Shown here in pieces: positions 1 through 64,000 of a DNA stretch of 64,000 nt. Where the stretch lies: contig NC_090946.1 in assembly GCF_040807025.1 (NCBI RefSeq), forward strand, positions 84,561,141-84,625,140, in the 5' to 3' direction. The stretch's first letter is position 1; each line of letters opens with the position of its first letter. Origin of the DNA: Struthio camelus (taxonomy: Eukaryota > Chordata > Aves > Struthioniformes > Struthionidae). A program made the position numbers and the translations under genes. Below the pieces are notes generated by a model, which saw only the letters and a list, made by a program, of their open reading frames with translations, was not told where the DNA came from and ran no database searches.

Positions 1-301
1 TCTGTCTAATAACCTAGCCCTAGTTGCTGTATGTTTTGTTACCAAACTGTTTACCCTGTAATGTATGATGCCAAGTGCTGTTATAGCACCTTTCCTTTAA
101 GGAAAAGAAAATAAAAAAAGAACATGGTAAAGAGAAAAAGAACATGCACAAATGTAAGTGTTTCATTGAAGGTAAAATGCAAGTTTATCTGTTTGTTACA
201 GAGATGGAAGCAATGATAGCAAATGCTGACAAAGAGAAAAGATGGACAAGCAGTTTTTGGTGATTAATACCTAATGGACTGGATGAAACAGGGAAGCAAA
301 A

Positions 302-541
302 ATGAAGCTTAATGGACCCTTAATATCATCAGAAACTGCTACAGAAGGAGGTGTTCCACTATGGGTAACTAAGGTAACTATTATAACAAATGCCTGTTAT
401 TTCTGTCTCCCGGGGGTGGCACTGAGGACTAAAGTAACCCGTTCTTACCTTTTGGATATTGTTAACTGTATCTGCCTCAGTTTTGCTTTGGTTGTTATCT
501 TATATCCGTATACAAAAAGGAAAAGATATAATACTTGTTAG
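302..541 (+). other. Unrecognised 79-codon open frame, possible membrane-anchor remnant
   Basis: An ATG-to-stop frame of 79 codons that I do not recognise. Its C-terminal third has a hydrophobic run (about residues 49-68, rich in L, I, V, C and F) followed by a basic tail (KRKRY), a layout seen in single-pass membrane anchors. It lies in the same orientation as the degraded retroviral pol piece 560 bp downstream, so it could be retroviral debris. The order is wrong for an envelope gene, which follows pol. No splice sites or promoter support it. It may be a chance frame. Confidence 0.15.
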
Positions 542-596
542 AGTAATTGCCATGGCTGAAATTGAACAGACCAGGAAAATGTAAGCAAGCTGAAGT

Positions 597-602
597 AATA
601 AA
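597..602 (+). promoter_or_regulatory. AATAAA hexamer
   Basis: A canonical poly(A) hexamer about 55 bp after the 79-codon frame ends. In AT-rich DNA this can occur by chance, and no clear GU-rich downstream element is visible. Confidence 0.2.
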
Positions 603-1103
603 ATCAAATGGAACCAACTGAAAGCTGTCTCCATCTCCCCAAAAGGGAAACCCCATTCCTCCTGTTGAGGAAGGATCCCTAGGAATAGTGATCAGGATAA
701 CAGATCACCAACATATAACAGAAGGTCTGCACGTGTTACAAAAAGTATGCTGCATACATGTTTCTTTGCATGTGACTTTATGTATCTATGAAGCATCATA
801 TTTTAAGAGCTACAAGACAGCAACTTATTATCTTAGGGGAATGATAGTCAAGTGACCAGAGTTTCCGAAGAGGAAGTGAGAGTGAGAGAGAAGTATCTGA
901 ATTGTAAAATTAAGAGGTGAATTTCAGGAAGGCTCAATTGGTGCAACCCCAGGTTCCTGATATGGCAATGGTATTTGGGGAAACAGGAATAGAGTAGCTA
1001 GAAAAAAGGTTAAAGCCTTATGAAATTAAGACTCTTTCTTGTCAGTTCCAACTTTAGGGCAATTTTAGGAGGATTTAATTTCCTCCGGCAGTGTTAATAT
1101 AAC

Positions 1104-1616
1104 TTGCGTGGTATCAGCAGACCATGGTGGGAATTACAGGAAAGGAGTCAGGAATGGAGCTGGAACAAGGAACATGATGTTGCTTTCACTAAACTGAAAG
1201 AAGCGGCTGTAAAATCTCCTGCCCTCAAATTCCCAGGACAAGGCAAGCCTTTTTCAGTAAGGATTCCCACATCTACTGATTTCGTGGGAGCAGCGCTGCT
1301 GCAAAAGAGCAGTAGAGGGAAAGTGGGTGCCAGTGGCATCATCCTTACATCCCCTTTGAGGCCCGAACAGAAACTCTCTGGCTGTGAGAAAGACTGTTTA
1401 GAAGCAATCTGGGCTGTAACTGTCTTTGAGACTTTTACCTTTTATCAGCCCAGATGCAGCCCAATCTGCTCAATTCCCTCTAAACTAGCTCATGTCAGGG
1501 AAATAAATAGGCAGCAGAGTATCCTCTGTCTAAGTGGGACAGTGGGCACTGATCTTAACAAGGGGGGAGTTACAGTGCAAGTGTACCAAGAAGCAGATCA
1601 TCTTCTGTGCATCTGA
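1104..1616 (+). pseudogene. Endogenous retrovirus pol fragment (RT connection / RNase H start), decayed
   Basis: The translation has the pattern of the retroviral or Gypsy-type pol segment after the reverse transcriptase palm. A W...AF..LK motif with 'SPALKFPGQGKPFSV' is followed by a GAALLQ stretch (usual form GAVLxQ) and 'EKDCLEAIWAV', which matches the E-x-x-CLA-x-x-WA motif of the RNase H start. The Asp normally found just before the GA-L-Q stretch is displaced or lost. Upstream RT motifs (including YxDD), integrase and LTRs were not found, and the frame loses family resemblance after about residue 120. It is a short, inactive relic. Family assignment is by motif only; Gypsy-like and gammaretrovirus-like elements cannot be separated here. 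Confidence 0.6.
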
Positions 1617-2177
1617 ATTGAATGAGGGGTAGAGCGCGGTTGTGCCAAAAATGTGGACACAGAAGGCTTCTGAAAGACTAAGCTCTAGGAGCTACTTAGT
1701 CTAACTTCCCTTTCACAGCAACCCAAGTGTCCTCATGGCTTCCAAAAGGGGAGTTGGGGGAAGCGGTATTTGTGGCTTGCCTGTGCTCGTTTGCTTTGCT
1801 TGTGTGTATATTAGATCTGCTTTTGTGCATATAAACGGGTTTGTCTTATGATTTTCTGCAGAGCTCTGATTTTTTTTTTTGCTTTGCTTTATACTTTCGG
1901 AGGATGATGGATTTTACCGTGCCTCCATCAACAAGCGCTGGCTGACAAAGTTATAATGTCCCAGCGGAGACTCTTAGGCAAGACGGAGGAGTTCAGACAT
2001 GCAGCCTGCCAGAAGAACGTCACCTGGGAGGGGTTGCTAGCCTTGAGCTATAGGCGCTGATGCATATGGCTCATTCTGGCAGACACGGAGGGGTTTTCTT
2101 TGGTGGCAGAAATTGTAGCTTGACTGTACACCCTATAGCGGCAGTATTTTTGTGTTTATAAATTGTGTTAATCTTAG

Positions 2178-2365
2178 GTATTCAGAACATCGGGGATCGA
2201 CTACATGCTGCCATGAAGAACTACAGGCTACCGCTCTCAGACCTTTGTAAGTTACAGCGTGTCAAGAGCGGCCAGGAGAATCCAAATGCCAGTGGAAAGA
2301 TTCTCTGCGTGGTCCTGCTGAAGAACTTCGGCTGTAGGAAGGTTGGCTGCATCCTCACTGGACTT
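2178..2365 (+). other. Exon-like block, open through 62 codons, family unknown
   Basis: A 188-bp block preceded by 'atcttag' and followed by a donor-like CTT|GTGAGT. It is open in the frame that reads IQNIGDRLHAAMKNYRLPLS near its start and KILCVVLLKNFGCRKVG near its end. The composition is protein-like (balanced charge, few repeats), unlike the low-complexity frames elsewhere in the window. I do not recognise the family. No flanking exon with matching phase was found with confidence, so it may be an isolated exon, a pseudo-exon or chance. The pyrimidine tract before the AG is weak. Confidence 0.25.
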
Positions 2366-2639
2366 GTGAGTAATAAGCCACAATTCATGGACCAGCCAAG
2401 GAGAGAGGGGAATAGTGGGCCCGTGGGTGCACCCTCGCTCTTGCAGACACAGACACTCTGGAGGTATAGGGATACAGGCAAGCAGGCCCACAAGTGGCCT
2501 CCACGTGCCTTTCGGTGTGGCTGCGGGTCCTCCGCACAGCAGTGCCCAAGTGGACTTTGGGCCCAGCGGTACACAGAGAGCTCTGCAGCTCAGCAGGTGA
2601 GTGGAACTGGAGCGGGTTGAGGGCTGTTCTGGGCTGTCT

Positions 2640-3475
2640 GGATCCATCTGGTTCCACTCGCTGTCCCTCTGTCCAGCGCTCCATCTTTTTCTTTCTTTCC
2701 CCGTAGCTCTGTCCGATACCCCGTCCCTTTGTTTAGCTACTCATTGCCCTGCCCAGTTCCCCATCCCTCTGGTACTCTTTGCATCCCTCTGTCAATATCT
2801 TCCTCCCTCCGAGTGGCTCCCTGTCGCTCTGTCCAGCTCTCCATCATCCTTTTCCCCTCTCTGTCCCACTACCCGCCCGCTGTTCCTCTGTCCAGCTCCC
2901 CATCCCTCTGCTGCTCTTGTCTGTCTCTTTGTACCTTTCCAGCCTTCTGTCCCCCTCTCCAGCCTTCTCTTTCTATTTCTGTCCTTCTGTTCAGCTCCCC
3001 ATCCATCTATTTGTATCCCTATCCCTCTTTTCCCCTCTTCTATCTCATCTCTCTGTCTGACTTCCCCTCTCTCTTTTTTTTCTCTCCACCTTTCTGGTTG
3101 GCTCTTCATCCTTCTCACTCTCTTCCCATTGGTCTGACTGGCTCCCTTTCCCTCTCTTCCAGTCCCCGTTCCTCTGTCTGGTTCTCCACCCTTCTCTTTT
3201 GCTTCCCGTCCCTCTGTCTGCTTCCCCTTCCCTCCTTTCCTCTCTTTATTCTTCTGTCCACTTCTACATCCCTCTTTTTCTCTCTTCTGCTCCCTGGTCC
3301 TCTCTTCAGCCCTCCACCTGTCTGGCCCTCTGTCCTCTTTTTCTCTTCCTTTGTCCAGGGCCCTGACCCTGGGGCTAGGTCTCTATCCTTCTCTTTCTTT
3401 TTCCATCTGTCAGCCAAGCTCTCTATCCCTCTTTTCTTCTGTTCTGCTCCCTGTCCCTCTGTCCAGCTGAAGGTT
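2640..3475. repeat. Degenerate pyrimidine-rich minisatellite
   Basis: About 840 bp of C/T-rich + strand built from imperfect ~25-30-bp units around the words 'tccctctgtccagctcccc' and 'atccctct'. Open frames on both strands here are low-complexity by-products. The strong strand bias could form triplex (H-DNA). Confidence 0.75.
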
Positions 3476-3479
3476 CATC

Positions 3480-4690
3480 ATTCCTTTGTGTTTTGTCTGG
3501 TGTGGAAGGTGTCAAGAGGCAATTGGTGCTCAGCAGAGACGATCAGTAGCAACCAGAGGGTCCCATCAATCTGCCTGGTTCAGGTCATGTCAGATACCCC
3601 TGCAGTGACTCTATGTGCAGAGGCATGGGGCTGCGGATGTGCAGTGGGGGAGCACTAATGGGCCAAAGATGCTGTGGAGGATGTGGTAGACATTAGCATG
3701 TGGTAGAGATTAGCAGAGGCTCTGAGTATTCGGGTGTTAGGACAGGTGCAGGTAGGGCAGGGTGTGCTAGGGCAGTCTGGAGCTGCTGTTGTCCGTCTTA
3801 CACGTCAGCGCAGTCTGCAGTTACTGTGTCTTGTCTGCCTGTGCGCAGACAGGGCTGCTGCGCGGTGCAGTTGGAGTCGTGATTGTGTCGCTGGCATTGA
3901 GCCCTGTTTTCTGACTTTATGCAAACTGTTGTCTTCCCTACATCAGCCTTACTCTGCTCCTCTTCCAGGAGCCTGTGCTCAGCTCTGCTTTCCAACACGC
4001 TGTCACGTCACAGGGATTTCCAGCACGGTCTGTCTAACTTGGGCCACATGCTAGGCAGCCTGAACGAGTGAAGCAAAATCCTTCTTCTGTCATTGTCCAG
4101 GCCAGAGTCAGTTTCCCATCAGCTCAGTCTCCAGAGTTTGGAGTTTTTGGAGGCCTTAGTTTTTATCCTGCCTTGGCTGGACAGTGCTTTCTGAGAGTGT
4201 CCGTCAGCGGCACAGTTTCCCTGAGGAGGACCATCTACCGAAGGCTGGAGGTGGCCGAGTGCCTGAGCGAGCCTGACTGTATGTGAGGGCTGCCGTGACA
4301 TCCTTGCGATAAAACGGAGCCTGAGAGAGTGACTGGAGCAGTGTAGAGGGTCAGTCATAATTGTGGGAACAGTTACGGGCCTTGGACAAGGGAGTAGTTC
4401 TAGGAGGGCTGCGCAGTTGCCTGGCATCTCAGTAACTGTTCTGGCTTCTTTGCAGGTGCTGAAGCATAGTCTGGCAGTCGAAGGAGCGGTGTCACAGCTG
4501 GGAGCTCTGCGGAGATCTGTGGTTGGCCATGAAGGTCGAGCTCTGACTTGCAGCGTGGACGCAGCTAAGTCTTGGGGCTGCACTGTGTGTGTGCAGGGCT
4601 GGGAGGTGGAAGGTGGTTGTCCCCTAGGTGGTTGCTGGAGTCACTGGCTGTGGATGTTTGCCCATGGAGCTGAGGGGACCAAAAATATTA
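3480..4690. other. No gene seen
   Basis: Mixed-composition DNA with short open frames on both strands, none with protein-like conservation signs or good splice sites. The stretch is neither tandem repeat nor recognisable transposon. Confidence 0.5.
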
Positions 4691-4939
4691 ATTGTCTGTA
4701 ATGGAGTTGAATAAGCGCTTGCAATGTTTCAGGTAGGTTCAGTGGAAGTGCAGCTTACTGCAGTCCTGTGGAGCGATTCTTGCATGTGCTCACATTTGAA
4801 TGGTGGCTAAGACCAAGCTTATAAACAGCAACTGTAACGTGATTCTGATGCATATCTTCCTGTTCTGCTGTACTTCTAAATGAAGGGGAAACTTCTTAAG
4901 CTGTGGGCAAAACTTGCAAGCTCATGTGTACTTTGGTGT

Positions 4940-5275
4940 TTCTTGCTTAAAGCTGAGGGTTTGGAGTTTTTCACTTGAGGTTTATTGTTTAGTTTGCTGT
5001 TGAGGGTCTGTCAGTCAGGGGCTATGGTTTATTACTTTATTTTGTGGGGCTGTCTTTATCAGTCAGGGTTTACAGTTTGCTGACTTAGCGATCAGGGCGC
5101 AGGATTTAAAATCCAACCTCATCCGTAAATTTTAAAGCAACCACTTGGGTTCCAAGATTTGCAATTTGTCACATAGGGTTCAGGGCTTACGCCTTACTGA
5201 TAAATGACAAGGGCTGAATCCTTAGATAATAAACTGTAAGCCCCGAAGCCTAAGCAGCAGGCTGCAAACCCTTCT
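4940..5275. repeat. Degenerate 'aggGTTTacagTTTgctg' repeats with inverted copies
   Basis: Several loose direct copies of an 'agggtttacagtttgctgac'-like word occur between 4,955 and 5,200 ('agggtttggag', 'gtttattgtttagtttgctg', 'agggcttacgccttactga'). Inverted versions follow at 5,225-5,275 ('aataaactgtaagcccc', 'ggctgcaaaccc'). The result is an imperfect inverted repeat. The copies are too irregular to be telomeric TTAGGG arrays. Confidence 0.4.
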
Positions 5276-5707
5276 CTGGGGTTCCTAACCTTCCCCTGTT
5301 CCCAGCGTTCAGCTTTGTGCACTGACCTGAGGTCTGGATTTGATAAGGCGCAGGCCCATCGCACTGAGAGTGGTGATGTGACAGGTGAGGTGAGAGCTGT
5401 GAAAGTGTCTTGCAGGGCTCTAGTCTGGGGTAGGGCAGTAGTGCAGACAGGCAGGATCAGAGATCAAAGATCTTCTCACCTGTCAGAGCTGAATCCTATC
5501 CCTGAAGGAAAAAGTAGAGGGGATAGGCTGTCAGCTACTCAGACGCCTGCCGCGTCAAGGGCAGCAGCAGGAGCTGACCCTTCCCCAAAGGACCGACGAA
5601 CGCTGGTGCGGAGGTGACTCTTCAGGTGTCACAGGGTAAGGGGAAGCATGCTGGCACTGAGCTCCATGGCAAACTCCCTCCCAGGTGTTGCTTCTGTGCA
5701 GTAAAAC

Positions 5708-5713
5708 AATAAA
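5708..5713 (+). promoter_or_regulatory. AATAAA hexamer
   Basis: A canonical hexamer in 'gtaaaacaataaacag', followed within 40 bp by 'tttattctttgcacttgtgtctgtgg', which contains the U- and GU-rich run expected of a cleavage site. It could end a + strand transcript from 2-5.7 kb, but no convincing exon chain was found. Confidence 0.3.
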
Positions 5714-5799
5714 CAGTTGCTTTATTCTTTGCACTTGTGTCTGTGGTTCCTGCCGTCGCTTTGCCTGAAGATGATGCCCAGGGGAGGAGGTTACACATT

Positions 5800-6600
5800 G
5801 TGTCTGGGATTGGGAGCTGGTCCCCACATCCTTTGTACTTGGGGGTCCCTGCGGTTCCCAGGGACCCCAGTGCTGTTCACAGGGCTCGGGGTAACTTCCC
5901 TTGCATTGCCTCGACCCTTGGGGCTCTTGGTGGAGTTTCCCATTATCCTGGGGGCAGCCAGGGCCCCCCCCAGGGCCATGTGAAGTCCCCAGACTGCCCT
6001 CAAATTTGCTTTCAGCACTCCGCAATGTCCCTCATGTGTCAGTGGCGGGGGCCTGTGTGCCTGGTGCTGGGAGACAGTTTTCCTGGGGAAAGGGGGAGCC
6101 TGCAGGCACCTTGCTGTCAGCTGCATTGAGCCCTGTGACATGCCTTGTGGCCCCTTTAGTGTGCACAAAGGCCCTTCACTTGAATTTTGGTTTGCCCAAG
6201 AGCCCTGCATTTGCCCTTTGGTGGTCCTCAGGACAGCTCAATTCACGTTTTGGGTTGCTGGCAAGCCCTCTGTGTGCTTTTCCGCGTGCCCTGGGGCCCG
6301 ATGTTTGTTTTGCAGCACACTGCAAAGTTCCTTGTCCAGGGATCCAGGACAAGGATCCCTGGAAAGATCCAGAGGATCTTTATCCCCTGTCCCAGAGTTT
6401 TCTGGGTGATTTTTGGTGTGCCCCAGGGTCCTGCCTTTGCCTTTTGGTGCCCCCAGAGTCACTCTGTTTGCTCTATCATCACCTGGTAATATTTTTTTTT
6501 AACTTCTATTGCACCCAGAGGTCTCGATTTGTTCTCTTGTGCCCTGAATACTCCCTTTTCCTCTCTGTACAGCCCAGGGCTCTCCCTTCAGCTTTTAGCG
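5800..6600. repeat. Left outlier of decayed ~81-bp satellite monomers
   Basis: Spaced words such as 'ccccagggtcctgcctttgcc', 'ccagagtcactctgtttgc' and 'ggtcctcaggacagctc' match the monomer vocabulary of the array at 9.5-45.4 kb, but with heavy divergence. The domain was therefore once continuous across the CpG island and the 61-bp array, or those were inserted into it. Confidence 0.5.
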
Positions 6601-6819
6601 AGCACCTCTCAGGCGCTGGGGTGCCTCTGCTGCCCTGGCAGCCCCAGCTGTCCCTGATGGGGCTGAGGGTAATTCCCTTCCCCTGGTTCCTGAGGGCTGC
6701 AGCTGTGGGCCCTGGGGCTGGAACAAGCCCCAGGTGGGGCTGGGGGCCACGGCAGGCATGCGCCAGGGCTGGGGCCGCAGTCGGGAGGAAGCTCGTGCAG
6801 GGGCCGGTCTGGGACAACG

Positions 6820-7515
6820 GAGCTGCCTCTGAGCACCGCCCGCCGGGACCGGCGCTGCGGCCGCACCGCGGAGGAGGTGAGCGGGGCCGGGGGGTGCGCG
6901 CGTCCCGGCAGACGGGAGCATCTCGGGCCAGCGGAAACTGCGCCGGGGATGGCGGTGCACCAGGGCGGTGGGGAAGAGCGGAGCACCGGGGCCACGGGGA
7001 GTGGTCAGGAAGGGGGTGCGCTGGGGCTGGGGGGGAGGCAGGAGGGGGGCCAGGGCTGTGATGGGGCGAGGAGGGGAGAAAAAAGGGGGGCGCCAGGGCA
7101 AGGGTGGAACGAGGAAGGGGTTGCGCCGGGGCTGGAGGAGGAAAGAAAAGGGGCGTCGGGGCTGCAGTGGTGCGGGGGGAGGGAGGACGGGGGGGCGTCG
7201 GGGCTGGCGGGGTTGGTTTATTGCGCGGTGGGAGTGGCGCGGGGGGTCCTGGGTCAGACCGGGACCGTGTCGGGGGGGGCGGGGGAAGGAGAGATCCCAG
7301 AGGAAGCCCTGGGAGAGTCGCAGTGGGGGCAGGGGCAGTGTCGGAGCTGACCCGGGGCCGGTCCGGCGGCGTCGGGGGAATCTCGGGCCGGGGTTGGGGA
7401 TCGCGGGGCCCCTCTCCGGGCTCGGCGGCGTCCGGGTGTCAGGGGGCGGGAGGGTGGTTGGGACGGGAAGGAACTGAATCGCCCGAGGGTCAAGCTTCAC
7501 AGAGCGCTGAGGACC
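6820..7515. promoter_or_regulatory. CpG island
   Basis: CpG-dense, G-rich DNA with GC-box-like runs, including 'gctgcggccgcaccgcggag' and many GGGGCGG/GGGGGCG words. On the + strand a strong donor-like GAGGAG|GTGAGC places a possible first-exon end at 6876/6877. No protein-coding exon was recognised beside it. Together with the factor-site array immediately to the right, it looks like a promoter region that could fire in either direction. Which gene it serves is not visible in the window. Confidence 0.6.
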
Positions 7516-7520
7516 GCGGC

Positions 7521-8337
7521 ATGCCGGGAGCAGTAGTCTTCCGGCATGGGGCTTCCGGGCGGCCATGTTGTTTCGCGGGCCATGCCGGGAGCAGTAGTCT
7601 TCCGGCATGGGACTTCCGGGCGGCCATGTTGTTTTGCGGGCCATGCCGGGAGGAGTAGTCTTCCGGCACGGGGCTTCCGGGCGGCCATGTTTGTTCGCCG
7701 TGCATGCCGGGAGGAGTAGTCTTCCGGCACGGGGCTTCCGGGCGGCCATGTTGGTTCGCTCTGCATACTGGGAGGAGTAGTCTTCCGGTACGGGGCTTCC
7801 GGGAGGCCATGTTGTTTCGCTCTGCCTGCCGGGAGCAGTAGTCTTCCGGCACGGGGCTTCCGGGAGGCCATGTTGCTTTGCGCGGTGTGCCGGGAGCAGT
7901 AGTCTTCCGGCACGGGACTTCCGGGAGGCCATGTTGTTTCGCTCTGCCTGCCGGGAGCAGTAGTCTTCCGGCACTGAGCTTCCGGGAGGCCATTTTGTTT
8001 CGCTCTGCCTGCCGGGAGCAGTCGTCTTCCGGCAAGGGGCTTCCGGGCGGCCATGTTGTTTCACTCTGCATGCTGGGAGTAGTAAACTTCCGGCACTGAG
8101 CTTCCGGGCGGCCATGTTGCTTCGCTCTGCATGCCGGGAGGAGTAGTCTTCCAGCAGTAGCTTTCCCGGCGGCCATTTTAATCTGCAGGGCATGCTGGCA
8201 GGTGTTACCTTCCCCTGCGGGGCTTTTGGGAGACCATGTTGTGTCTCTCGAGGTGGCAGGAGGTGCAGCTGTCAGCGGGTTTCCCACCCGCTGGCCACGT
8301 TGTGTTCTGTGGCATACCAGGAGCTGTAGTTCCAGGT
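7521..8337 (-). repeat. 61-bp tandem array of ZNF143/THAP11 + ETS + YY1-like sites, 14 sites
   Basis: Unit starts lie at 7521, 7582, 7643, 7704, 7765, 7826, 7887, 7948, 8009, 8070, 8131, 8192, 8253 and 8314, exactly 61 bp apart with no indel. Read on the minus strand, each good unit holds a YY1-like CAACATGGCCGCC, CCGGAAG, a second CCGGAAG, and ACTACTGCTCCCGGCATG. The last matches the known ACTAC-N3-TCCC-R-GCATGC vertebrate promoter element bound by ZNF143 and THAP11. The first eleven units are well conserved; the last three (8192, 8253, 8314) are degenerate but keep the spacing. Because 61 = 3x20+1, long open frames appear in all three minus-strand frames; these are by-products. Motif presence is seen; factor binding is inferred from known consensus sites. 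Confidence 0.88.
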
Positions 8338-8339
8338 GT

Positions 8340-9480
8340 CTGTGCCTTCTCAGCCCTGCAGCATTGGCCCAGTGTCTCTGTTCCTCACTGGACATTTGCT
8401 GCTCCCAGGAGAGCGTCCATGGGTCACTGAGGCAGTGGAATTTCCCTGTCTTTCCCTGGTACAGGGCAGGAAGTATTTTCCATCTCTGGTGTGCCCAGAC
8501 AGGGTTCTCCCCAGGGCCTGGGGATGTCCCTATTGTCCCTGGGGAGGGCAGGGAGAGTGTGAGAGGCCGTGGGGGCTCCTGATAGTCATAGCTTTGTTCA
8601 GGCTTGGGGCCAGGTAGGCAGCAACAACTAGGAGGAGTGGTGGCGCTGGGAGGGAATGGTGCAAAGCTATCCTGTTTTGCAGCACAAGGAAACGCAACCA
8701 GCACTGTGGCTGTCCAAGGACCCTAAAAGAGCCGGAGAGACCCTGGAACAGCCGCAGGCACCCCACAGCAGCCCCAGGGACTGTGTCACTGCCTCCCAAG
8801 GTCACTGTGTTCAGCTACCTTTAACTGGGTGGAAAGAGCCTCCAGGAGCCCTGGGCACAGCTGCAGAGGATCCCCAGTTGCCTCTACATATTTTCTTTAC
8901 AAACATGGGATCTCTTGGATGCCTTGCTGCTGCTTCTGTGTTGCTCAGTGCCTAGGTGTGCTATGTTCGCATCCACCCTCTGTGCTGCCCTCTGCTCTGT
9001 TAGAGCTGTTGGCCGGATCAAAAGGGGTGTGCGGCTAAGAGCTAGGCCAGGGGGTCTCAGCTGCCTGGTATAGGACAAATAGGAGGGGGAATGGGCAACA
9101 GGACATAAAAGTACATGTGGATGAGAAACAGGTGCTTTAGAGGACTAAGATGCAGGGGCAACTGACAGGAGTAGAAGTAGCAGGGGAAAAGGGTGATGAG
9201 GAAGATGTGTTGTTAGAGGCAGTACAGCGGAGAAGAGAGGGGGAAAAATGCTCCTATGATGAAATAAAAACTGTCCTGAAGAGATTTGCTTTTTGCCCTT
9301 CAGGTTATGACTCTACATGACTTCCTGAGAACTGTTCTGAGCACATGGTGTTGTAGGTCAAGACTGCCTGGGCAGTGATCCTCAAGTTGTCTGCCAAGAC
9401 TACGCAACAGCTGACAGCTGCCTGCGGAATGAAAGCAAAGGCCTGCTTCTCAGAGGTAAGAGGCAGGGTCCAAGTGGAAG
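8340..9480. other. No gene seen
   Basis: Non-repetitive DNA with scattered short frames. I see no splice-site series, RNA gene or transposon signature. Confidence 0.5.
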
Positions 9481-12400
9481 GATTATGGCAGGTGAGTTAA
9501 TGTCCCAGAACCTTCAGTTTTCTGCCTCATCACCCCAGGACTCACCCATTTACTCCCTAGTTCCTTCAGGACCTATCCATTTGCCTTCAGGTGTGCTCCA
9601 AGACACTCCATTTGTTCTCCTGTCCCCTCGGAAGTCTTTGCTGCTTTCTAGTTCCTGCATGATTACTCTGCCATTTAGTGTCTGTGGGTCTTCTGGTAGC
9701 ATCAAGACTCCTATGTTTGTTCTTTTGTCCTATTAAGTCCCCTCTCTCTTTCTTCTGGGTCCCTCAAAACCCCTCCATTTGCCATTAGTGCATCCCAGAG
9801 CCTTTGTTTTTCCCTGTAGTCCTCTCAGGATGCCTCTGTTTGCCCTCTGAGCCCCTTAGGGCCCACCTCACTGTCTCTTAGTCCCATCAGCAGCCCTCTG
9901 ATTGCCACACGCTCCCCTCAGGAACCTTTGTTTGCCTTGAGGGCACTCCAGAACCCTGGGCGCTCATGGCACCCTTTCAGTGTGCCCTGAAGCCCTCCTT
10001 TTCTATTCATTGCACCACAGAGTCCTCTCTATGCCCTATCCCTATGACCGTTCTGTGTGCCCTCTATCCCATCAGGTCCCCTTTCCTTCCAGTCCCCTCA
10101 AGACTCCTCCATCTTCCTTTCTTTTACCTCAGAGCTCTCTGTGTTCTCTAGTCTGATCAAAATCAATCCATGTGGCATGTAGCCTCAAAACTGCTGGCCT
10201 TCATTGTGTTCCAGCATTGCCTAAATGCCCCCAAATCCCACCTGAGCTCCTCCTTGGGAGTTCTGTTTCTCTCAGATCCCTTTCTGTTCTCCTTCTTTGC
10301 CTCTTAGTGCATACTATAGCCCTCCATTTCCTTGCAGCCTGCCTTATGCCTTCTCAATTATCTTCTACTCCCTTCAGAACCCCCATGTTTGTTCTTCAAA
10401 GCACCCCAGAACCCTGTGTTCTCCTGTCGCGCTCCAGGGCCGTTTGCAACCTAGTCCCATCAGAACCAGTCCTTTTCCATTTTGGTGCACCCCAGTGCCC
10501 ACTGTGTGCTGTCTCTTCCCCTCAGGACCCCGGCATCTAATCCCCACAGAATGCCTCCTTTGGCCCTTGGGCTCCCTAACAACCCCTTCCTGAGCCCTTG
10601 ATTTGAACTGGAGACATCCTTCTGACATGCCATCCTAGAACCCAATGAATGCCCTCTAATCTTCTCAAGACTCTTCCATTTTCTAATCTAGTTACCTCAA
10701 AACTGCTCCCAAAGCCTTCACTGTGCCCTAGAGGCCTCTCTTTGATGTCTAGTCCCCCTAGGCCTGCTCCAATCCTCTCAGAAGCCCTCCATTGTGCACC
10801 AGAGGCTCTCTTGGGTGTGTAGAGTCCTTAGGAGCCCTCTAGTACCCTCAGAACCCCTCCTGAGGCCTTTGTAGTGCCCCAGAGCCCTCTTGGGGTCCAG
10901 TAGCTCTCTTAGGACCTAATTCCTTCAGTACCCCTCCTTTGGCCTGCGTTGTGCAGGAGCCCTCTGTTAGCCTTCTAGCTCTCAGGGGACCACTCCAGTC
11001 CCATCAGAACCCCTCCTTTTGCCTTCATTGTGCCCCCTTGCTTTTTTTTTTTTTTTTTTTTTCTTTCTAGCCCACTTACAACCTCCCTAGTCTACTCTAG
11101 GTGTCTCTTTTGGCCAAAATTGTGTCCCAGAGCCCTCTTTTAGCCCTCCAGATCCCTTAGGACCTCTCTTTTCCCCCTCAGGATCCTTTAGGACCTTTGT
11201 TCCCAGAGGCTTCCTTTGATCATATAACCCCCTTATGACCCTTCTAGTGAACTCGGTACCCATCTTTTGGCCTTTCCTGTGCCCCAGAGAGCTCTATTGA
11301 CCCTCTAGACCCACTAGAACCTTTCCAGTCACCCCTGAACCCCTCTAGAGGCCTTTATTATGCCACAGAGCTGTCTTTTGGCCCTCCTGACCCCTGAGTC
11401 TTTTTTTGGCAATGTTAGACCCCTGAGAATCCCTCTAGTGCACTCTGAATGACTCTTCCAAACTTCTTTCTGCCCCAGAACAGTCAGGCCCTTTGGACCC
11501 CTTAGGACCCCTGTAGTCCCCTTGGAACTGCCCTGTAGGATTTTGTTGTACCCCAGAGTTCTGTGTTAACCCTCTGGAGCCCTTAGCACCCCTCTAGGCT
11601 GCCCTACTCTCCACTTTGGCCTTGAATTTTGACCCACAGACCTCTGTTGGCCCTCTAGTCCCTTCAGAAACCTTCCAGAGGCATTTGTTACTCAGAACCA
11701 GTCCTCGGATGCTTGTTGTGCTCCAGAGCTGTCTTCTGGCCCTCCAGCACCTACAGGAGCCCGTTTATCTGCTCAGAACCCCTCCTCAGGTCTTCCTTGT
11801 TCCCTAGAGTCATTTTTCAGGGACATGGAGGCCCAAGCGGTCCTCTAGTGCGCTCTAGCCTACTCTTCCAACATTCTGTCAGCCCTAAAGCTGTATCTTG
11901 GCTCCTCAGGCCCCTTAGCACCACTCCAGGGCACTCTGGACCACTCTTTGTGTCTTCCTTGCTGCCCAGAGCTGTCTGCCAGCCCTCCGCTGGCAAATAG
12001 TTCCTTTGGCTAGGAACTGTCTAGTTGCCTCTGAAGCCCTCCTGAGGTCACCCTTGTTCCCCAGGTTTTCATTTGTTGGCCATCGGGTCTCCTCAGCATC
12101 CCTCTAGTGTGTTCTGGGCTACTCTTTTGGCCTGTCTTCTTCCCCGAGGCTGTATGTTGGCCCTCGAGACCCTTTAGGCCCCCTGGAGTCAACTCACAAA
12201 CCCTCTGGAGCCCTGGGTTGGCCCTCCAGCCCCCTCAGCAGCCCTCTCTTCTGCTCTGGAGCCCCCTTTAGGCCACCTTCTTCTCACCACAGACGTCTGC
12301 TGGCCCCCATAAACCCCTTGAAGGCCCCCTCCAGTGTGCTATGGCCTACTCTTGCCGCCTCCTTTGGGCCCCAGAGGTGTCTTTTGGACGTCCAGCCCCT

Positions 12401-12960
12401 TTAGCCCCCCTCTAGTCCCTTCAGAAGCCCTGGGGAGACCTTGGTTTGTCCTGGAGCCCCGCTGTGGCCCTCCGGCCCTCCTAGCAGCCATCTAGTATAC
12501 TCGGGACGACTCTTGAACCCAACGCTGTGCAGCAGAGTCCTCTTTAGGCCCTCCAGACCCCTTGGGACTGTTCTTGTTCCCCAGAGGCCGCCATGGAGGT
12601 CCTCCTTCTTCCCCAGAGTTGTCTCCAGTTAGCACTGCTCTCTCCACCTCAGAGCCCCTGGGGAGACCTTTGGGGTGCCCCAGAGGTGTCTTTTGGCTCT
12701 TCGGACCCCTTAGGCACTGTCTAGGTGGCCCAGACGCCGTCCTCAGCTCCTCCTCCTTCCCCAGAGTGGGGTTTTGGGCCATGTAAACCCTTGAGGGCCC
12801 CCTCTGGGGCCCTCGGCACTACTCTGGCAGGTGTCCCTGTGCCCAGAGCTGGATCTTGGCTCCCTAGGCCCCTTCGCACTGCTCTAGAGTACTCCACACC
12901 ACTCTCTGGCTCTTCCTTGCTAGCCAGAGCTGGCTCTTGCTCGTGCTGAGCCCTCAGGAA
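9480..12960. repeat. Decayed left flank of ~81-bp satellite
   Basis: Continuous but highly diverged monomers built on 'ccccagagccctcttttggccctcc', 'agacccctTAGgacccctc' and 'agt...ctcagaacccctcctgaggccttcgttgtg', repeating about every 80 bp. Divergence falls steadily to the right, and from about 12.4 kb the monomers begin to resemble the homogeneous core. This is the usual structure at a satellite edge, where unequal exchange no longer homogenises copies. Confidence 0.8.
11042..11061. repeat. Poly(T) tract
   Basis: About 20 consecutive T inside decayed satellite. It could be the tail of a minus-strand retroposon, but no retroposon body or target-site duplication was recognised. Confidence 0.5.
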
Positions 12961-14109
12961 CGGTCTAGGTGGCCCAGACCCCCTCCTGAGCTCCTCCTCC
13001 TTCCCCAGAGTCTCTTTGTGGCCATGCAGAGCCCTTAGAAGCCCTCTCGTGACTTCTGAACTACAATTGCAGTACTCGTTGTGCCCCAGAGCTGTTTTTT
13101 GGCCCCCCAGATCCCTTAGGCACTGTCTAGGTGGCCCAGATCCCCTCCTGAGCTCCTCCTCCTTCCCCAGAGTGGTCTTTTAGCTAGGCACACGCCTTGA
13201 GGGCCCCCTCTGCTGCCCTCGGGACTACTCTGGCAGGTGTCCCTGTGCCCCAGAGCTGGATCTTGGCTCCCTAGGCCCCTTCGCACTGCTCTAGAGGGCT
13301 CCGCACCACTCTTTGGCTCTTCCTTGCTGCCCAGAGCTGTCCCTTGCTCGTGCCGAGCCCTCAGGAAAGGTCTAGGTGGCCCAGACCCCCTCCAGAGGTC
13401 TTCCTTTTCCCCCAGAGTCTCCTTTTGTCCTGGCACACGCCTTGAGGGTCCCCTCTGGTGCCCTCGGGACTACTCTGGCAGGTTTCCCTGTGCCCCAGAG
13501 CTGTCTTCGGCCCCCCCACAGCTCTTAGCACTGCTCTCTTCACCTCAGAGCCCCTGGGCAGACCTTTGGGGTGCCCCAGAGCTGTCTTTTGGCTCTCCAG
13601 ACCCCTTAGGCACTGTCTAGGTGGCCCAGACCCCCTCCTCAGCTCCTCCTCCTTCCCTAGAGTGGGGTTTTGGGTCATGTGAACCCTTGAGGGCCCCCTC
13701 TGGTGCCCTCGGGACTACTCTGGCAGGTTTCCCTGTGCCCCAGAGCTGTGTAGGTGCCCCCCAGAACTCTTAGCACTGCTCTCTCCACCTCAGAGCCCCT
13801 GGGGAGACCTTTGGGGTGCCCCAGAGCTGTCTTTTGGCCCTCCAGACCCCTTAGGCACTGTCTAGGTGGCCCAGACCCCTTCCTCAGCTCCTCCTCCTTC
13901 CCTAGAGTGGGGTTTTGGGCCATGTAAACCCTTAAGGGCCCCCTCTGGGGCCCTCGGCACTACTCTGGCAGGTTTCCCTGTGCCCAGAGCTGGATCTTGG
14001 CTCCCTAGGCCCCTTCGCACTGCTCTAGAGTACTCCACACCACTCTCTGGCTCTTCCTTGCTAGCCAGAGCTGGCTCTTGCTCGTGCTGAGCCCTCAGGA
14101 ACGGTCTAG

Positions 14110-14433
14110 GTGGCCCAGACCCCCTCCTGAGCTCCTCCTCCTTCCCCAGAGTCTCTTTGTGGCCATGCAGAGCCCTTAGAAGCCCTCTCGTGACTTCTGA
14201 ACTACAATTGCAGTACTCGTTGTGCCCCAGAGCTGTTTTTTGGCCCCCCAGATCCCTTAGGCACTGTCTAGGTGGCCCAGACCCCCTCCTGAGCTCCTCC
14301 TCCTTCCCCAGAGTCTCTTTGTGGCCATGCAGAGCCCTTAGAAGCCCTCTCGTGACTTCTGAACTACAATTGCAGTACTCGTTGTGCCCCAGAGCTGTTT
14401 TTTGGCCCCCCAGATCCCTTAGGCACTGTCTAG
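14110..14433. repeat. 162-bp (two-monomer) tandem duplication
   Basis: The segment containing 'gtctctttgtggccatgcag' and 'gaactacaattgcagtactc' at 14151 is repeated at 14313, 162 bp later and nearly identical. This is a recent exchange of two monomers rather than three, which breaks the trimer register. Confidence 0.8.
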
Positions 14434-17400
14434 GTGGCCCAGATCCCCTCCTGAGCTCCTCCTCCTTCCCCAGAGTGGTCTTTTAGCTAGGCACACGCCT
14501 TGAGGGCCCCCTCTGCTGCCCTCGGGACTACTCTGGCAGGTTTCCCTGTGCCCCAGAGTTGTCTTTGGGCCCCCCAGAACTCTTAGCACTGCTGTCTCCA
14601 CCTCAGAGCCCCTGGGCAGACTTTTGGGGTGCCCCACAGCACTCTTTTGGCCCTCCGGACCCCTTAGGCACTGTCTAGGTGGCCCAGACCCCCTCCTCAG
14701 CTCCTCCTCCTTCCCTAGAGTGGGGTTTTGGGTCATGTAAACCCTTGAGGGCCCCCTCTGCTGCCCTCGGGACTACTCTGGCAGGTTTCCCTCTGCCCCA
14801 GAGCTGTGTAGGTGCCCCCCACAGCTCTTAGCACTGCTCTATCCAGCTCAGAGCCCCTGTGGAGACCACAGCACTGTTTTGGCCCTCCGGACCCCTTAGG
14901 CACTGTCTAGGTGGCCCAGACGCCGTCCTCAGCTCCTCCTCCTTCCCCAGAGTTGTCTTTTGGCTAGGCACACGCCTTGAGGGCCTCCTCTGGGGCCCTC
15001 GGCACTACTCTGGCAGGTGTCCCTGTGCCCCAGAGCTGGATCTTGGCTCCCTAGGCCCCTTCGCACTGCTCTAGAGGGCTCCGCACCACTCTTTGGCTCT
15101 TCCTTGCTGCCCAGAGCTGTCCCTTGCTCGTGCCGAGCCCTCAGGAAAGGTCTAGGTGGCCCAGACCCCCTCCAGAGGTCTTCCTTTTCCCCCAGAGTCT
15201 CCTTTTGTCCTGGCACACGCCTTGAGGGTCCCCTCTGGTGCCCTCGGGACCACTCTGACAGGTTTCCCTGTGCCCCAGAGCTGTCTTCGGCCCCCCCACA
15301 GCTCTTAGCACTGCTCTCTCCACCTCAGAGCCCCTGGGGAGACCTTTGGGGTGCCCCAGAGGTGTCTTTTGGCTCTCCGGACCCCTTAGGCACTGTCTAG
15401 GTGGCCCAGACCCCTTCCTCAGCTCCTCCTCCTTCCCTAGAGTGGGGTTTTGGGCCATGTAAACCCTTGAGGGCCCCCTCTGGGGCCCTCGGCACTACTC
15501 TGGCAGGTTTCCCTGTGCCCAGAGCTGGATCTTGGCTCCCTAGGCCCCTTCGCACTGCTCTAGAGTACTCCACACCACTCTCTGGCTCTTCCTTGCTAGC
15601 CAGAGCTGGCTCTTGCTCGTGCTGAGCCCTCAGGAACGGTCTAGGTGGCCCAGACCCCCTCCTGAGCTCCTCCTCCTTCCCCAGAGTCTCTTTGTGGCCA
15701 TGCAGAGCCCTTAGAAGCCCTCTCGTGACTTCTGAACTACAATTGCAGTACTCGTTGTGCCCCAGAGCTGTTTTTTGGCCCCCCAGATCCCTTAGGCACT
15801 GTCTAGGTGGCCCAGATCCCCTCCTGAGCTCCTCCTCCTTCCCCAGAGTGGTCTTTTAGCTAGGCACACGCCTTGAGGGCCCCCTCTGCTGCCCTCGGGA
15901 CTACTCTGGCAGGTTTCCCTGTGCCCCAGAGCTGTCTTCGGGCCCCCCAGAACTCTTAGCACTGCTGTCTCCACCTCAGAGCCCCTGGGCAGACTTTGGG
16001 GTGCCCCACAGCACTCTTTTGGCCCTCCGGACCCCTTAGGCACTGTCTAGGTGGCCCAGACCCCCTCCTCAGCTCCTCCTCCTTCCCTAGAGTGGGGTTT
16101 TGGGTCATGTAAACCCCTGAGGGCCCCCTCTGGTGCCCTCGGGACTACTCTGGCAGGTTTCCATGTGCCCCAGAGCTGTGTAGGTGCCCCCCACAGCTCT
16201 TAGCACTGCTGTCTCCACCTCAGAGCCCCTGGGGAGACCTTTGGGGTGCCCCAGAGCTGTGTTGGGGCCCCCCATAGCTCTTAGCACTGCTCTATCCACC
16301 TCAGAGCCCCTGCGGAGACCTTTGGCGTGCCCCAGAGCTGTCTTTTGGCTCTCCGGACCCCTTAGGCACTGTCTAGGTGGCCCAGAGCCCCTCCTCAGCT
16401 CCTCCTCCTTCCCCAGAGTGGTCTTTTGGCTAGGCACACGCCTTGAGGGCCCCCTCTGGTGCCCTCGGGACTACTCTGGCAGGTTTCCCTCTGCCCCAGA
16501 GCTGGATCTTGGCTCCCTAGGCCCCTTCGCAACTCTCTAGAGCACCCCGCAACACTCTTTGGCTCCTCCTTGCTAGCCAGAGCTGGCTCTTGCTCGTGCT
16601 GAGCCCTCAGGAACGGTCTAGGTGGCCCAGACCCCCTCCTGAGCTCCTCCTCCTTCCCCAGAGTGGTCTTTTGGCTAGGCACACGCCTTGAGGGCCCCCT
16701 CTGCTGCCCTCGGGACTACTCTGGCAGGTTTCCCTGTGCCCCAGAGCTGTCTTTGGGCCCCCCAGAACTCTTAGCACTGCTGTCTCCACCTCAGAGCCCC
16801 TGGGCAGACTTTTGGGGTGCCCCAGAGCTGTCTTTTGGCCCTCCGGGCCCCTTAGGCACTGTCTAGGTGGCCCAGACCCCCTCCTCAGCTCCTCCTCCTT
16901 CCCTAGAGTGGGGTTTTGGGTCATGTAAACCCTTGAGGGCCCCCTCTGCTGCCCTCGGGACTACTCTGGCAGGTTTCCCTGTGCCCCAGAGCTGTGTAGG
17001 TGCCCCCCACAGCTCTTAGCACTGCTCTATCCAGCTCAGAGCCCCTGGGGAGACCACAGCACTGTTTTGGGCCTCCGGACCCCTTAGGCACTGTCTAGGT
17101 GGCCCAGACCCCCTCCAGAGGTCTTCCTTTTCCCCCAGAGTCTCCTTTTGTCCTGGCACACGCCTTGAGGGTCCCCTCTGGTGCCCTCGGGACTACTCTG
17201 GCAGGTTTCCCTGTGCCCCAGAGCTGTCTTCGGCCCCCGCACAGCTCTTAGCACTGCTCTCTCCACCTCAGAGCCCCTGCGGAGACCTTTGGCGTGCCCC
17301 AGAGGTGTCTTTTTGCCCTCCAGACCCCTTAGGCACTGTCTAGGTGGCCCAGAGCCCCTCCTCAGCTCCTCCTCCTTCCCCAGAGTGGTCTTTTGGCTAG

Positions 17401-18719
17401 GCACACGCCTTGAGGGCCCCCTCTGCTGCCCTCGGGACTACTCTGGCAGGTTTCCCTCTGCCCCAGAGCTGTCTTCGGGCCCCCCAGAACTCTTAGCACT
17501 GCTCTCTCCACCTCAGAGCCCCTGCGGAGACCTTTGGCGTGCCCCAGAGCTGTCTTTTGGCTCTCCAGACCCCTTAGGCACTGTCTAGGTGGCCCAGACC
17601 CCTTCCTCAGCTCCTCCTCCTTCCCTAGAGTGGGGTTTTGGGCCATGTAAACCTTTGAGGGCCCCCTCTGGGGCCCTCGGCACTACTCTGGCAGGTTTCC
17701 CTGTGCCCAGAGCTGGATCTTGGCTCCCTAGGCCCCTTCGCACTGCTCTAGAGTACTCCACACCACTCTCTGGCTCTTCCTTGCTAGCCAGAGCTGGCTC
17801 TTGCTCGTGCTGAGCCCTCAGGAACGGTCTAGGTGGCCCAGACCCCCTCCTGAGCTCCTCCTCCTTCCCCAGAGTCTCTTTGTGGCCATGCAGAGCCCTT
17901 AGAAGCCCTCTCGTGACTTCTGAACTACAATTGCAGTACTCGTTGTGCCCCAGAGCTGTTTTTTGGCCCCCCAGATCCCTTAGGCACTGTCTAGGTGGCC
18001 CAGATCCCCTCCTGAGCTCCTCCTCCTTCCCCAGAGTGGTCTTTTAGCTAGGCACACGCCTTGAGGGCCCCCTCTGCTGCCCTCGGGACTACTCTGGCAG
18101 GTTTCCCTGTGCCCCAGAGTTGTCTTTGGGCCCCCCAGAACTCTTAGCACTGCTGTCTCCACCTCAGAGCCCCTGGGCAGACTTTTGGGGTGCCCCACAG
18201 CACTCTTTTGGCCCTCCGGACCCCTTAGGCACTGTCTAGGTGGCCCAGACCCCCTCCTCAGCTCCTCCTCCTTCCCTAGAGTGGGGTTTTGGGTCATGTG
18301 AACCCTTGAGGGCCCCCTCTGGTGCCCTCGGGACTACTCTGGCAGGTTTCCCTGTGCCCCAGAGCTGTGTAGGTGCCCCCCACAGCTCTTAGCACTGCTG
18401 TCTCCACCTCAGAGCCCCTGGGGAGACCTTTGGGGTGCCCCAGAGCTGTCTTTTGGCCCTCCAGACCCCTTAGGCACTGTCTAGGTGGCCCAGACCCCTT
18501 CCTCAGCTCCTCCTCCTTCCCTAGAGTGGGGTTTTGGGCCATGTAAACCCTTAAGGGCCCCCTCTGGTGCCCTGGGCACTACTCTGACAGGTTTCCCTGT
18601 GCCCAGAGCTGGATCTTGGCTCCCTAGGCCCCTTCGCACTGCTCTAGAGTACTCCACACCACTCTCTGGCTCTTCCTTGCTAGCCAGAGCTGGCTCTTGC
18701 TCGTGCTGAGCCCTCAGGA

Positions 18720-20190
18720 ACGGTCTAGGTGGCCCAGACCCCCTCCTGAGCTCCTCCTCCTTCCCCAGAGTGGTCTTTTGGCTAGGCACACGCCTTGAGG
18801 GCCCCCTCTGGGGCCCTCGGGACTACTCTGGCAGGTTTCCCTGTGCCCCAGAGCTGTCTTCGGGCCCCCCACAGCTCTTAGCAGTGTTCTATCCATCTCA
18901 GAGCCCCTGCGGAGACCTTTGGCGTGCCCCAGAGCTGTCTTTTGGCTCTCCGGACCCCTTAGGCACTGTCTAGGTGGCCCAGATGCCGTCCTCAGCTCCT
19001 CCTCCTTCCCCAGAGTTGTCTTTTGGCTAGGCACACGCCTTGAGGGCCCCCTCTGGGGCCCTCGGCACTACTCTGGCAGGTGTCCCTGTGCCCAGAGCTG
19101 GATCTTGGCTCCCTAGGCCCCTTCGCACTGCTCTAGAGTACTCCACACCACTCTCTGGCTCTTCCTTGCTAGCCAGAGCTGGCTCTTGCTCGTGCTGAGC
19201 CCTCAGGAACGGTCTAGGTGGCCCAGACCCCCTCCTGAGCTCCTCCTCCTTCCCCAGAGTGGTCTTTTGGCTAGGCACACGCCTTGAGGGCCCCCTCTGG
19301 GGCCCTCGGGACTACTCTGGCAGGTTTCCCTGTGCCCCAGAGCTGTCTTCGGGCCCCCCACAGCTCTTAGCAGTGTTCTATCCATCTCAGAGCCCCTGCG
19401 GAGACCTTTGGCGTGCCCCAGAGCTGTCTTTTGGCTCTCCGGACCCCTTAGGCACTGTCTAGGTGGCCCAGACGCCGTCCTCAGCTCCTCCTCCTTCCCC
19501 AGAGTTGTCTTTTGGCTAGGCACACGCCTTGAGGGCCCCCTCTGGGGCCCTCGGCACTACTCTGGCAGGTGTCCCTGTGCCCAGAGCTGGATCTTGGCTC
19601 CCTAGGCCCCTTCGCACTGCTCTAGAGTACTCCACACCACTCTCTGGCTCTTCCTTGCTAGCCAGAGCTGGCTCTTGCTCGTGCTGAGCCCTCAGGAACG
19701 GTCTAGGTGGCCCAGACCCCCTCCTGAGCTCCTCCTCCTTCCCCAGAGTGGTCTTTTGGCTAGGCACACGCCTTGAGGGCCCCCTCTGGGGCCCTCGGGA
19801 CTACTCTGGCAGGTTTCCCTGTGCCCCAGAGCTGTCTTCGGGCCCCCCACAGCTCTTAGCAGTGTTCTATCCATCTCAGAGCCCCTGCGGAGACCTTTGG
19901 CGTGCCCCAGAGCTGTCTTTTGGCTCTCCGGACCCCTTAGGCACTGTCTAGGTGGCCCAGACGCCGTCCTCAGCTCCTCCTCCTTCCCCAGAGTTGTCTT
20001 TTGGCTAGGCACACGCCTTGAGGGCCCCCTCTGGGGCCCTCGGCACTACTCTGGCAGGTGTCCCTGTGCCCAGAGCTGGATCTTGGCTCCCTAGGCCCCT
20101 TCGCACTGCTCTAGAGCACTCCGCACCACACTCTGGCTCTTCCTTGCTAGCCAGAGCTGGCTCTTGCTCATGCTGAGCCCTCAGGAATGG
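18720..20190. repeat. 489-bp unit repeated three times
   Basis: Corresponding points at 18714, 19203 and 19692 are 489 bp apart, and the three copies are nearly identical (for example 'gatgccgtcc' versus 'gacgccgtcc' is one of very few differences). 489 bp equals six monomers, so this is a local young dimer-of-trimers amplification. Confidence 0.88.
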
Positions 20191-23100
20191 TCTAGGTGGC
20201 CCAGACCCCCTCCTGAGCTCTTCCTCCTTCCCCAGAGTCTCTTTGTGGCCATGCAGAGCCCTTAGAAGCCCTCTCGTGACTTCTGAACTACAATTGCAGT
20301 ACTCGTTTTGCCCCAGAGCTGTTTTTTGGCCCCCCAGATCCCTTAGGCACTATCTAGGTGGCCCAGATCCCCTCCTAAGCTCCTCTTCCTTCCCCAGAGT
20401 TGTCTTTTGGCTAGGCACACGCCTGGAGGGCCCCCTCTGCTGCCCTCGGGACTACTCTGGCAGGTTTCCCTCTGCCCCAGAGCTGGATCTTGGCTCCCTA
20501 GGCCCCTTCGCACCGCTCTAGAGCTCTCCGCACCACTCTCTGGCTCCTCCTTGCTAGCCAGAGCTGTCCCTTGCTCGTGCTGAGCCCTCAGGAAAGGTCT
20601 AGGTGGCCCAGACCCCCTCCAGAGGTCTTCCTTTTCCCCCAGAGTGGTCTTTTGGCTAGGCACACGCCTTGAGGGCCCCCTCTGCTGCCCTCGGGACTAC
20701 TCTGGCAGGTTTCCCTCTGCCCCAGAGCTGTCTTCGGCCCCCCCACAGCTCTTAGCACTGCTGTCTCCACCTCAGAGCCCCTGGGCAGACTTTTGGGGTG
20801 CCCCACAGCACTCTTTTGGCCCTCCGGGCCCCTTAGGCACTGTCTAGGTGGCCCAGACCCCCTCCTCAGCTCCTCCTCCTTCCCTAGAGTGGGGTTTTGG
20901 GTCATGTAAACCCTTGAGGGCCCCCTCTGGTGCCCTCGGGACTACTCTGGCAGGTTTCCCTCTGCCCCAGAGCTGTGTAGGTGCCCCCCACAGCTCTTAG
21001 CACTGCTCTATCCAGCTCAGAGCCCCTGGGGAGACCACAGCACTGTTTTGGGCCTCCGGACCCCTTAGGCACTGTCTAGGTGGCCCAGACCCCCTCCAGA
21101 GGTCTTCCTTTTCCCCCAGAGTCTCCTTTTGTCCTGGCACACGCCTTGAGGGTCCCCTCTGGTGCCCTCGGGACTACTCTGGCAGGTTTGCCTCTGCCCC
21201 AGAGCTGTCTTCGGCCCCCCCACAGCTCTTAGCACTGCTCTCTCCACCTCAGAGCCCCTGGGGAGACCTTTGGGGTGCCCCAGAGCTGTCTTTTGGCCCC
21301 CCAGACCCCTTAGGCACTGTCTAGGTGGCCCAGATCCCCTCCTGAGCTCCTCCTCCTTCCCCAGAGTGGTCTTTTAGCTAGGCACACGCCTTGAGGGCCC
21401 CCTCTGGTGCCCTCGGGACTACTCTGGCAGGTTTCCCTGTGCCCCAGAGCTGTCTTCGGGCCCCCCAGAACTCTTAGCACTGCTGTCTCCACCTCAGAGC
21501 CCCTGGGCAGACTTTTGGGGTGCCCCACAGCACTCTTTTGGCCCTCCGGACCCCTTAGGCACTGTCTAGGTGGCCCAGACCCCCTCCTCAGCTCCTCCTC
21601 CTTCCCTAGAGTGGGGTTTTGGGCCATGTAAACCCTTGAGGGCCCCCTCTGGTGCCCTCGGGACTACTCTGGCAGGTTTCCCTGTGCCCCAGAGCTGTGT
21701 AGGTGCCCCCCACAGCTCTTAGCACTGCTGTATCCAGCTGAGAGCCCCTGGGGAGACCACAGCACTGTTTTGGCCCTCCGGACCCCTTAGGCACTGTCTA
21801 GGTGGCCCAGACGCCGTCCTCAGCTCCTCCTCCTTCCCCAGAGTTGTCTTTTGGCTAGGCACACGCCTTGAGGGCCCCCTCTGGGGCCCTCGGCACTACT
21901 CTGGCAGGTGTCCCTGTGCCCCAGAGCTGGATCTTGGCTCCCTAGGCCCCTTCGCACTGCTCTAGAGGGCTCCACACCACTCTTTGGCTCTTCCTTGCTG
22001 CCCAGAGCTGTCCCTTGCTCGTGCCGAGCCCTCAGGAAAGGTCTAGGTGGCCCAGACCCCCTCCAGAGGTCTTCCTTTTCCCCCAGAGTCTCCTTTTGTC
22101 CTGGCACACGCCTTGAGGGTCCCCTCTGGTGCCCTCGGGACTACTCTGGCAGGTTTCCCTGTGCCCCAGAGCTGTCTTCGGCCCCCCCACAGCTCTTAGC
22201 ACTGCTCTCTCCACCTCAGAGCCCCTGGGCAGACCTTTGGGGTGCCCCAGAGCTGTCTTTTTGCCCTCCGGACCCCTTAGGCACTGTCTAGGTGGCCCAG
22301 ACCCCCTCCTCAGCTCCTCCTCCTTCCCTAGAGTGGGGTTTTGGGTCATGTAAACCCTTGAGGGCCCCCTCTGGTGCCCTCGGGACTACTCTGGCAGGTT
22401 TCCCTCTGCCCCAGAGCTGGATCTTGGCTCCCTAGGCCCCTTCGCACTGCTCTAGAGTACTCCACACCACTCTCTGGCTCTTCCTTGCTAGCCAGAGCTG
22501 GCTCTTGCTCGTGCTGAGCCCTCAGGAACGGTCTAGGTGGCCCAGACCCCCTCCTGAGCTCCTCCTCCTTCCCCAGAGTCTCTTTGTGGCCATGCAGAGC
22601 CCTTAGAAGCCCTCTCGTGACTTCTGAACTACAATTGCAGTACTCGTTGTGCCCCAGAGCTGTTTTTTGGCCCCCCAGATCCCTTAGGCACTGTCTAGGT
22701 GGCCCAGATCCCCTCCTGAGCTCCTCCTCCTTCCCCAGAGTGGTCTTTTAGCTAGGCACACGCCTTGAGGGCCCCCTCTGCTGCCCTCGGGACTACTCTG
22801 GCAGGTTTCCCTGTGCCCCAGAGCTGTCTTTGGGCCCCCCAGAACTCTTAGCACTGCTGTCTCCACCTCAGAGCCCCTGGGCAGACTTTTGGGGTGCCCC
22901 ACAGCACTCTTTTGGCCCTCCGGACCCCTTAGGCACTGTCTAGGTGGCCCAGACCCCCTCCTCAGCTCCTCCTCCTTCCCCAGAGTGGGGTTTTGGGTCA
23001 TGTAAACCCTTGAGGGCCCCCTCTGCTGCCCTCGGGACTACTCTGGCAGGTTTCCATGTGCCCCAGAGCTGTCTTTGGGCCCCCCACAGCTCTTAGCACT

Positions 23101-24237
23101 GCTCTCTCCACCTCAGAGCCCCTAGGCAGACTTTTGGGGTGCCCCACAGCACTCTTTTGGCCCTCCGGACCCCTTAGGCACTGTCTAGGTGGCCCAGACC
23201 CCCTCCTCAGCTCCTCCTCCTTCCCTAGAGTGGGGTTTTGGGTCATGTAAACCCTTGAGGGCCCCCTCTGGTGCCCTCGGGACTACTCTGGCAGGTTTCC
23301 CTGTGCCCCAGAGCTGTGTAGGTGCCCCCCACAGCTCTTAGCACTGCTGTATCCAGCTGAGAGCCCCTGGGGAGACCACAGCACTGTTTTGGCCCTCCGG
23401 ACCCCTTAGGCACTGTCTAGGTGGCCCAGACCCCTTCCTCAGCTCCTCCTCCTCCCCCAGAGTTGTCTTTTGGCTAGGCACACGCCTTGAGGGCCCCCTC
23501 TGGTGCCCTCGGCACTACTGTGGCAGGTGTCCCTGTGCCCCAGAGCTGGATCTTGGCTCCCTAGGCCCCTTCGCACTGCTCTAGAGGGCTCCGCACCACT
23601 CTTTGGCTCTTCCTTGCTGCCCAGAGCTGTCCCTTGCTCGTGCCGAGCCCTCAGGAAAGGTCTAGGTGGCCCAGACCCCCTCCATAGGTCTTCCTTTTCC
23701 CCCAGAGTCTCCTTTTGTCCTGGCACACGCCTTGAGGGTCCCCTCTGGTGCCCTCGGGACTACTCTGGCAGGTTTCCCTCTGCCCCAGAGCTGTCTTCGG
23801 CCCCCCCACAGCTCTTAGCACTGCTCTCTCCACCTCAGAGCCCCTGGGCAGACCTTTGGGGTGCCCCAGAGCTGTCTTTTGGCTCTCCAGACCCCTTAGG
23901 CACTGTCTAGGTGGCCCAGACGCCGTCCTCAGCTCCTCCTCCTTCCCCAGAGTTGTCTTTTGGCTAGGCACACGCCTTGAGGGCCCCCTCTGCTGCCCTC
24001 GGGACTACTCTGGCAGGTTTCCCTCTGCCCCAGAGCTGGATCTTGGCTCCCTAGGCCCCTTCGCACCGCTCTAGAGCTCTCCGCACCACTCTCTGGCTCC
24101 TCCTTGCTAGCCAGAGCTGTCCCTTGCTCGTGCTGAGCCCTTGGGAAAGGTCTAGGTGGCCCAGACCCCCTCCAGAGGTCTTCCTTCTCCCCCAGAGTTG
24201 CCTTTTGGCTAGGCACACGCCTTGAGGGCCCCCTCTG

Positions 24238-27200
24238 GTGCCCTCGGGACTACTCTGGCAGGTTTCCCTGTGCCCCAGAACTGTCTTCGGCCCCCCCACA
24301 GCTCTTAGCAGTGTTCTATCCATCTCAGAGCCCCTGCGGAGACCTTTGGCGTGCCCCACAGCACTCTTTTGGCCCTCCGGACCCCTTAGGCACTGTCTAG
24401 GTGGCCCAGACCCCCTCCTCAGCTCCTCCTCCTTCCCTAGAGTGGGGTTTTGGGTCATGTAAACCCTTGAGGGCCCCCTCTGGTGCCCTCGGGACTACTC
24501 TGGCAGGTTTCCCTGTGCCCCAGAGCTGTGTAGGTGCCCCCCACAGCTCTTAGCACTGCTCCATCCAGCTGAGAGCCCCTGGGGAGACCACAGCACTGTT
24601 TTGGCCCTCCGGACCCCTTAGGCACTGTCTAGGTGGCCCAGACGCCGTCCTCAGCTCCTCCTCCTTCCCCAGAGTTGTCTTTTGGCTAGGCACACGCCTT
24701 GAGGGCCCCCTCTGGTGCCCTCGGCACTACTCTGGCAGGTGTCCCTGTGCCCCAGAGCTGGATCTTGGCTCCCTAGGCCCCTTCGCACTGCTCTAGAGCA
24801 CTCCACACCACTCTTTGGCTCTTCCTTGCTAGCCAGAGATGTCTCTTGCTCGTGCTGAGCCCTTAGGAACGGTCTAGGTGGCCCAGACCCCCTCCTGAGC
24901 TCCTCCTCCTTCCCCAGAGTCTCTTTGTGGCCATGCAGAGCCCTTAGAAGCCCTCTCGTGACTTCTGAACTACAATTGCAGTACTCGTTGTGCCCCAGAG
25001 CTGTTTTTTGGCCCCCCAGATCCCTTAGGCACTGTCTAGGTGGCCCGGATCCCCTCCTCAGCTCCTCTTCCTTCCCCAGAGTTGTCTTTTGGCTAGGCAC
25101 ACGCCTTGAGGGCCCCCTCTGCTGCCCTCGGGACTACTCTGGCAGGTTTCCCTCTGCCCCAGAGCTGGATCTTGGCTCCCTAGGCCCCTTCGCACCGCTC
25201 TAGAGCTCTCCGCACCACTCTCTGGCTCCTCCTTGCTAGCCAGAGCTGTCCCTTGCTCGTGCTGAGCCCTCAGGAAAGGTCTAGGTGGCCCAGACCCCCT
25301 CCAGAGGTCTTCCTTCTCCCCCAGAGTCTCCTTTTGGCTAGGCACACGCCTTGAGGGCCCCCTCTGCTGCCCTCGGGACTACTCTGGCAGGTTTCCCTCT
25401 GCCCCAGAGCTGTCTTCGGCCCCCCCACAGCTCTTAGCACTGCTCTATCCACCTCAGAGCCCCTGCGGAGACCTTTGGCGTGCCCCAGAGCTGTCTTTTG
25501 GCCCCCCAGACCCCTTAGGCACTGTCTAGGTGGCCCAGATCCCCTCCTGAGCTCCTCCTCCTTCCCCAGAGTGGTCTTTTAGCTAGGCACACGCCTTGAG
25601 GGCCCCCTCTGCTGCCCTCGGGACTACTCTGGCAGGTTTCCCTGTGCCCCAGAACTGTCTTCGGCCCCCCCACAGCTCTTAGCAGTGTTCTATCCATCTC
25701 AGAGCCCCTGCGGAGACCTTTGGCGTGCCCCACAGCACTCTTTTGGCCCTCCGGACCCCTTAGGCACTGTCTAGGTGGCCCAGACCCCCTCCTCAGCTCC
25801 TCCTCCTTCCCTAGAGTGGGGTTTTGGGCCATGTAAACCCTTGAGGGCCCCCTCTGGTGCCCTCGGGACTACTCTGGCAGGTTTCCCTGTGCCCCAGAGC
25901 TGTGTAGGTGCCCCCCACAGCTCTTAGCACTGCTCCATCCAGCTGAGAGCCCCTGGGGAGACCACAGCACTGTTTTGGCCCTCCGGACCCCTTAGGCACT
26001 GTCTAGGTGGCCCAGACGCCGTCCTCAGCTCCTCCTCCTTCCCCAGAGTTGTCTTTTGGCTAGGCACACGCCTTGAGGGCCCCCTCTGGGGCCCTCGGGA
26101 CTACTCTGGCAGGTGTCCCTGTGCCCCAGAGCTGGATCTTGGCTCCCTAGGCCCCTTCGCACTGCTCTAGAGGGCTCCGCACCACTCTTTGGCTCTTCCT
26201 TGCTGCCCAGAGCTGTCCCTTGCTCGTGCCGAGCCCTCAGGAAAGGTCTAGGTGGCCCAGACCCCCTCCAGAGGTCTTCCTTTTCCCCCAGAGTCTCCTT
26301 TTGTCCTGGCACACGCCTTGAGGGCCCCCTCTGCTGCCCTCGGGACTACTCTGGCAGGTTTCCCTCTGCTCCAGAGCTGTCTTCGGCCCCCCCACAGCTC
26401 TTAGCACTGCTCTCTCCACCTCAGAGCCCCTGGGCAGACCTTTGGGGTGCCCCAGAGCTGTCTTTTTGCCCTCCGGACCCCTTAGGCACTGTCTAGGTGG
26501 CCCAGACCCCTTCCTCAGCTCCTCCTCCTTCCCCAGAGTGGTCTTTTAGCTAGGCACACGCCTTGAGGGCCCCCTCTGGTGCCCTCGGCACTACTCTGGC
26601 AGGTTTCCCTCTGCCCCAGAGCTGTGTAGGTGCCCCCCAGAACTCTTAGCACTGCTCTATCCAGCTCAGAGCCCCTGGGCAGACCTTCGGGGTGCCCCAG
26701 AGCTGTCTTTTGGCTCTCCAGACCCCTTAGGCACTGTCTAGGTGGCCCAGACCCCTTCCTCAGCTCCTCCTCCTTCCCTAGAGTGGCGTTTTGGGCCATG
26801 TAAACCCTTAAGGGCCCCCTCTGGGGCCCTCGGGACTACTCTGGCAGGTTTCCCTGTGCCCAGAGCTGGATCTTGGCTCCCTAGGCCCCTTCGCACTGCT
26901 CTAGAGTACTCCACACCACTCTCTGGCTCTTCCTTGCTAGCCAGAGCTGGCTCTTGCTCGTGCTGAGCCCTTAGGAACGGTCTAGGTGGCCCAGACCCCC
27001 TCCTGAGCTCCTCCTCCTTCCCCAGAGTCTCTTTGTGGCCATGCAGAGCCCTTAGAAGCCCTCTCGTGACTTCTGAACTACAATTGCAGTACTCGTTGTG
27101 CCCCAGAGCTGTTTTTTGGCCCCCCAGATCCCTTAGGCACTGTCTAGGTGGCCCAGATCCCCTCCTGAGCTCCTCCTCCTTCCCCAGAGTGGTCTTTTAG

Positions 27201-30200
27201 CTAGGCACACGCCTTGAGGGCCCCCTCTGCTGCCCTCGGGACTACTCTGGCAGGTTTCCCTCTGCCCCAGAGCTGGATCTTGGCTCCCTAGGCCCCTTCG
27301 CAACTCTCTAGAGCACCCCGCAACACTCTTTGGCTCCTCCTTGCTAGCCAGAGCTGTCTCTTGCTCGTGCTGAGCCCTCAGGAACGGTCTAGGTGGCCCA
27401 GACCCCCTCCTCAGCTCCTCCTCCTTCCCCAGAGTGGTCTTTTGGCTAGGCACACGCCTTGAGGGCCCCCTCTGGTGCCCTCGGGACTACTCTGGCAGGT
27501 TTCCCTGTGCCCCAGAACTGTCTTCGGCCCCCCCACAGCTCTTAGCAGTGTTCTATCCATCTCAGAGCCCCTGCGGAGACCTTTGGCGTGCCCCACAGCA
27601 CTCTTTTGGCCCTCCGGACCCCTTAGGCACTGTCTAGGTGGCCCAGACCCCCTCCTCAGCTCCTCCTCCTTCCCTAGAGTGGGGTTTTGGGTCATGTAAA
27701 CCCTTGAGGGCCCCCTCTGCTGCCCTCGGGACTACTCTGGCAGGTTTCCCTGTGCCCCAGAGCTGTGTAGGTGCCCCCCACAGCTCTTAGCACTGCTCCA
27801 TCCAGCTGAGAGCCCCTGGGGAGACCACAGCACTGTTTTGGCCCTCCGGACCCCTTAGGCACTGTCTAGGTGGCCCAGACGCCGTCCTCAGCTCCTCCTC
27901 CTTCCCCAGAGTTGTCTTTTGGCTAGGCACACGCCTTGAGGGCCCCCTCTGGTGCCCTCGGCACTACTCTGGCAGGTGTCCCTGTGCCCCAGAGCTGGAT
28001 CTTGGCTCCCTAGGCCCCTTCGCACTGCTCTAGAGCACTCCACACCACTCTTTGGCTCTTCCTTGCTAGCCAGAGATGTCTCTTGCTCGTGCTGAGCCCT
28101 TAGGAACGGTCTAGGTGGCCCAGACCCCCTCCTGAGCTCCTCCTCCTTCCCCAGAGTCTCTTTGTGGCCATGCAGAGCCCTTAGAAGCCCTCTCGTGACT
28201 TCTGAACTACAATTGCAGTACTCGTTGTGCCCCAGAGCTGTTTTTTGGCCCCCCAGATCCCTTAGGCACTGTCTAGGTGGCCCGGATCCCCTCCTCAGCT
28301 CCTCTTCCTTCCCCAGAGTTGTCTTTTGGCTAGGCACACGCCTTGAGGGCCCCCTCTGCTGCCCTCGGGACTACTCTGGCAGGTTTCCCTCTGCCCCAGA
28401 GCTGGATCTTGGCTCCCTAGGCCCCTTCGCACCGCTCTAGAGCTCTCCGCACCACTCTCTGGCTCCTCCTTGCTAGCCAGAGCTGTCCCTTGCTCGTGCT
28501 GAGCCCTCAGGAAAGGTCTAGGTGGCCCAGACCCCCTCCAGAGGTCTTCCTTCTCCCCCAGAGTCTCCTTTTGGCTAGGCACACGCCTTGAGGGCCCCCT
28601 CTGCTGCCCTCGGGACTACTCTGGCAGGTTTCCCTCTGCCCCAGAGCTGTCTTCGGCCCCCCCACAGCTCTTAGCACTGCTCTATCCACCTCAGAGCCCC
28701 TGCGGAGACCTTTGGCGTGCCCCAGAGCTGTCTTTTGGCCCCCCAGACCCCTTAGGCACTGTCTAGGTGGCCCAGATCCCCTCCTGAGCTCCTCCTCCTT
28801 CCCCAGAGTGGTCTTTTAGCTAGGCACACGCCTTGAGGGCCCCCTCTGCTGCCCTCGGGACTACTCTGGCAGGTTTCCCTGTGCCCCAGAGCTGTCTTCG
28901 GGCCCCCCAGAACTCTTAGCACTGCTGTCTCCACCTCAGAGCCCCTGGGCAGACTTTTGGGGTGCCCCACAGCACTCTTTTGGCCCTCCGGACCCCTTAG
29001 GCACTGTCTAGGTGGCCCAGACCCCCTCCTCAGCTCCTCCTCCTTCCCTAGAGTGGGGTTTTGGGCCATGTAAACCCTTGAGGGCCCCCTCTGCTGCCCT
29101 CGGGACTACTCTGGCAGGTTTCCCTGTGCCCCAGAGCTGTGTAGGTGCCCCCCACAGCTCTTAGCACTGCTCTATCCAGCTGAGAGCCCCTGGGGAGACC
29201 ACAGCACTGTTTTGGCCCTCCGGACCCCTTAGGCACTGTCTAGGTGGCCCAGACGCCGTCCTCAGCTCCTCCTCCTTCCCCAGAGTTGTCTTTTGGCTAG
29301 GCACACGCCTTGAGGGCCCCCTCTGGGGCCCTCGGCACTACTCTGGCAGGTGTCCCTGTGCCCCAGAGCTGGATCTTGGCTCCCTAGGCCCCTTCGCACT
29401 GCTCTAGAGGGCTCCACACCACTCTTTGGCTCTTCCTTGCTGCCCAGAGCTGTCCCTTGCTCGTGCCGAGCCCTCAGGAAAGGTCTAGGTGGCCCAGACC
29501 CCCTCCAGAGGTCTTCCTTTTCCCCCAGAGTCTCCTTTTGTCCTGGCACACGCCTTGAGGGTCCCCTCTGGTGCCCTCGGGACTACTCTGGCAGGTTTCC
29601 CTGTGCCCCAGAGCTGTCTTCGGCCCCCCCACAGCTCTTAGCACTGCTCTCTCCACCTCAGAGCCCCTGGGCAGACCTTTGGGGTGCCCCAGAGCTGTCT
29701 TTTTGCCCTCCGGACCCCTTAGGCACTGTCTAGGTGGCCCAGACCCCTTCCTCAGCTCCTCCTCCTTCCCCAGAGTGGTCTTTTAGCTAGGCACACGCCT
29801 TGAGGGCCCCCTCTGGTGCCCTCGGCACTACTCTGGCAGGTTTCCCTCTGCCCCAGAGCTGTGTAGGTGCCCCCCAGAACTCTTAGCACTGCTCTATCCA
29901 GCTCAGAGCCCCTGGGCAGACCTTCGGGGTGCCCCAGAGCTGTCTTTTGGCTCTCCAGACCCCTTAGGCACTGTCTAGGTGGCCCAGACCCCTTCCTCAG
30001 CTCCTCCTCCTTCCCTAGAGTGGCGTTTTGGGCCATGTAAACCCTTAAGGGCCCCCTCTGGGGCCCTCGGGACTACTCTGGCAGGTTTCCCTGTGCCCAG
30101 AGCTGGATCTTGGCTCCCTAGGCCCCTTCGCACTGCTCTAGAGTACTCCACACCACTCTCTGGCTCTTCCTTGCTAGCCAGAGCTGGCTCTTGCTCGTGC

Positions 30201-32820
30201 TGAGCCCTTAGGAACGGTCTAGGTGGCCCAGACCCCCTCCTGAGCTCCTCCTCCTTCCCCAGAGTCTCTTTGTGGCCACGCAGAGCCCTTAGAAGCCCTC
30301 TCGTGACTTCTGAACTACAATTGCAGTACTCGTTGTGCCCCAGAGCTGTTTTTTGGCCCCCCAGATCCCTTAGGCACTGTCTAGGTGGCCCAGATCCCCT
30401 CCTGAGCTCCTCCTCCTTCCCCAGAGTGGTCTTTTAGCTAGGCACACGCCTTGAGGGCCCCCTCTGCTGCCCTCGGGACTACTCTGGCAGGTTTCCCTCT
30501 GCCCCAGAGCTGGATCTTGGCTCCCTAGGCCCCTTCGCACCGCTCTAGAGCTCTCCGCACCACTCTCTGGCTCCTCCTTGCTAGCCAGAGCTGTCCCTTG
30601 CTCGTGCTGAGCCCTCAGGAAAGGTCTAGGTGGCCCAGACCCCCTCCAGAGGTCTTCCTTCTCCCCCAGAGTCTCCTTTTGGCTAGGCACACGCCTTGAG
30701 GGCCCCCTCTGCTGCCCTCGGGACTACTCTGGCAGGTTTCCCTCTGCCCCAGAGCTGTCTTCGGGCCCCCCCACAGCTCTTAGCACTGCTCTATCCACCT
30801 CAGAGCCCCTGGGGAGACCTTTGGGGTGCCCCAGAGCTGTCTTTTGGCCCCCCAGACCCCTTAGGCACTGTCTAGGTGGCCCAGATCCCCTCCTGAGCTC
30901 CTCCTCCTTCCCCAGAGTGGTCTTTTAGCTAGGCACACGCCTTGAGGGCCCCCTCTGCTGCCCTCGGGACTACTCTGGCAGGTTTCCCTGTGCCCCAGAG
31001 CTGTCTTCGGGCCCCCCAGAACTCTTAGCACTGCTGTCTCCACCTCAGAGCCCCTGGGCAGACTTTTGGGGTGCCCCACAGCACTCTTTTGGCCCTCCGG
31101 ACCCCTTAGGCACTGTCTAGGTGGCCCAGACCCCCTCCTCAGCTCCTCCTCCTTCCCTAGAGTGGGGTTTTGGGTCATGTAAACCCTTGAGGGCCCCCTC
31201 TGGTGCCCTCGGGACTACTCTGGCAGGTTTCCCTGTGCCCCAGAGCTGTGTAGGTGCCCCCCACAGCTCTTAGCACTGCTCCATCCAGCTGAGAGCCCCT
31301 GCGGAGACCACAGCACTGTTTTGGCCCTCCGGACCCCTTAGGCACTGTCTAGGTGGCCCAGACGCCGTCCTCAGCTCCTCCTCCTTCCCCAGAGTTGTCT
31401 TTTGGCTAGGCACACGCCTTGAGGGCCCCCTCTGGGGCCCTCGGGACTACTCTGGCAGGTGTCCCTGTGCCCCAGAGCTGGATCTTGGCTCCCTAGGCCC
31501 CTTCGCACTGCTCTAGAGGGCTCCGCACCACTCTTTGGCTCTTCCTTGCTGCCCAGAGCTGTCCCTTGCTCGTGCCGAGCCCTCAGGAAAGGTCTAGGTG
31601 GCCCAGACCCCCTCCAGAGGTCTTCCTTTTCCCCCAGAGTCTCCTTTTGTCCTGGCACACGCCTTGAGGGTCCCCTCTGGTGCCCTCGGGACTACTCTGG
31701 CAGGTTTCCCTGTGCCCCAGAGCTGTCTTCGGCCCCCCCACAGCTCTTAGCACTGCTCTATCCACCTCAGAGCCCCTGGGCAGACCTTTGGGGTGCCCCA
31801 GAGGTGTCTTTTTGCCCTCCAGACCCCTTAGGCACTGTCTAGGTGGCCCAGACCCCTTCCTCAGCTCCTCCTCCTTCCCCAGAGTGGTCTTTTAGCTAGG
31901 CACACACCTTGAGGGCCCCCTCTGGTGCCCTCGGGACTACTCTGGCAGGTTTCCCTGTGCCCCAGAGCTGTGTAGGTGCCCCCCAGAAATCTTAGCACTG
32001 CTCTATCCAGCTCAGAGCCCCTGGGCAGACCTTTGGGGTGCCCCAGAGCTGTCTTTTGGCTCTCCAGACCCCTTAGGCACTGTCTAGGTGGCCCAGACCC
32101 CTTCCTCAGCTCCTCCTCCTTCCCTAGAGTGGCGTTTTGGGCCATGTAAACCCTTAAGGGCCCCCTCTGGGGCCCTCGGGACTACTCTGGCAGGTTTCCC
32201 TGTGCCCAGAGCTGGATCTTGGCTCCCTAGGCCCCTTCGCACTGTTCTAGAGTACTCCACAGCACTCTCTGGCTCTTCCTTGCTAGCCAGAGCTGGCTCT
32301 TGCTCGTGCTGAGCCCTCAGGAACGGTCTAGGTGGCCCAGACCCCCTCCTGAGCTCCTCCTCCTTCCCCAGAGTCTCTTTGTGGCCATGCAGAGCCCTTA
32401 GAAGCCCTCTCGTGACTTCTGAACTACAATTGCAGTACTCGTTGTGCCCCAGAGCTGTTTTTTGGCCCCCCAGATCCCTTAGGCACTGTCTAGGTGGCCC
32501 AGATCCCCTCCTGAGCTCCTCCTCCTTCCCCAGAGTGGTCTTTTAGCTAGGCACACGCCTTGAGGGCCCCCTCTGCTGCCCTCGGGACTACTCTGGCAGG
32601 TTTCCCTCTGCCCCAGAGCTGGATCTTGGCTCCCTAGGCCCCTTCGCAACTCTCTAGAGCACCCCGCAACACTCTTTGGCTCCTCCTTGCTAGCCAGAGC
32701 TGTCTCTTGCTCGTGCTGAGCCCTCAGGAACGGTCTAGGTGGCCCAGACCCCCTCCTCAGCTCCTCCTCCTTCCCCAGAGTGGTCTTTTGGCTAGGCACA
32801 CGCCTTGAGGGCCCCCTCTG
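24238..32820. repeat. 8,583-bp higher-order block, copy 1
   Basis: Built from a 3,237-bp block followed by a 5,346-bp block (3,237 + 2,109). Matching landmarks at 24651, 27888, 33234 and 36471 are separated by 3,237, 5,346 and 3,237 bp. Landmarks at 26025, 29262, 31371, 34608, 37845 and 39954 give 3,237, 2,109, 3,237, 3,237 and 2,109. The true block edges are arbitrary because the array is circularly permutable. Confidence 0.85.
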
Positions 32821-35800
32821 GTGCCCTCGGGACTACTCTGGCAGGTTTCCCTGTGCCCCAGAACTGTCTTCGGCCCCCCCACAGCTCTTAGCAGTGTTCT
32901 ATCCATCTCAGAGCCCCTGCGGAGACCTTTGGCGTGCCCCACAGCACTCTTTTGGCCCTCCAGACCCCTTAGGCACTGTCTAGGTGGCCCAGACCCCCTC
33001 CTCAGCTCCTCCTCCTTCCCTAGAGTGGGGTTTTGGGTCATGTAAACCCTTGAGGGCCCCCTCTGGTGCCCTCGGGACTACTCTGGCAGGTTTCCCTGTG
33101 CCCCAGAGCTGTGTAGGTGCCCCCCACAGCTCTTAGCACTGCTCCATCCAGCTGAGAGCCCCTGGGGAGACCACAGCACTGTTTTGGCCCTCCGGACCCC
33201 TTAGGCACTGTCTAGGTGGCCCAGACGCCGTCCTCAGCTCCTCCTCCTTCCCCAGAGTTGTCTTTTGGCTAGGCACACGCCTTGAGGGCCCCCTCTGGGG
33301 CCCTCGGCACTACTCTGGCAGGTGTCCCTGTGCCCCAGAGCTGGATCTTGGCTCCCTAGGCCCCTTCGCACTGCTCTAGAGCACTCCACACCACTCTTTG
33401 GCTCTTCCTTGCTAGCCAGAGATGTCTCTTGCTCGTGCTGAGCCCTTAGGAACGGTCTAGGTGGCCCAGACCCCCTCCTGAGCTCCTCCTCCTTCCCCAG
33501 AGTCTCTTTGTGGCCATGCAGAGCCCTTAGAAGCCCTCTCGTGACTTCTGAACTACAATTGCAGTACTCGTTGTGCCCCAGAGCTGTTTTTTGGCCCCCC
33601 AGATCCCTTAGGCACTGTCTAGGTGGCCCGGATCCCCTCCTCAGCTCCTCTTCCTTCCCCAGAGTTGTCTTTTGGCTAGGCACACGCCTTGAGGGCCCCC
33701 TCTGCTGCCCTCGGGACTACTCTGGCAGGTTTCCCTCTGCCCCAGAGCTGGATCTTGGCTCCCTAGGCCCCTTCGCACCGCTCTAGAGCTCTCCGCACCA
33801 CTCTCTGGCTCCTCCTTGCTAGCCAGAGCTGTCCCTTGCTCGTGCTGAGCCCTCAGGAAAGGTCTAGGTGGCCCAGACCCCCTCCAGAGGTCTTCCTTCT
33901 CCCCCAGAGTCTCCTTTTGGCTAGGCACACGCCTTGAGGGCCCCCTCTGCTGCCCTCGGGACTACTCTGGCAGGTTTCCCTCTGCCCCAGAGCTGTCTTC
34001 GGCCCCCCCACAGCTCTTAGCACTGCTCTATCCACCTCAGAGCCCCTGCGGAGACCTTTGGCGTGCCCCAGAGCTGTCTTTTGGCCCCCCAGACCCCTTA
34101 GGCACTGTCTAGGTGGCCCAGATCCCCTCCTGAGCTCCTCCTCCTTCCCCAGAGTGGTCTTTTAGCTAGGCACACGCCTTGAGGGCCCCCTCTGCTGCCC
34201 TCGGGACTACTCTGGCAGGTTTCCCTGTGCCCCAGAGCTGTCTTCGGGCCCCCCAGAACTCTTAGCACTGCTGTCTCCACCTCAGAGCCCCTGGGCAGAC
34301 TTTTGGGGTGCCCCACAGCACTCTTTTGGCCCTCCGGACCCCTTAGGCACTGTCTAGGTGGCCCAGACCCCCTCCTCAGCTCCTCCTCCTTCCCTAGAGT
34401 GGGGTTTTGGGCCATGTAAACCCTTGAGGGCCCCCTCTGCTGCCCTCGGGACTACTCTGGCAGGTTTCCCTGTGCCCCAGAGCTGTGTAGGTGCCCCCCA
34501 CAGCTCTTAGCACTGCTCCATCCAGCTGAGAGCCCCTGGGGAGACCACAGCACTGTTTTGGCCCTCCGGACCCCTTAGGCACTGTCTAGGTGGCCCAGAC
34601 GCCGTCCTCAGCTCCTCCTCCTTCCCCAGAGTTGTCTTTTGGCTAGGCACACGCCTTGAGGGCCCCCTCTGGGGCCCTCGGGACTACTCTGGCAGGTGTC
34701 CCTGTGCCCCAGAGCTGGATCTTGGCTCCCTAGGCCCCTTCGCACTGCTCTAGAGGGCTCCGCACCACTCTTTGGCTCTTCCTTGCTGCCCAGAGCTGTC
34801 CCTTGCTCGTGCCGAGCCCTCAGGAAAGGTCTAGGTGGCCCAGACCCCCTCCAGAGGTCTTCCTTTTCCCCCAGAGTCTCCTTTTGTCCTGGCACACGCC
34901 TTGAGGGTCCCCTCTGGTGCCCTCGGGACTACTCTGGCAGGTTTCCCTCTGCTCCAGAGCTGTCTTCGGCCCCCCCACAGCTCTTAGCACTGCTCTCTCC
35001 ACCTCAGAGCCCCTGGGCAGACCTTTGGGGTGCCCCAGAGCTGTCTTTTTGCCCTCCGGACCCCTTAGGCACTGTCTAGGTGGCCCAGACCCCTTCCTCA
35101 GCTCCTCCTCCTTCCCCAGAGTGGTCTTTTAGCTAGGCACACGCCTTGAGGGCCCCCTCTGGTGCCCTCGGCACTACTCTGGCAGGTTTCCCTCTGCCCC
35201 AGAGCTGTGTAGGTGCCCCCCAGAACTCTTAGCACTGCTCTATCCAGCTCAGAGCCCCTGGGGAGACCTTCGGGGTGCCCCAGAGCTGTCTTTTGGCTCT
35301 CCAGACCCCTTAGGCACTGTCTAGGTGGCCCAGACCCCTTCCTCAGCTCCTCCTCCTTCCCTAGAGTGGCGTTTTGGGCCATGTAAACCCTTAAGGGCCC
35401 CCTCTGGGGCCCTCGGGACTACTCTGGCAGGTTTCCCTGTGCCCAGAGCTGGATCTTGGCTCCCTAGGCCCCTTCGCACTGCTCTAGAGTACTCCACACC
35501 ACTCTCTGGCTCTTCCTTGCTAGCCAGAGCTGGCTCTTGCTCGTGCTGAGCCCTTAGGAACGGTCTAGGTGGCCCAGACCCCCTCCTGAGCTCCTCCTCC
35601 TTCCCCAGAGTCTCTTTGTGGCCATGCAGAGCCCTTAGAAGCCCTCTCGTGACTTCTGAACTACAATTGCAGTACTCGTTGTGCCCCAGAGCTGTTTTTT
35701 GGCCCCCCAGATCCCTTAGGCACTGTCTAGGTGGCCCAGATCCCCTCCTGAGCTCCTCCTCCTTCCCCAGAGTGGTCTTTTAGCTAGGCACACGCCTTGA

Positions 35801-38800
35801 GGGCCCCCTCTGCTGCCCTCGGGACTACTCTGGCAGGTTTCCCTCTGCCCCAGAGCTGGATCTTGGCTCCCTAGGCCCCTTCGCAACTCTCTAGAGCACC
35901 CCGCAACACTCTTTGGCTCCTCCTTGCTAGCCAGAGCTGTCTCTTGCTCGTGCTGAGCCCTCAGGAACGGTCTAGGTGGCCCAGACCCCCTCCTCAGCTC
36001 CTCCTCCTTCCCCAGAGTGGTCTTTTGGCTAGGCACACGCCTTGAGGGCCCCCTCTGGTGCCCTCGGGACTACTCTGGCAGGTTTCCCTGTGCCCCAGAA
36101 CTGTCTTCGGCCCCCCCACAGCTCTTAGCAGTGTTCTATCCATCTCAGAGCCCCTGCGGAGACCTTTGGCGTGCCCCACAGCACTCTTTTGGCCCTCCGG
36201 ACCCCTTAGGCACTGTCTAGGTGGCCCAGACCCCCTCCTCAGCTCCTCCTCCTTCCCTAGAGTGGGGTTTTGGGTCATGTAAACCCTTGAGGGCCCCCTC
36301 TGGTGCCCTCGGGACTACTCTGGCAGGTTTCCCTGTGCCCCAGAGCTGTGTAGGTGCCCCCCACAGCTCTTAGCACTGCTCCATCCAGCTGAGAGCCCCT
36401 GGGGAGACCACAGCACTGTTTTGGCCCTCCGGACCCCTTAGGCACTGTCTAGGTGGCCCAGACGCCGTCCTCAGCTCCTCCTCCTTCCCCAGAGTTGTCT
36501 TTTGGCTAGGCACACGCCTTGAGGGCCCCCTCTGGTGCCCTCGGCACTACTCTGGCAGGTGTCCCTGTGCCCCAGAGCTGGATCTTGGCTCCCTAGGCCC
36601 CTTCGCACTGCTCTAGAGCACTCCACACCACTCTTTGGCTCTTCCTTGCTAGCCAGAGATGTCTCTTGCTCGTGCTGAGCCCTTAGGAACGGTCTAGGTG
36701 GCCCAGACCCCCTCCTGAGCTCCTCCTCCTTCCCCAGAGTCTCTTTGTGGCCATGCAGAGCCCTTAGAAGCCCTCTCGTGACTTCTGAACTACAATTGCA
36801 GTACTCGTTGTGCCCCAGAGCTGTTTTTTGGCCCCCCAGATCCCTTAGGCACTGTCTAGGTGGCCCGGATCCCCTCCTCAGCTCCTCTTCCTTCCCCAGA
36901 GTTGTCTTTTGGCTAGGCACACGCCTTGAGGGCCCCCTCTGCTGCCCTCGGGACTACTCTGGCAGGTTTCCCTCTGCCCCAGAGCTGGATCTTGGCTCCC
37001 TAGGCCCCTTCGCACCGCTCTAGAGCTCTCCGCACCACTCTCTGGCTCCTCCTTGCTAGCCAGAGCTGTCCCTTGCTCGTGCTGAGCCCTCAGGAAAGGT
37101 CTAGGTGGCCCAGACCCCCTCCAGAGGTCTTCCTTCTCCCCCAGAGTCTCCTTTTGGCTAGGCACACGCCTTGAGGGCCCCCTCTGCTGCCCTCGGGACT
37201 ACTCTGGCAGGTTTCCCTCTGCCCCAGAGCTGTCTTCGGCCCCCCCACAGCTCTTAGCACTGCTCTATCCACCTCAGAGCCCCTGCGGAGACCTTTGGCG
37301 TGCCCCAGAGCTGTCTTTTGGCCCCCCAGACCCCTTAGGCACTGTCTAGGTGGCCCAGATCCCCTCCTGAGCTCCTCCTCCTTCCCCAGAGTGGTCTTTT
37401 AGCTAGGCACACGCCTTGAGGGCCCCCTCTGCTGCCCTCGGGACTACTCTGGCAGGTTTCCCTGTGCCCCAGAGCTGTCTTCGGGCCCCCCAGAACTCTT
37501 AGCACTGCTGTCTCCACCTCAGAGCCCCTGGGCAGACTTTTGGGGTGCCCCACAGCACTCTTTTGGCCCTCCGGACCCCTTAGGCACTGTCTAGGTGGCC
37601 CAGACCCCCTCCTCAGCTCCTCCTCCTTCCCTAGAGTGGGGTTTTGGGCCATGTAAACCCTTGAGGGCCCCCTCTGGTGCCCTCGGGACTACTCTGGCAG
37701 GTTTCCCTGTGCCCCAGAGCTGTGTAGGTGCCCCCCACAGCTCTTAGCACTGCTCTATCCAGCTGAGAGCCCCTGGGGAGACCACAGCACTGTTTTGGCC
37801 CTCCGGACCCCTTAGGCACTGTCTAGGTGGCCCAGACGCCGTCCTCAGCTCCTCCTCCTTCCCCAGAGTTGTCTTTTGGCTAGGCACACGCCTTGAGGGC
37901 CCCCTCTGGGGCCCTCGGCACTACTCTGGCAGGTGTCCCTGTGCCCCAGAGCTGGATCTTGGCTCCCTAGGCCCCTTCGCACTGCTCTAGAGGGCTCCAC
38001 ACCACTCTTTGGCTCTTCCTTGCTGCCCAGAGCTGTCCCTTGCTCGTGCCGAGCCCTCAGGAAAGGTCTAGGTGGCCCAGACCCCCTCCAGAGGTCTTCC
38101 TTTTCCCCCAGAGTCTCCTTTTGTCCTGGCACACGCCTTGAGGGTCCCCTCTGGTGCCCTCGGGACTACTCTGGCAGGTTTCCCTGTGCCCCAGAGCTGT
38201 CTTCGGCCCCCCCACAGCTCTTAGCACTGCTCTCTCCACCTCAGAGCCCCTGGGCAGACCTTTGGGGTGCCCCAGAGCTGTCTTTTTGCCCTCCGGACCC
38301 CTTAGGCACTGTCTAGGTGGCCCAGACCCCTTCCTCAGCTCCTCCTCCTTCCCCAGAGTGGTCTTTTAGCTAGGCACACGCCTTGAGGGCCCCCTCTGGT
38401 GCCCTCGGCACTACTCTGGCAGGTTTCCCTCTGCCCCAGAGCTGTGTAGGTGCCCCCCAGAACTCTTAGCACTGCTCTATCCAGCTCAGAGCCCCTGGGC
38501 AGACCTTCGGGGTGCCCCAGAGCTGTCTTTTGGCTCTCCAGACCCCTTAGGCACTGTCTAGGTGGCCCAGACCCCTTCCTCAGCTCCTCCTCCTTCCCTA
38601 GAGTGGCGTTTTGGGCCATGTAAACCCTTAAGGGCCCCCTCTGGGGCCCTCGGGACTACTCTGGCAGGTTTCCCTGTGCCCAGAGCTGGATCTTGGCTCC
38701 CTAGGCCCCTTCGCACTGCTCTAGAGTACTCCACACCACTCTCTGGCTCTTCCTTGCTAGCCAGAGCTGGCTCTTGCTCGTGCTGAGCCCTTAGGAACGG

Positions 38801-41650
38801 TCTAGGTGGCCCAGACCCCCTCCTGAGCTCCTCCTCCTTCCCCAGAGTCTCTTTGTGGCCACGCAGAGCCCTTAGAAGCCCTCTCGTGACTTCTGAACTA
38901 CAATTGCAGTACTCGTTGTGCCCCAGAGCTGTTTTTTGGCCCCCCAGATCCCTTAGGCACTGTCTAGGTGGCCCAGATCCCCTCCTGAGCTCCTCCTCCT
39001 TCCCCAGAGTGGTCTTTTAGCTAGGCACACGCCTTGAGGGCCCCCTCTGCTGCCCTCGGGACTACTCTGGCAGGTTTCCCTCTGCCCCAGAGCTGGATCT
39101 TGGCTCCCTAGGCCCCTTCGCACCGCTCTAGAGCTCTCCGCACCACTCTCTGGCTCCTCCTTGCTAGCCAGAGCTGTCCCTTGCTCGTGCTGAGCCCTCA
39201 GGAAAGGTCTAGGTGGCCCAGACCCCCTCCAGAGGTCTTCCTTCTCCCCCAGAGTCTCCTTTTGGCTAGGCACACGCCTTGAGGGCCCCCTCTGCTGCCC
39301 TCGGGACTACTCTGGCAGGTTTCCCTCTGCCCCAGAGCTGTCTTCGGGCCCCCCCACAGCTCTTAGCACTGCTCTATCCACCTCAGAGCCCCTGGGGAGA
39401 CCTTTGGGGTGCCCCAGAGCTGTCTTTTGGCCCCCCAGACCCCTTAGGCACTGTCTAGGTGGCCCAGATCCCCTCCTGAGCTCCTCCTCCTTCCCCAGAG
39501 TGGTCTTTTAGCTAGGCACACGCCTTGAGGGCCCCCTCTGCTGCCCTCGGGACTACTCTGGCAGGTTTCCCTGTGCCCCAGAGCTGTCTTCGGGCCCCCC
39601 AGAACTCTTAGCACTGCTGTCTCCACCTCAGAGCCCCTGGGCAGACTTTTGGGGTGCCCCACAGCACTCTTTTGGCCCTCCGGACCCCTTAGGCACTGTC
39701 TAGGTGGCCCAGACCCCCTCCTCAGCTCCTCCTCCTTCCCTAGAGTGGGGTTTTGGGTCATGTAAACCCTTGAGGGCCCCCTCTGGTGCCCTCGGGACTA
39801 CTCTGGCAGGTTTCCCTGTGCCCCAGAGCTGTGTAGGTGCCCCCCACAGCTCTTAGCACTGCTCCATCCAGCTGAGAGCCCCTGCGGAGACCACAGCACT
39901 GTTTTGGCCCTCCGGACCCCTTAGGCACTGTCTAGGTGGCCCAGACGCCGTCCTCAGCTCCTCCTCCTTCCCCAGAGTTGTCTTTTGGCTAGGCACACGC
40001 CTTGAGGGCCCCCTCTGGGGCCCTCGGGACTACTCTGGCAGGTGTCCCTGTGCCCCAGAGCTGGATCTTGGCTCCCTAGGCCCCTTCGCACTGCTCTAGA
40101 GGGCTCCGCACCACTCTTTGGCTCTTCCTTGCTGCCCAGAGCTGTCCCTTGCTCGTGCCGAGCCCTCAGGAAAGGTCTAGGTGGCCCAGACCCCCTCCAG
40201 AGGTCTTCCTTTTCCCCCAGAGTCTCCTTTTGTCCTGGCACACGCCTTGAGGGTCCCCTCTGGTGCCCTCGGGACTACTCTGGCAGGTTTCCCTGTGCCC
40301 CAGAGCTGGATCTTGGCTCCCTAGGCCCCTTCGCACTGCTCTAGAGGGCTCCGCACCACTCTTTGGCTCTTCCTTGCTGCCCAGAGCTGTCCCTTGCTCG
40401 TGCCGAGCCCTCAGGAAAGGTCTAGGTGGCCCAGACCCCCTCCAGAGGTCTTCCTTTTCCCCCAGAGTCTCCTTTTGTCCTGGCACACGCCTTGAGGGTC
40501 CCCTCTGGTGCCCTCGGGACTACTCTGGCAGGTTTCCCTGTGCCCCACAGCTGTCTTCGGGCCCCCCACAGCTCTTAGCACTGCTCTATCCACCTCAGAG
40601 CCCCTGGGCAGACCTTTGGGGTGCCCCAGAGGTGTCTTTTTGCCCTCCAGACCCCTTAGGCACTGTCTAGGTGGCCCAGACCCCTTCCTCAGCTCCTCCT
40701 CCTTCCCCAGAGTGGTCTTTTAGCTAGGCACACACCTTGAGGGCCCCCTCTGGTGCCCTCGGCACTACTCTGGCAGGTTTCCCTGTGCCCCAGAGCTGTG
40801 TAGGTGCCCCCCAGAAATCTTAGCACTGCTCTATCCAGCTCAGAGCCCCTGGGCAGACCTTTGGGGTGCCCCAGAGCTGTCTTTTGGCTCTCCAGACCCC
40901 TTAGGCACTGTCTAGGTGGCCCAGACCCCTTCCTCAGCTCCTCCTCCTTCCCTAGAGTGGGTTTTTGGGCCATGTAAACCCTTAAGGGCCCCCTCTGGTG
41001 CCCTCGGCACTACTCTGGCAGGTTTCCCTGTGCCCAGAGCTGGATCTTGGCTCCCTAGGCCCCTTCGCACTGTTCTAGAGTACTCCACAGCACTCTCTGG
41101 CTCTTCCTTGCTAGCCAGAGCTGGCTCTTGCTCGTGCTGAGCCCTCAGGAACGGTCTAGGTGGCCCAGACCCCCTCCTGAGCTCCTCCTCCTTCCCCAGA
41201 GTCTCTTTGTGGCCATGCAGAGCCCTTAGAAGCCCTCTCGTGACTTCTGAACTACAATTGCAGTACTCGTTGTGCCCCAGAGCTGTTTTTTGGCCCCCCA
41301 GATCCCTTAGGCACTGTCTAGGTGGCCCAGATCCCCTCCTGAGCTCCTCCTCCTTCCCCAGAGTGGTCTTTTAGCTAGGCACACGCCTTGAGGGCCCCCT
41401 CTGCTGCCCTCGGGACTACTCTGGCAGGTTTCCCTCTGCCCCAGAGCTGGATCTTGGCTCCCTAGGCCCCTTCGCAACTCTCTAGAGCACCCCGCAACAC
41501 TCTTTGGCTCCTCCTTGCTAGCCAGAGCTGTCTCTTGCTCGTGCTGAGCCCTCAGGAACGGTCTAGGTGGCCCAGACCCCCTCCTCAGCTCCTCCTCCTT
41601 CCCCAGAGTGGTCTTTTGGCTAGGCACACGCCTTGAGGGTCCCCTCTGGT
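32821..41650. repeat. 8,583-bp higher-order block, copy 2 (with one extra trimer)
   Basis: Every landmark of copy 1 recurs 8,583 bp later with very few base differences (for example one substitution in the stretch beginning at 32821 versus 24238). It is longer by one trimer near its right end, where the block that should be 2,109 bp (39954 to 42307) is about 2,353 bp. Confidence 0.83.
40042..40531. repeat. Single 245-bp trimer duplicated in place
   Basis: The stretch starting at 40042 is repeated at 40287 with almost no change, 245 bp apart. This accounts for the extra length in the second 8,583-bp block and gives a direct view of a one-trimer step after the large duplication. Confidence 0.82.
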
Positions 41651-43619
41651 GCCCTCGGGACTACTCTGGCAGGTTTCCCTGTGCCCCAGAGCTGTCTTCG
41701 GCCCCCCCACAGCTCTTAGCACTGCTCTATCCACCTCAGAGCCCCTGCGGAGACCTTTGGCGTGCCCCAGAGCTGTCTTTTGGCTCTCCGGACCCCTTAG
41801 GCACTGTCTAGGTGGCCCAGACGCCGTCCTCAGCTCCTCCTCCTTCCCCAGAGTTGTCTTTTGGCTAGGCACACGCCTTGAGGGCCCCCTCTGCTGCCCT
41901 CGGGACTACTCTGGCAGGTTTCCCTGTGCCCCACAGCTGTCTTCGGGCCCCCCAGAACTCTTAGCACTGCTGTCTCCACCTCAGAGCCCCTGGGCAGACT
42001 TTTGGGGTGCCCCACAGCACTCTTTTGGCCCTCCGGACCCCTTAGGCACTGTCTAGGTGGCCCAGACCCCCTCCTCAGCTCCTCCTCCTTCCCTAGAGTG
42101 GGGTTTTGGGTCATGTAAACCCTTGAGGGCCCCCTCTGGTGCCCTCGGGACTACTCTGGCAGGTTTCCCTGTGCCCCAGAGCTGTGTAGGTGCCCCCCAC
42201 AGCTCTTAGCACTGCTCTATCCAGCTGAGAGCCCCTGGGGAGACCACAGCACTGTTTTGGCCCTCCGGACCCCTTAGGCACTGTCTAGGTGGCCCAGACG
42301 CCGTCCTCAGCTCCTCCTCCTTCCCCAGAGTTGTCTTTTGGCTAGGCACACGCCTTGAGGGCCCCCTCTGGGGCCCTCGGGACTACTCTGGCAGGTGTCC
42401 CTGTGCCCCAGAGCTGGATCTTGGCTCCCTAGGCCCCTTCGCACTGCTCTAGAGGGCTCCGCACCACTCTTTGGCTCTTCCTTGCTGCCCAGAGCTGTCC
42501 CTTGCTCGTGCCGAGCCCTCAGGAAAGGTCTAGGTGGCCCAGACCCCCTCCAGAGGTCTTCCTTTTCCCCCAGAGTCTCCTTTTGTCCTGGCACACGCCT
42601 TGAGGGCCCCCTCTGCTGCCCTCGGGACTACTCTGGCAGGTTTCCCTGTGCCCCAGAGCTGTCTTCGGCCCCCCCACAGCTCTTAGCACTGCTCTCTTCA
42701 CCTCAGAGCCCCTGGGGAGACCTTTGGGGTGCCCCAGAGCTGTCTTTTGGCTCTCCAGACCCCTTAGGCACTGTCTAGGTGGCCCAGACACCTCCTCAGC
42801 TCCTCCTCCTTCCCCAGAATCGGGTTTTGGGCCATGTAAACCCTTGAGGGCCCCCTCTGGGGCCCTCGGGACTACTCTGGCAGGTTTCCCTCTGCCCCAG
42901 AGCTGGATCTTGGCTCCCTAGGCCCCTTCGCAACTCTCTAGAGCACCCCGCAACACTCTCTGGCTCCTCCTTGATAGCCAGAGCTGTCTATTGCTCGTGC
43001 TGAGTCCTCAGGAACGGTCTAGGTGGCCCAGAGCCCCTCCTGAGCTCCTCCTCCTTCCCCAGAGTGGTCTTTTAGCTAGGCACACGCCTTGAGGGCCCCC
43101 TCTGGTGCCCTCGGGACTACTCTGGCAGGTTTCCCTGTGCCCCAGAGCTGTCTTTGGCCCCCCCAGAGCTCTTAGCAGTGTTCTATCCATCTCAGAGCCC
43201 CTGCGGAGACCTTTGGCGTGCCCCAGAGCTGTCTTTTGGCTCTCCGGACCCCTTAGGCACTGTCTAGGTGGCCCAGACGCCGTCCTCAGCTCCTCCTCCT
43301 TCCCCAGAGTGGTCTTTTGGCTAGGCACACGCCTTGAGGGCCCCCTCTGGTGCCCTCGGGACTACTGTGGCAGGTTTCCCTCTGCCCCAGAGCTGTCTTC
43401 GGCCCCCCCACAGCTCTTAGCACTGCTCTATCCAGCTCAGAGCCCCTGGGGAGACCTTTGGGGTGCCCCAGAGCTGTCTTTTGGCCCCCCACAGCTCTTA
43501 GCACTGCTCTATCCAGCTCAGAGCCCCTTGGGAGACCACAGCACTGTTTTGGCTCTCCGGACCCCTTAGGCACTGTCTAGGTGGCCCAGACCCCTTCCTG
43601 AGCTCCTCCTCCTTCCCTA

Positions 43620-45400
43620 GAGTGGGATTTTGGACCATGTAAACCCTTGAGGGCCCCCTCTGGTGCCCTCGGCACTACTCTGGCAGGTTTCCCTATGCCC
43701 AAGAGCTGGATCTTGGCTCCCTAGGCTCCTTGGCACCACTGTAGAGCACTCTGCACCACTCTTTGGCTCTTCCTTGCTGCCCAGAGCTGTCTTTTGCTTG
43801 TGCTGAGCTCTCTGAAACTGTCTAGGTGGCCCAGAATCCCTACGGAGCTCCTCCTCCTTCCCCAGAGTCTCTTTGTGGCTATGGAGAGCCCTTAGAAGCC
43901 CTCTCGTGTCTTCTGAATCAGTCTTGCTGTAGTTGTTGTACCTCAGAGCGGTCTTCTGGTCCTCCAGACCCCTTTGGCACTGTGTAGGTCCTCCAGAACC
44001 CCTCCGCAGGTTTCTCGCGTTCCCCAGAGGCTTTTTTGCGGTTAGGCCCACCCGTCTAGTTCCCTCCATACTACTCTGGAAGGTTTCGCTTTTGGGGCTC
44101 CCCAGAGCTCTTAGAACTCCTGTGTTCACATCAGGAGCCCTCTGGAGACCTTTGGGTTCCCAGAGCCATGTGTTAGTTCTCTGTCCCTGTTGACAGCCCT
44201 CTGTTCTTGCCTGGCCTTTCCTCTTTTATCTTTCCCTGCAAACGTATGTTGGCTTCCTGGGCCCCTTAGTACCTTTCTAGTGTGATATGCACTCCTTTTC
44301 CAGCCTTCCTAGTGCTACAGAGCTCTGTTTTGGACTTCTAGCTCATGTAGTCCCTCCCAAAGCCCTCTGCAGGTCTTTGTTGGATCATAGAGCCCTCATT
44401 TGGCCCTGCAGCTGTCTTTGCAGCTCTGCAGTCTGTTGTGGAACCCTCTTTTGGCTGTAATTGTGCTCTAGAAGTTTTTTGTGCTTGTTGCTCTTGTATT
44501 TGGGACCTCTCTTTGTCTTTCTTTGTTCCCCAGAGCTGTCTTCTGGCCCTCTAGACCCCTCTTGAGCCATGTAGTCACTTCTGAACTCCTCTTGAGGGCT
44601 TCCTTGCACCTCAGACTCTCTTTTTGGCCATGTAGACCCCTTAGAACCCCTGTAGTGTGCTCTGGAGTCTCTTTTTGGCTTTCCTCATTTCCCAGAGCTG
44701 TATCTTGATCCTCTAGACTGATTTAGGACCCCTGTAATGGCCTCAAAATGTTTCTGGAGTGTTTTGTCGCAACATGGAGCTCTGTGTTGGCCCTCCAGCC
44801 CTTTCAGCAGCTCTCAATTTTTCTCCCCTCTCCCCCCCGCCCACTTTTTTGGCCTTTTATCTTTCCCCCACAGAGCTCTGTTGGCCGTCTAGGCTTTTTA
44901 GCACCCCTCTAGTGAACTCTGGAGTTCTCTTTCAGCTTTCCTTTTTTCCCAGAGCCATCTTTTGGCTCTGTCAATCCTTTAAGATTGTTGTAGTGTCCTC
45001 AGAACTTTTCTGAACAGTGCTCTCTGTTCATCATCTAGTGGTCTTAGCAGCCTTGTTTTCCCTTGGACCCCTTGGGGAAACTCTAGTTATTCTCTACTGG
45101 CTTTTTTTTTATTGCTCTCTAGTCTCCATTGGAAATGTGTAATCCAATCTGGAGTCCTCTGTAGAGCTTTGTTGTGTTGCATAGACTTCCATTGGTCCTG
45201 CAGACTTGTGAGGAGCCCCTTTATTTTATTCTGGATTATTCTTTGTTGTGCCCCAGAATGCTGCATTGGTCTTTCAGCCCTCTTAGCATCCCTGTTGTGC
45301 CCTCTGGAGCCATCCTGAGATCTCCTTGTGTCAGTTCTCCAGTTAGTGATACAGATATAGTATTCTCCTGGACAACTAGTCATTCCAGCCACTGACTTTT
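43620..45400. repeat. Decayed right flank of ~81-bp satellite
   Basis: Monomers become progressively divergent, including a decayed copy of the 'gtctctttgtggc' type at about 43.87 kb, and the last recognisable 'ccagagctgtctt' type words are near 44.95 kb. It mirrors the left flank, so the youngest and most uniform copies lie in the centre of the domain. Confidence 0.8.
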
Positions 45401-45860
45401 TTTCTCTTCATTTTAGGTACTATAGAAGACCCATTCCTCTTAGGAAGTGTTCCTATTACAGCAGAGGGCTTGTTCCCAGAGTTCCTTTTGATATCCTGGT
45501 TTGCCCTTCAGGAAATGTTGCCCTGCCCGAGCAGCTGTATTCTAGGCAGACCTGAACCCATTAGAGGACTATGGTATAGCATTCCCTTTGTAGGCGCTGT
45601 GGAATGTTGTAGTTTTTTTCCTAAGTATAACCAGAACTCATTTGTAGTTTTTAATTTGAAGGCTTGTGCTAGTTAAGGTAAAAAGGAGTTTAATGACCTA
45701 CCTCTTGATAATGTAGATACTATATGAAGTCTCAGTAACAAAACAGATGTTCTATTTCATAGAAGAGGTCTCTTTATCCCTTCTGTCCTGTCTGTTCTAG
45801 ATGCTGAGTGGAAGAAGAATTGCTTCTGCCTAGCCCTATGTATTTATGGTTGCTGTTTGT
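45400..45860. other. Unique spacer between the two repeat domains
   Basis: Non-repetitive, AT-richer DNA with no coding or splice signals that I can support. Confidence 0.5.
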
Positions 45861-45861
45861 T

Positions 45862-45950
45862 TGCCCCTCCCCTCCAAAGGGTTTCTGGGTAGGGAAGTGG
45901 GTGGGGCCTAGGGTTACATAAAGCGGGGGTCTCTCTTCCCTGAGTTCATT
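45862..45950 (+). promoter_or_regulatory. TATA-like promoter with GC-rich boxes upstream of the micro-exon array
   Basis: 'gcccctcccctcc' at about 45864 and 'gtgggtggggcc' at about 45898 are GC/CACCC-type boxes. CATAAA at 45917-45922 is a TATA variant, which would place a start near 45945-45952 at 'ccctgagttcattctg'. The first ATG-initiated frame of the array (U0) begins 350 bp later at 46298. This is the only compact promoter-like arrangement on the + strand before the eight-unit array. Inference from motif spacing only. Confidence 0.4.
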
Positions 45951-46297
45951 CTGCCTTTGATCTGCTGTGGGAGTGGTAGTTTGTAATGGGCTTAGCAAAT
46001 AACAGCATTTGAGGATGTACAACTATCCTGGAAGACCTATTTGTACGCTTGGAGATGCGAAGGCCATTGAACAATAGAAGAGCAATGAGGCAGCTTGAGC
46101 TGGAGCTGTGATTATGAGAGGGAAGTGTTTGTAGGAGATAGGGTTTTTTCTTGGGTAGCATGTCGGTGTGGGTTGTTTGGGCTGAAAAAGGGCTTCTGAA
46201 TATCCTGTTGTATCTTTTGTTGACGGTCACTGTTGTTTTCTGGTGTTTTTGAGTTTATTGCGGAAGGGATGCAGCTTCTTCACTGGGCTCTTCTGAG

Positions 46298-46898
46298 ATG
46301 ATGAGAGTTGGGGAATTGTTTGTTGCTCTGCAGGACTGCAGAGAAGAAGAGACAGGAGGGGTTCAGGGAAAACATTTTTTCCTAGTTTTGTACCCTAGTT
46401 TTTTTTGCATTGGGTGCAGTTGTGGTGTGGTGAAGCCAAGCGCTGAGACGGAGGCTGAGCAGGTAAGAGGGGGAGCTGTTTGGGTCAGGGCTCTAGTGTG
46501 CCGTGGGGCTGGTGCTGGGCTGCTTCTCAGTGATGTCTTTTGTTGTGCTTTTTCAGGTGCTGTGTGGGCCTTTTCTGGGGTGGCTGAGGGTGTGAGCTGC
46601 AGTAGAAAGGTGTGTCCTTTGTTGTAGGGCTGTTGGGCATTGCCTGGCAGAATAGTAACTGTGTTGCCTTTCCTAGGTGCCGCAGGTGTCTGCCCAGCCA
46701 CAATGCTGGAGTTTGGACAGGATGCAGGTGAGCGGAGGGACCGTGGTGTTTGGGAGGAGGGTGTTTTTGGTGAAGAGGCTGGAGGCATCTGGCGTGCAGG
46801 TGACCGCTTGTGTTGTGTTTTGGCAGGTGGTGAAGGTGAAGGTTTGTGACTGCAGGAAGAGCAGAACAGATGTGCCTGGCATCGAGGCTGGTTCTTGA
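46298..46898 (+). CDS. U0: candidate four-exon gene, 106 codons, founding-type copy of the micro-exon family
   Basis: Proposed exons are 46298-46462, 46557-46589, 46677-46727 and 46827-46898, with GT-AG introns of 94, 87 and 99 bp. Lengths 165, 33, 51 and 72 are all multiples of 3, and the joined frame runs from ATG ATG at 46298 to TGA. Exon 1 ends in GCSCGVVKPSAETEAEQ, clearly the same peptide as exon d of later units (GCSCGVEKLSAEAEAEQ in U5). Exon 2 starts VLCG, like VLWG in exon e. The second donor (GAGG|GTGTGAG) is weaker, because the position used in other units reads ctgcag here. It is also possible that an acceptor lies at 'gggtgcag', making exon 1 shorter. No protein family recognised and no signal peptide. 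The TATA-like promoter lies 380 bp upstream. Confidence 0.38.
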
Positions 46899-46960
46899 GG
46901 ACGGCGCAGCAGTGCCCGAGCTAAGTTGGGAGGGCCAAGCGTGTTGGCTTGTCTTGGGGG

Positions 46961-46978
46961 GTGTGTGTGTGCGTGTGC
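46961..46978 (+). repeat. (GT)n tract, first of a positionally conserved series
   Basis: Short alternating GT/GC runs occur at the same place in successive units: about 46961-46978, 48355-48372, 50365-50392, 52443-52477, 54490-54508, 59372-59402 and 61528-61568, with varying length. Alternating purine-pyrimidine of this kind can adopt Z-DNA. Confidence 0.7.
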
Positions 46979-47327
46979 TGCCAGTCATTACAGTGTAGAG
47001 TCCTCCTGAGGATGAGTGCTGTGTGTGAGGCAGAGGGAGAGGGGGGTGTGCTAGGCCGGGCAGCTCCAGCCTGTGTCTGTGTTGTTGTGTGCTGTGTTCG
47101 GTGTGTGTTGTAGGTGTCCTGTGTTTTGCTCAGGTGTTGATGTTGCTCTTGTCCTTTGTGCTCATGGAGCACGATGCAGACTTTGCAGGGCTAGCACGGT
47201 AGGCGTCTGCAGGTTTTTGGAGTGGCCTGAGCACTCAGTGTTGTGCGAAGGGTTTGCATCTCCTCCTGTGCTGCCCGTGAAAAGGGGCGTTGTGTCGTGC
47301 CAGATTTGCATCGTAGCATCTGTGGCT

Positions 47328-48700
47328 GGCCTCGGGCGGCCGCGCTTCTTCGCCTCGGGGGCTCCCTTTCAGGGTTTTCTTCCCTGTGTGATCATGGCCT
47401 TGCTTCTTTCTGGCTGGCCTCTTGTCCAGTGATGGTATTGGCTTTGCTGGCCCCTTTCTGTCACAGGCCATGGTGTTTGACTCTTTCGTGGGCTTTTCCT
47501 GAGCTTTGAAGCTGCACGGTTGTGGTGTCATAGGGCTTTGTGCCCGGCAGGGTCTTATGTGTGAGAATTGTTCTTTGTGCCTAGGGCTTTCTGCTGTGTT
47601 TGTGTCTGCTGTTTGTGTGTGCATGTTTGTTTGGGTCTGGAGGTGCCTTGCCTGTGGATTATTAGCAATGGCAGCGTGCAGAGTGGAGCGGCACAGGTGA
47701 AGGTGTGGGAGGAAAGGGTGGGTGCCGAAGGACTTTGGTTTTGTGGGCATGCCCTCAAGGTGTGGTGTTTTCTGTGTTTTTGCAGGCATTGCGTGAAGTT
47801 GTGGCGTAGAGAAGCTGAGTGCCGAGACGGAGGCTGAGCAGGTGTGAGGGGCAGCTTGTCATTGAGCGCTTTATTCTGTGACTGGGGGGTGTTGGGCTGG
47901 TTCTTGGTGATGTCTTCTGTTGTGCTTTTTTTCAGGTGCTGTGGGGGGGCCTTTTGCCAGAGGATTTGGGGTGAGTGGAACGGTGAGTTCTTTGTTGTAG
48001 GGCTATTGGGCGTTTCCTGGCGGAAGAGTAACTGTGTTGTGTTGCCTTTCCCAGGTGTTGCGGGTGTCCGCCTGGCCACGATGTTGGAGTTTGGACGGGG
48101 CACAGGTAAGCGGAGGGACCGTGGTGTTTGGGAGGAGGGTGTTTTTGGAGGAAGAGTTTGGTGCTGCGTGGTGTGCGGGTGACAGCTTGTGCTCTGTTTT
48201 GGCAGGTGATGAGGGTGAAGGTTTGTGACTGAAGGCAGATCAGAGAGAGGAGGTGCCTGGCATCGAGGCTGGCTGTTGAGGATGGACAGTGACGCACAGC
48301 TGTGCCCAAGCTAAGTGGAGGGGTCAAGCGTGTTGGCTTGTCCTGGGGGTAGGGGTGTGTGTGTGTGTGTTTGCTGACCATGAGTGTAGTGCTTTAGGAT
48401 GATTGTTTTTGGTGAGGTCGAGGCCGTGGGGTTGTACTTGGGGCTGGGCAGCTCCAGCCAGTGTCTGTGTTGTTGTGTGCTGTGTGTTGTGTGTTGTAGG
48501 TGTCCTGTCTTTTGCTTAGGTCTTGCTGTTGCTCTTGTCCTTTGTGTTCCTGGAGCACAAAGGACGACTTTGCAGGGCTAGCACAGTAGTCATCTGTAGG
48601 CTTTGGGACTGGCCTCAGCGCTCAGTGTTGTGCAAAGAGATTGTATCTGCTGTGCCGCCCGTGAAAAGGGGCATTGTGTCGTTGCAGATTTGCAACATAG
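47328..48700 (+). repeat. Array unit U1 (short, 1.37 kb)
   Basis: Starts with a single remnant of the CpG-rich minisatellite word ('gggcggccgcgcttcttcgcc', 47335 region) followed by the shared 'ggctccctttcagggttttc' joint. It lacks exon-like blocks a, b and c that all later complete units contain, which explains its shorter length. Confidence 0.75.
47786..48209 (+). pseudogene. U1 micro-exon copy, broken
   Basis: Blocks d 47786-47841 (56 bp), e 47936-47970 (35 bp), f 48055-48105 (51 bp) and g from 48206. Acceptors and the donors of e and f (GTGAGT, GTAAGC) are good. Block d carries TGA where other copies read TGC (Cys) in the shared GCSCG motif. Block e is 6 bp shorter than in later units yet stays in frame (VLWGGLLPEDL). 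Block f reads CCGCPPGHDVGVWTGH in the same phase and hits TGA at 48207-48209. A decayed but informative copy that resembles U0 in block f length. Confidence 0.45.
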
Positions 48701-48952
48701 CTTCTTCGCCTCTTCTTCGGCGGCCGCGCTTCTTCGCCTCTTCTTCGGCGGCCGCGCTTCTTCGCCTCTTCTTCGGCGGCCGCGCTTCTTCGCCTCTTCT
48801 TCGGCGGCCGCGCTTCTTCGCCTCTTCTTCGGCGGCCGCGCTTCTTCGCCTCTTCTTCGGCGGCCGCGCTTCTTCGCCTCTTCTTCGGCGGCCGCGCTTC
48901 TTCGCCTCTTCTTCGGCGGCCGCGCTTCTTCGCCTCTTCTTCGGCGGCCGCG
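48701..48952 (+). repeat. 28-bp CpG-rich minisatellite, 9 perfect copies (U2)
   Basis: Unit cttcttcgcc-tcttcttcgg-cggccgcg, repeated nine times without change, plus a partial tenth. Each copy holds GCGGCCGC (NotI) and several CpG. Since 28 is not a multiple of 3 all frames mix, giving RRGEEARPPKK-like low-complexity frames that should not be read as proteins. It ends 402 bp before block a of U2. Confidence 0.95.
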
Positions 48953-49353
48953 CTTCTTTGCCTTTGGGGCTCCCTTTCAGGGTTTTCTTCCCTGTGTGAT
49001 CGTGGCCTTGGGTTTTTCTGGCCAGCCTCTTGTGCATCCACAGTCCTGGCTTTGCCGGCCCCTTTCTGTCACAGCTTGTGGCATTTGAGTCTTTCCTGGG
49101 CTTCTCCTGAGCCTGAAAGGCACAGGGTTGTGGTGTTGTAGGGCTTTGTGCCTGGCAGGGTCTTATGCGTGAGAACTGTTTTTTGTGCCTAGGGCTTTCC
49201 TCTGTGTTTGTGTCTGCTGTTTGTGTGTGTTTGGAGCTGGAGGTGCGTTGCCTGTGGGTTTTAGCGATGGCAGCGTGCAGAGTGGAGTGGTGATGGGGAG
49301 TGGAATGGGGATAGGTCTGCCTTTGGGTGCTGCAGTTTGTGTTGCTTTTGCAG

Positions 49354-50096
49354 ATGCAGAGCAGTGTTCCAGGTACTCAAGGGAGATGGAGGAAGACCGA
49401 GATGTGCACTAAGGAGGTGAGCTTGTGAGTGCTGTTTGCAGGAGGGTGTCTTGGGCAGCGGTTCCCTGAACAATGTTTGTTTTGTGTTTGTAGGTGGGAA
49501 GCTGTGAGGCAAGTGGGTTGCTTGTGCCTAGGAGGAGGCTGGCCAGGTGAGTGTTGGTGTGAGAGATGGAGCAGAGCGTGGAGTGGGGCTGTTGTGTTGT
49601 TGGTGCTGTGTCTGTTGCCCGGTGCTGTTCTGGTTTTGCAGGTGCGTGGCAGAGCTTGGCGTGGCCTCCTGTAGTATGACAGTGGGGAAGGGTAAGTGGC
49701 ACAGGTAAAAGTGTGGGAGCGGTGGGTGGGTGTGGACAGGGTGCGGTTTTGCAAACATCCCCTCAAGGTGTGGTGTTTTCTCTGGTTCTGCAGGTGTAGG
49801 ATGCAGTTGTGGCACGGAGGAGCCGAGTGCTGAGGCTGAGCAGGTAAGAGGGGGCAGCTTGTCGTTGAGAGCTTTATCATTTGGTTGGGTGGTGTCGGGC
49901 TGCCTCTCAGTAATGTCTTTTGTTGTGCTTTTTTCAGGTGCTGTGGGGGGCCTCTTCCGGGATGGCTGAGGATTTGAGGTGAGTGGCACGGTGTGCCTTT
50001 TGTAGTAGGGCTGTTGGGTGCTGCCTGGCAGAAGAGTAACTTTGTGTTGTTTTTCCCAGGTGCTGTGGGTGTCGTAGTGCTGGGCAGGATGTCTGA
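49354..50096 (+). CDS. U2 micro-exon gene candidate, 97 codons, frame intact
   Basis: Exons a 49354-49416, b 49494-49546, c 49642-49691, d 49794-49843, e 49938-49978, and f 50060 to TGA at 50094-50096 (donor at 50119). Introns are 77, 95, 102, 94 and 81 bp, all GT-AG, with donors GTGAGC, GTGAGT, GTAAGT, GTAAGA, GTGAGT and T-rich acceptors. Phases run 0, 2, 1, 0, 2 and the frame stays open: MQSSVPGTQGRWRKTEMC..., VGSCEASGLLVPRRRLA, CVAELGVASCSMTVGK, VGCSCGTEEPSAEAEQ, VLWGASSGMAEDL, CCGCRSAGQDV. ATG follows directly on the acceptor AG of block a. The product would be small, soluble and without a recognised domain. Coding status is inferred; purifying selection is not obvious by eye. Confidence 0.42.
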
Positions 50097-50772
50097 GTTT
50101 GGAAGGGACGTGTTTCAGGTGAGCGGAGGGACCGTGTTGTTTTGGAGGGGGGTGTTTTTTGGGGAAGAGGCTGGAGCTGTGTGGCATGCAGGTGATGGTT
50201 TGTGCTCTGTTTTGGCAGGTGGTGAGGGCGAAGGTTTGTGAGTGAAGGAAGGTCAGAGAGGAGGTGCCTGGCATCGAGGCTGGCTCTTGAGGATGGACGG
50301 TGATGCACGGCAGTGCCCAAGCTAAGTGGAGGGGGCCAAGGGTGTTGGTGTGTCTTGGGTGGTGTGGGTGTGTGGGGGGGTGTGTGCGTGTGCTGCCAGT
50401 CATTGCAGTGTGGAGGCCTCGTGAGGGTGGGTGCTGTGTGTGAGGTAGAGGGAGAGGTGGGTGTGGTAGTCCGGGCTGCTCCAGCCAGTGTCTGTGTTGT
50501 TGTGTGTTGTGTTCGGTGTGTGTTGTAGGTGTCCTGTGTTTTGCTCAGGTCTTGATGTTGCTCTTGTTCTTTGTGCTCATGGAGCATGGCACAGATGTTG
50601 CATCGGTAGCATGGTAGGCATCCGGAGGCTTTTGAGTGGCCCGAGTGCTCAGCATTGTGCCAATGGATCATATCTCCTTCTGTGCTGCCTGTGAGAAGGG
50701 CTGGTGTGTTGCACTGAATTAGCATCATAGCTGTCTGTGGCTGGCCATCTTTGTGGTGATGTTTGAGCGCTT

Positions 50773-51042
50773 GGCGGCCGCTCCTCGCTCGTCTTCTGCG
50801 GCGGCCGCTCCTCGCTCGTCTTCTGCGGCGGCCGCTCCTCGCTCGTCTTCTGCGGCGGCCGCTCCTCGCTCGTCTTCTGCGGCGGCCGCTCCTCGCTCGT
50901 CTTCTGCGGCGGCCGCTCCTCGCTCGTCTTCTGCGGCGGCCGCTCCTCGCTCGTCTTCTGCGGCGGCCGCTCCTCGCTCGTCTTCTGCGGCGGCCGCTCC
51001 TCGCTCGTCTTCTGCGGCGGCCGCTCCTCGCTCGTCTTCTGC
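50773..51042 (+). repeat. 27-bp CpG-dense minisatellite, 10 perfect copies (U3)
   Basis: Unit ggcggccgct-cctcgctcgt-cttctgc, repeated ten times with no mismatch. Each copy has five CpG and one NotI site. As 27 is a multiple of 3, every frame gives a 9-residue repeat (for example PPQKTSEER on the minus strand). It ends 397 bp before the ATG of block a in U3. Confidence 0.97.
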
Positions 51043-51438
51043 GGCATCCTTTCAGGGTTTTCTTGCCTGCATGGTCGCAGCCTTGGGTCCTTTTGGCCAG
51101 CCTCTTGTGCTTCCGTAGTCCTGGCTTTGCTGGCCCCTTGCTGTCAGAGCTTGTGGCATTTGACTCTTTCTTAGGCTTCTCCTGAGGCTGTGAGGTGCAC
51201 GGTTGTGCTGTTGTAGGGCTTTGTGGCCAGCAGGGTCTTATGCATGGGAATCGTTCTTTCTGCCTAGGGCTTTGCTCTGTGTTTGTGTGTGCTGTTTGTG
51301 TGTGTGCATGTTTGTTTGGAGCTGGAGGTGCCTTGCCTGTGGGTTTTAGCGATGGCAGCGTGCAGAGTGGAGTGGTGATGGGGAGTGGAATGGGGATAGG
51401 TCTGCCTTTGGGTGCTGCAGTTTGTGTTGCTTTTGCAC

Positions 51439-52177
51439 ATGCAGAGCAGTGTTCCAGGTACTCGAGGGAGATGGAGGAAGACCGAGACGTGCTCTAAGGA
51501 GGTGAGCTTGTGAGTGTTGTTGGCAAGAGAGTGTTCTGGGTGGCGGTTTGCTGAATGCTTTTTGTTTTGTGTTTGTAGGTGGGAAGCTGTGAGGCAAGTG
51601 GGTTGCTTGTGCCTAGGAGGAGCCTGGCCAGGTGAGTGTTGGTGTGCGAGATGGAGCAGAGCATAGTGTGGGGTTGTTGGTGCTGTGCCTGTTGCTCAGT
51701 GCTGTTCTGGTTTTGCAGGTGCGTGACCGAGGTCAGTGTAGCCTCCTGTAGCCTGACAGTGGGGACAGGTGAGTGGCGCAGGTAAAGTTGTGGGAGCAAG
51801 GGGTGGGTGTGGATGGGCTGTGCTTTTGCAAACATCCCCTCAAGGTGTGGTGTTTTCTCTGGTTCTGCAGGTGTAGGATGCAGTTGTGGCGTGGAGGAGC
51901 CGAGTGCTGAGATGGAGGCAGAGGAGGTGAGAGGGGCAGCTTGTCGTTGAGAGCTTTATTCTGTGGTTGGGTGGTGTCGGGCTGCCTCTCAGTAATGTCT
52001 TTTGTTGTGCTTTTTCAGGTGCTGTGGGGGGCCTTTTCCCGGATGGCTGAGGATTTGAGGTGAGTGGCACGGTGTGCCGTTTGTAGTAGGGCTGTTGGGT
52101 GCTGCCTGGCAGAAGAGTAACTTTGTGTTGTTTTTCCCAGGTGCCGTGGGTGTCCTAGTGCTGAGCAGGATCTCTGA
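51439..52177 (+). CDS. U3 micro-exon gene candidate, 99 codons, frame intact
   Basis: Exons a 51439-51501, b 51579-51631, c 51719-51768, d 51871-51926, e 52019-52059, and f 52141 to TGA at 52175-52177 (donor at 52200). Splice signals match U2. Block d is 56 bp against 50 in U2, an in-frame 6-bp difference. The acceptor before block a is destroyed (ttttgcac|ATG instead of ttttgcag|ATG), so block a can only work here as a first exon containing the start codon. A CpG-dense array ends 397 bp upstream and could supply a promoter. The frame is open from MQSSVPGTRGRW to CRGCPSAEQDL. Family unknown; expression not shown. Confidence 0.42.
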
Positions 52178-52816
52178 GTTTGGAAGGGATGTGTTTCAGG
52201 TGAGTGGAGGGACCGTGTTGTTTTGGAGGGGGGTGTTTTTTGGGGAAGAGGCTGGAGCTGTGTGGCATGCAGGTGATGGTTTGTGCTCTGTTTTGGCAGG
52301 TGGTGAGGGCGAAGGTTTGTGAGTGAAGGAAGATCAGAGAGGAGGTGCCTGGCATCGAGGCTGGCTCTTGAGGATGGACGGTGATGCACGGCAGTGCCCA
52401 AGCTAAGTGGAGGGGGCCAAGGGTGTTGGTGTGTCTTGGGCGGTGTGTGTGGGTGTGTGTGTGTGTGTGTGTGTGTGCTGCCAATCAGTGTCGTGTGGAG
52501 GCCTCCTGAGGGTGGGTGCTGTGTGTGAGGCAGAGGGGGGTGTGGTAGTCTGGGCAGCTCCAGCCAGTGTCTGTGTTGTTGTGTGCTGTGTTCGGTGTGT
52601 GTTGTAGGTGTCCTGTGTTTTGCTCAGGGCTTGATGTTGCTCTTGTCCTGTGTGATGGTGGAGCATGGTGTAAACTTTGCAGGGCTAGGGTGTTAGGCAT
52701 CTGCAGGCTATTGAGTGGCCTGAGCGCTCAGCTTTGCGTCGAGGGACGGTGTCTCCTTGTGTGCCGCCCACCAAAAGGGTTGGTGTGTTGCGCTGAATTT
52801 GCATCGTAGCTGTCTG

Positions 52817-53082
52817 TGGCCGCTCATCTCTGTGGCGATACTGCTCGCCTTCCGCGGCCGTTCATCTTTGTGGCGATGCTCCTTGCCTTCCGCGGCCGCT
52901 CTTCCTCGCCTTCCGCGGCCGTTCATCTTTGTGGCGATGCTCCTTGCCTTCCGCGGCCGCTCTTCCTCGCCTTCCGCGGCCGCTCATCTTTGTGGCGATG
53001 CTCTTCCTCGCCTTCCGTGGCTGCTCATCTTCGCGGTGATGCTCTTCCTCGCCTTCCGCAGCCGCTCTTCCTTGCCTTCATG
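52817..53082 (+). repeat. Composite degenerate minisatellite (U4)
   Basis: Alternating ~41-bp ('ggccgttcatctttgtggcg' + 'atgctccttgccttccgc') and ~23-bp ('ggccgctcttcctcgcctt'...) pieces, imperfect. It is related to the 27- and 28-bp arrays through GCGGCCGCTC and cgccttc words. It retains fewer intact NotI sites and fewer CpG. Confidence 0.85.
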
Positions 53083-53474
53083 GCATGCTTTCAGGGTTTT
53101 CTTCCCTGTGTGGTTGTGGTCTTGGGTCTTTCTGGCCAGCCTCTTGTGCATTGATGGTCCTGGCTTTGCTGGCTGGTTTCTGTCACGGAGCGTGGCGTTT
53201 GACTTTCCTGGGCTTCTCCCGAGCCTCTGAGCCGCACAGTTGTGGCATCGAAGGGTTTGTGGCCTGCAGGGTCCTATGCGTGAGAACTGTTCTTTCTGCC
53301 TAGGGCTTTGTTCTGTGTTTGTGTGTGCTGTGTGTGAGTGTGCATGTTTGTTTGGGGCTGGAGGTGCGTTGCCTGTGGGTTTTACCAATGGCAGTGTGCA
53401 GCATGGAGTGGTGAAGGGGAGTGGAATGGGGATAGGTCTGCCTTTGGGTGCTGCAGTTTGTGTTGCTTTTGCAG

Positions 53475-54361
53475 ATTCAGAGCAGTGTTGTGGGTGCCTG
53501 AGGGAGACTGAGGAAGACTGAGATGTGCACTAAGGAGGTGAGCTTGTGAGTGCTGTTTGCAGGAGGGTGTCTTGGGCAGCGGTTCCCTGAACAATGTTTG
53601 TTTTGTGTTTGTAGGTGGGAAGCCATGAGGCAAGTGGGTTGCTTGTGCCTAGGAGGAGCCTGGCCAGGTGAGTGTTGGTCTGCGAGATGGAGCAGAGCAT
53701 AGTGTGGGGTTGTTGGTGCTGTGCCTGTTGCCCGGTGCTGTTCTGGTTTTGCAGGTGCGTGACTGAGCTCAGTGTAGCCTCCTGTAGCCTGACAGTGGGG
53801 ACAGGTGAGTGGCGCAGGTAAAGTTGTGGGAGCAAGGGGTGGGTGTGGATGGGCTGTGCTTTTGCAAACATCCCCTCAAGCTGTGGTATTGTCTCTGGTT
53901 CTGCAGGTGTAGGATGCAGTTGTGGCGTGGAGGAGCCGAGTGCTGAGATGGAGGCTGAGCAGGTAAGAGGGGCAGCTTGTCGTTGAGAGCTTTATCATTT
54001 GGTTGGGTGGTGTCGGGCTGCCTCTCAGTAATGTCTTTTGTTGTGCTTTTTCAGGTGCTGTGGGGGGCCTCTTCCCGGATGGCTGAGGATTTGAGGTGAG
54101 TGGCACGGTGTGCCTTTTGTAGTAGGGCTGTTGGGTGCTGCCTGGCAGAAGAGTAACTTTGTGTTGTTTTTCCCAGGTGCTTGGGTGTCCTAGTGCTGGG
54201 CAGGATGTCTGAGTTTGGAACGGACGTGTTTCAGGTGAGTGGAGGGACCGTGTTGTTTTGGAGGGGGGTGTTTTTTGGGGAAGAGGCTGGAGCCGTGTGG
54301 CATGCAGGTGATGGCTTGTGCTCTGTTTTGGCAGGTGGTGAGGGCGAAGGTTTGTGAGTGA
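53475..54361 (+). pseudogene. U4 micro-exon copy, stop in exon a and 1-bp deletion in exon f
   Basis: Blocks a 53475-53537, b 53615-53667, c 53755-53804, d 53907-53962, e 54055-54095, f 54177-54234 and g from 54335, all with intact GT-AG sites. Block a starts ATT instead of ATG and has TGA at codon 9. Blocks b-e are open and in phase. Block f is 58 bp rather than 59 ('gtgcttggg' for 'gtgctgtggg'), so it skips the usual TGA, reads through CLGVLVLGRMSEFGTDVFQ and stops in g (VVRAKVCE then TGA at 54359-54361). Unable to start as in U2, but its splice sites are complete. Confidence 0.45.
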
Positions 54362-54837
54362 AGGAAGATCAGAGAGGAGGTGCGTGGCATCGAGGCTGGC
54401 TCTTGAGGATGGACGGTGATGCACAGCAGTGCCCAAGCTAAGTGGAGGGGGCCAAGGGTGTTGGTGTGTCTTGGGTGGTGTGGGGGGGGGGGGTGTGTGT
54501 ATGCGTGTGGTGCCAATCAGTGTAGTGTGGAGGCCTCCTGAGGGTGGGTGCTGTGTGTGAGGCAGAGGTGGGTGTGGTAGTCTGGGCAGCTCCAGCCAGT
54601 GTCTGTGTTGTTGTGTGCTGTGTTCTGTGTGTGTTGTAGGTGTCCTGTGTTTTGCTCAGGTCTTGATGTTGCTCTTGTCCTGTGTGATGGTGGAGCACGG
54701 TGTAAACTTTGCAGGGCTAGGCATCCGCAGGCTATTGAGTGGCCTGAGCGCTCAGCGTTGCGTCGAGGGATGGTGTCTCCTTGTGTGCCGCCCACCAAAA
54801 GGGTCGGTGTGTTGCGCTGAATTAGCATCGTAGCTGT

Positions 54838-55303
54838 CTGTGGCCGCTCATCTCTGTGGCGATAGTGCTCGCCTTCCGCGGCCGTTCGTCTTTGTGGCGA
54901 TGCTCCTCGCCTTCCGCGGCCGCTCTTCCTTGCCTTCTGCGGCTGTTCATCTTTGCGGCTATGCTCTTCCTTGCCTTCTGCGGGCGTTCATCTTTGCGGC
55001 GATGCTCTTCCTCGCCTTCTGTGGCTGCTCTTCCTTGCATTCCGTCGCCGTTCATCTTTGTGGCGATGCTCTTCCTTACCTTCCATGGCTGCTCTTCCTC
55101 GCCTTCTGCGGCCATTCATCTTTGTGGCGATGCTCTTCCTTGCCTTCTGCGGACGCTCTTCCTTGCATTCCGTGGCCGTTCATCTTTGTGGCGATGCTCT
55201 TCCTTGCCTTCCATGGCTGCTCTTCCTCGCCTTCTGCGGCCATTCATCTTTGTGGCGATGCTCTTCCTTGCCTTCCGCGGCTGCTCTTCCTCACCTTCGT
55301 GGC
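54838..55303 (+). repeat. Composite degenerate minisatellite (U5)
   Basis: The longest composite array, about 466 bp of alternating 'ttcatctttgtggcgatgct' and 'gctcttccttgccttc' pieces with many CpG-to-TpG/CpA changes. This decay is consistent with past methylation. Confidence 0.85.
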
Positions 55304-55694
55304 ATGCTTTCAGGGTGGTCTTCCCTGTGTGGTTTCAGCCTTGGATCTTTCTGGCCGGCCTCTTGTGCATTGATGGTCCTGGCTTTGCTGGCTGCTTTCT
55401 GTCACGGACCGTGGTGTTTGACTTTCCTGGGCTTCTCTTGAGCCTCTGAGCTGCACAGTTGTGGCATTGTAGGGCTTTGTGGCCCGCAGGGTCCTATGCG
55501 TGAGAACTGTTCTTTCTGCCTAGGGCTTTGTTCTGTGTTTGTGTGTGCTGCGTGTGAGCGTGCATGTTTGTTTGGGGCTGGAGGTGCGTTGCCTGTGGGT
55601 TTTACCAATGGCAGTGTGCAGCATGGAGTGGTGAAGGGGAGTGGAATGGGGATAGGTCTGCCTTTGGGTGCTGCAGTTTGTGTTGCTTTTGCAG

Positions 55695-56443
55695 ATGCAG
55701 AGCAGTGTTGTGGGTGCCTGAGGGAGATGGAGGAAGACCGAGATGTGCACTAAGGAGGTGAGCTTGTGAGTGTTGTTGGCAAGAGAGTGTTCTGGGTGGT
55801 GGTTTGCTGAATGCTTTTTGTTTTGTGTTTGTAGGTGGGAAGCCGTGAGGCAAGTGGGTTGCTTGTGCCTAGGAGGAGCCCGGCCAGGTGAGTGTTGGTG
55901 TGAGAGATGGAGCAGAGCGTGGAGTGGGGCTGTTGTGTTGTTGGTGCTGTGTCTGTTGCCCGGTGCTGTTCTGGTTTTGTAGGTGTGTGGCAGAGCTTGG
56001 CGTGGCCTCCTGTAGCCTGACAGTGGGGAAGGGTGAGCGGCACAGCTAAAGGTGTGGGAGCAAGGGGTGGGTGTGGACAGGCTGTGGTTTTGTGGCCATC
56101 CCCTCAAGGTGTGGTATTGTCTCTGACTTTGCAGGTGCAGGATGCAGTTGTGGTGTGGAGAAGCTGAGTGCTGAGGCGGAGGCTGAGCAGGTAAGAGGGG
56201 GCAGCTTGTTGTTGAGAGCTTTATTCTGTGGTTGGGTGGTGTCGGGCTGCCTCTCAGTAATGTCTTTTGTTGTGTTTTTTTCAGGTGCTGTGGGGGGTGT
56301 CTTCCCAGATGGCTGAGGATTTGAGGTGAGTGGCACGGTGTGCCCTTTGTAGTAGGGCTGTTGGGTGCTGCCTGGCAGAAGAGTAACTTTGTGTTGTTTT
56401 TCCCAGGTGCTGTGGGTGTCCTAGTGCTGGGCAGGATGTCTGA
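55695..56443 (+). pseudogene. U5 micro-exon copy, stop at codon 9 of exon a
   Basis: Blocks a 55695-55757, b 55835-55887, c 55983-56032, d 56135-56190, e 56285-56325, and f 56407 with TGA at 56441-56443. Block a keeps ATG after a good acceptor but reads GCC TGA at codons 8-9 where U2, U3 and U6 read ACT CAA or ACT CGA. Blocks b-f are open and in phase. The donor of f is CAA|GTGAGC and the acceptor of c is TAG. Translation could only start downstream, so it is probably non-coding or used as internal exons. Confidence 0.45.
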
Positions 56444-57107
56444 GTTTGGAAGGGACGTGTTTCAAGTGAGCGGAGGGACCGTGTTGTTTCGGCGGAGGGT
56501 GTTTTTTGGGGAAGAGGCTGGAGCTGTGTGGCATGCAGGTGATGGTTTGTGCTCTGTTTTGGCAGGTGGTGAGGGCGAAGGTTTGTGAGTGAAGGAAGGT
56601 CAGAGAGGAGGTGCCTGGCATCGAGGCTGGCTCTTGAGGATGGATGGTGACGCACGGCAGTGCCCAAGCTAAGTGGAGGGGGCCAAGGGTGTTGGTGTGT
56701 CTTGGGTGGTGTGGGTGTGTGCCTGGGCTGCCAGTCATTACAGTGTGGAGGCCTCGTGAGGGTGGGTGCTGTGTGTGAGGTAGAGGGAGAGGTGGGTGTG
56801 GTAGTCCGGGCAGCTCCAGCCTGTGTCTGTGTTGTTGTGTGCTGTGTTCTGTGTGTGTTGTAGGTGTCCTGTGTTTTGCTCAGGTGTTGATGTTGGTCTT
56901 GTCCTGTGTGCTCATGGAGCATGGCACAGATGTTGCATCGGTAGCATGGTAGGCATCCGGAGGCTTTTGAGTGGCCCGAGTGCTCAGCATTGTGCCAATG
57001 GATCATATCTCCTTCTGTGCTGCCTGTGAGAAGGGCTGGTGTGTTGCACTGAATTAGCATCATAGCTGTCTGTGGCTGGCCATCTTTGTGGTGATGTTTG
57101 AGTGCTT

Positions 57108-57971
57108 GTCGGCCGCTCCTCGCTCGTCTTCTGCGGCGGCCGCTCCTCGCTCGTCTTCTGCGGCGGCCGCTCCTCGCTCGTCTTCTGCGGCGGCCGCTCC
57201 TCGCTCGTCTTCTGCGGCGGCCGCTCCTCGCTCGTCTTCTGCGGCGGCCGCTCCTCGCTCGTCTTCTGCGGCGGCCGCTCCTCGCTCGTCTTCTGCGGCG
57301 GCCGCTCCTCGCTCGTCTTCTGCGGCGGCCGCTCCTCGCTCGTCTTCTGCGGCGGCCGCTCCTCGCTCGTCTTCTGCGGCGGCCGCTCCTCGCTCGTCTT
57401 CTGCGGCGGCCGCTCCTCGCTCGTCTTCTGCGGCGGCCGCTCCTCGCTCGTCTTCTGCGGCGGCCGCTCCTCGCTCGTCTTCTGCGGCGGCCGCTCCTCG
57501 CTCGTCTTCTGCGGCGGCCGCTCCTCGCTCGTCTTCTGCGGCGGCCGCTCCTCGCTCGTCTTCTGCGGCGGCCGCTCCTCGCTCGTCTTCTGCGGCGGCC
57601 GCTCCTCGCTCGTCTTCTGCGGCGGCCGCTCCTCGCTCGTCTTCTGCGGCGGCCGCTCCTCGCTCGTCTTCTGCGGCGGCCGCTCCTCGCTCGTCTTCTG
57701 CGGCGGCCGCTCCTCGCTCGTCTTCTGCGGCGGCCGCTCCTCGCTCGTCTTCTGCGGCGGCCGCTCCTCGCTCGTCTTCTGCGGCGGCCGCTCCTCGCTC
57801 GTCTTCTGCGGCGGCCGCTCCTCGCTCGTCTTCTGCGGCGGCCGCTCCTCGCTCGTCTTCTGCGGCGGCCGCTCCTCGCTCGTCTTCTGCGGCGGCCGCT
57901 CCTCGCTCGTCTTCTGCGGCGGCCGCTCCTCGCTCGTCTTCTGCGGCGGCCGCTCCTCGCTCGTCTTCTGC
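57108..57971 (+). repeat. 27-bp CpG-dense minisatellite, 32 copies (U6)
   Basis: 864 bp of the same 27-bp unit as in U3. The copies are identical except that the first has gtcggccgc, so 31 NotI sites fall within 0.86 kb. About five CpG per unit. Long frames of up to about 330 codons on both strands are purely repeat-derived. It ends 397 bp before the ATG of block a in U6, exactly the spacing of U3. Confidence 0.97.
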
Positions 57972-58367
57972 GGCATCCTTTCAGGGTTTTCTTGCCTGCA
58001 TGGTCGCAGTCTTGGGTCCTTTTGGCCAGCCTCTTGTGCTTCCGTAGTCCTGGCTTTGCTGGTCCCTTGCTGTCACAGCTTGTGGCATTTGATTCTTTCT
58101 TAGGCTTCTCCTGAGCCTCTGAGGTGCACGGTTGTGCTGTTGTAGGGCTTTGTGGCCAGCAGGGTCTTATGCATGGGAATCGTTCTTTCTGCCTAGGGCT
58201 TTCCTCTGTGTTTGGGTGTGCTGTTTGTGTGTGTGCATGTTTGTTTGGAGCTGGAGGTGCCTTGCTTGTGGGTTTTAGCGATGGCAGCGTGCAGAGTGGA
58301 GTGGTGATGGGGAGTGGAATGGGGATAGGTCTGCCTTTGGGTGCTGCAGTTTGTGTTGCTTTTGCAC

Positions 58368-59104
58368 ATGCAGAGCAGTGTTGTGGGTACTCAAGGGAGA
58401 CGGAGGAAGACTGAGATGTGCACTAAGGAGGTGAGCTTGTGAGTGCTGTTTGCAGGAGGGTGTCTTGGGCAAGTTCCCTGAACAATGTTTGTTTTGTGTT
58501 TGTAGGTGGGAAGCCATGAGGCAAGTGGGTTGCCTGTGCCTAGGAGGAGCCTGGCCAGGTGAGTGTTGGTCTGCGAGATGGAGCAGAGCATAGTGTGGGG
58601 TTGTTGGTGCTGTGTCTGTTGCCCGGTGCTGTTCTGGTTTTGCAGGTGCGTGGCCGAGGTCAGTGTAGCCTCCTGTAGCCTGACAGTGGGGACAGGTGAG
58701 TGGCGCAGGTAAAGTTGTGGGAGCAAGGGGTGGGTGTGGATGGGCTGTGCTTTTGCAAACATCCCCTCAAGCTGTGGTATTGTCTCTGGTTCTGCAGGTG
58801 TAGGATGCAGTTGTGGCGTGGAGGAGCCGAGTGCTGAGATGGAGGCTGAGCAGGTAAGAGGGGCAGCTTGTCGTTGAGAGCTTTATTCTGTGGTTGGGTG
58901 GTGTCGGGCTGCCTCTCAGTAATGTCTTTTGTTGTGCTTTTTCAGGTGCTGTGGGGGGCTTCTTCCCGGATGGCTGAGGATTTGAGGTGAGTGGCACGGT
59001 GTGCCTTTTGTAGTAGGGCTGTTGGGTGCTGCCTGGCAGAAGAGTAACTTTGTGTTGTTTTTCCCAGGTGCTGTGGGTGTCCTAGTGCTGGGCAGGATGT
59101 CTGA
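58368..59104 (+). CDS. U6 micro-exon gene candidate, 99 codons, frame intact
   Basis: Exons a 58368-58430, b 58506-58558, c 58646-58695, d 58798-58853, e 58946-58986, and f 59068 to TGA at 59102-59104 (donor at 59127). Introns are 75, 87, 102, 92 and 81 bp. As in U3 the acceptor before block a reads gcac, so this must be a first exon if used. The frame is open throughout: MQSSVVGTQGRRRKTEMC..., VGSHEASGLPVPRRSLA, CVAEVSVASCSLTVGT, then d, e and CCGCPSAGQDV. The 32-copy CpG array upstream makes it the best candidate in the window for an autonomously promoted unit. Coding status is inferred. Confidence 0.43.
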
Positions 59105-59744
59105 GTTTGGAACGGACGTGTTTCAGGTGAGCGGAGGGACCGTGTTGTTTTGGAGGGGGGTGTTTTTTGGGGAAGAGGCTGGAGCTGTGTGGCATGCAGG
59201 TGATGGTTTGTGCTCTGTTTTGGCAGGTGGTGAGGGCGAAGGTTTGTGAGTGAAGGAAGGTCAGAGAGGAGGTGCGTGGCATCGAGGCTGGCTCTTGAGG
59301 ATGGACGGTGATGCACGGCAGTGCCCAAGCTAAGTGGAGGGGGTCAAGGGTGTTGGTGTGTCTTGGGCGGTGTGTGGGTGTGTGTGTGTGTGTATGCGTG
59401 TGCTGCCAATCAGTGTCGTGTGGAGGCCTCGTGAGGGTGGGTGCTGTGTGTGAGGTAGAGGGAGAGGTGGGTGTGGTAGTCCGGGCAGCTCCAGCCAGTG
59501 TCTGTGTTGTTGTGTGCTGTGTGGTGTGTGTTGTAGGTGTCCTGTGTTTTGCAGAGGTCTTGATGTTGCCGTTGTCCTGTGTGATGGTGGAGCACGGTGT
59601 AAACTTTGCAGGGCTAGGGTGTTAGGCATCCGCAGGCTATTGAGTGGCCCGAGCGGTCAGCGTTGCGTCGAGGGATGGTGTCTCCTTGTGTGCCGCCCAC
59701 CAAAAGGGTCGGTGTGTTGCGCTGAATTTGCATCGTAGCTGTCT

Positions 59745-60145
59745 GTGGCCGCTCATCTCTGTGGCGATAGTGCTCGCCTTCCGCGGCTGTTCATCTTTGT
59801 GGCGATGCTCCTTGCCTTCTGCGGCCGCTCTTCCTTGCCTTCTGTGGCCGTTCATCTTTGCGGCGATGCTCTTCCTTGCCTTCTGTGGCCGTTCATCTTT
59901 GCGGCAATGCTCTTCCTCGCCTTCCGCGGCTGCTCTTCCTTGTATTCCGTGGCCGTTCATCTTTGTGGCGATGGTCTTCCTTGCCTTCCATGGCTCCTCT
60001 TCCTTGCATTCCATGGCTGTTCATCTTTGCGGCGATGGTCTTCCTTGCCTTCCATGGCTGCTCTTCCTTGCCTTCTGCAGCCATTCATCTTTGTGGCAAT
60101 GCTCTTCCTTGCCTTCCGCGGCTGCTCTTCCTCGCCTTCATGGCA
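59745..60145 (+). repeat. Composite degenerate minisatellite (U7)
   Basis: About 400 bp of alternating 'tgttcatctttgtggcgatg' and 'gctcttccttgccttctg' pieces with eroded CpG, resembling the U5 array. Confidence 0.85.
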
Positions 60146-60535
60146 TGCTTTCAGGGTTTTTTTCCCTGTGTGGTCGTGGTCTTGGGTCTTTCTGGCCAGC
60201 CTCTTGTGCATTGATGGTCCTGGCTTTGCTGGCTGGTTTCTGTCACGGAGCGTGGCGTTTGACTTTCCTGGGCTTCTCCCGAGCCTCTGAGCCGCACAGT
60301 TGTGGCATTGTAGGGCTTTGTGGCCCACAGGGTCCTATGCGTGAGAACTGTTCTTTCTGCCTAGGGCTTTGTTCTGTGTTTGTGTGTGCTGTGTGTGAGC
60401 GTGCCTGTTTGTTTGGGGCTGGAGGTGCGTTGCCTGTGGGTTTTACCAATGGCAGTGTGCAGCATGGAGTGGTGAAGGGGAGTGGAATGGGGATAGGTCT
60501 GCCTTTGGGTGCTGCAGTTTGTGTTGCTTTTGCAG

Positions 60536-61279
60536 ATGCAGAGCAGTGTTGTGGGTGCCTGAGGGAGATGGAGGAAGACCGAGATGTGCACTAAGGAGGT
60601 GAGCTTGTGAGTGCTGTTTGCAGGAGGGTGTCTTGGGCAGCGGTTCCCTGAACAATGTTTGTTTTGTGTTTGTAGGTGGGAAGCCATGAGGCAAGTGGGT
60701 TGCTTGTGCCTAGGAGGAGCCCGGCCAGGTGAGTGTTGGTGTGAGAGATGGAGCAGAGCGTGGAGCGGGGCTGTTGTGTTGTTGGTGCTGTGCCTGTTGC
60801 CCGGTGCTGTTCTGGTTTTGCAGGTGCGTGGCAGAGCTTGGCGTGGCCTCCTGTAGTATGACAGTGGGGAAGGGTAAGTGGCACAGGTAAAAGTGTGGGA
60901 GCGGTGGGTGGGTGTGGACAGGGTGCGGTTTTGCAAACATCCCCTCAAGGTGTGGTGTTTTCTCTGGTTCTGCAGGTGTAGGATGCAGTTGTGGCACGGA
61001 GGAGCCGAGTGCTGAGGCTGAGCAGGTAAGAGGGGGCAGCTTGTCGTTGAGAGCTTTATCATTTGGTTGGGTGGTGTCGGGCTGCCTCTCAGTAATGTCT
61101 TTTGTTGTGCTTTTTGTCAGGTGCTGTGGGGGGCTTCTTCCCGGATGGCTGAGGATTTGAGGTGAGTGGCACAGTGTGCCTTTTGTAGTAGGGCTGTTGG
61201 GTGCTGCCTGGCAGAAGAGTGACTTTGAGTTGTTTTTCCCAGGTGCTGTGGGTGTCCTAGTGCTGGGCAGGATGTCTGA
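60536..61279 (+). pseudogene. U7 micro-exon copy, stop at codon 9 of exon a
   Basis: Blocks a 60536-60598, b 60676-60728, c 60824-60873, d 60976-61025 (50 bp as in U2), e 61121-61161, and f 61243 with TGA at 61277-61279. Splice sites are intact throughout. Exon a has TGA at codon 9; b-f are open and in phase, with CVAELGVASCSMTVGK identical to U2 in block c. The g block lacks the 'gtttgtgagtgaaggaa' stretch found in the other late units (after 'gagggcgaag', about 61415). Confidence 0.45.
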
Positions 61280-61913
61280 GTTTGGAACGGACGTGTTTCA
61301 GGTGAGCGGAGGGACCGTGTTGTTTTGGAGGGGGGTGTTTTTTGGGGAAGAGGCTGGAGCTGTGTGGCATGCAGGTGATGGCTTGTGTTCTGTTTTGGCA
61401 GGTGGTGAGGGCGAAGGAAGGTCAGAGAGGAGGTGCCTGGCATCGAGGCTGGCTCTTGAGGATGGACGGTGACGCACGGCAGTGCCCAAGCTAAGTGGAG
61501 GGGGCCAAGGGTGTTGGTGTGTCTTGGGCAGTGTGTGTGGGTGGGTGGGTGGGTGTGTGTGTGCGTGTGCTGCCAGTCATTGCAGTGTGGAGGCCTCGTG
61601 AGGGTGGGTGCTGTGTGTGAGGTAGAGGGAGAGGTGGGTGTGGTAGTCCGGGCAGCTCCAGCCAGTGTCTGTGTTGTTGTGTGCTGTGTTCTGTGTGTGT
61701 TGTAGGTGTCCTGTGTTTTGCAGAGGTCTTGATGTTGCTCTTGTCCTGTGTGATGGTGGAGCACGGTGTAAACTTTGCAGGGCTAGGGTGTTAGGCATCT
61801 GCAGGCTATTGAGTGGCCTGAGCGCTCAGCGTTGCGTCGAGGGACGGTGTCTCCTTGTGTGCCGCCCACCAAAAGGGTCGGTGTGTTGCGCTGAATTTGC
61901 ATCGTAGCTGTCT

Positions 61914-62290
61914 GTGGCCGCTCATCTCTGTGGCGATAGTGCTCGCCTTCCGTGGCTGTTCATCTTTGTGGCGATGCTCCTTGCCTTCCGCGGCTGCTCT
62001 TCCTTGTATTCCGTGGCCGTTCATCTTTGTGGCGATGGTCTTCCTTGCCTTCCATGGCCGCTCTTCCTTGCCTTCTGCAGCCATTCATCTTTGCGGCGAT
62101 GGTCTTCCTCGTCTTCCATGGCTGCTCTTCCTTGCCTTCGTGGTATCCTTTCAGGGTGGTCTTCCCTGTGTGGTCGTGGTCTTGGGTCTTTCTGGCCAGC
62201 CTCTTGTGCATTGATGGTCCTGGCTTTGCCAGCTGCTTGCCATTATGGGCTTCTCCCGTGCCTGTGAGCTGCAGGGATGTGTTGTTGTAG
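61914..62290 (+). repeat. Array unit U8, truncated
   Basis: Composite minisatellite (61914-62150) and the 'tttcagggtggtcttccctg' joint, after which similarity to the unit fades at about 62,290. No micro-exons a-f follow, so the array ends here. Confidence 0.75.
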
Positions 62291-63092
62291 GGCTTTCTGG
62301 CTGAGAGTGTTGTTTGTGCTGTGATTGTTGTTGTGTCTGTGTGTTTGTGTCTTTGTGGGTGGAGCTGGAGCTGCCTTGCCTGTGGGTGTAGTTGAGGGTG
62401 TGGGCTGTGCTAAGTACTGTATCCATGGGACCTTGTTAGGGTTTCTGTGAGAGTGAAACTGTAAGGCAAAGCGTAGTTTTATTTTTTGTATATTTATTTA
62501 TTGATGGATAGGAATGGTGTTTTTGGTGGGAGCCTGTTCACGGCAGTGCAGCGTTCCCTTTTAAATGGGTGGAAATTGGCTGTGTTAGTAGAGGTGAGGA
62601 AGGGCTGCGGTGGGAGGGTGTGGGTAATTGTGTGGTTGTCGGTTGGGTTTGGTATTGAGTGTATCCAAGTCTGTATGCATGTGTTTGGTTTGTTTTCTGA
62701 TTGTACTTAGCATTTAGAGGTTTTGTTTTAATGGAAACCCCCAGGTGGTTGAATTTTTTTTTTTCCCCCTGACTTTTTTTTCCTGTGGTGTTGTTCACTG
62801 CCTGAGGTGATTTGATCATTGCAAATGTTGCTGTGCAGGTTGGGCCGGGGTTTTTTTTTTTAGGCAGGGTGGTATGTGGAAACGCTTGGTAATGCTGTTT
62901 CTGTGAGTGGTCCTAAAAACTGGTGCTGTTTGCCATGTAGTGCAGGGAGGCAGAGTGCCTGTGGTGGGACTGAGTGGGCAGTTGTGTGGATGTTGGGTGG
63001 TTTTTGGTATGGAATGTGTCTAACCTTGTATGCACCTTTTGTTCTTACAGGCTGTAGTTAGCAAGTAAAATTTTTTCCATTTTTATTTTTTT

Positions 63093-63153
63093 AAAAAAAA
63101 AACCCAGCCGGGGGATTTTTTTTTTTTGCTTCCCCTGGCTGGGTTTTTTTTTT
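63093..63153. repeat. Hairpin-forming inverted repeat (copy 1)
   Basis: An A-run plus 'cccagccgggg' is mirrored by 'cccctggctggg' plus a T-run around a T-rich loop, a stem of about 20 bp with a single mismatch. Conserved in the next 372-bp copy. It could form a cruciform, or a stable RNA hairpin if transcribed. Confidence 0.8.
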
Positions 63154-63464
63154 CCCCGGTCCCGGTCACTCTGCGAGGCGACGATCATCGCCAATGTTGG
63201 TGCGGAGCTGTGGCTCGGGGCCGGGGTTTTCTAGGCAGGGTGGTATTTGGAAGTGCTCGGTAATGTTGTTACCGAGAGTTGTCCCAAAAAACTGCAGGTG
63301 TTTCCTTGTAAGTGCAGGGAGGCAGAGTGCCTGTGGTGGGACTGAGTGGGCAGTTGTGTGGATGTTGGGTGGTTTTTGGTATGGAATGTGTCTAACCTTG
63401 TATGCACCTTTTGTTCTTACAGGCTGTAGTTAGCAAGTAAAATTTTTTCCATTTTTATTTTTTT

Positions 63465-63524
63465 AAAAAAAAACCCCAGCCGGGGGATTTTTTTTTTTGC
63501 TTCCCCTGGCTGGGTTTTTTTTTT
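63465..63524. repeat. Hairpin-forming inverted repeat (copy 2)
   Basis: Same stem as the copy at 63093, with one base shifted from the A-run to the C-run (aaaccccagcc). Retention of the stem in both young copies partly reflects recent duplication. Confidence 0.8.
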
Positions 63525-63866
63525 CCCCGGTCCCGGTCACTCTGCGAGGCGACGATCATCGCCAATGTTGGTGCGGAGCTGTGGCTCGGGGCCGGGGTTT
63601 TCTAGGCAGGGTGGTATTTGGAAGCGCTCGGTAATGTTGTTACCGAGAGTTGTCCCAAAAAACTGCAGGTGTTTCCTTGTAAGTGCAGGGAGGCAGAGTG
63701 TATGCTGCTGGATGGGTGTAGCATTGGTGTGATTGTAGAGAAGGTTGGTGACGAGTGTGTGCAGCTGCTGTGGATGGTGGGCTGGTATGTTATGTTGTCG
63801 GGGTGGTTTTGTTTAGTGTTTTGTAACTGACATGTCTTTCCCCCCTCCCTTTTTTTTTTTTGGCAG

Positions 63867-64000
63867 GTGCAGAAGCAGCTGTCATGTGGTGTGGAGATGA
63901 GCATGCTTATGTAGTGAGGAATGAAGGTGGAGGTGTTTCTGATGCTGTTGGAATAAGGAGATTGTTGTGGGTTTTTTTTTCTTTTTGGAGCAATAAAGAT
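63867..64000 (+). other. Candidate terminal exon with poly(A) signal
   Basis: A long pyrimidine tract (ccccctccct, T run) and TGGCAG end at 63866. The following block begins GTG like nearly all array exons, reads VQKQLSCGVEMSMLM, then TAG. AATAAA lies at 63992-63997, just before the window ends, so the cleavage site is not visible. It would serve as the 3' end for + strand transcription through 46-64 kb. I saw no other AATAAA between 46.9 and 63.9 kb. Confidence 0.4.
63992..63997 (+). promoter_or_regulatory. AATAAA poly(A) signal
   Basis: Canonical hexamer in 'tttggagcaataaagat', 126 bp after the acceptor of the candidate terminal exon. The downstream GU/U-rich element lies beyond the window. 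Confidence 0.5.

Follow-up and report, generated by a model that had tools for sequence, protein, structure and literature searches.

Tandem exon cassettes at ostrich chromosome ends probably form one spliced, telomere-directed gene per end

Results

The window analysed here, a stretch of 64,000 nucleotides of the ostrich (Struthio camelus) contig NC_090946.1, carries on its plus strand six consecutive units, U3 to U8, each with the same short exon blocks a to f. In U3 these are a (49354-49416, 63 nt), b (49494-49546, 53 nt), c (49642-49691, 50 nt), d (49794-49843, 50 nt), e (49938-49978, 41 nt) and f (50060-50118, 59 nt). The corresponding blocks lie at 51439-51501, 51579-51631, 51719-51768, 51871-51926, 52019-52059 and 52141-52199 in U4, and at 53475-53537, 53615-53667, 53755-53804, 53907-53962, 54055-54095 and 54177-54234 in U5, where f has 58 nt owing to a 1-bp deletion. 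They were found at 55695-55757, 55835-55887, 55983-56032, 56135-56190, 56285-56325 and 56407-56465 in U6, at 58368-58430, 58506-58558, 58646-58695, 58798-58853, 58946-58986 and 59068-59126 in U7, and at 60536-60598, 60676-60728, 60824-60873, 60976-61025, 61121-61161 and 61243-61301 in U8. The exon coordinates, lengths and phases given for these blocks in an earlier note on this DNA were borne out, d being 50 or 56 nt long and f 58 or 59. The same note placed an acceptor on every block, which holds for 34 of the 36, since the AG of block a is lost (AC) in U4 and U7. Blocks b to e are open in all six units, as had been reported, one frame being open 6/6 and the other two containing 3-7 stops each; block a has an in-frame stop in U5, U6 and U8.

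Each f is followed by a further block, g, whose start lies at 50219-50350 (plus strand) in U3 and which recurs at 52300, 54335, 56566, 59227 and 61402; it has an acceptor without a strong donor and is a possible alternative last exon. The intron from U6 to U7 contains a CpG-rich minisatellite of 27 bp in 32 copies (57110-57974), the minisatellites of the remaining units being of 27-, 28- or 41/64-bp types. Upstream lie two older, partly deleted cassettes without a to c, U1 and U2 (46463-49307, plus strand), with 76-81% identity to U3 over the three longest BLAST pieces. U1 retains e, whose donor is lost, and f (46677-46727), and U2 retains d (47786-47841, weak donor), e (47936-47970 or 47982) and f (48055-48105).

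Donors and acceptors were scored in bits with splice-site weights. The U3 core has six donors of at least 5.5 bits, seven acceptors of at least 4.5 bits and, at a spacing of 35-70 nt, six acceptor-donor pairs. Dinucleotide shuffles average 0.96, 0.60 and 0.02 for these counts, and none of 1000 reaches any of the three. For the whole U3 unit the acceptor count was reached in 5/1000 shuffles and the donor and pair counts in 0/1000. Throughout the 13 kb from 49308 to 62349, all 34 donors at or above 5.5 coincide with block ends, and two of the 36 block ends score lower (4.5 and 3.6). This pattern supports the proposal that spliced-looking exons stand in tandem here. It extends to the gene spans of seven chromosome ends, where 160 of 164 donors at or above 5.5 are homologous to window donors, the other four having no counterpart assigned.

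The cassette block was found at 27 ostrich contig ends, always oriented toward the nearest end: all 40 scored genome matches (from 217 candidates) lie at most 22.5 kb from a contig end and are aimed at it. Telomere repeats were read at six of these contig ends. The array is subtelomeric. Four of five further ends examined (C5L, C6L, C8L and C9L) gave no match within their last 10 kb. BLAST of the array against positions 1-10500 of the window or the satellite returned nothing at E≤1e-3, and an exact scan of viral contigs with the exon-b pattern returned 0 matches. Near-identical blocks are common to different ends, cassette number differs between ends, and for 17 of 23 cassettes the closest relative lies on another end.

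Candidate boundaries of a single gene flank the cassettes. A TATA-like element, TTACATAAAG (45914-45923, plus strand), is an altered form of the TTATATAAAG read at the same place at five other ends; the TATA box is present in 5/6 ends, 33 nt upstream of an Inr-like motif. The predicted first exon, E1, runs over 515 nt (45948-46462, plus strand) from this motif, TTCATTC with its A at 45948, to a CAG/GTAAGA donor, and its layout is common to 6/6 ends (514-515 nt) with a putative start site in each. The predicted promoter region is poor in CpG (observed/expected at most 0.31 around 45.0-46.5 kb). A GT-rich strand bias also flips sign near the predicted start; it was not counted as evidence because replication or origin could produce such a bias.

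At the distal side, a 371-bp repeat in 2.3 copies (62856-63700, plus strand), also present at C14L, C19L, C2L, C4L, C22L, C7L and C1L, precedes the predicted last exon T (63867-64000, plus strand), which runs beyond the window end and has the strongest acceptor in 45.7-64 kb (12.1). The AATAAA/ATTAAA signal at 63992 in T is the sole one past 43 kb on the plus strand. At four ends TTAGGG begins 1364-3249 nt past the last AATAAA of T.

All six ends that were read whole have a single promoter region, 3-6 cassettes and a single AATAAA-bearing last exon T. An NCBI-predicted Struthio protein of 88 residues ("isoform X9") has its exons exactly on C7L, the left end of C7, where the model splices f of cassette 2 to b-f of cassette 3. 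As this model joins exon f to the b-f of the next unit, the units are read as exon cassettes of one gene, and it is likely that they are parts of one gene per chromosome end rather than separate genes in a row; the f-to-b junction itself is a prediction, taken from the protein model on C7. Against the one-gene model we count that "isoform X9" is itself a prediction and is called coding. The earlier note had seen an array of genes, which would give each unit its own promoter and make block g its last exon. Block g and the CpG-rich minisatellites that precede block a could indeed mark unit-level ends and starts, but the anatomy of the six whole ends and the NCBI model crossing two units make a row of genes a distinctly improbable arrangement. 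The units also have no AATAAA/ATTAAA on the plus strand of the window, which is weak evidence because 152 of 200 shuffles have none either.

We then consider the product. Coding tests on the six window units and on 23 cassettes (a set that excludes the third C22L cassette, which has no usable exon-b match) gave no codon-level signal. A dN/dS analysis, as the earlier note had proposed, was run on the 19 of these 23 cassettes with a d of 56 nt, the four with a shorter d being left out. It gave 0.709 vs 0.719 permuted, 169 of 300 permutations being as low, and so no protein-level selection; codon positions in the cassette comparison were 16/14/14, and diversity is equal in exons (0.069) and introns (0.076). 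The claim that the family is coding or recently coding found no support in the substitutions. If this were a subtelomeric protein gene in many copies, every pass through f-b-c-d-e-f would give a Cys-containing peptide of 86-88 residues. Such a gene would agree with the coding NCBI model, with b-e being open in 23/23 cassettes and other frames in 0/23, and with the length changes of d, all of 6 or 12 bp and in frame. Every row was, however, stop-free in 111 of 300 permutations. In f an ATG overlaps the TGA that closes the previous pass (ATGTCTGA); this overlap is intact in 17/23 cassettes, and the f of U1 and U2 differs by 8 nt. The 97-residue product matched no Pfam family at E≤1, one search found no species other than ostrich at E≤1, and composite products of 283 and 663 residues matched no protein at E≤1 among about 8000 top candidates each. 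We therefore regard a protein gene as unlikely; judged from these sequence features, the predicted RNA would be spliced, probably non-coding and telomere-directed.

The equal diversity of exons and introns, together with the exchange of blocks between ends, would also suit a subtelomeric repeat without function. In that case recent homogenisation of copies would be all that has left its splice signals intact, and its transcripts, if any, would be noise. Constraint on splice dinucleotides is marginal in this respect (1/24 variable columns vs 66/310 in intron cores, P = 0.06). Against it, 274 of 276 splice dinucleotides are intact in the 23 cassettes, and six ends agree in the anatomy of promoter, splice sites, first exon and poly(A) signal, so that we give this explanation a small share of the probability.

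Other identities fitted less well. The term micro-exon gene, used in the earlier note, denotes a gene whose coding sequence consists for the most part of short exons, each a multiple of three in length. It does not apply here because most exon lengths, at 63, 53, 50, 56 (50, 44), 41 and 59 (58), are not such multiples. Tandem units with short exons are also seen in the Prader-Willi SNORD116 region (PMC4742849), whose array hosts snoRNAs in its introns. Such a host function for the ostrich array is extremely unlikely and was rejected: Rfam, applied to the window at gathering scores and to U3 at E≤2, gave no match, and a search for C/D snoRNAs found no C/D-box candidate with a terminal stem in the introns of the six units. 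The MHM repeat unit of chicken carries a BamHI site. This site is absent from 46-64 kb, and the array stands at 27 contig ends; MHM is a single Z-linked locus near DMRT1 giving a female-specific non-coding RNA (PMC2375040), and was rejected.

Discussion

Taken together, these data make it probable that each of these ends carries one spliced gene, running from promoter through cassettes to last exon and giving a subTERRA-like, telomere-directed RNA; that the gene is transcribed at all, and by Pol II, and that its product is mainly non-coding are inferred. The gene would start at the single TATA promoter and run toward the telomere, splicing would join exon f of each cassette to the cassette that follows, and the transcript would likely end a short way ahead of the TTAGGG repeats, in the single last exon with its AATAAA. 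The product would be a spliced, polyadenylated and mainly non-coding subtelomeric RNA. Its telomere-directed transcription would help to determine the state of chromatin or of recombination at the chromosome end, in a subTERRA-like role, and the gene copies would have spread through exchange between chromosome ends.

A broader reading is put forward tentatively: many chromosome ends of a bird may each have a copy of a telomere-facing Pol II gene, a vertebrate "spliced subTERRA", whose RNA would grow with cassette number, act in cis at telomeres and be kept uniform by exchange between ends. Cassette number might then be an end-specific heritable dial, and successive cassettes would add to this RNA a series of 86-88-codon frames, each ATG overlapping the previous TGA. 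Genome assemblies are often least complete in the subtelomeres, and an array of this kind can enter the annotation as an ordinary "uncharacterized protein". With its clean promoter, its dozens of small exons, its poly(A) site and its orientation to the telomere, a gene-like unit at no fewer than 27 contig ends would be a vertebrate source of telomere-directed transcription that is well defined and open to test. It raises the question whether subtelomere chromatin, the level of TERRA or the exchange between ends depends on it.

Among known systems, the D4Z4/DUX4 macrosatellite is a subtelomeric tandem array oriented to the telomere; it encodes a double-homeobox protein and has one poly(A) exon, on its distal side. 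The ostrich array shares the tandem subtelomeric position, the orientation and the predicted single distal poly(A) exon; it differs in a 97-residue product without homeobox or other Pfam family (E≤1), in splicing between units according to the NCBI model, and in occupying 27 ends. In the Prader-Willi IPW-A array, a long transcript is spliced from exons repeated in tandem, with snoRNAs in the introns (PMC4742849); the ostrich model shares the repeated exons of one transcript, whereas the Rfam and C/D-box searches found no snoRNAs in it. In FIRRE, many of the exons of a single RNA come from local repeats (7 of 13 human exons, PMC4820808); FIRRE is a single locus with one exonic repeat, where the ostrich has a cassette of six exons at many chromosome ends.

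Human TERRA starts in subtelomeres, runs toward the telomere and has promoters common to many ends (PMC6600276). The ostrich array is likewise subtelomeric, has a predicted promoter that recurs from end to end, and points toward the telomere in 40/40 scored matches, a direction read from its splice sites. TERRA, however, carries telomere repeats, which are disfavoured in the ostrich RNA because at four ends AATAAA precedes TTAGGG by 1.4-3.2 kb, and one TERRA class starts in CpG-rich 61-29-37 repeats, where the ostrich array has a predicted TATA promoter. Closer to our model is yeast subTERRA, which consists of Pol II subtelomeric units, some directed toward the telomere, partly polyadenylated and not covering the telomere repeats (PMC5932542). 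The predicted anatomy of the ostrich gene would fit a subtelomeric, telomere-directed RNA that stops short of the telomere repeats. Yeast subTERRA runs in both directions and is unstable, and splicing is mentioned nowhere in the passages cited, whereas the ostrich gene would run in one direction, with spliced-looking exons in tandem cassettes.

Predicted cassette exons and their splice sites

An earlier note had described positions 46298-64000 as a tandem array of micro-exon genes, coding or recently coding, built of six small blocks, a to f. In the third repeat unit, U3, these blocks were recovered on the plus strand at 49354-49416 (a), 49494-49546 (b), 49642-49691 (c), 49794-49843 (d), 49938-49978 (e) and 50060-50118 (f), and the same blocks are present in U4 to U8. 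Scoring with vertebrate splice-site weights gave 34 donors of at least 5.5 bits within 49308-62349, all of them at block ends, and only 2 of the 36 block ends scored lower. The U3 core holds 6 donors, 7 acceptors and 6 acceptor-donor pairs, each figure being reached by 0 of 1000 dinucleotide shuffles, and on the plus strand between 12.0 and 46.3 kb no donor reached 4.5. The acceptor proposed for every block was found in 34 of 36, the exceptions being block a of U4 and U7, which carries AC. Among 23 cassettes from seven chromosome ends, GT was intact at 138/138 sites and AG at 136/138, and exon lengths were fixed, apart from differences of 6 or 12 bp among the d exons and of 1 bp in a single f. 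A donor at 62594 (GAG/GTGAGG), kept in all seven ends, indicates a possible additional exon.

A single promoter region and a single predicted last exon at each end read whole

Genes were read whole at the right end of contig 5 (C5R, in the window) and at the left ends of contigs 14, 19, 2, 22 and 7 (C14L, C19L, C2L, C22L and C7L); at C4L the 3′ part alone was read, and it holds one last exon (T). All six complete genes share one anatomy and orientation: a single promoter region with the predicted first exon, a block of the older units U1/U2, the cassettes (6 in C5R, 4 in C14L and C7L, 3 in C19L, C2L and C22L), a stretch with the 371-bp repeat and a single AATAAA-bearing T. The promoter and first-exon region of C5R is 97.2-99.0% identical to those of the five other ends. 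Its TATA element reads TTATATAAAG in 5 of 6 ends, 33 nt upstream of an Inr-like TTCATTC, and the copy in the window differs (TTACATAAAG); from the Inr-like motif to the donor CAG/GTAAGA the distance is 514-515 nt in 6/6 ends. The acceptor of T scores 12.1, the highest across 45.7-64 kb. Downstream of two AATAAA at C14L the sequence is rich in T and GT, as suits a poly(A) site. No AATAAA or ATTAAA lies inside the units, an absence of little weight because 152 of 200 shuffles also lacked any.

Upstream, a degenerate pyrimidine-rich satellite (81/245/489-bp) occupies 10500-45700, with 182 acceptors of at least 4.5 and 0 donors of at least 5.5 on its plus strand; satellite of this type also lies 5′ of the promoter in C14L, C19L, C2L, C22L and C7L. 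A 61-bp unit forms 10.8 tandem copies in a GC-rich stretch at 7519-8176. It includes words that we take to resemble ETS, YY1 and ZNF143 sites, and was not found in the stretches examined from six other ends. The window further contains a retroviral fragment at 1098-1616 (+; Pfam RT_RNaseH_2, E 6.8e-13) and an exon-like open stretch at 2178-2364 (+), for which neither Pfam nor PDB gave a sequence match at E≤1.

Subtelomeric location and apparent exchange between ends

When the whole genome was searched with the U3 core, 217 candidates came up and 40 of them were scored. These were 94-100% identical to the query, and all 40, distributed over 27 ends, aim at the nearest contig end, at most 22.5 kb away. 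Contigs C183 (32.5 kb) and C229 (38.4 kb) are short and may be alternative copies, and the array is interrupted by the end of contig C11. The window occupies C5:84561141-84625140, and contig C5 ends 8,382 bases farther on, with TTAGGG repeats in the part of that stretch beyond its first 5 kb. From the last AATAAA in T to the start of TTAGGG the distance is 3249 nt in C14L, 1443 nt in C19L, 1680 nt in C4L and 1364 nt in C7L. In the sequence read at C2L and C22L, short of the outermost bases, no telomere repeat was seen. At C14L a long TTTCCCTCTCTTTAC-type repeat run lies between T and the telomere, followed by mixed TTAGGG/TCAGGG. Among five further ends inspected, C1L has T and then telomere repeats, and C5L, C6L, C8L and C9L have no gene match within the last 10 kb. 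The gene is therefore present at many, and perhaps not all, chromosome ends.

The closest relative of a cassette lies on a different end in 17 of 23 cases. Mean identity is 0.942 both within and between ends, and some position-matched pairs reach 98.6% (first cassettes of C5R and C19L) and 98.3% (second cassettes). Judged from these sequences, blocks appear to have been exchanged between chromosome ends. The minisatellites between cassettes vary in type and copy number; one 27-bp array at 57110-57974 (+), with 32 copies at 100% match and a CpG o/e of 1.26-1.38, gives the impression of recent expansion.

Coding potential

The b-e frame is open in 23/23 cassettes and the alternative frames in 0/23, and ATGTCTGA within exon f is intact in 17/23; in 7/23 an in-frame stop interrupts block a. 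The coding claim of the earlier note did not find support in dN/dS across copies, which was 0.709 for 19 cassettes and averaged 0.719 under permutation (as low or lower in 169 of 300). Variable sites by codon position numbered 16, 14 and 14, and 111 of 300 permutations left every row open. Exons have a diversity of 0.069 and intron cores one of 0.076, with 67/316 vs 66/310 variable columns (P = 1.0), and 1 of 24 splice dinucleotide columns was variable (P = 0.06 vs intron cores). U1 and U2 diverge from U3-U8 about equally in exons and introns. A protein search with the 97-residue translation of U3 gave a single match at E≤1, P0001, an NCBI-predicted ostrich protein ('uncharacterized protein isoform X9', Struthio camelus). 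The left end of C7 encodes the same residues, with exon f of cassette 2 supplying MSEFGRDVFQ and exons b-f of cassette 3 the remainder, so the model joins f to the b of the next cassette, omitting a and the block after f (g) in between. Two longer composite queries (E≤1, best ~8000 candidates each) gave no further isoforms. We consider the gene product to be probably non-coding and see a real chance that it yields a short protein.

Proposed mechanism and comparison with known systems

The TATA box would drive transcription toward the telomere, splicing would pass through successive cassettes, one junction between cassettes being predicted by the outside model P0001, and the 3′ end would be formed at T. 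The D4Z4/DUX4 array has a single distal poly(A) exon, as is predicted for the ostrich gene. In our view, the likeliest role would be that of a telomere-directed subtelomeric RNA such as yeast subTERRA. As described in PMC5932542, the telomere repeats are not covered by this RNA, and its accumulation accompanies altered telomere clustering and silencing. Human TERRA differs, one class being described as starting in 61-29-37 CpG islands (PMC6600276). Among the entries listed in a literature search that covered few subscription journals, no published account of such a gene was found. The ostrich gene is alike in build to the IPW-A exon array (PMC4742849) and to FIRRE (PMC4820808), and we class it with the subtelomeric transcription units, as a novel variant.
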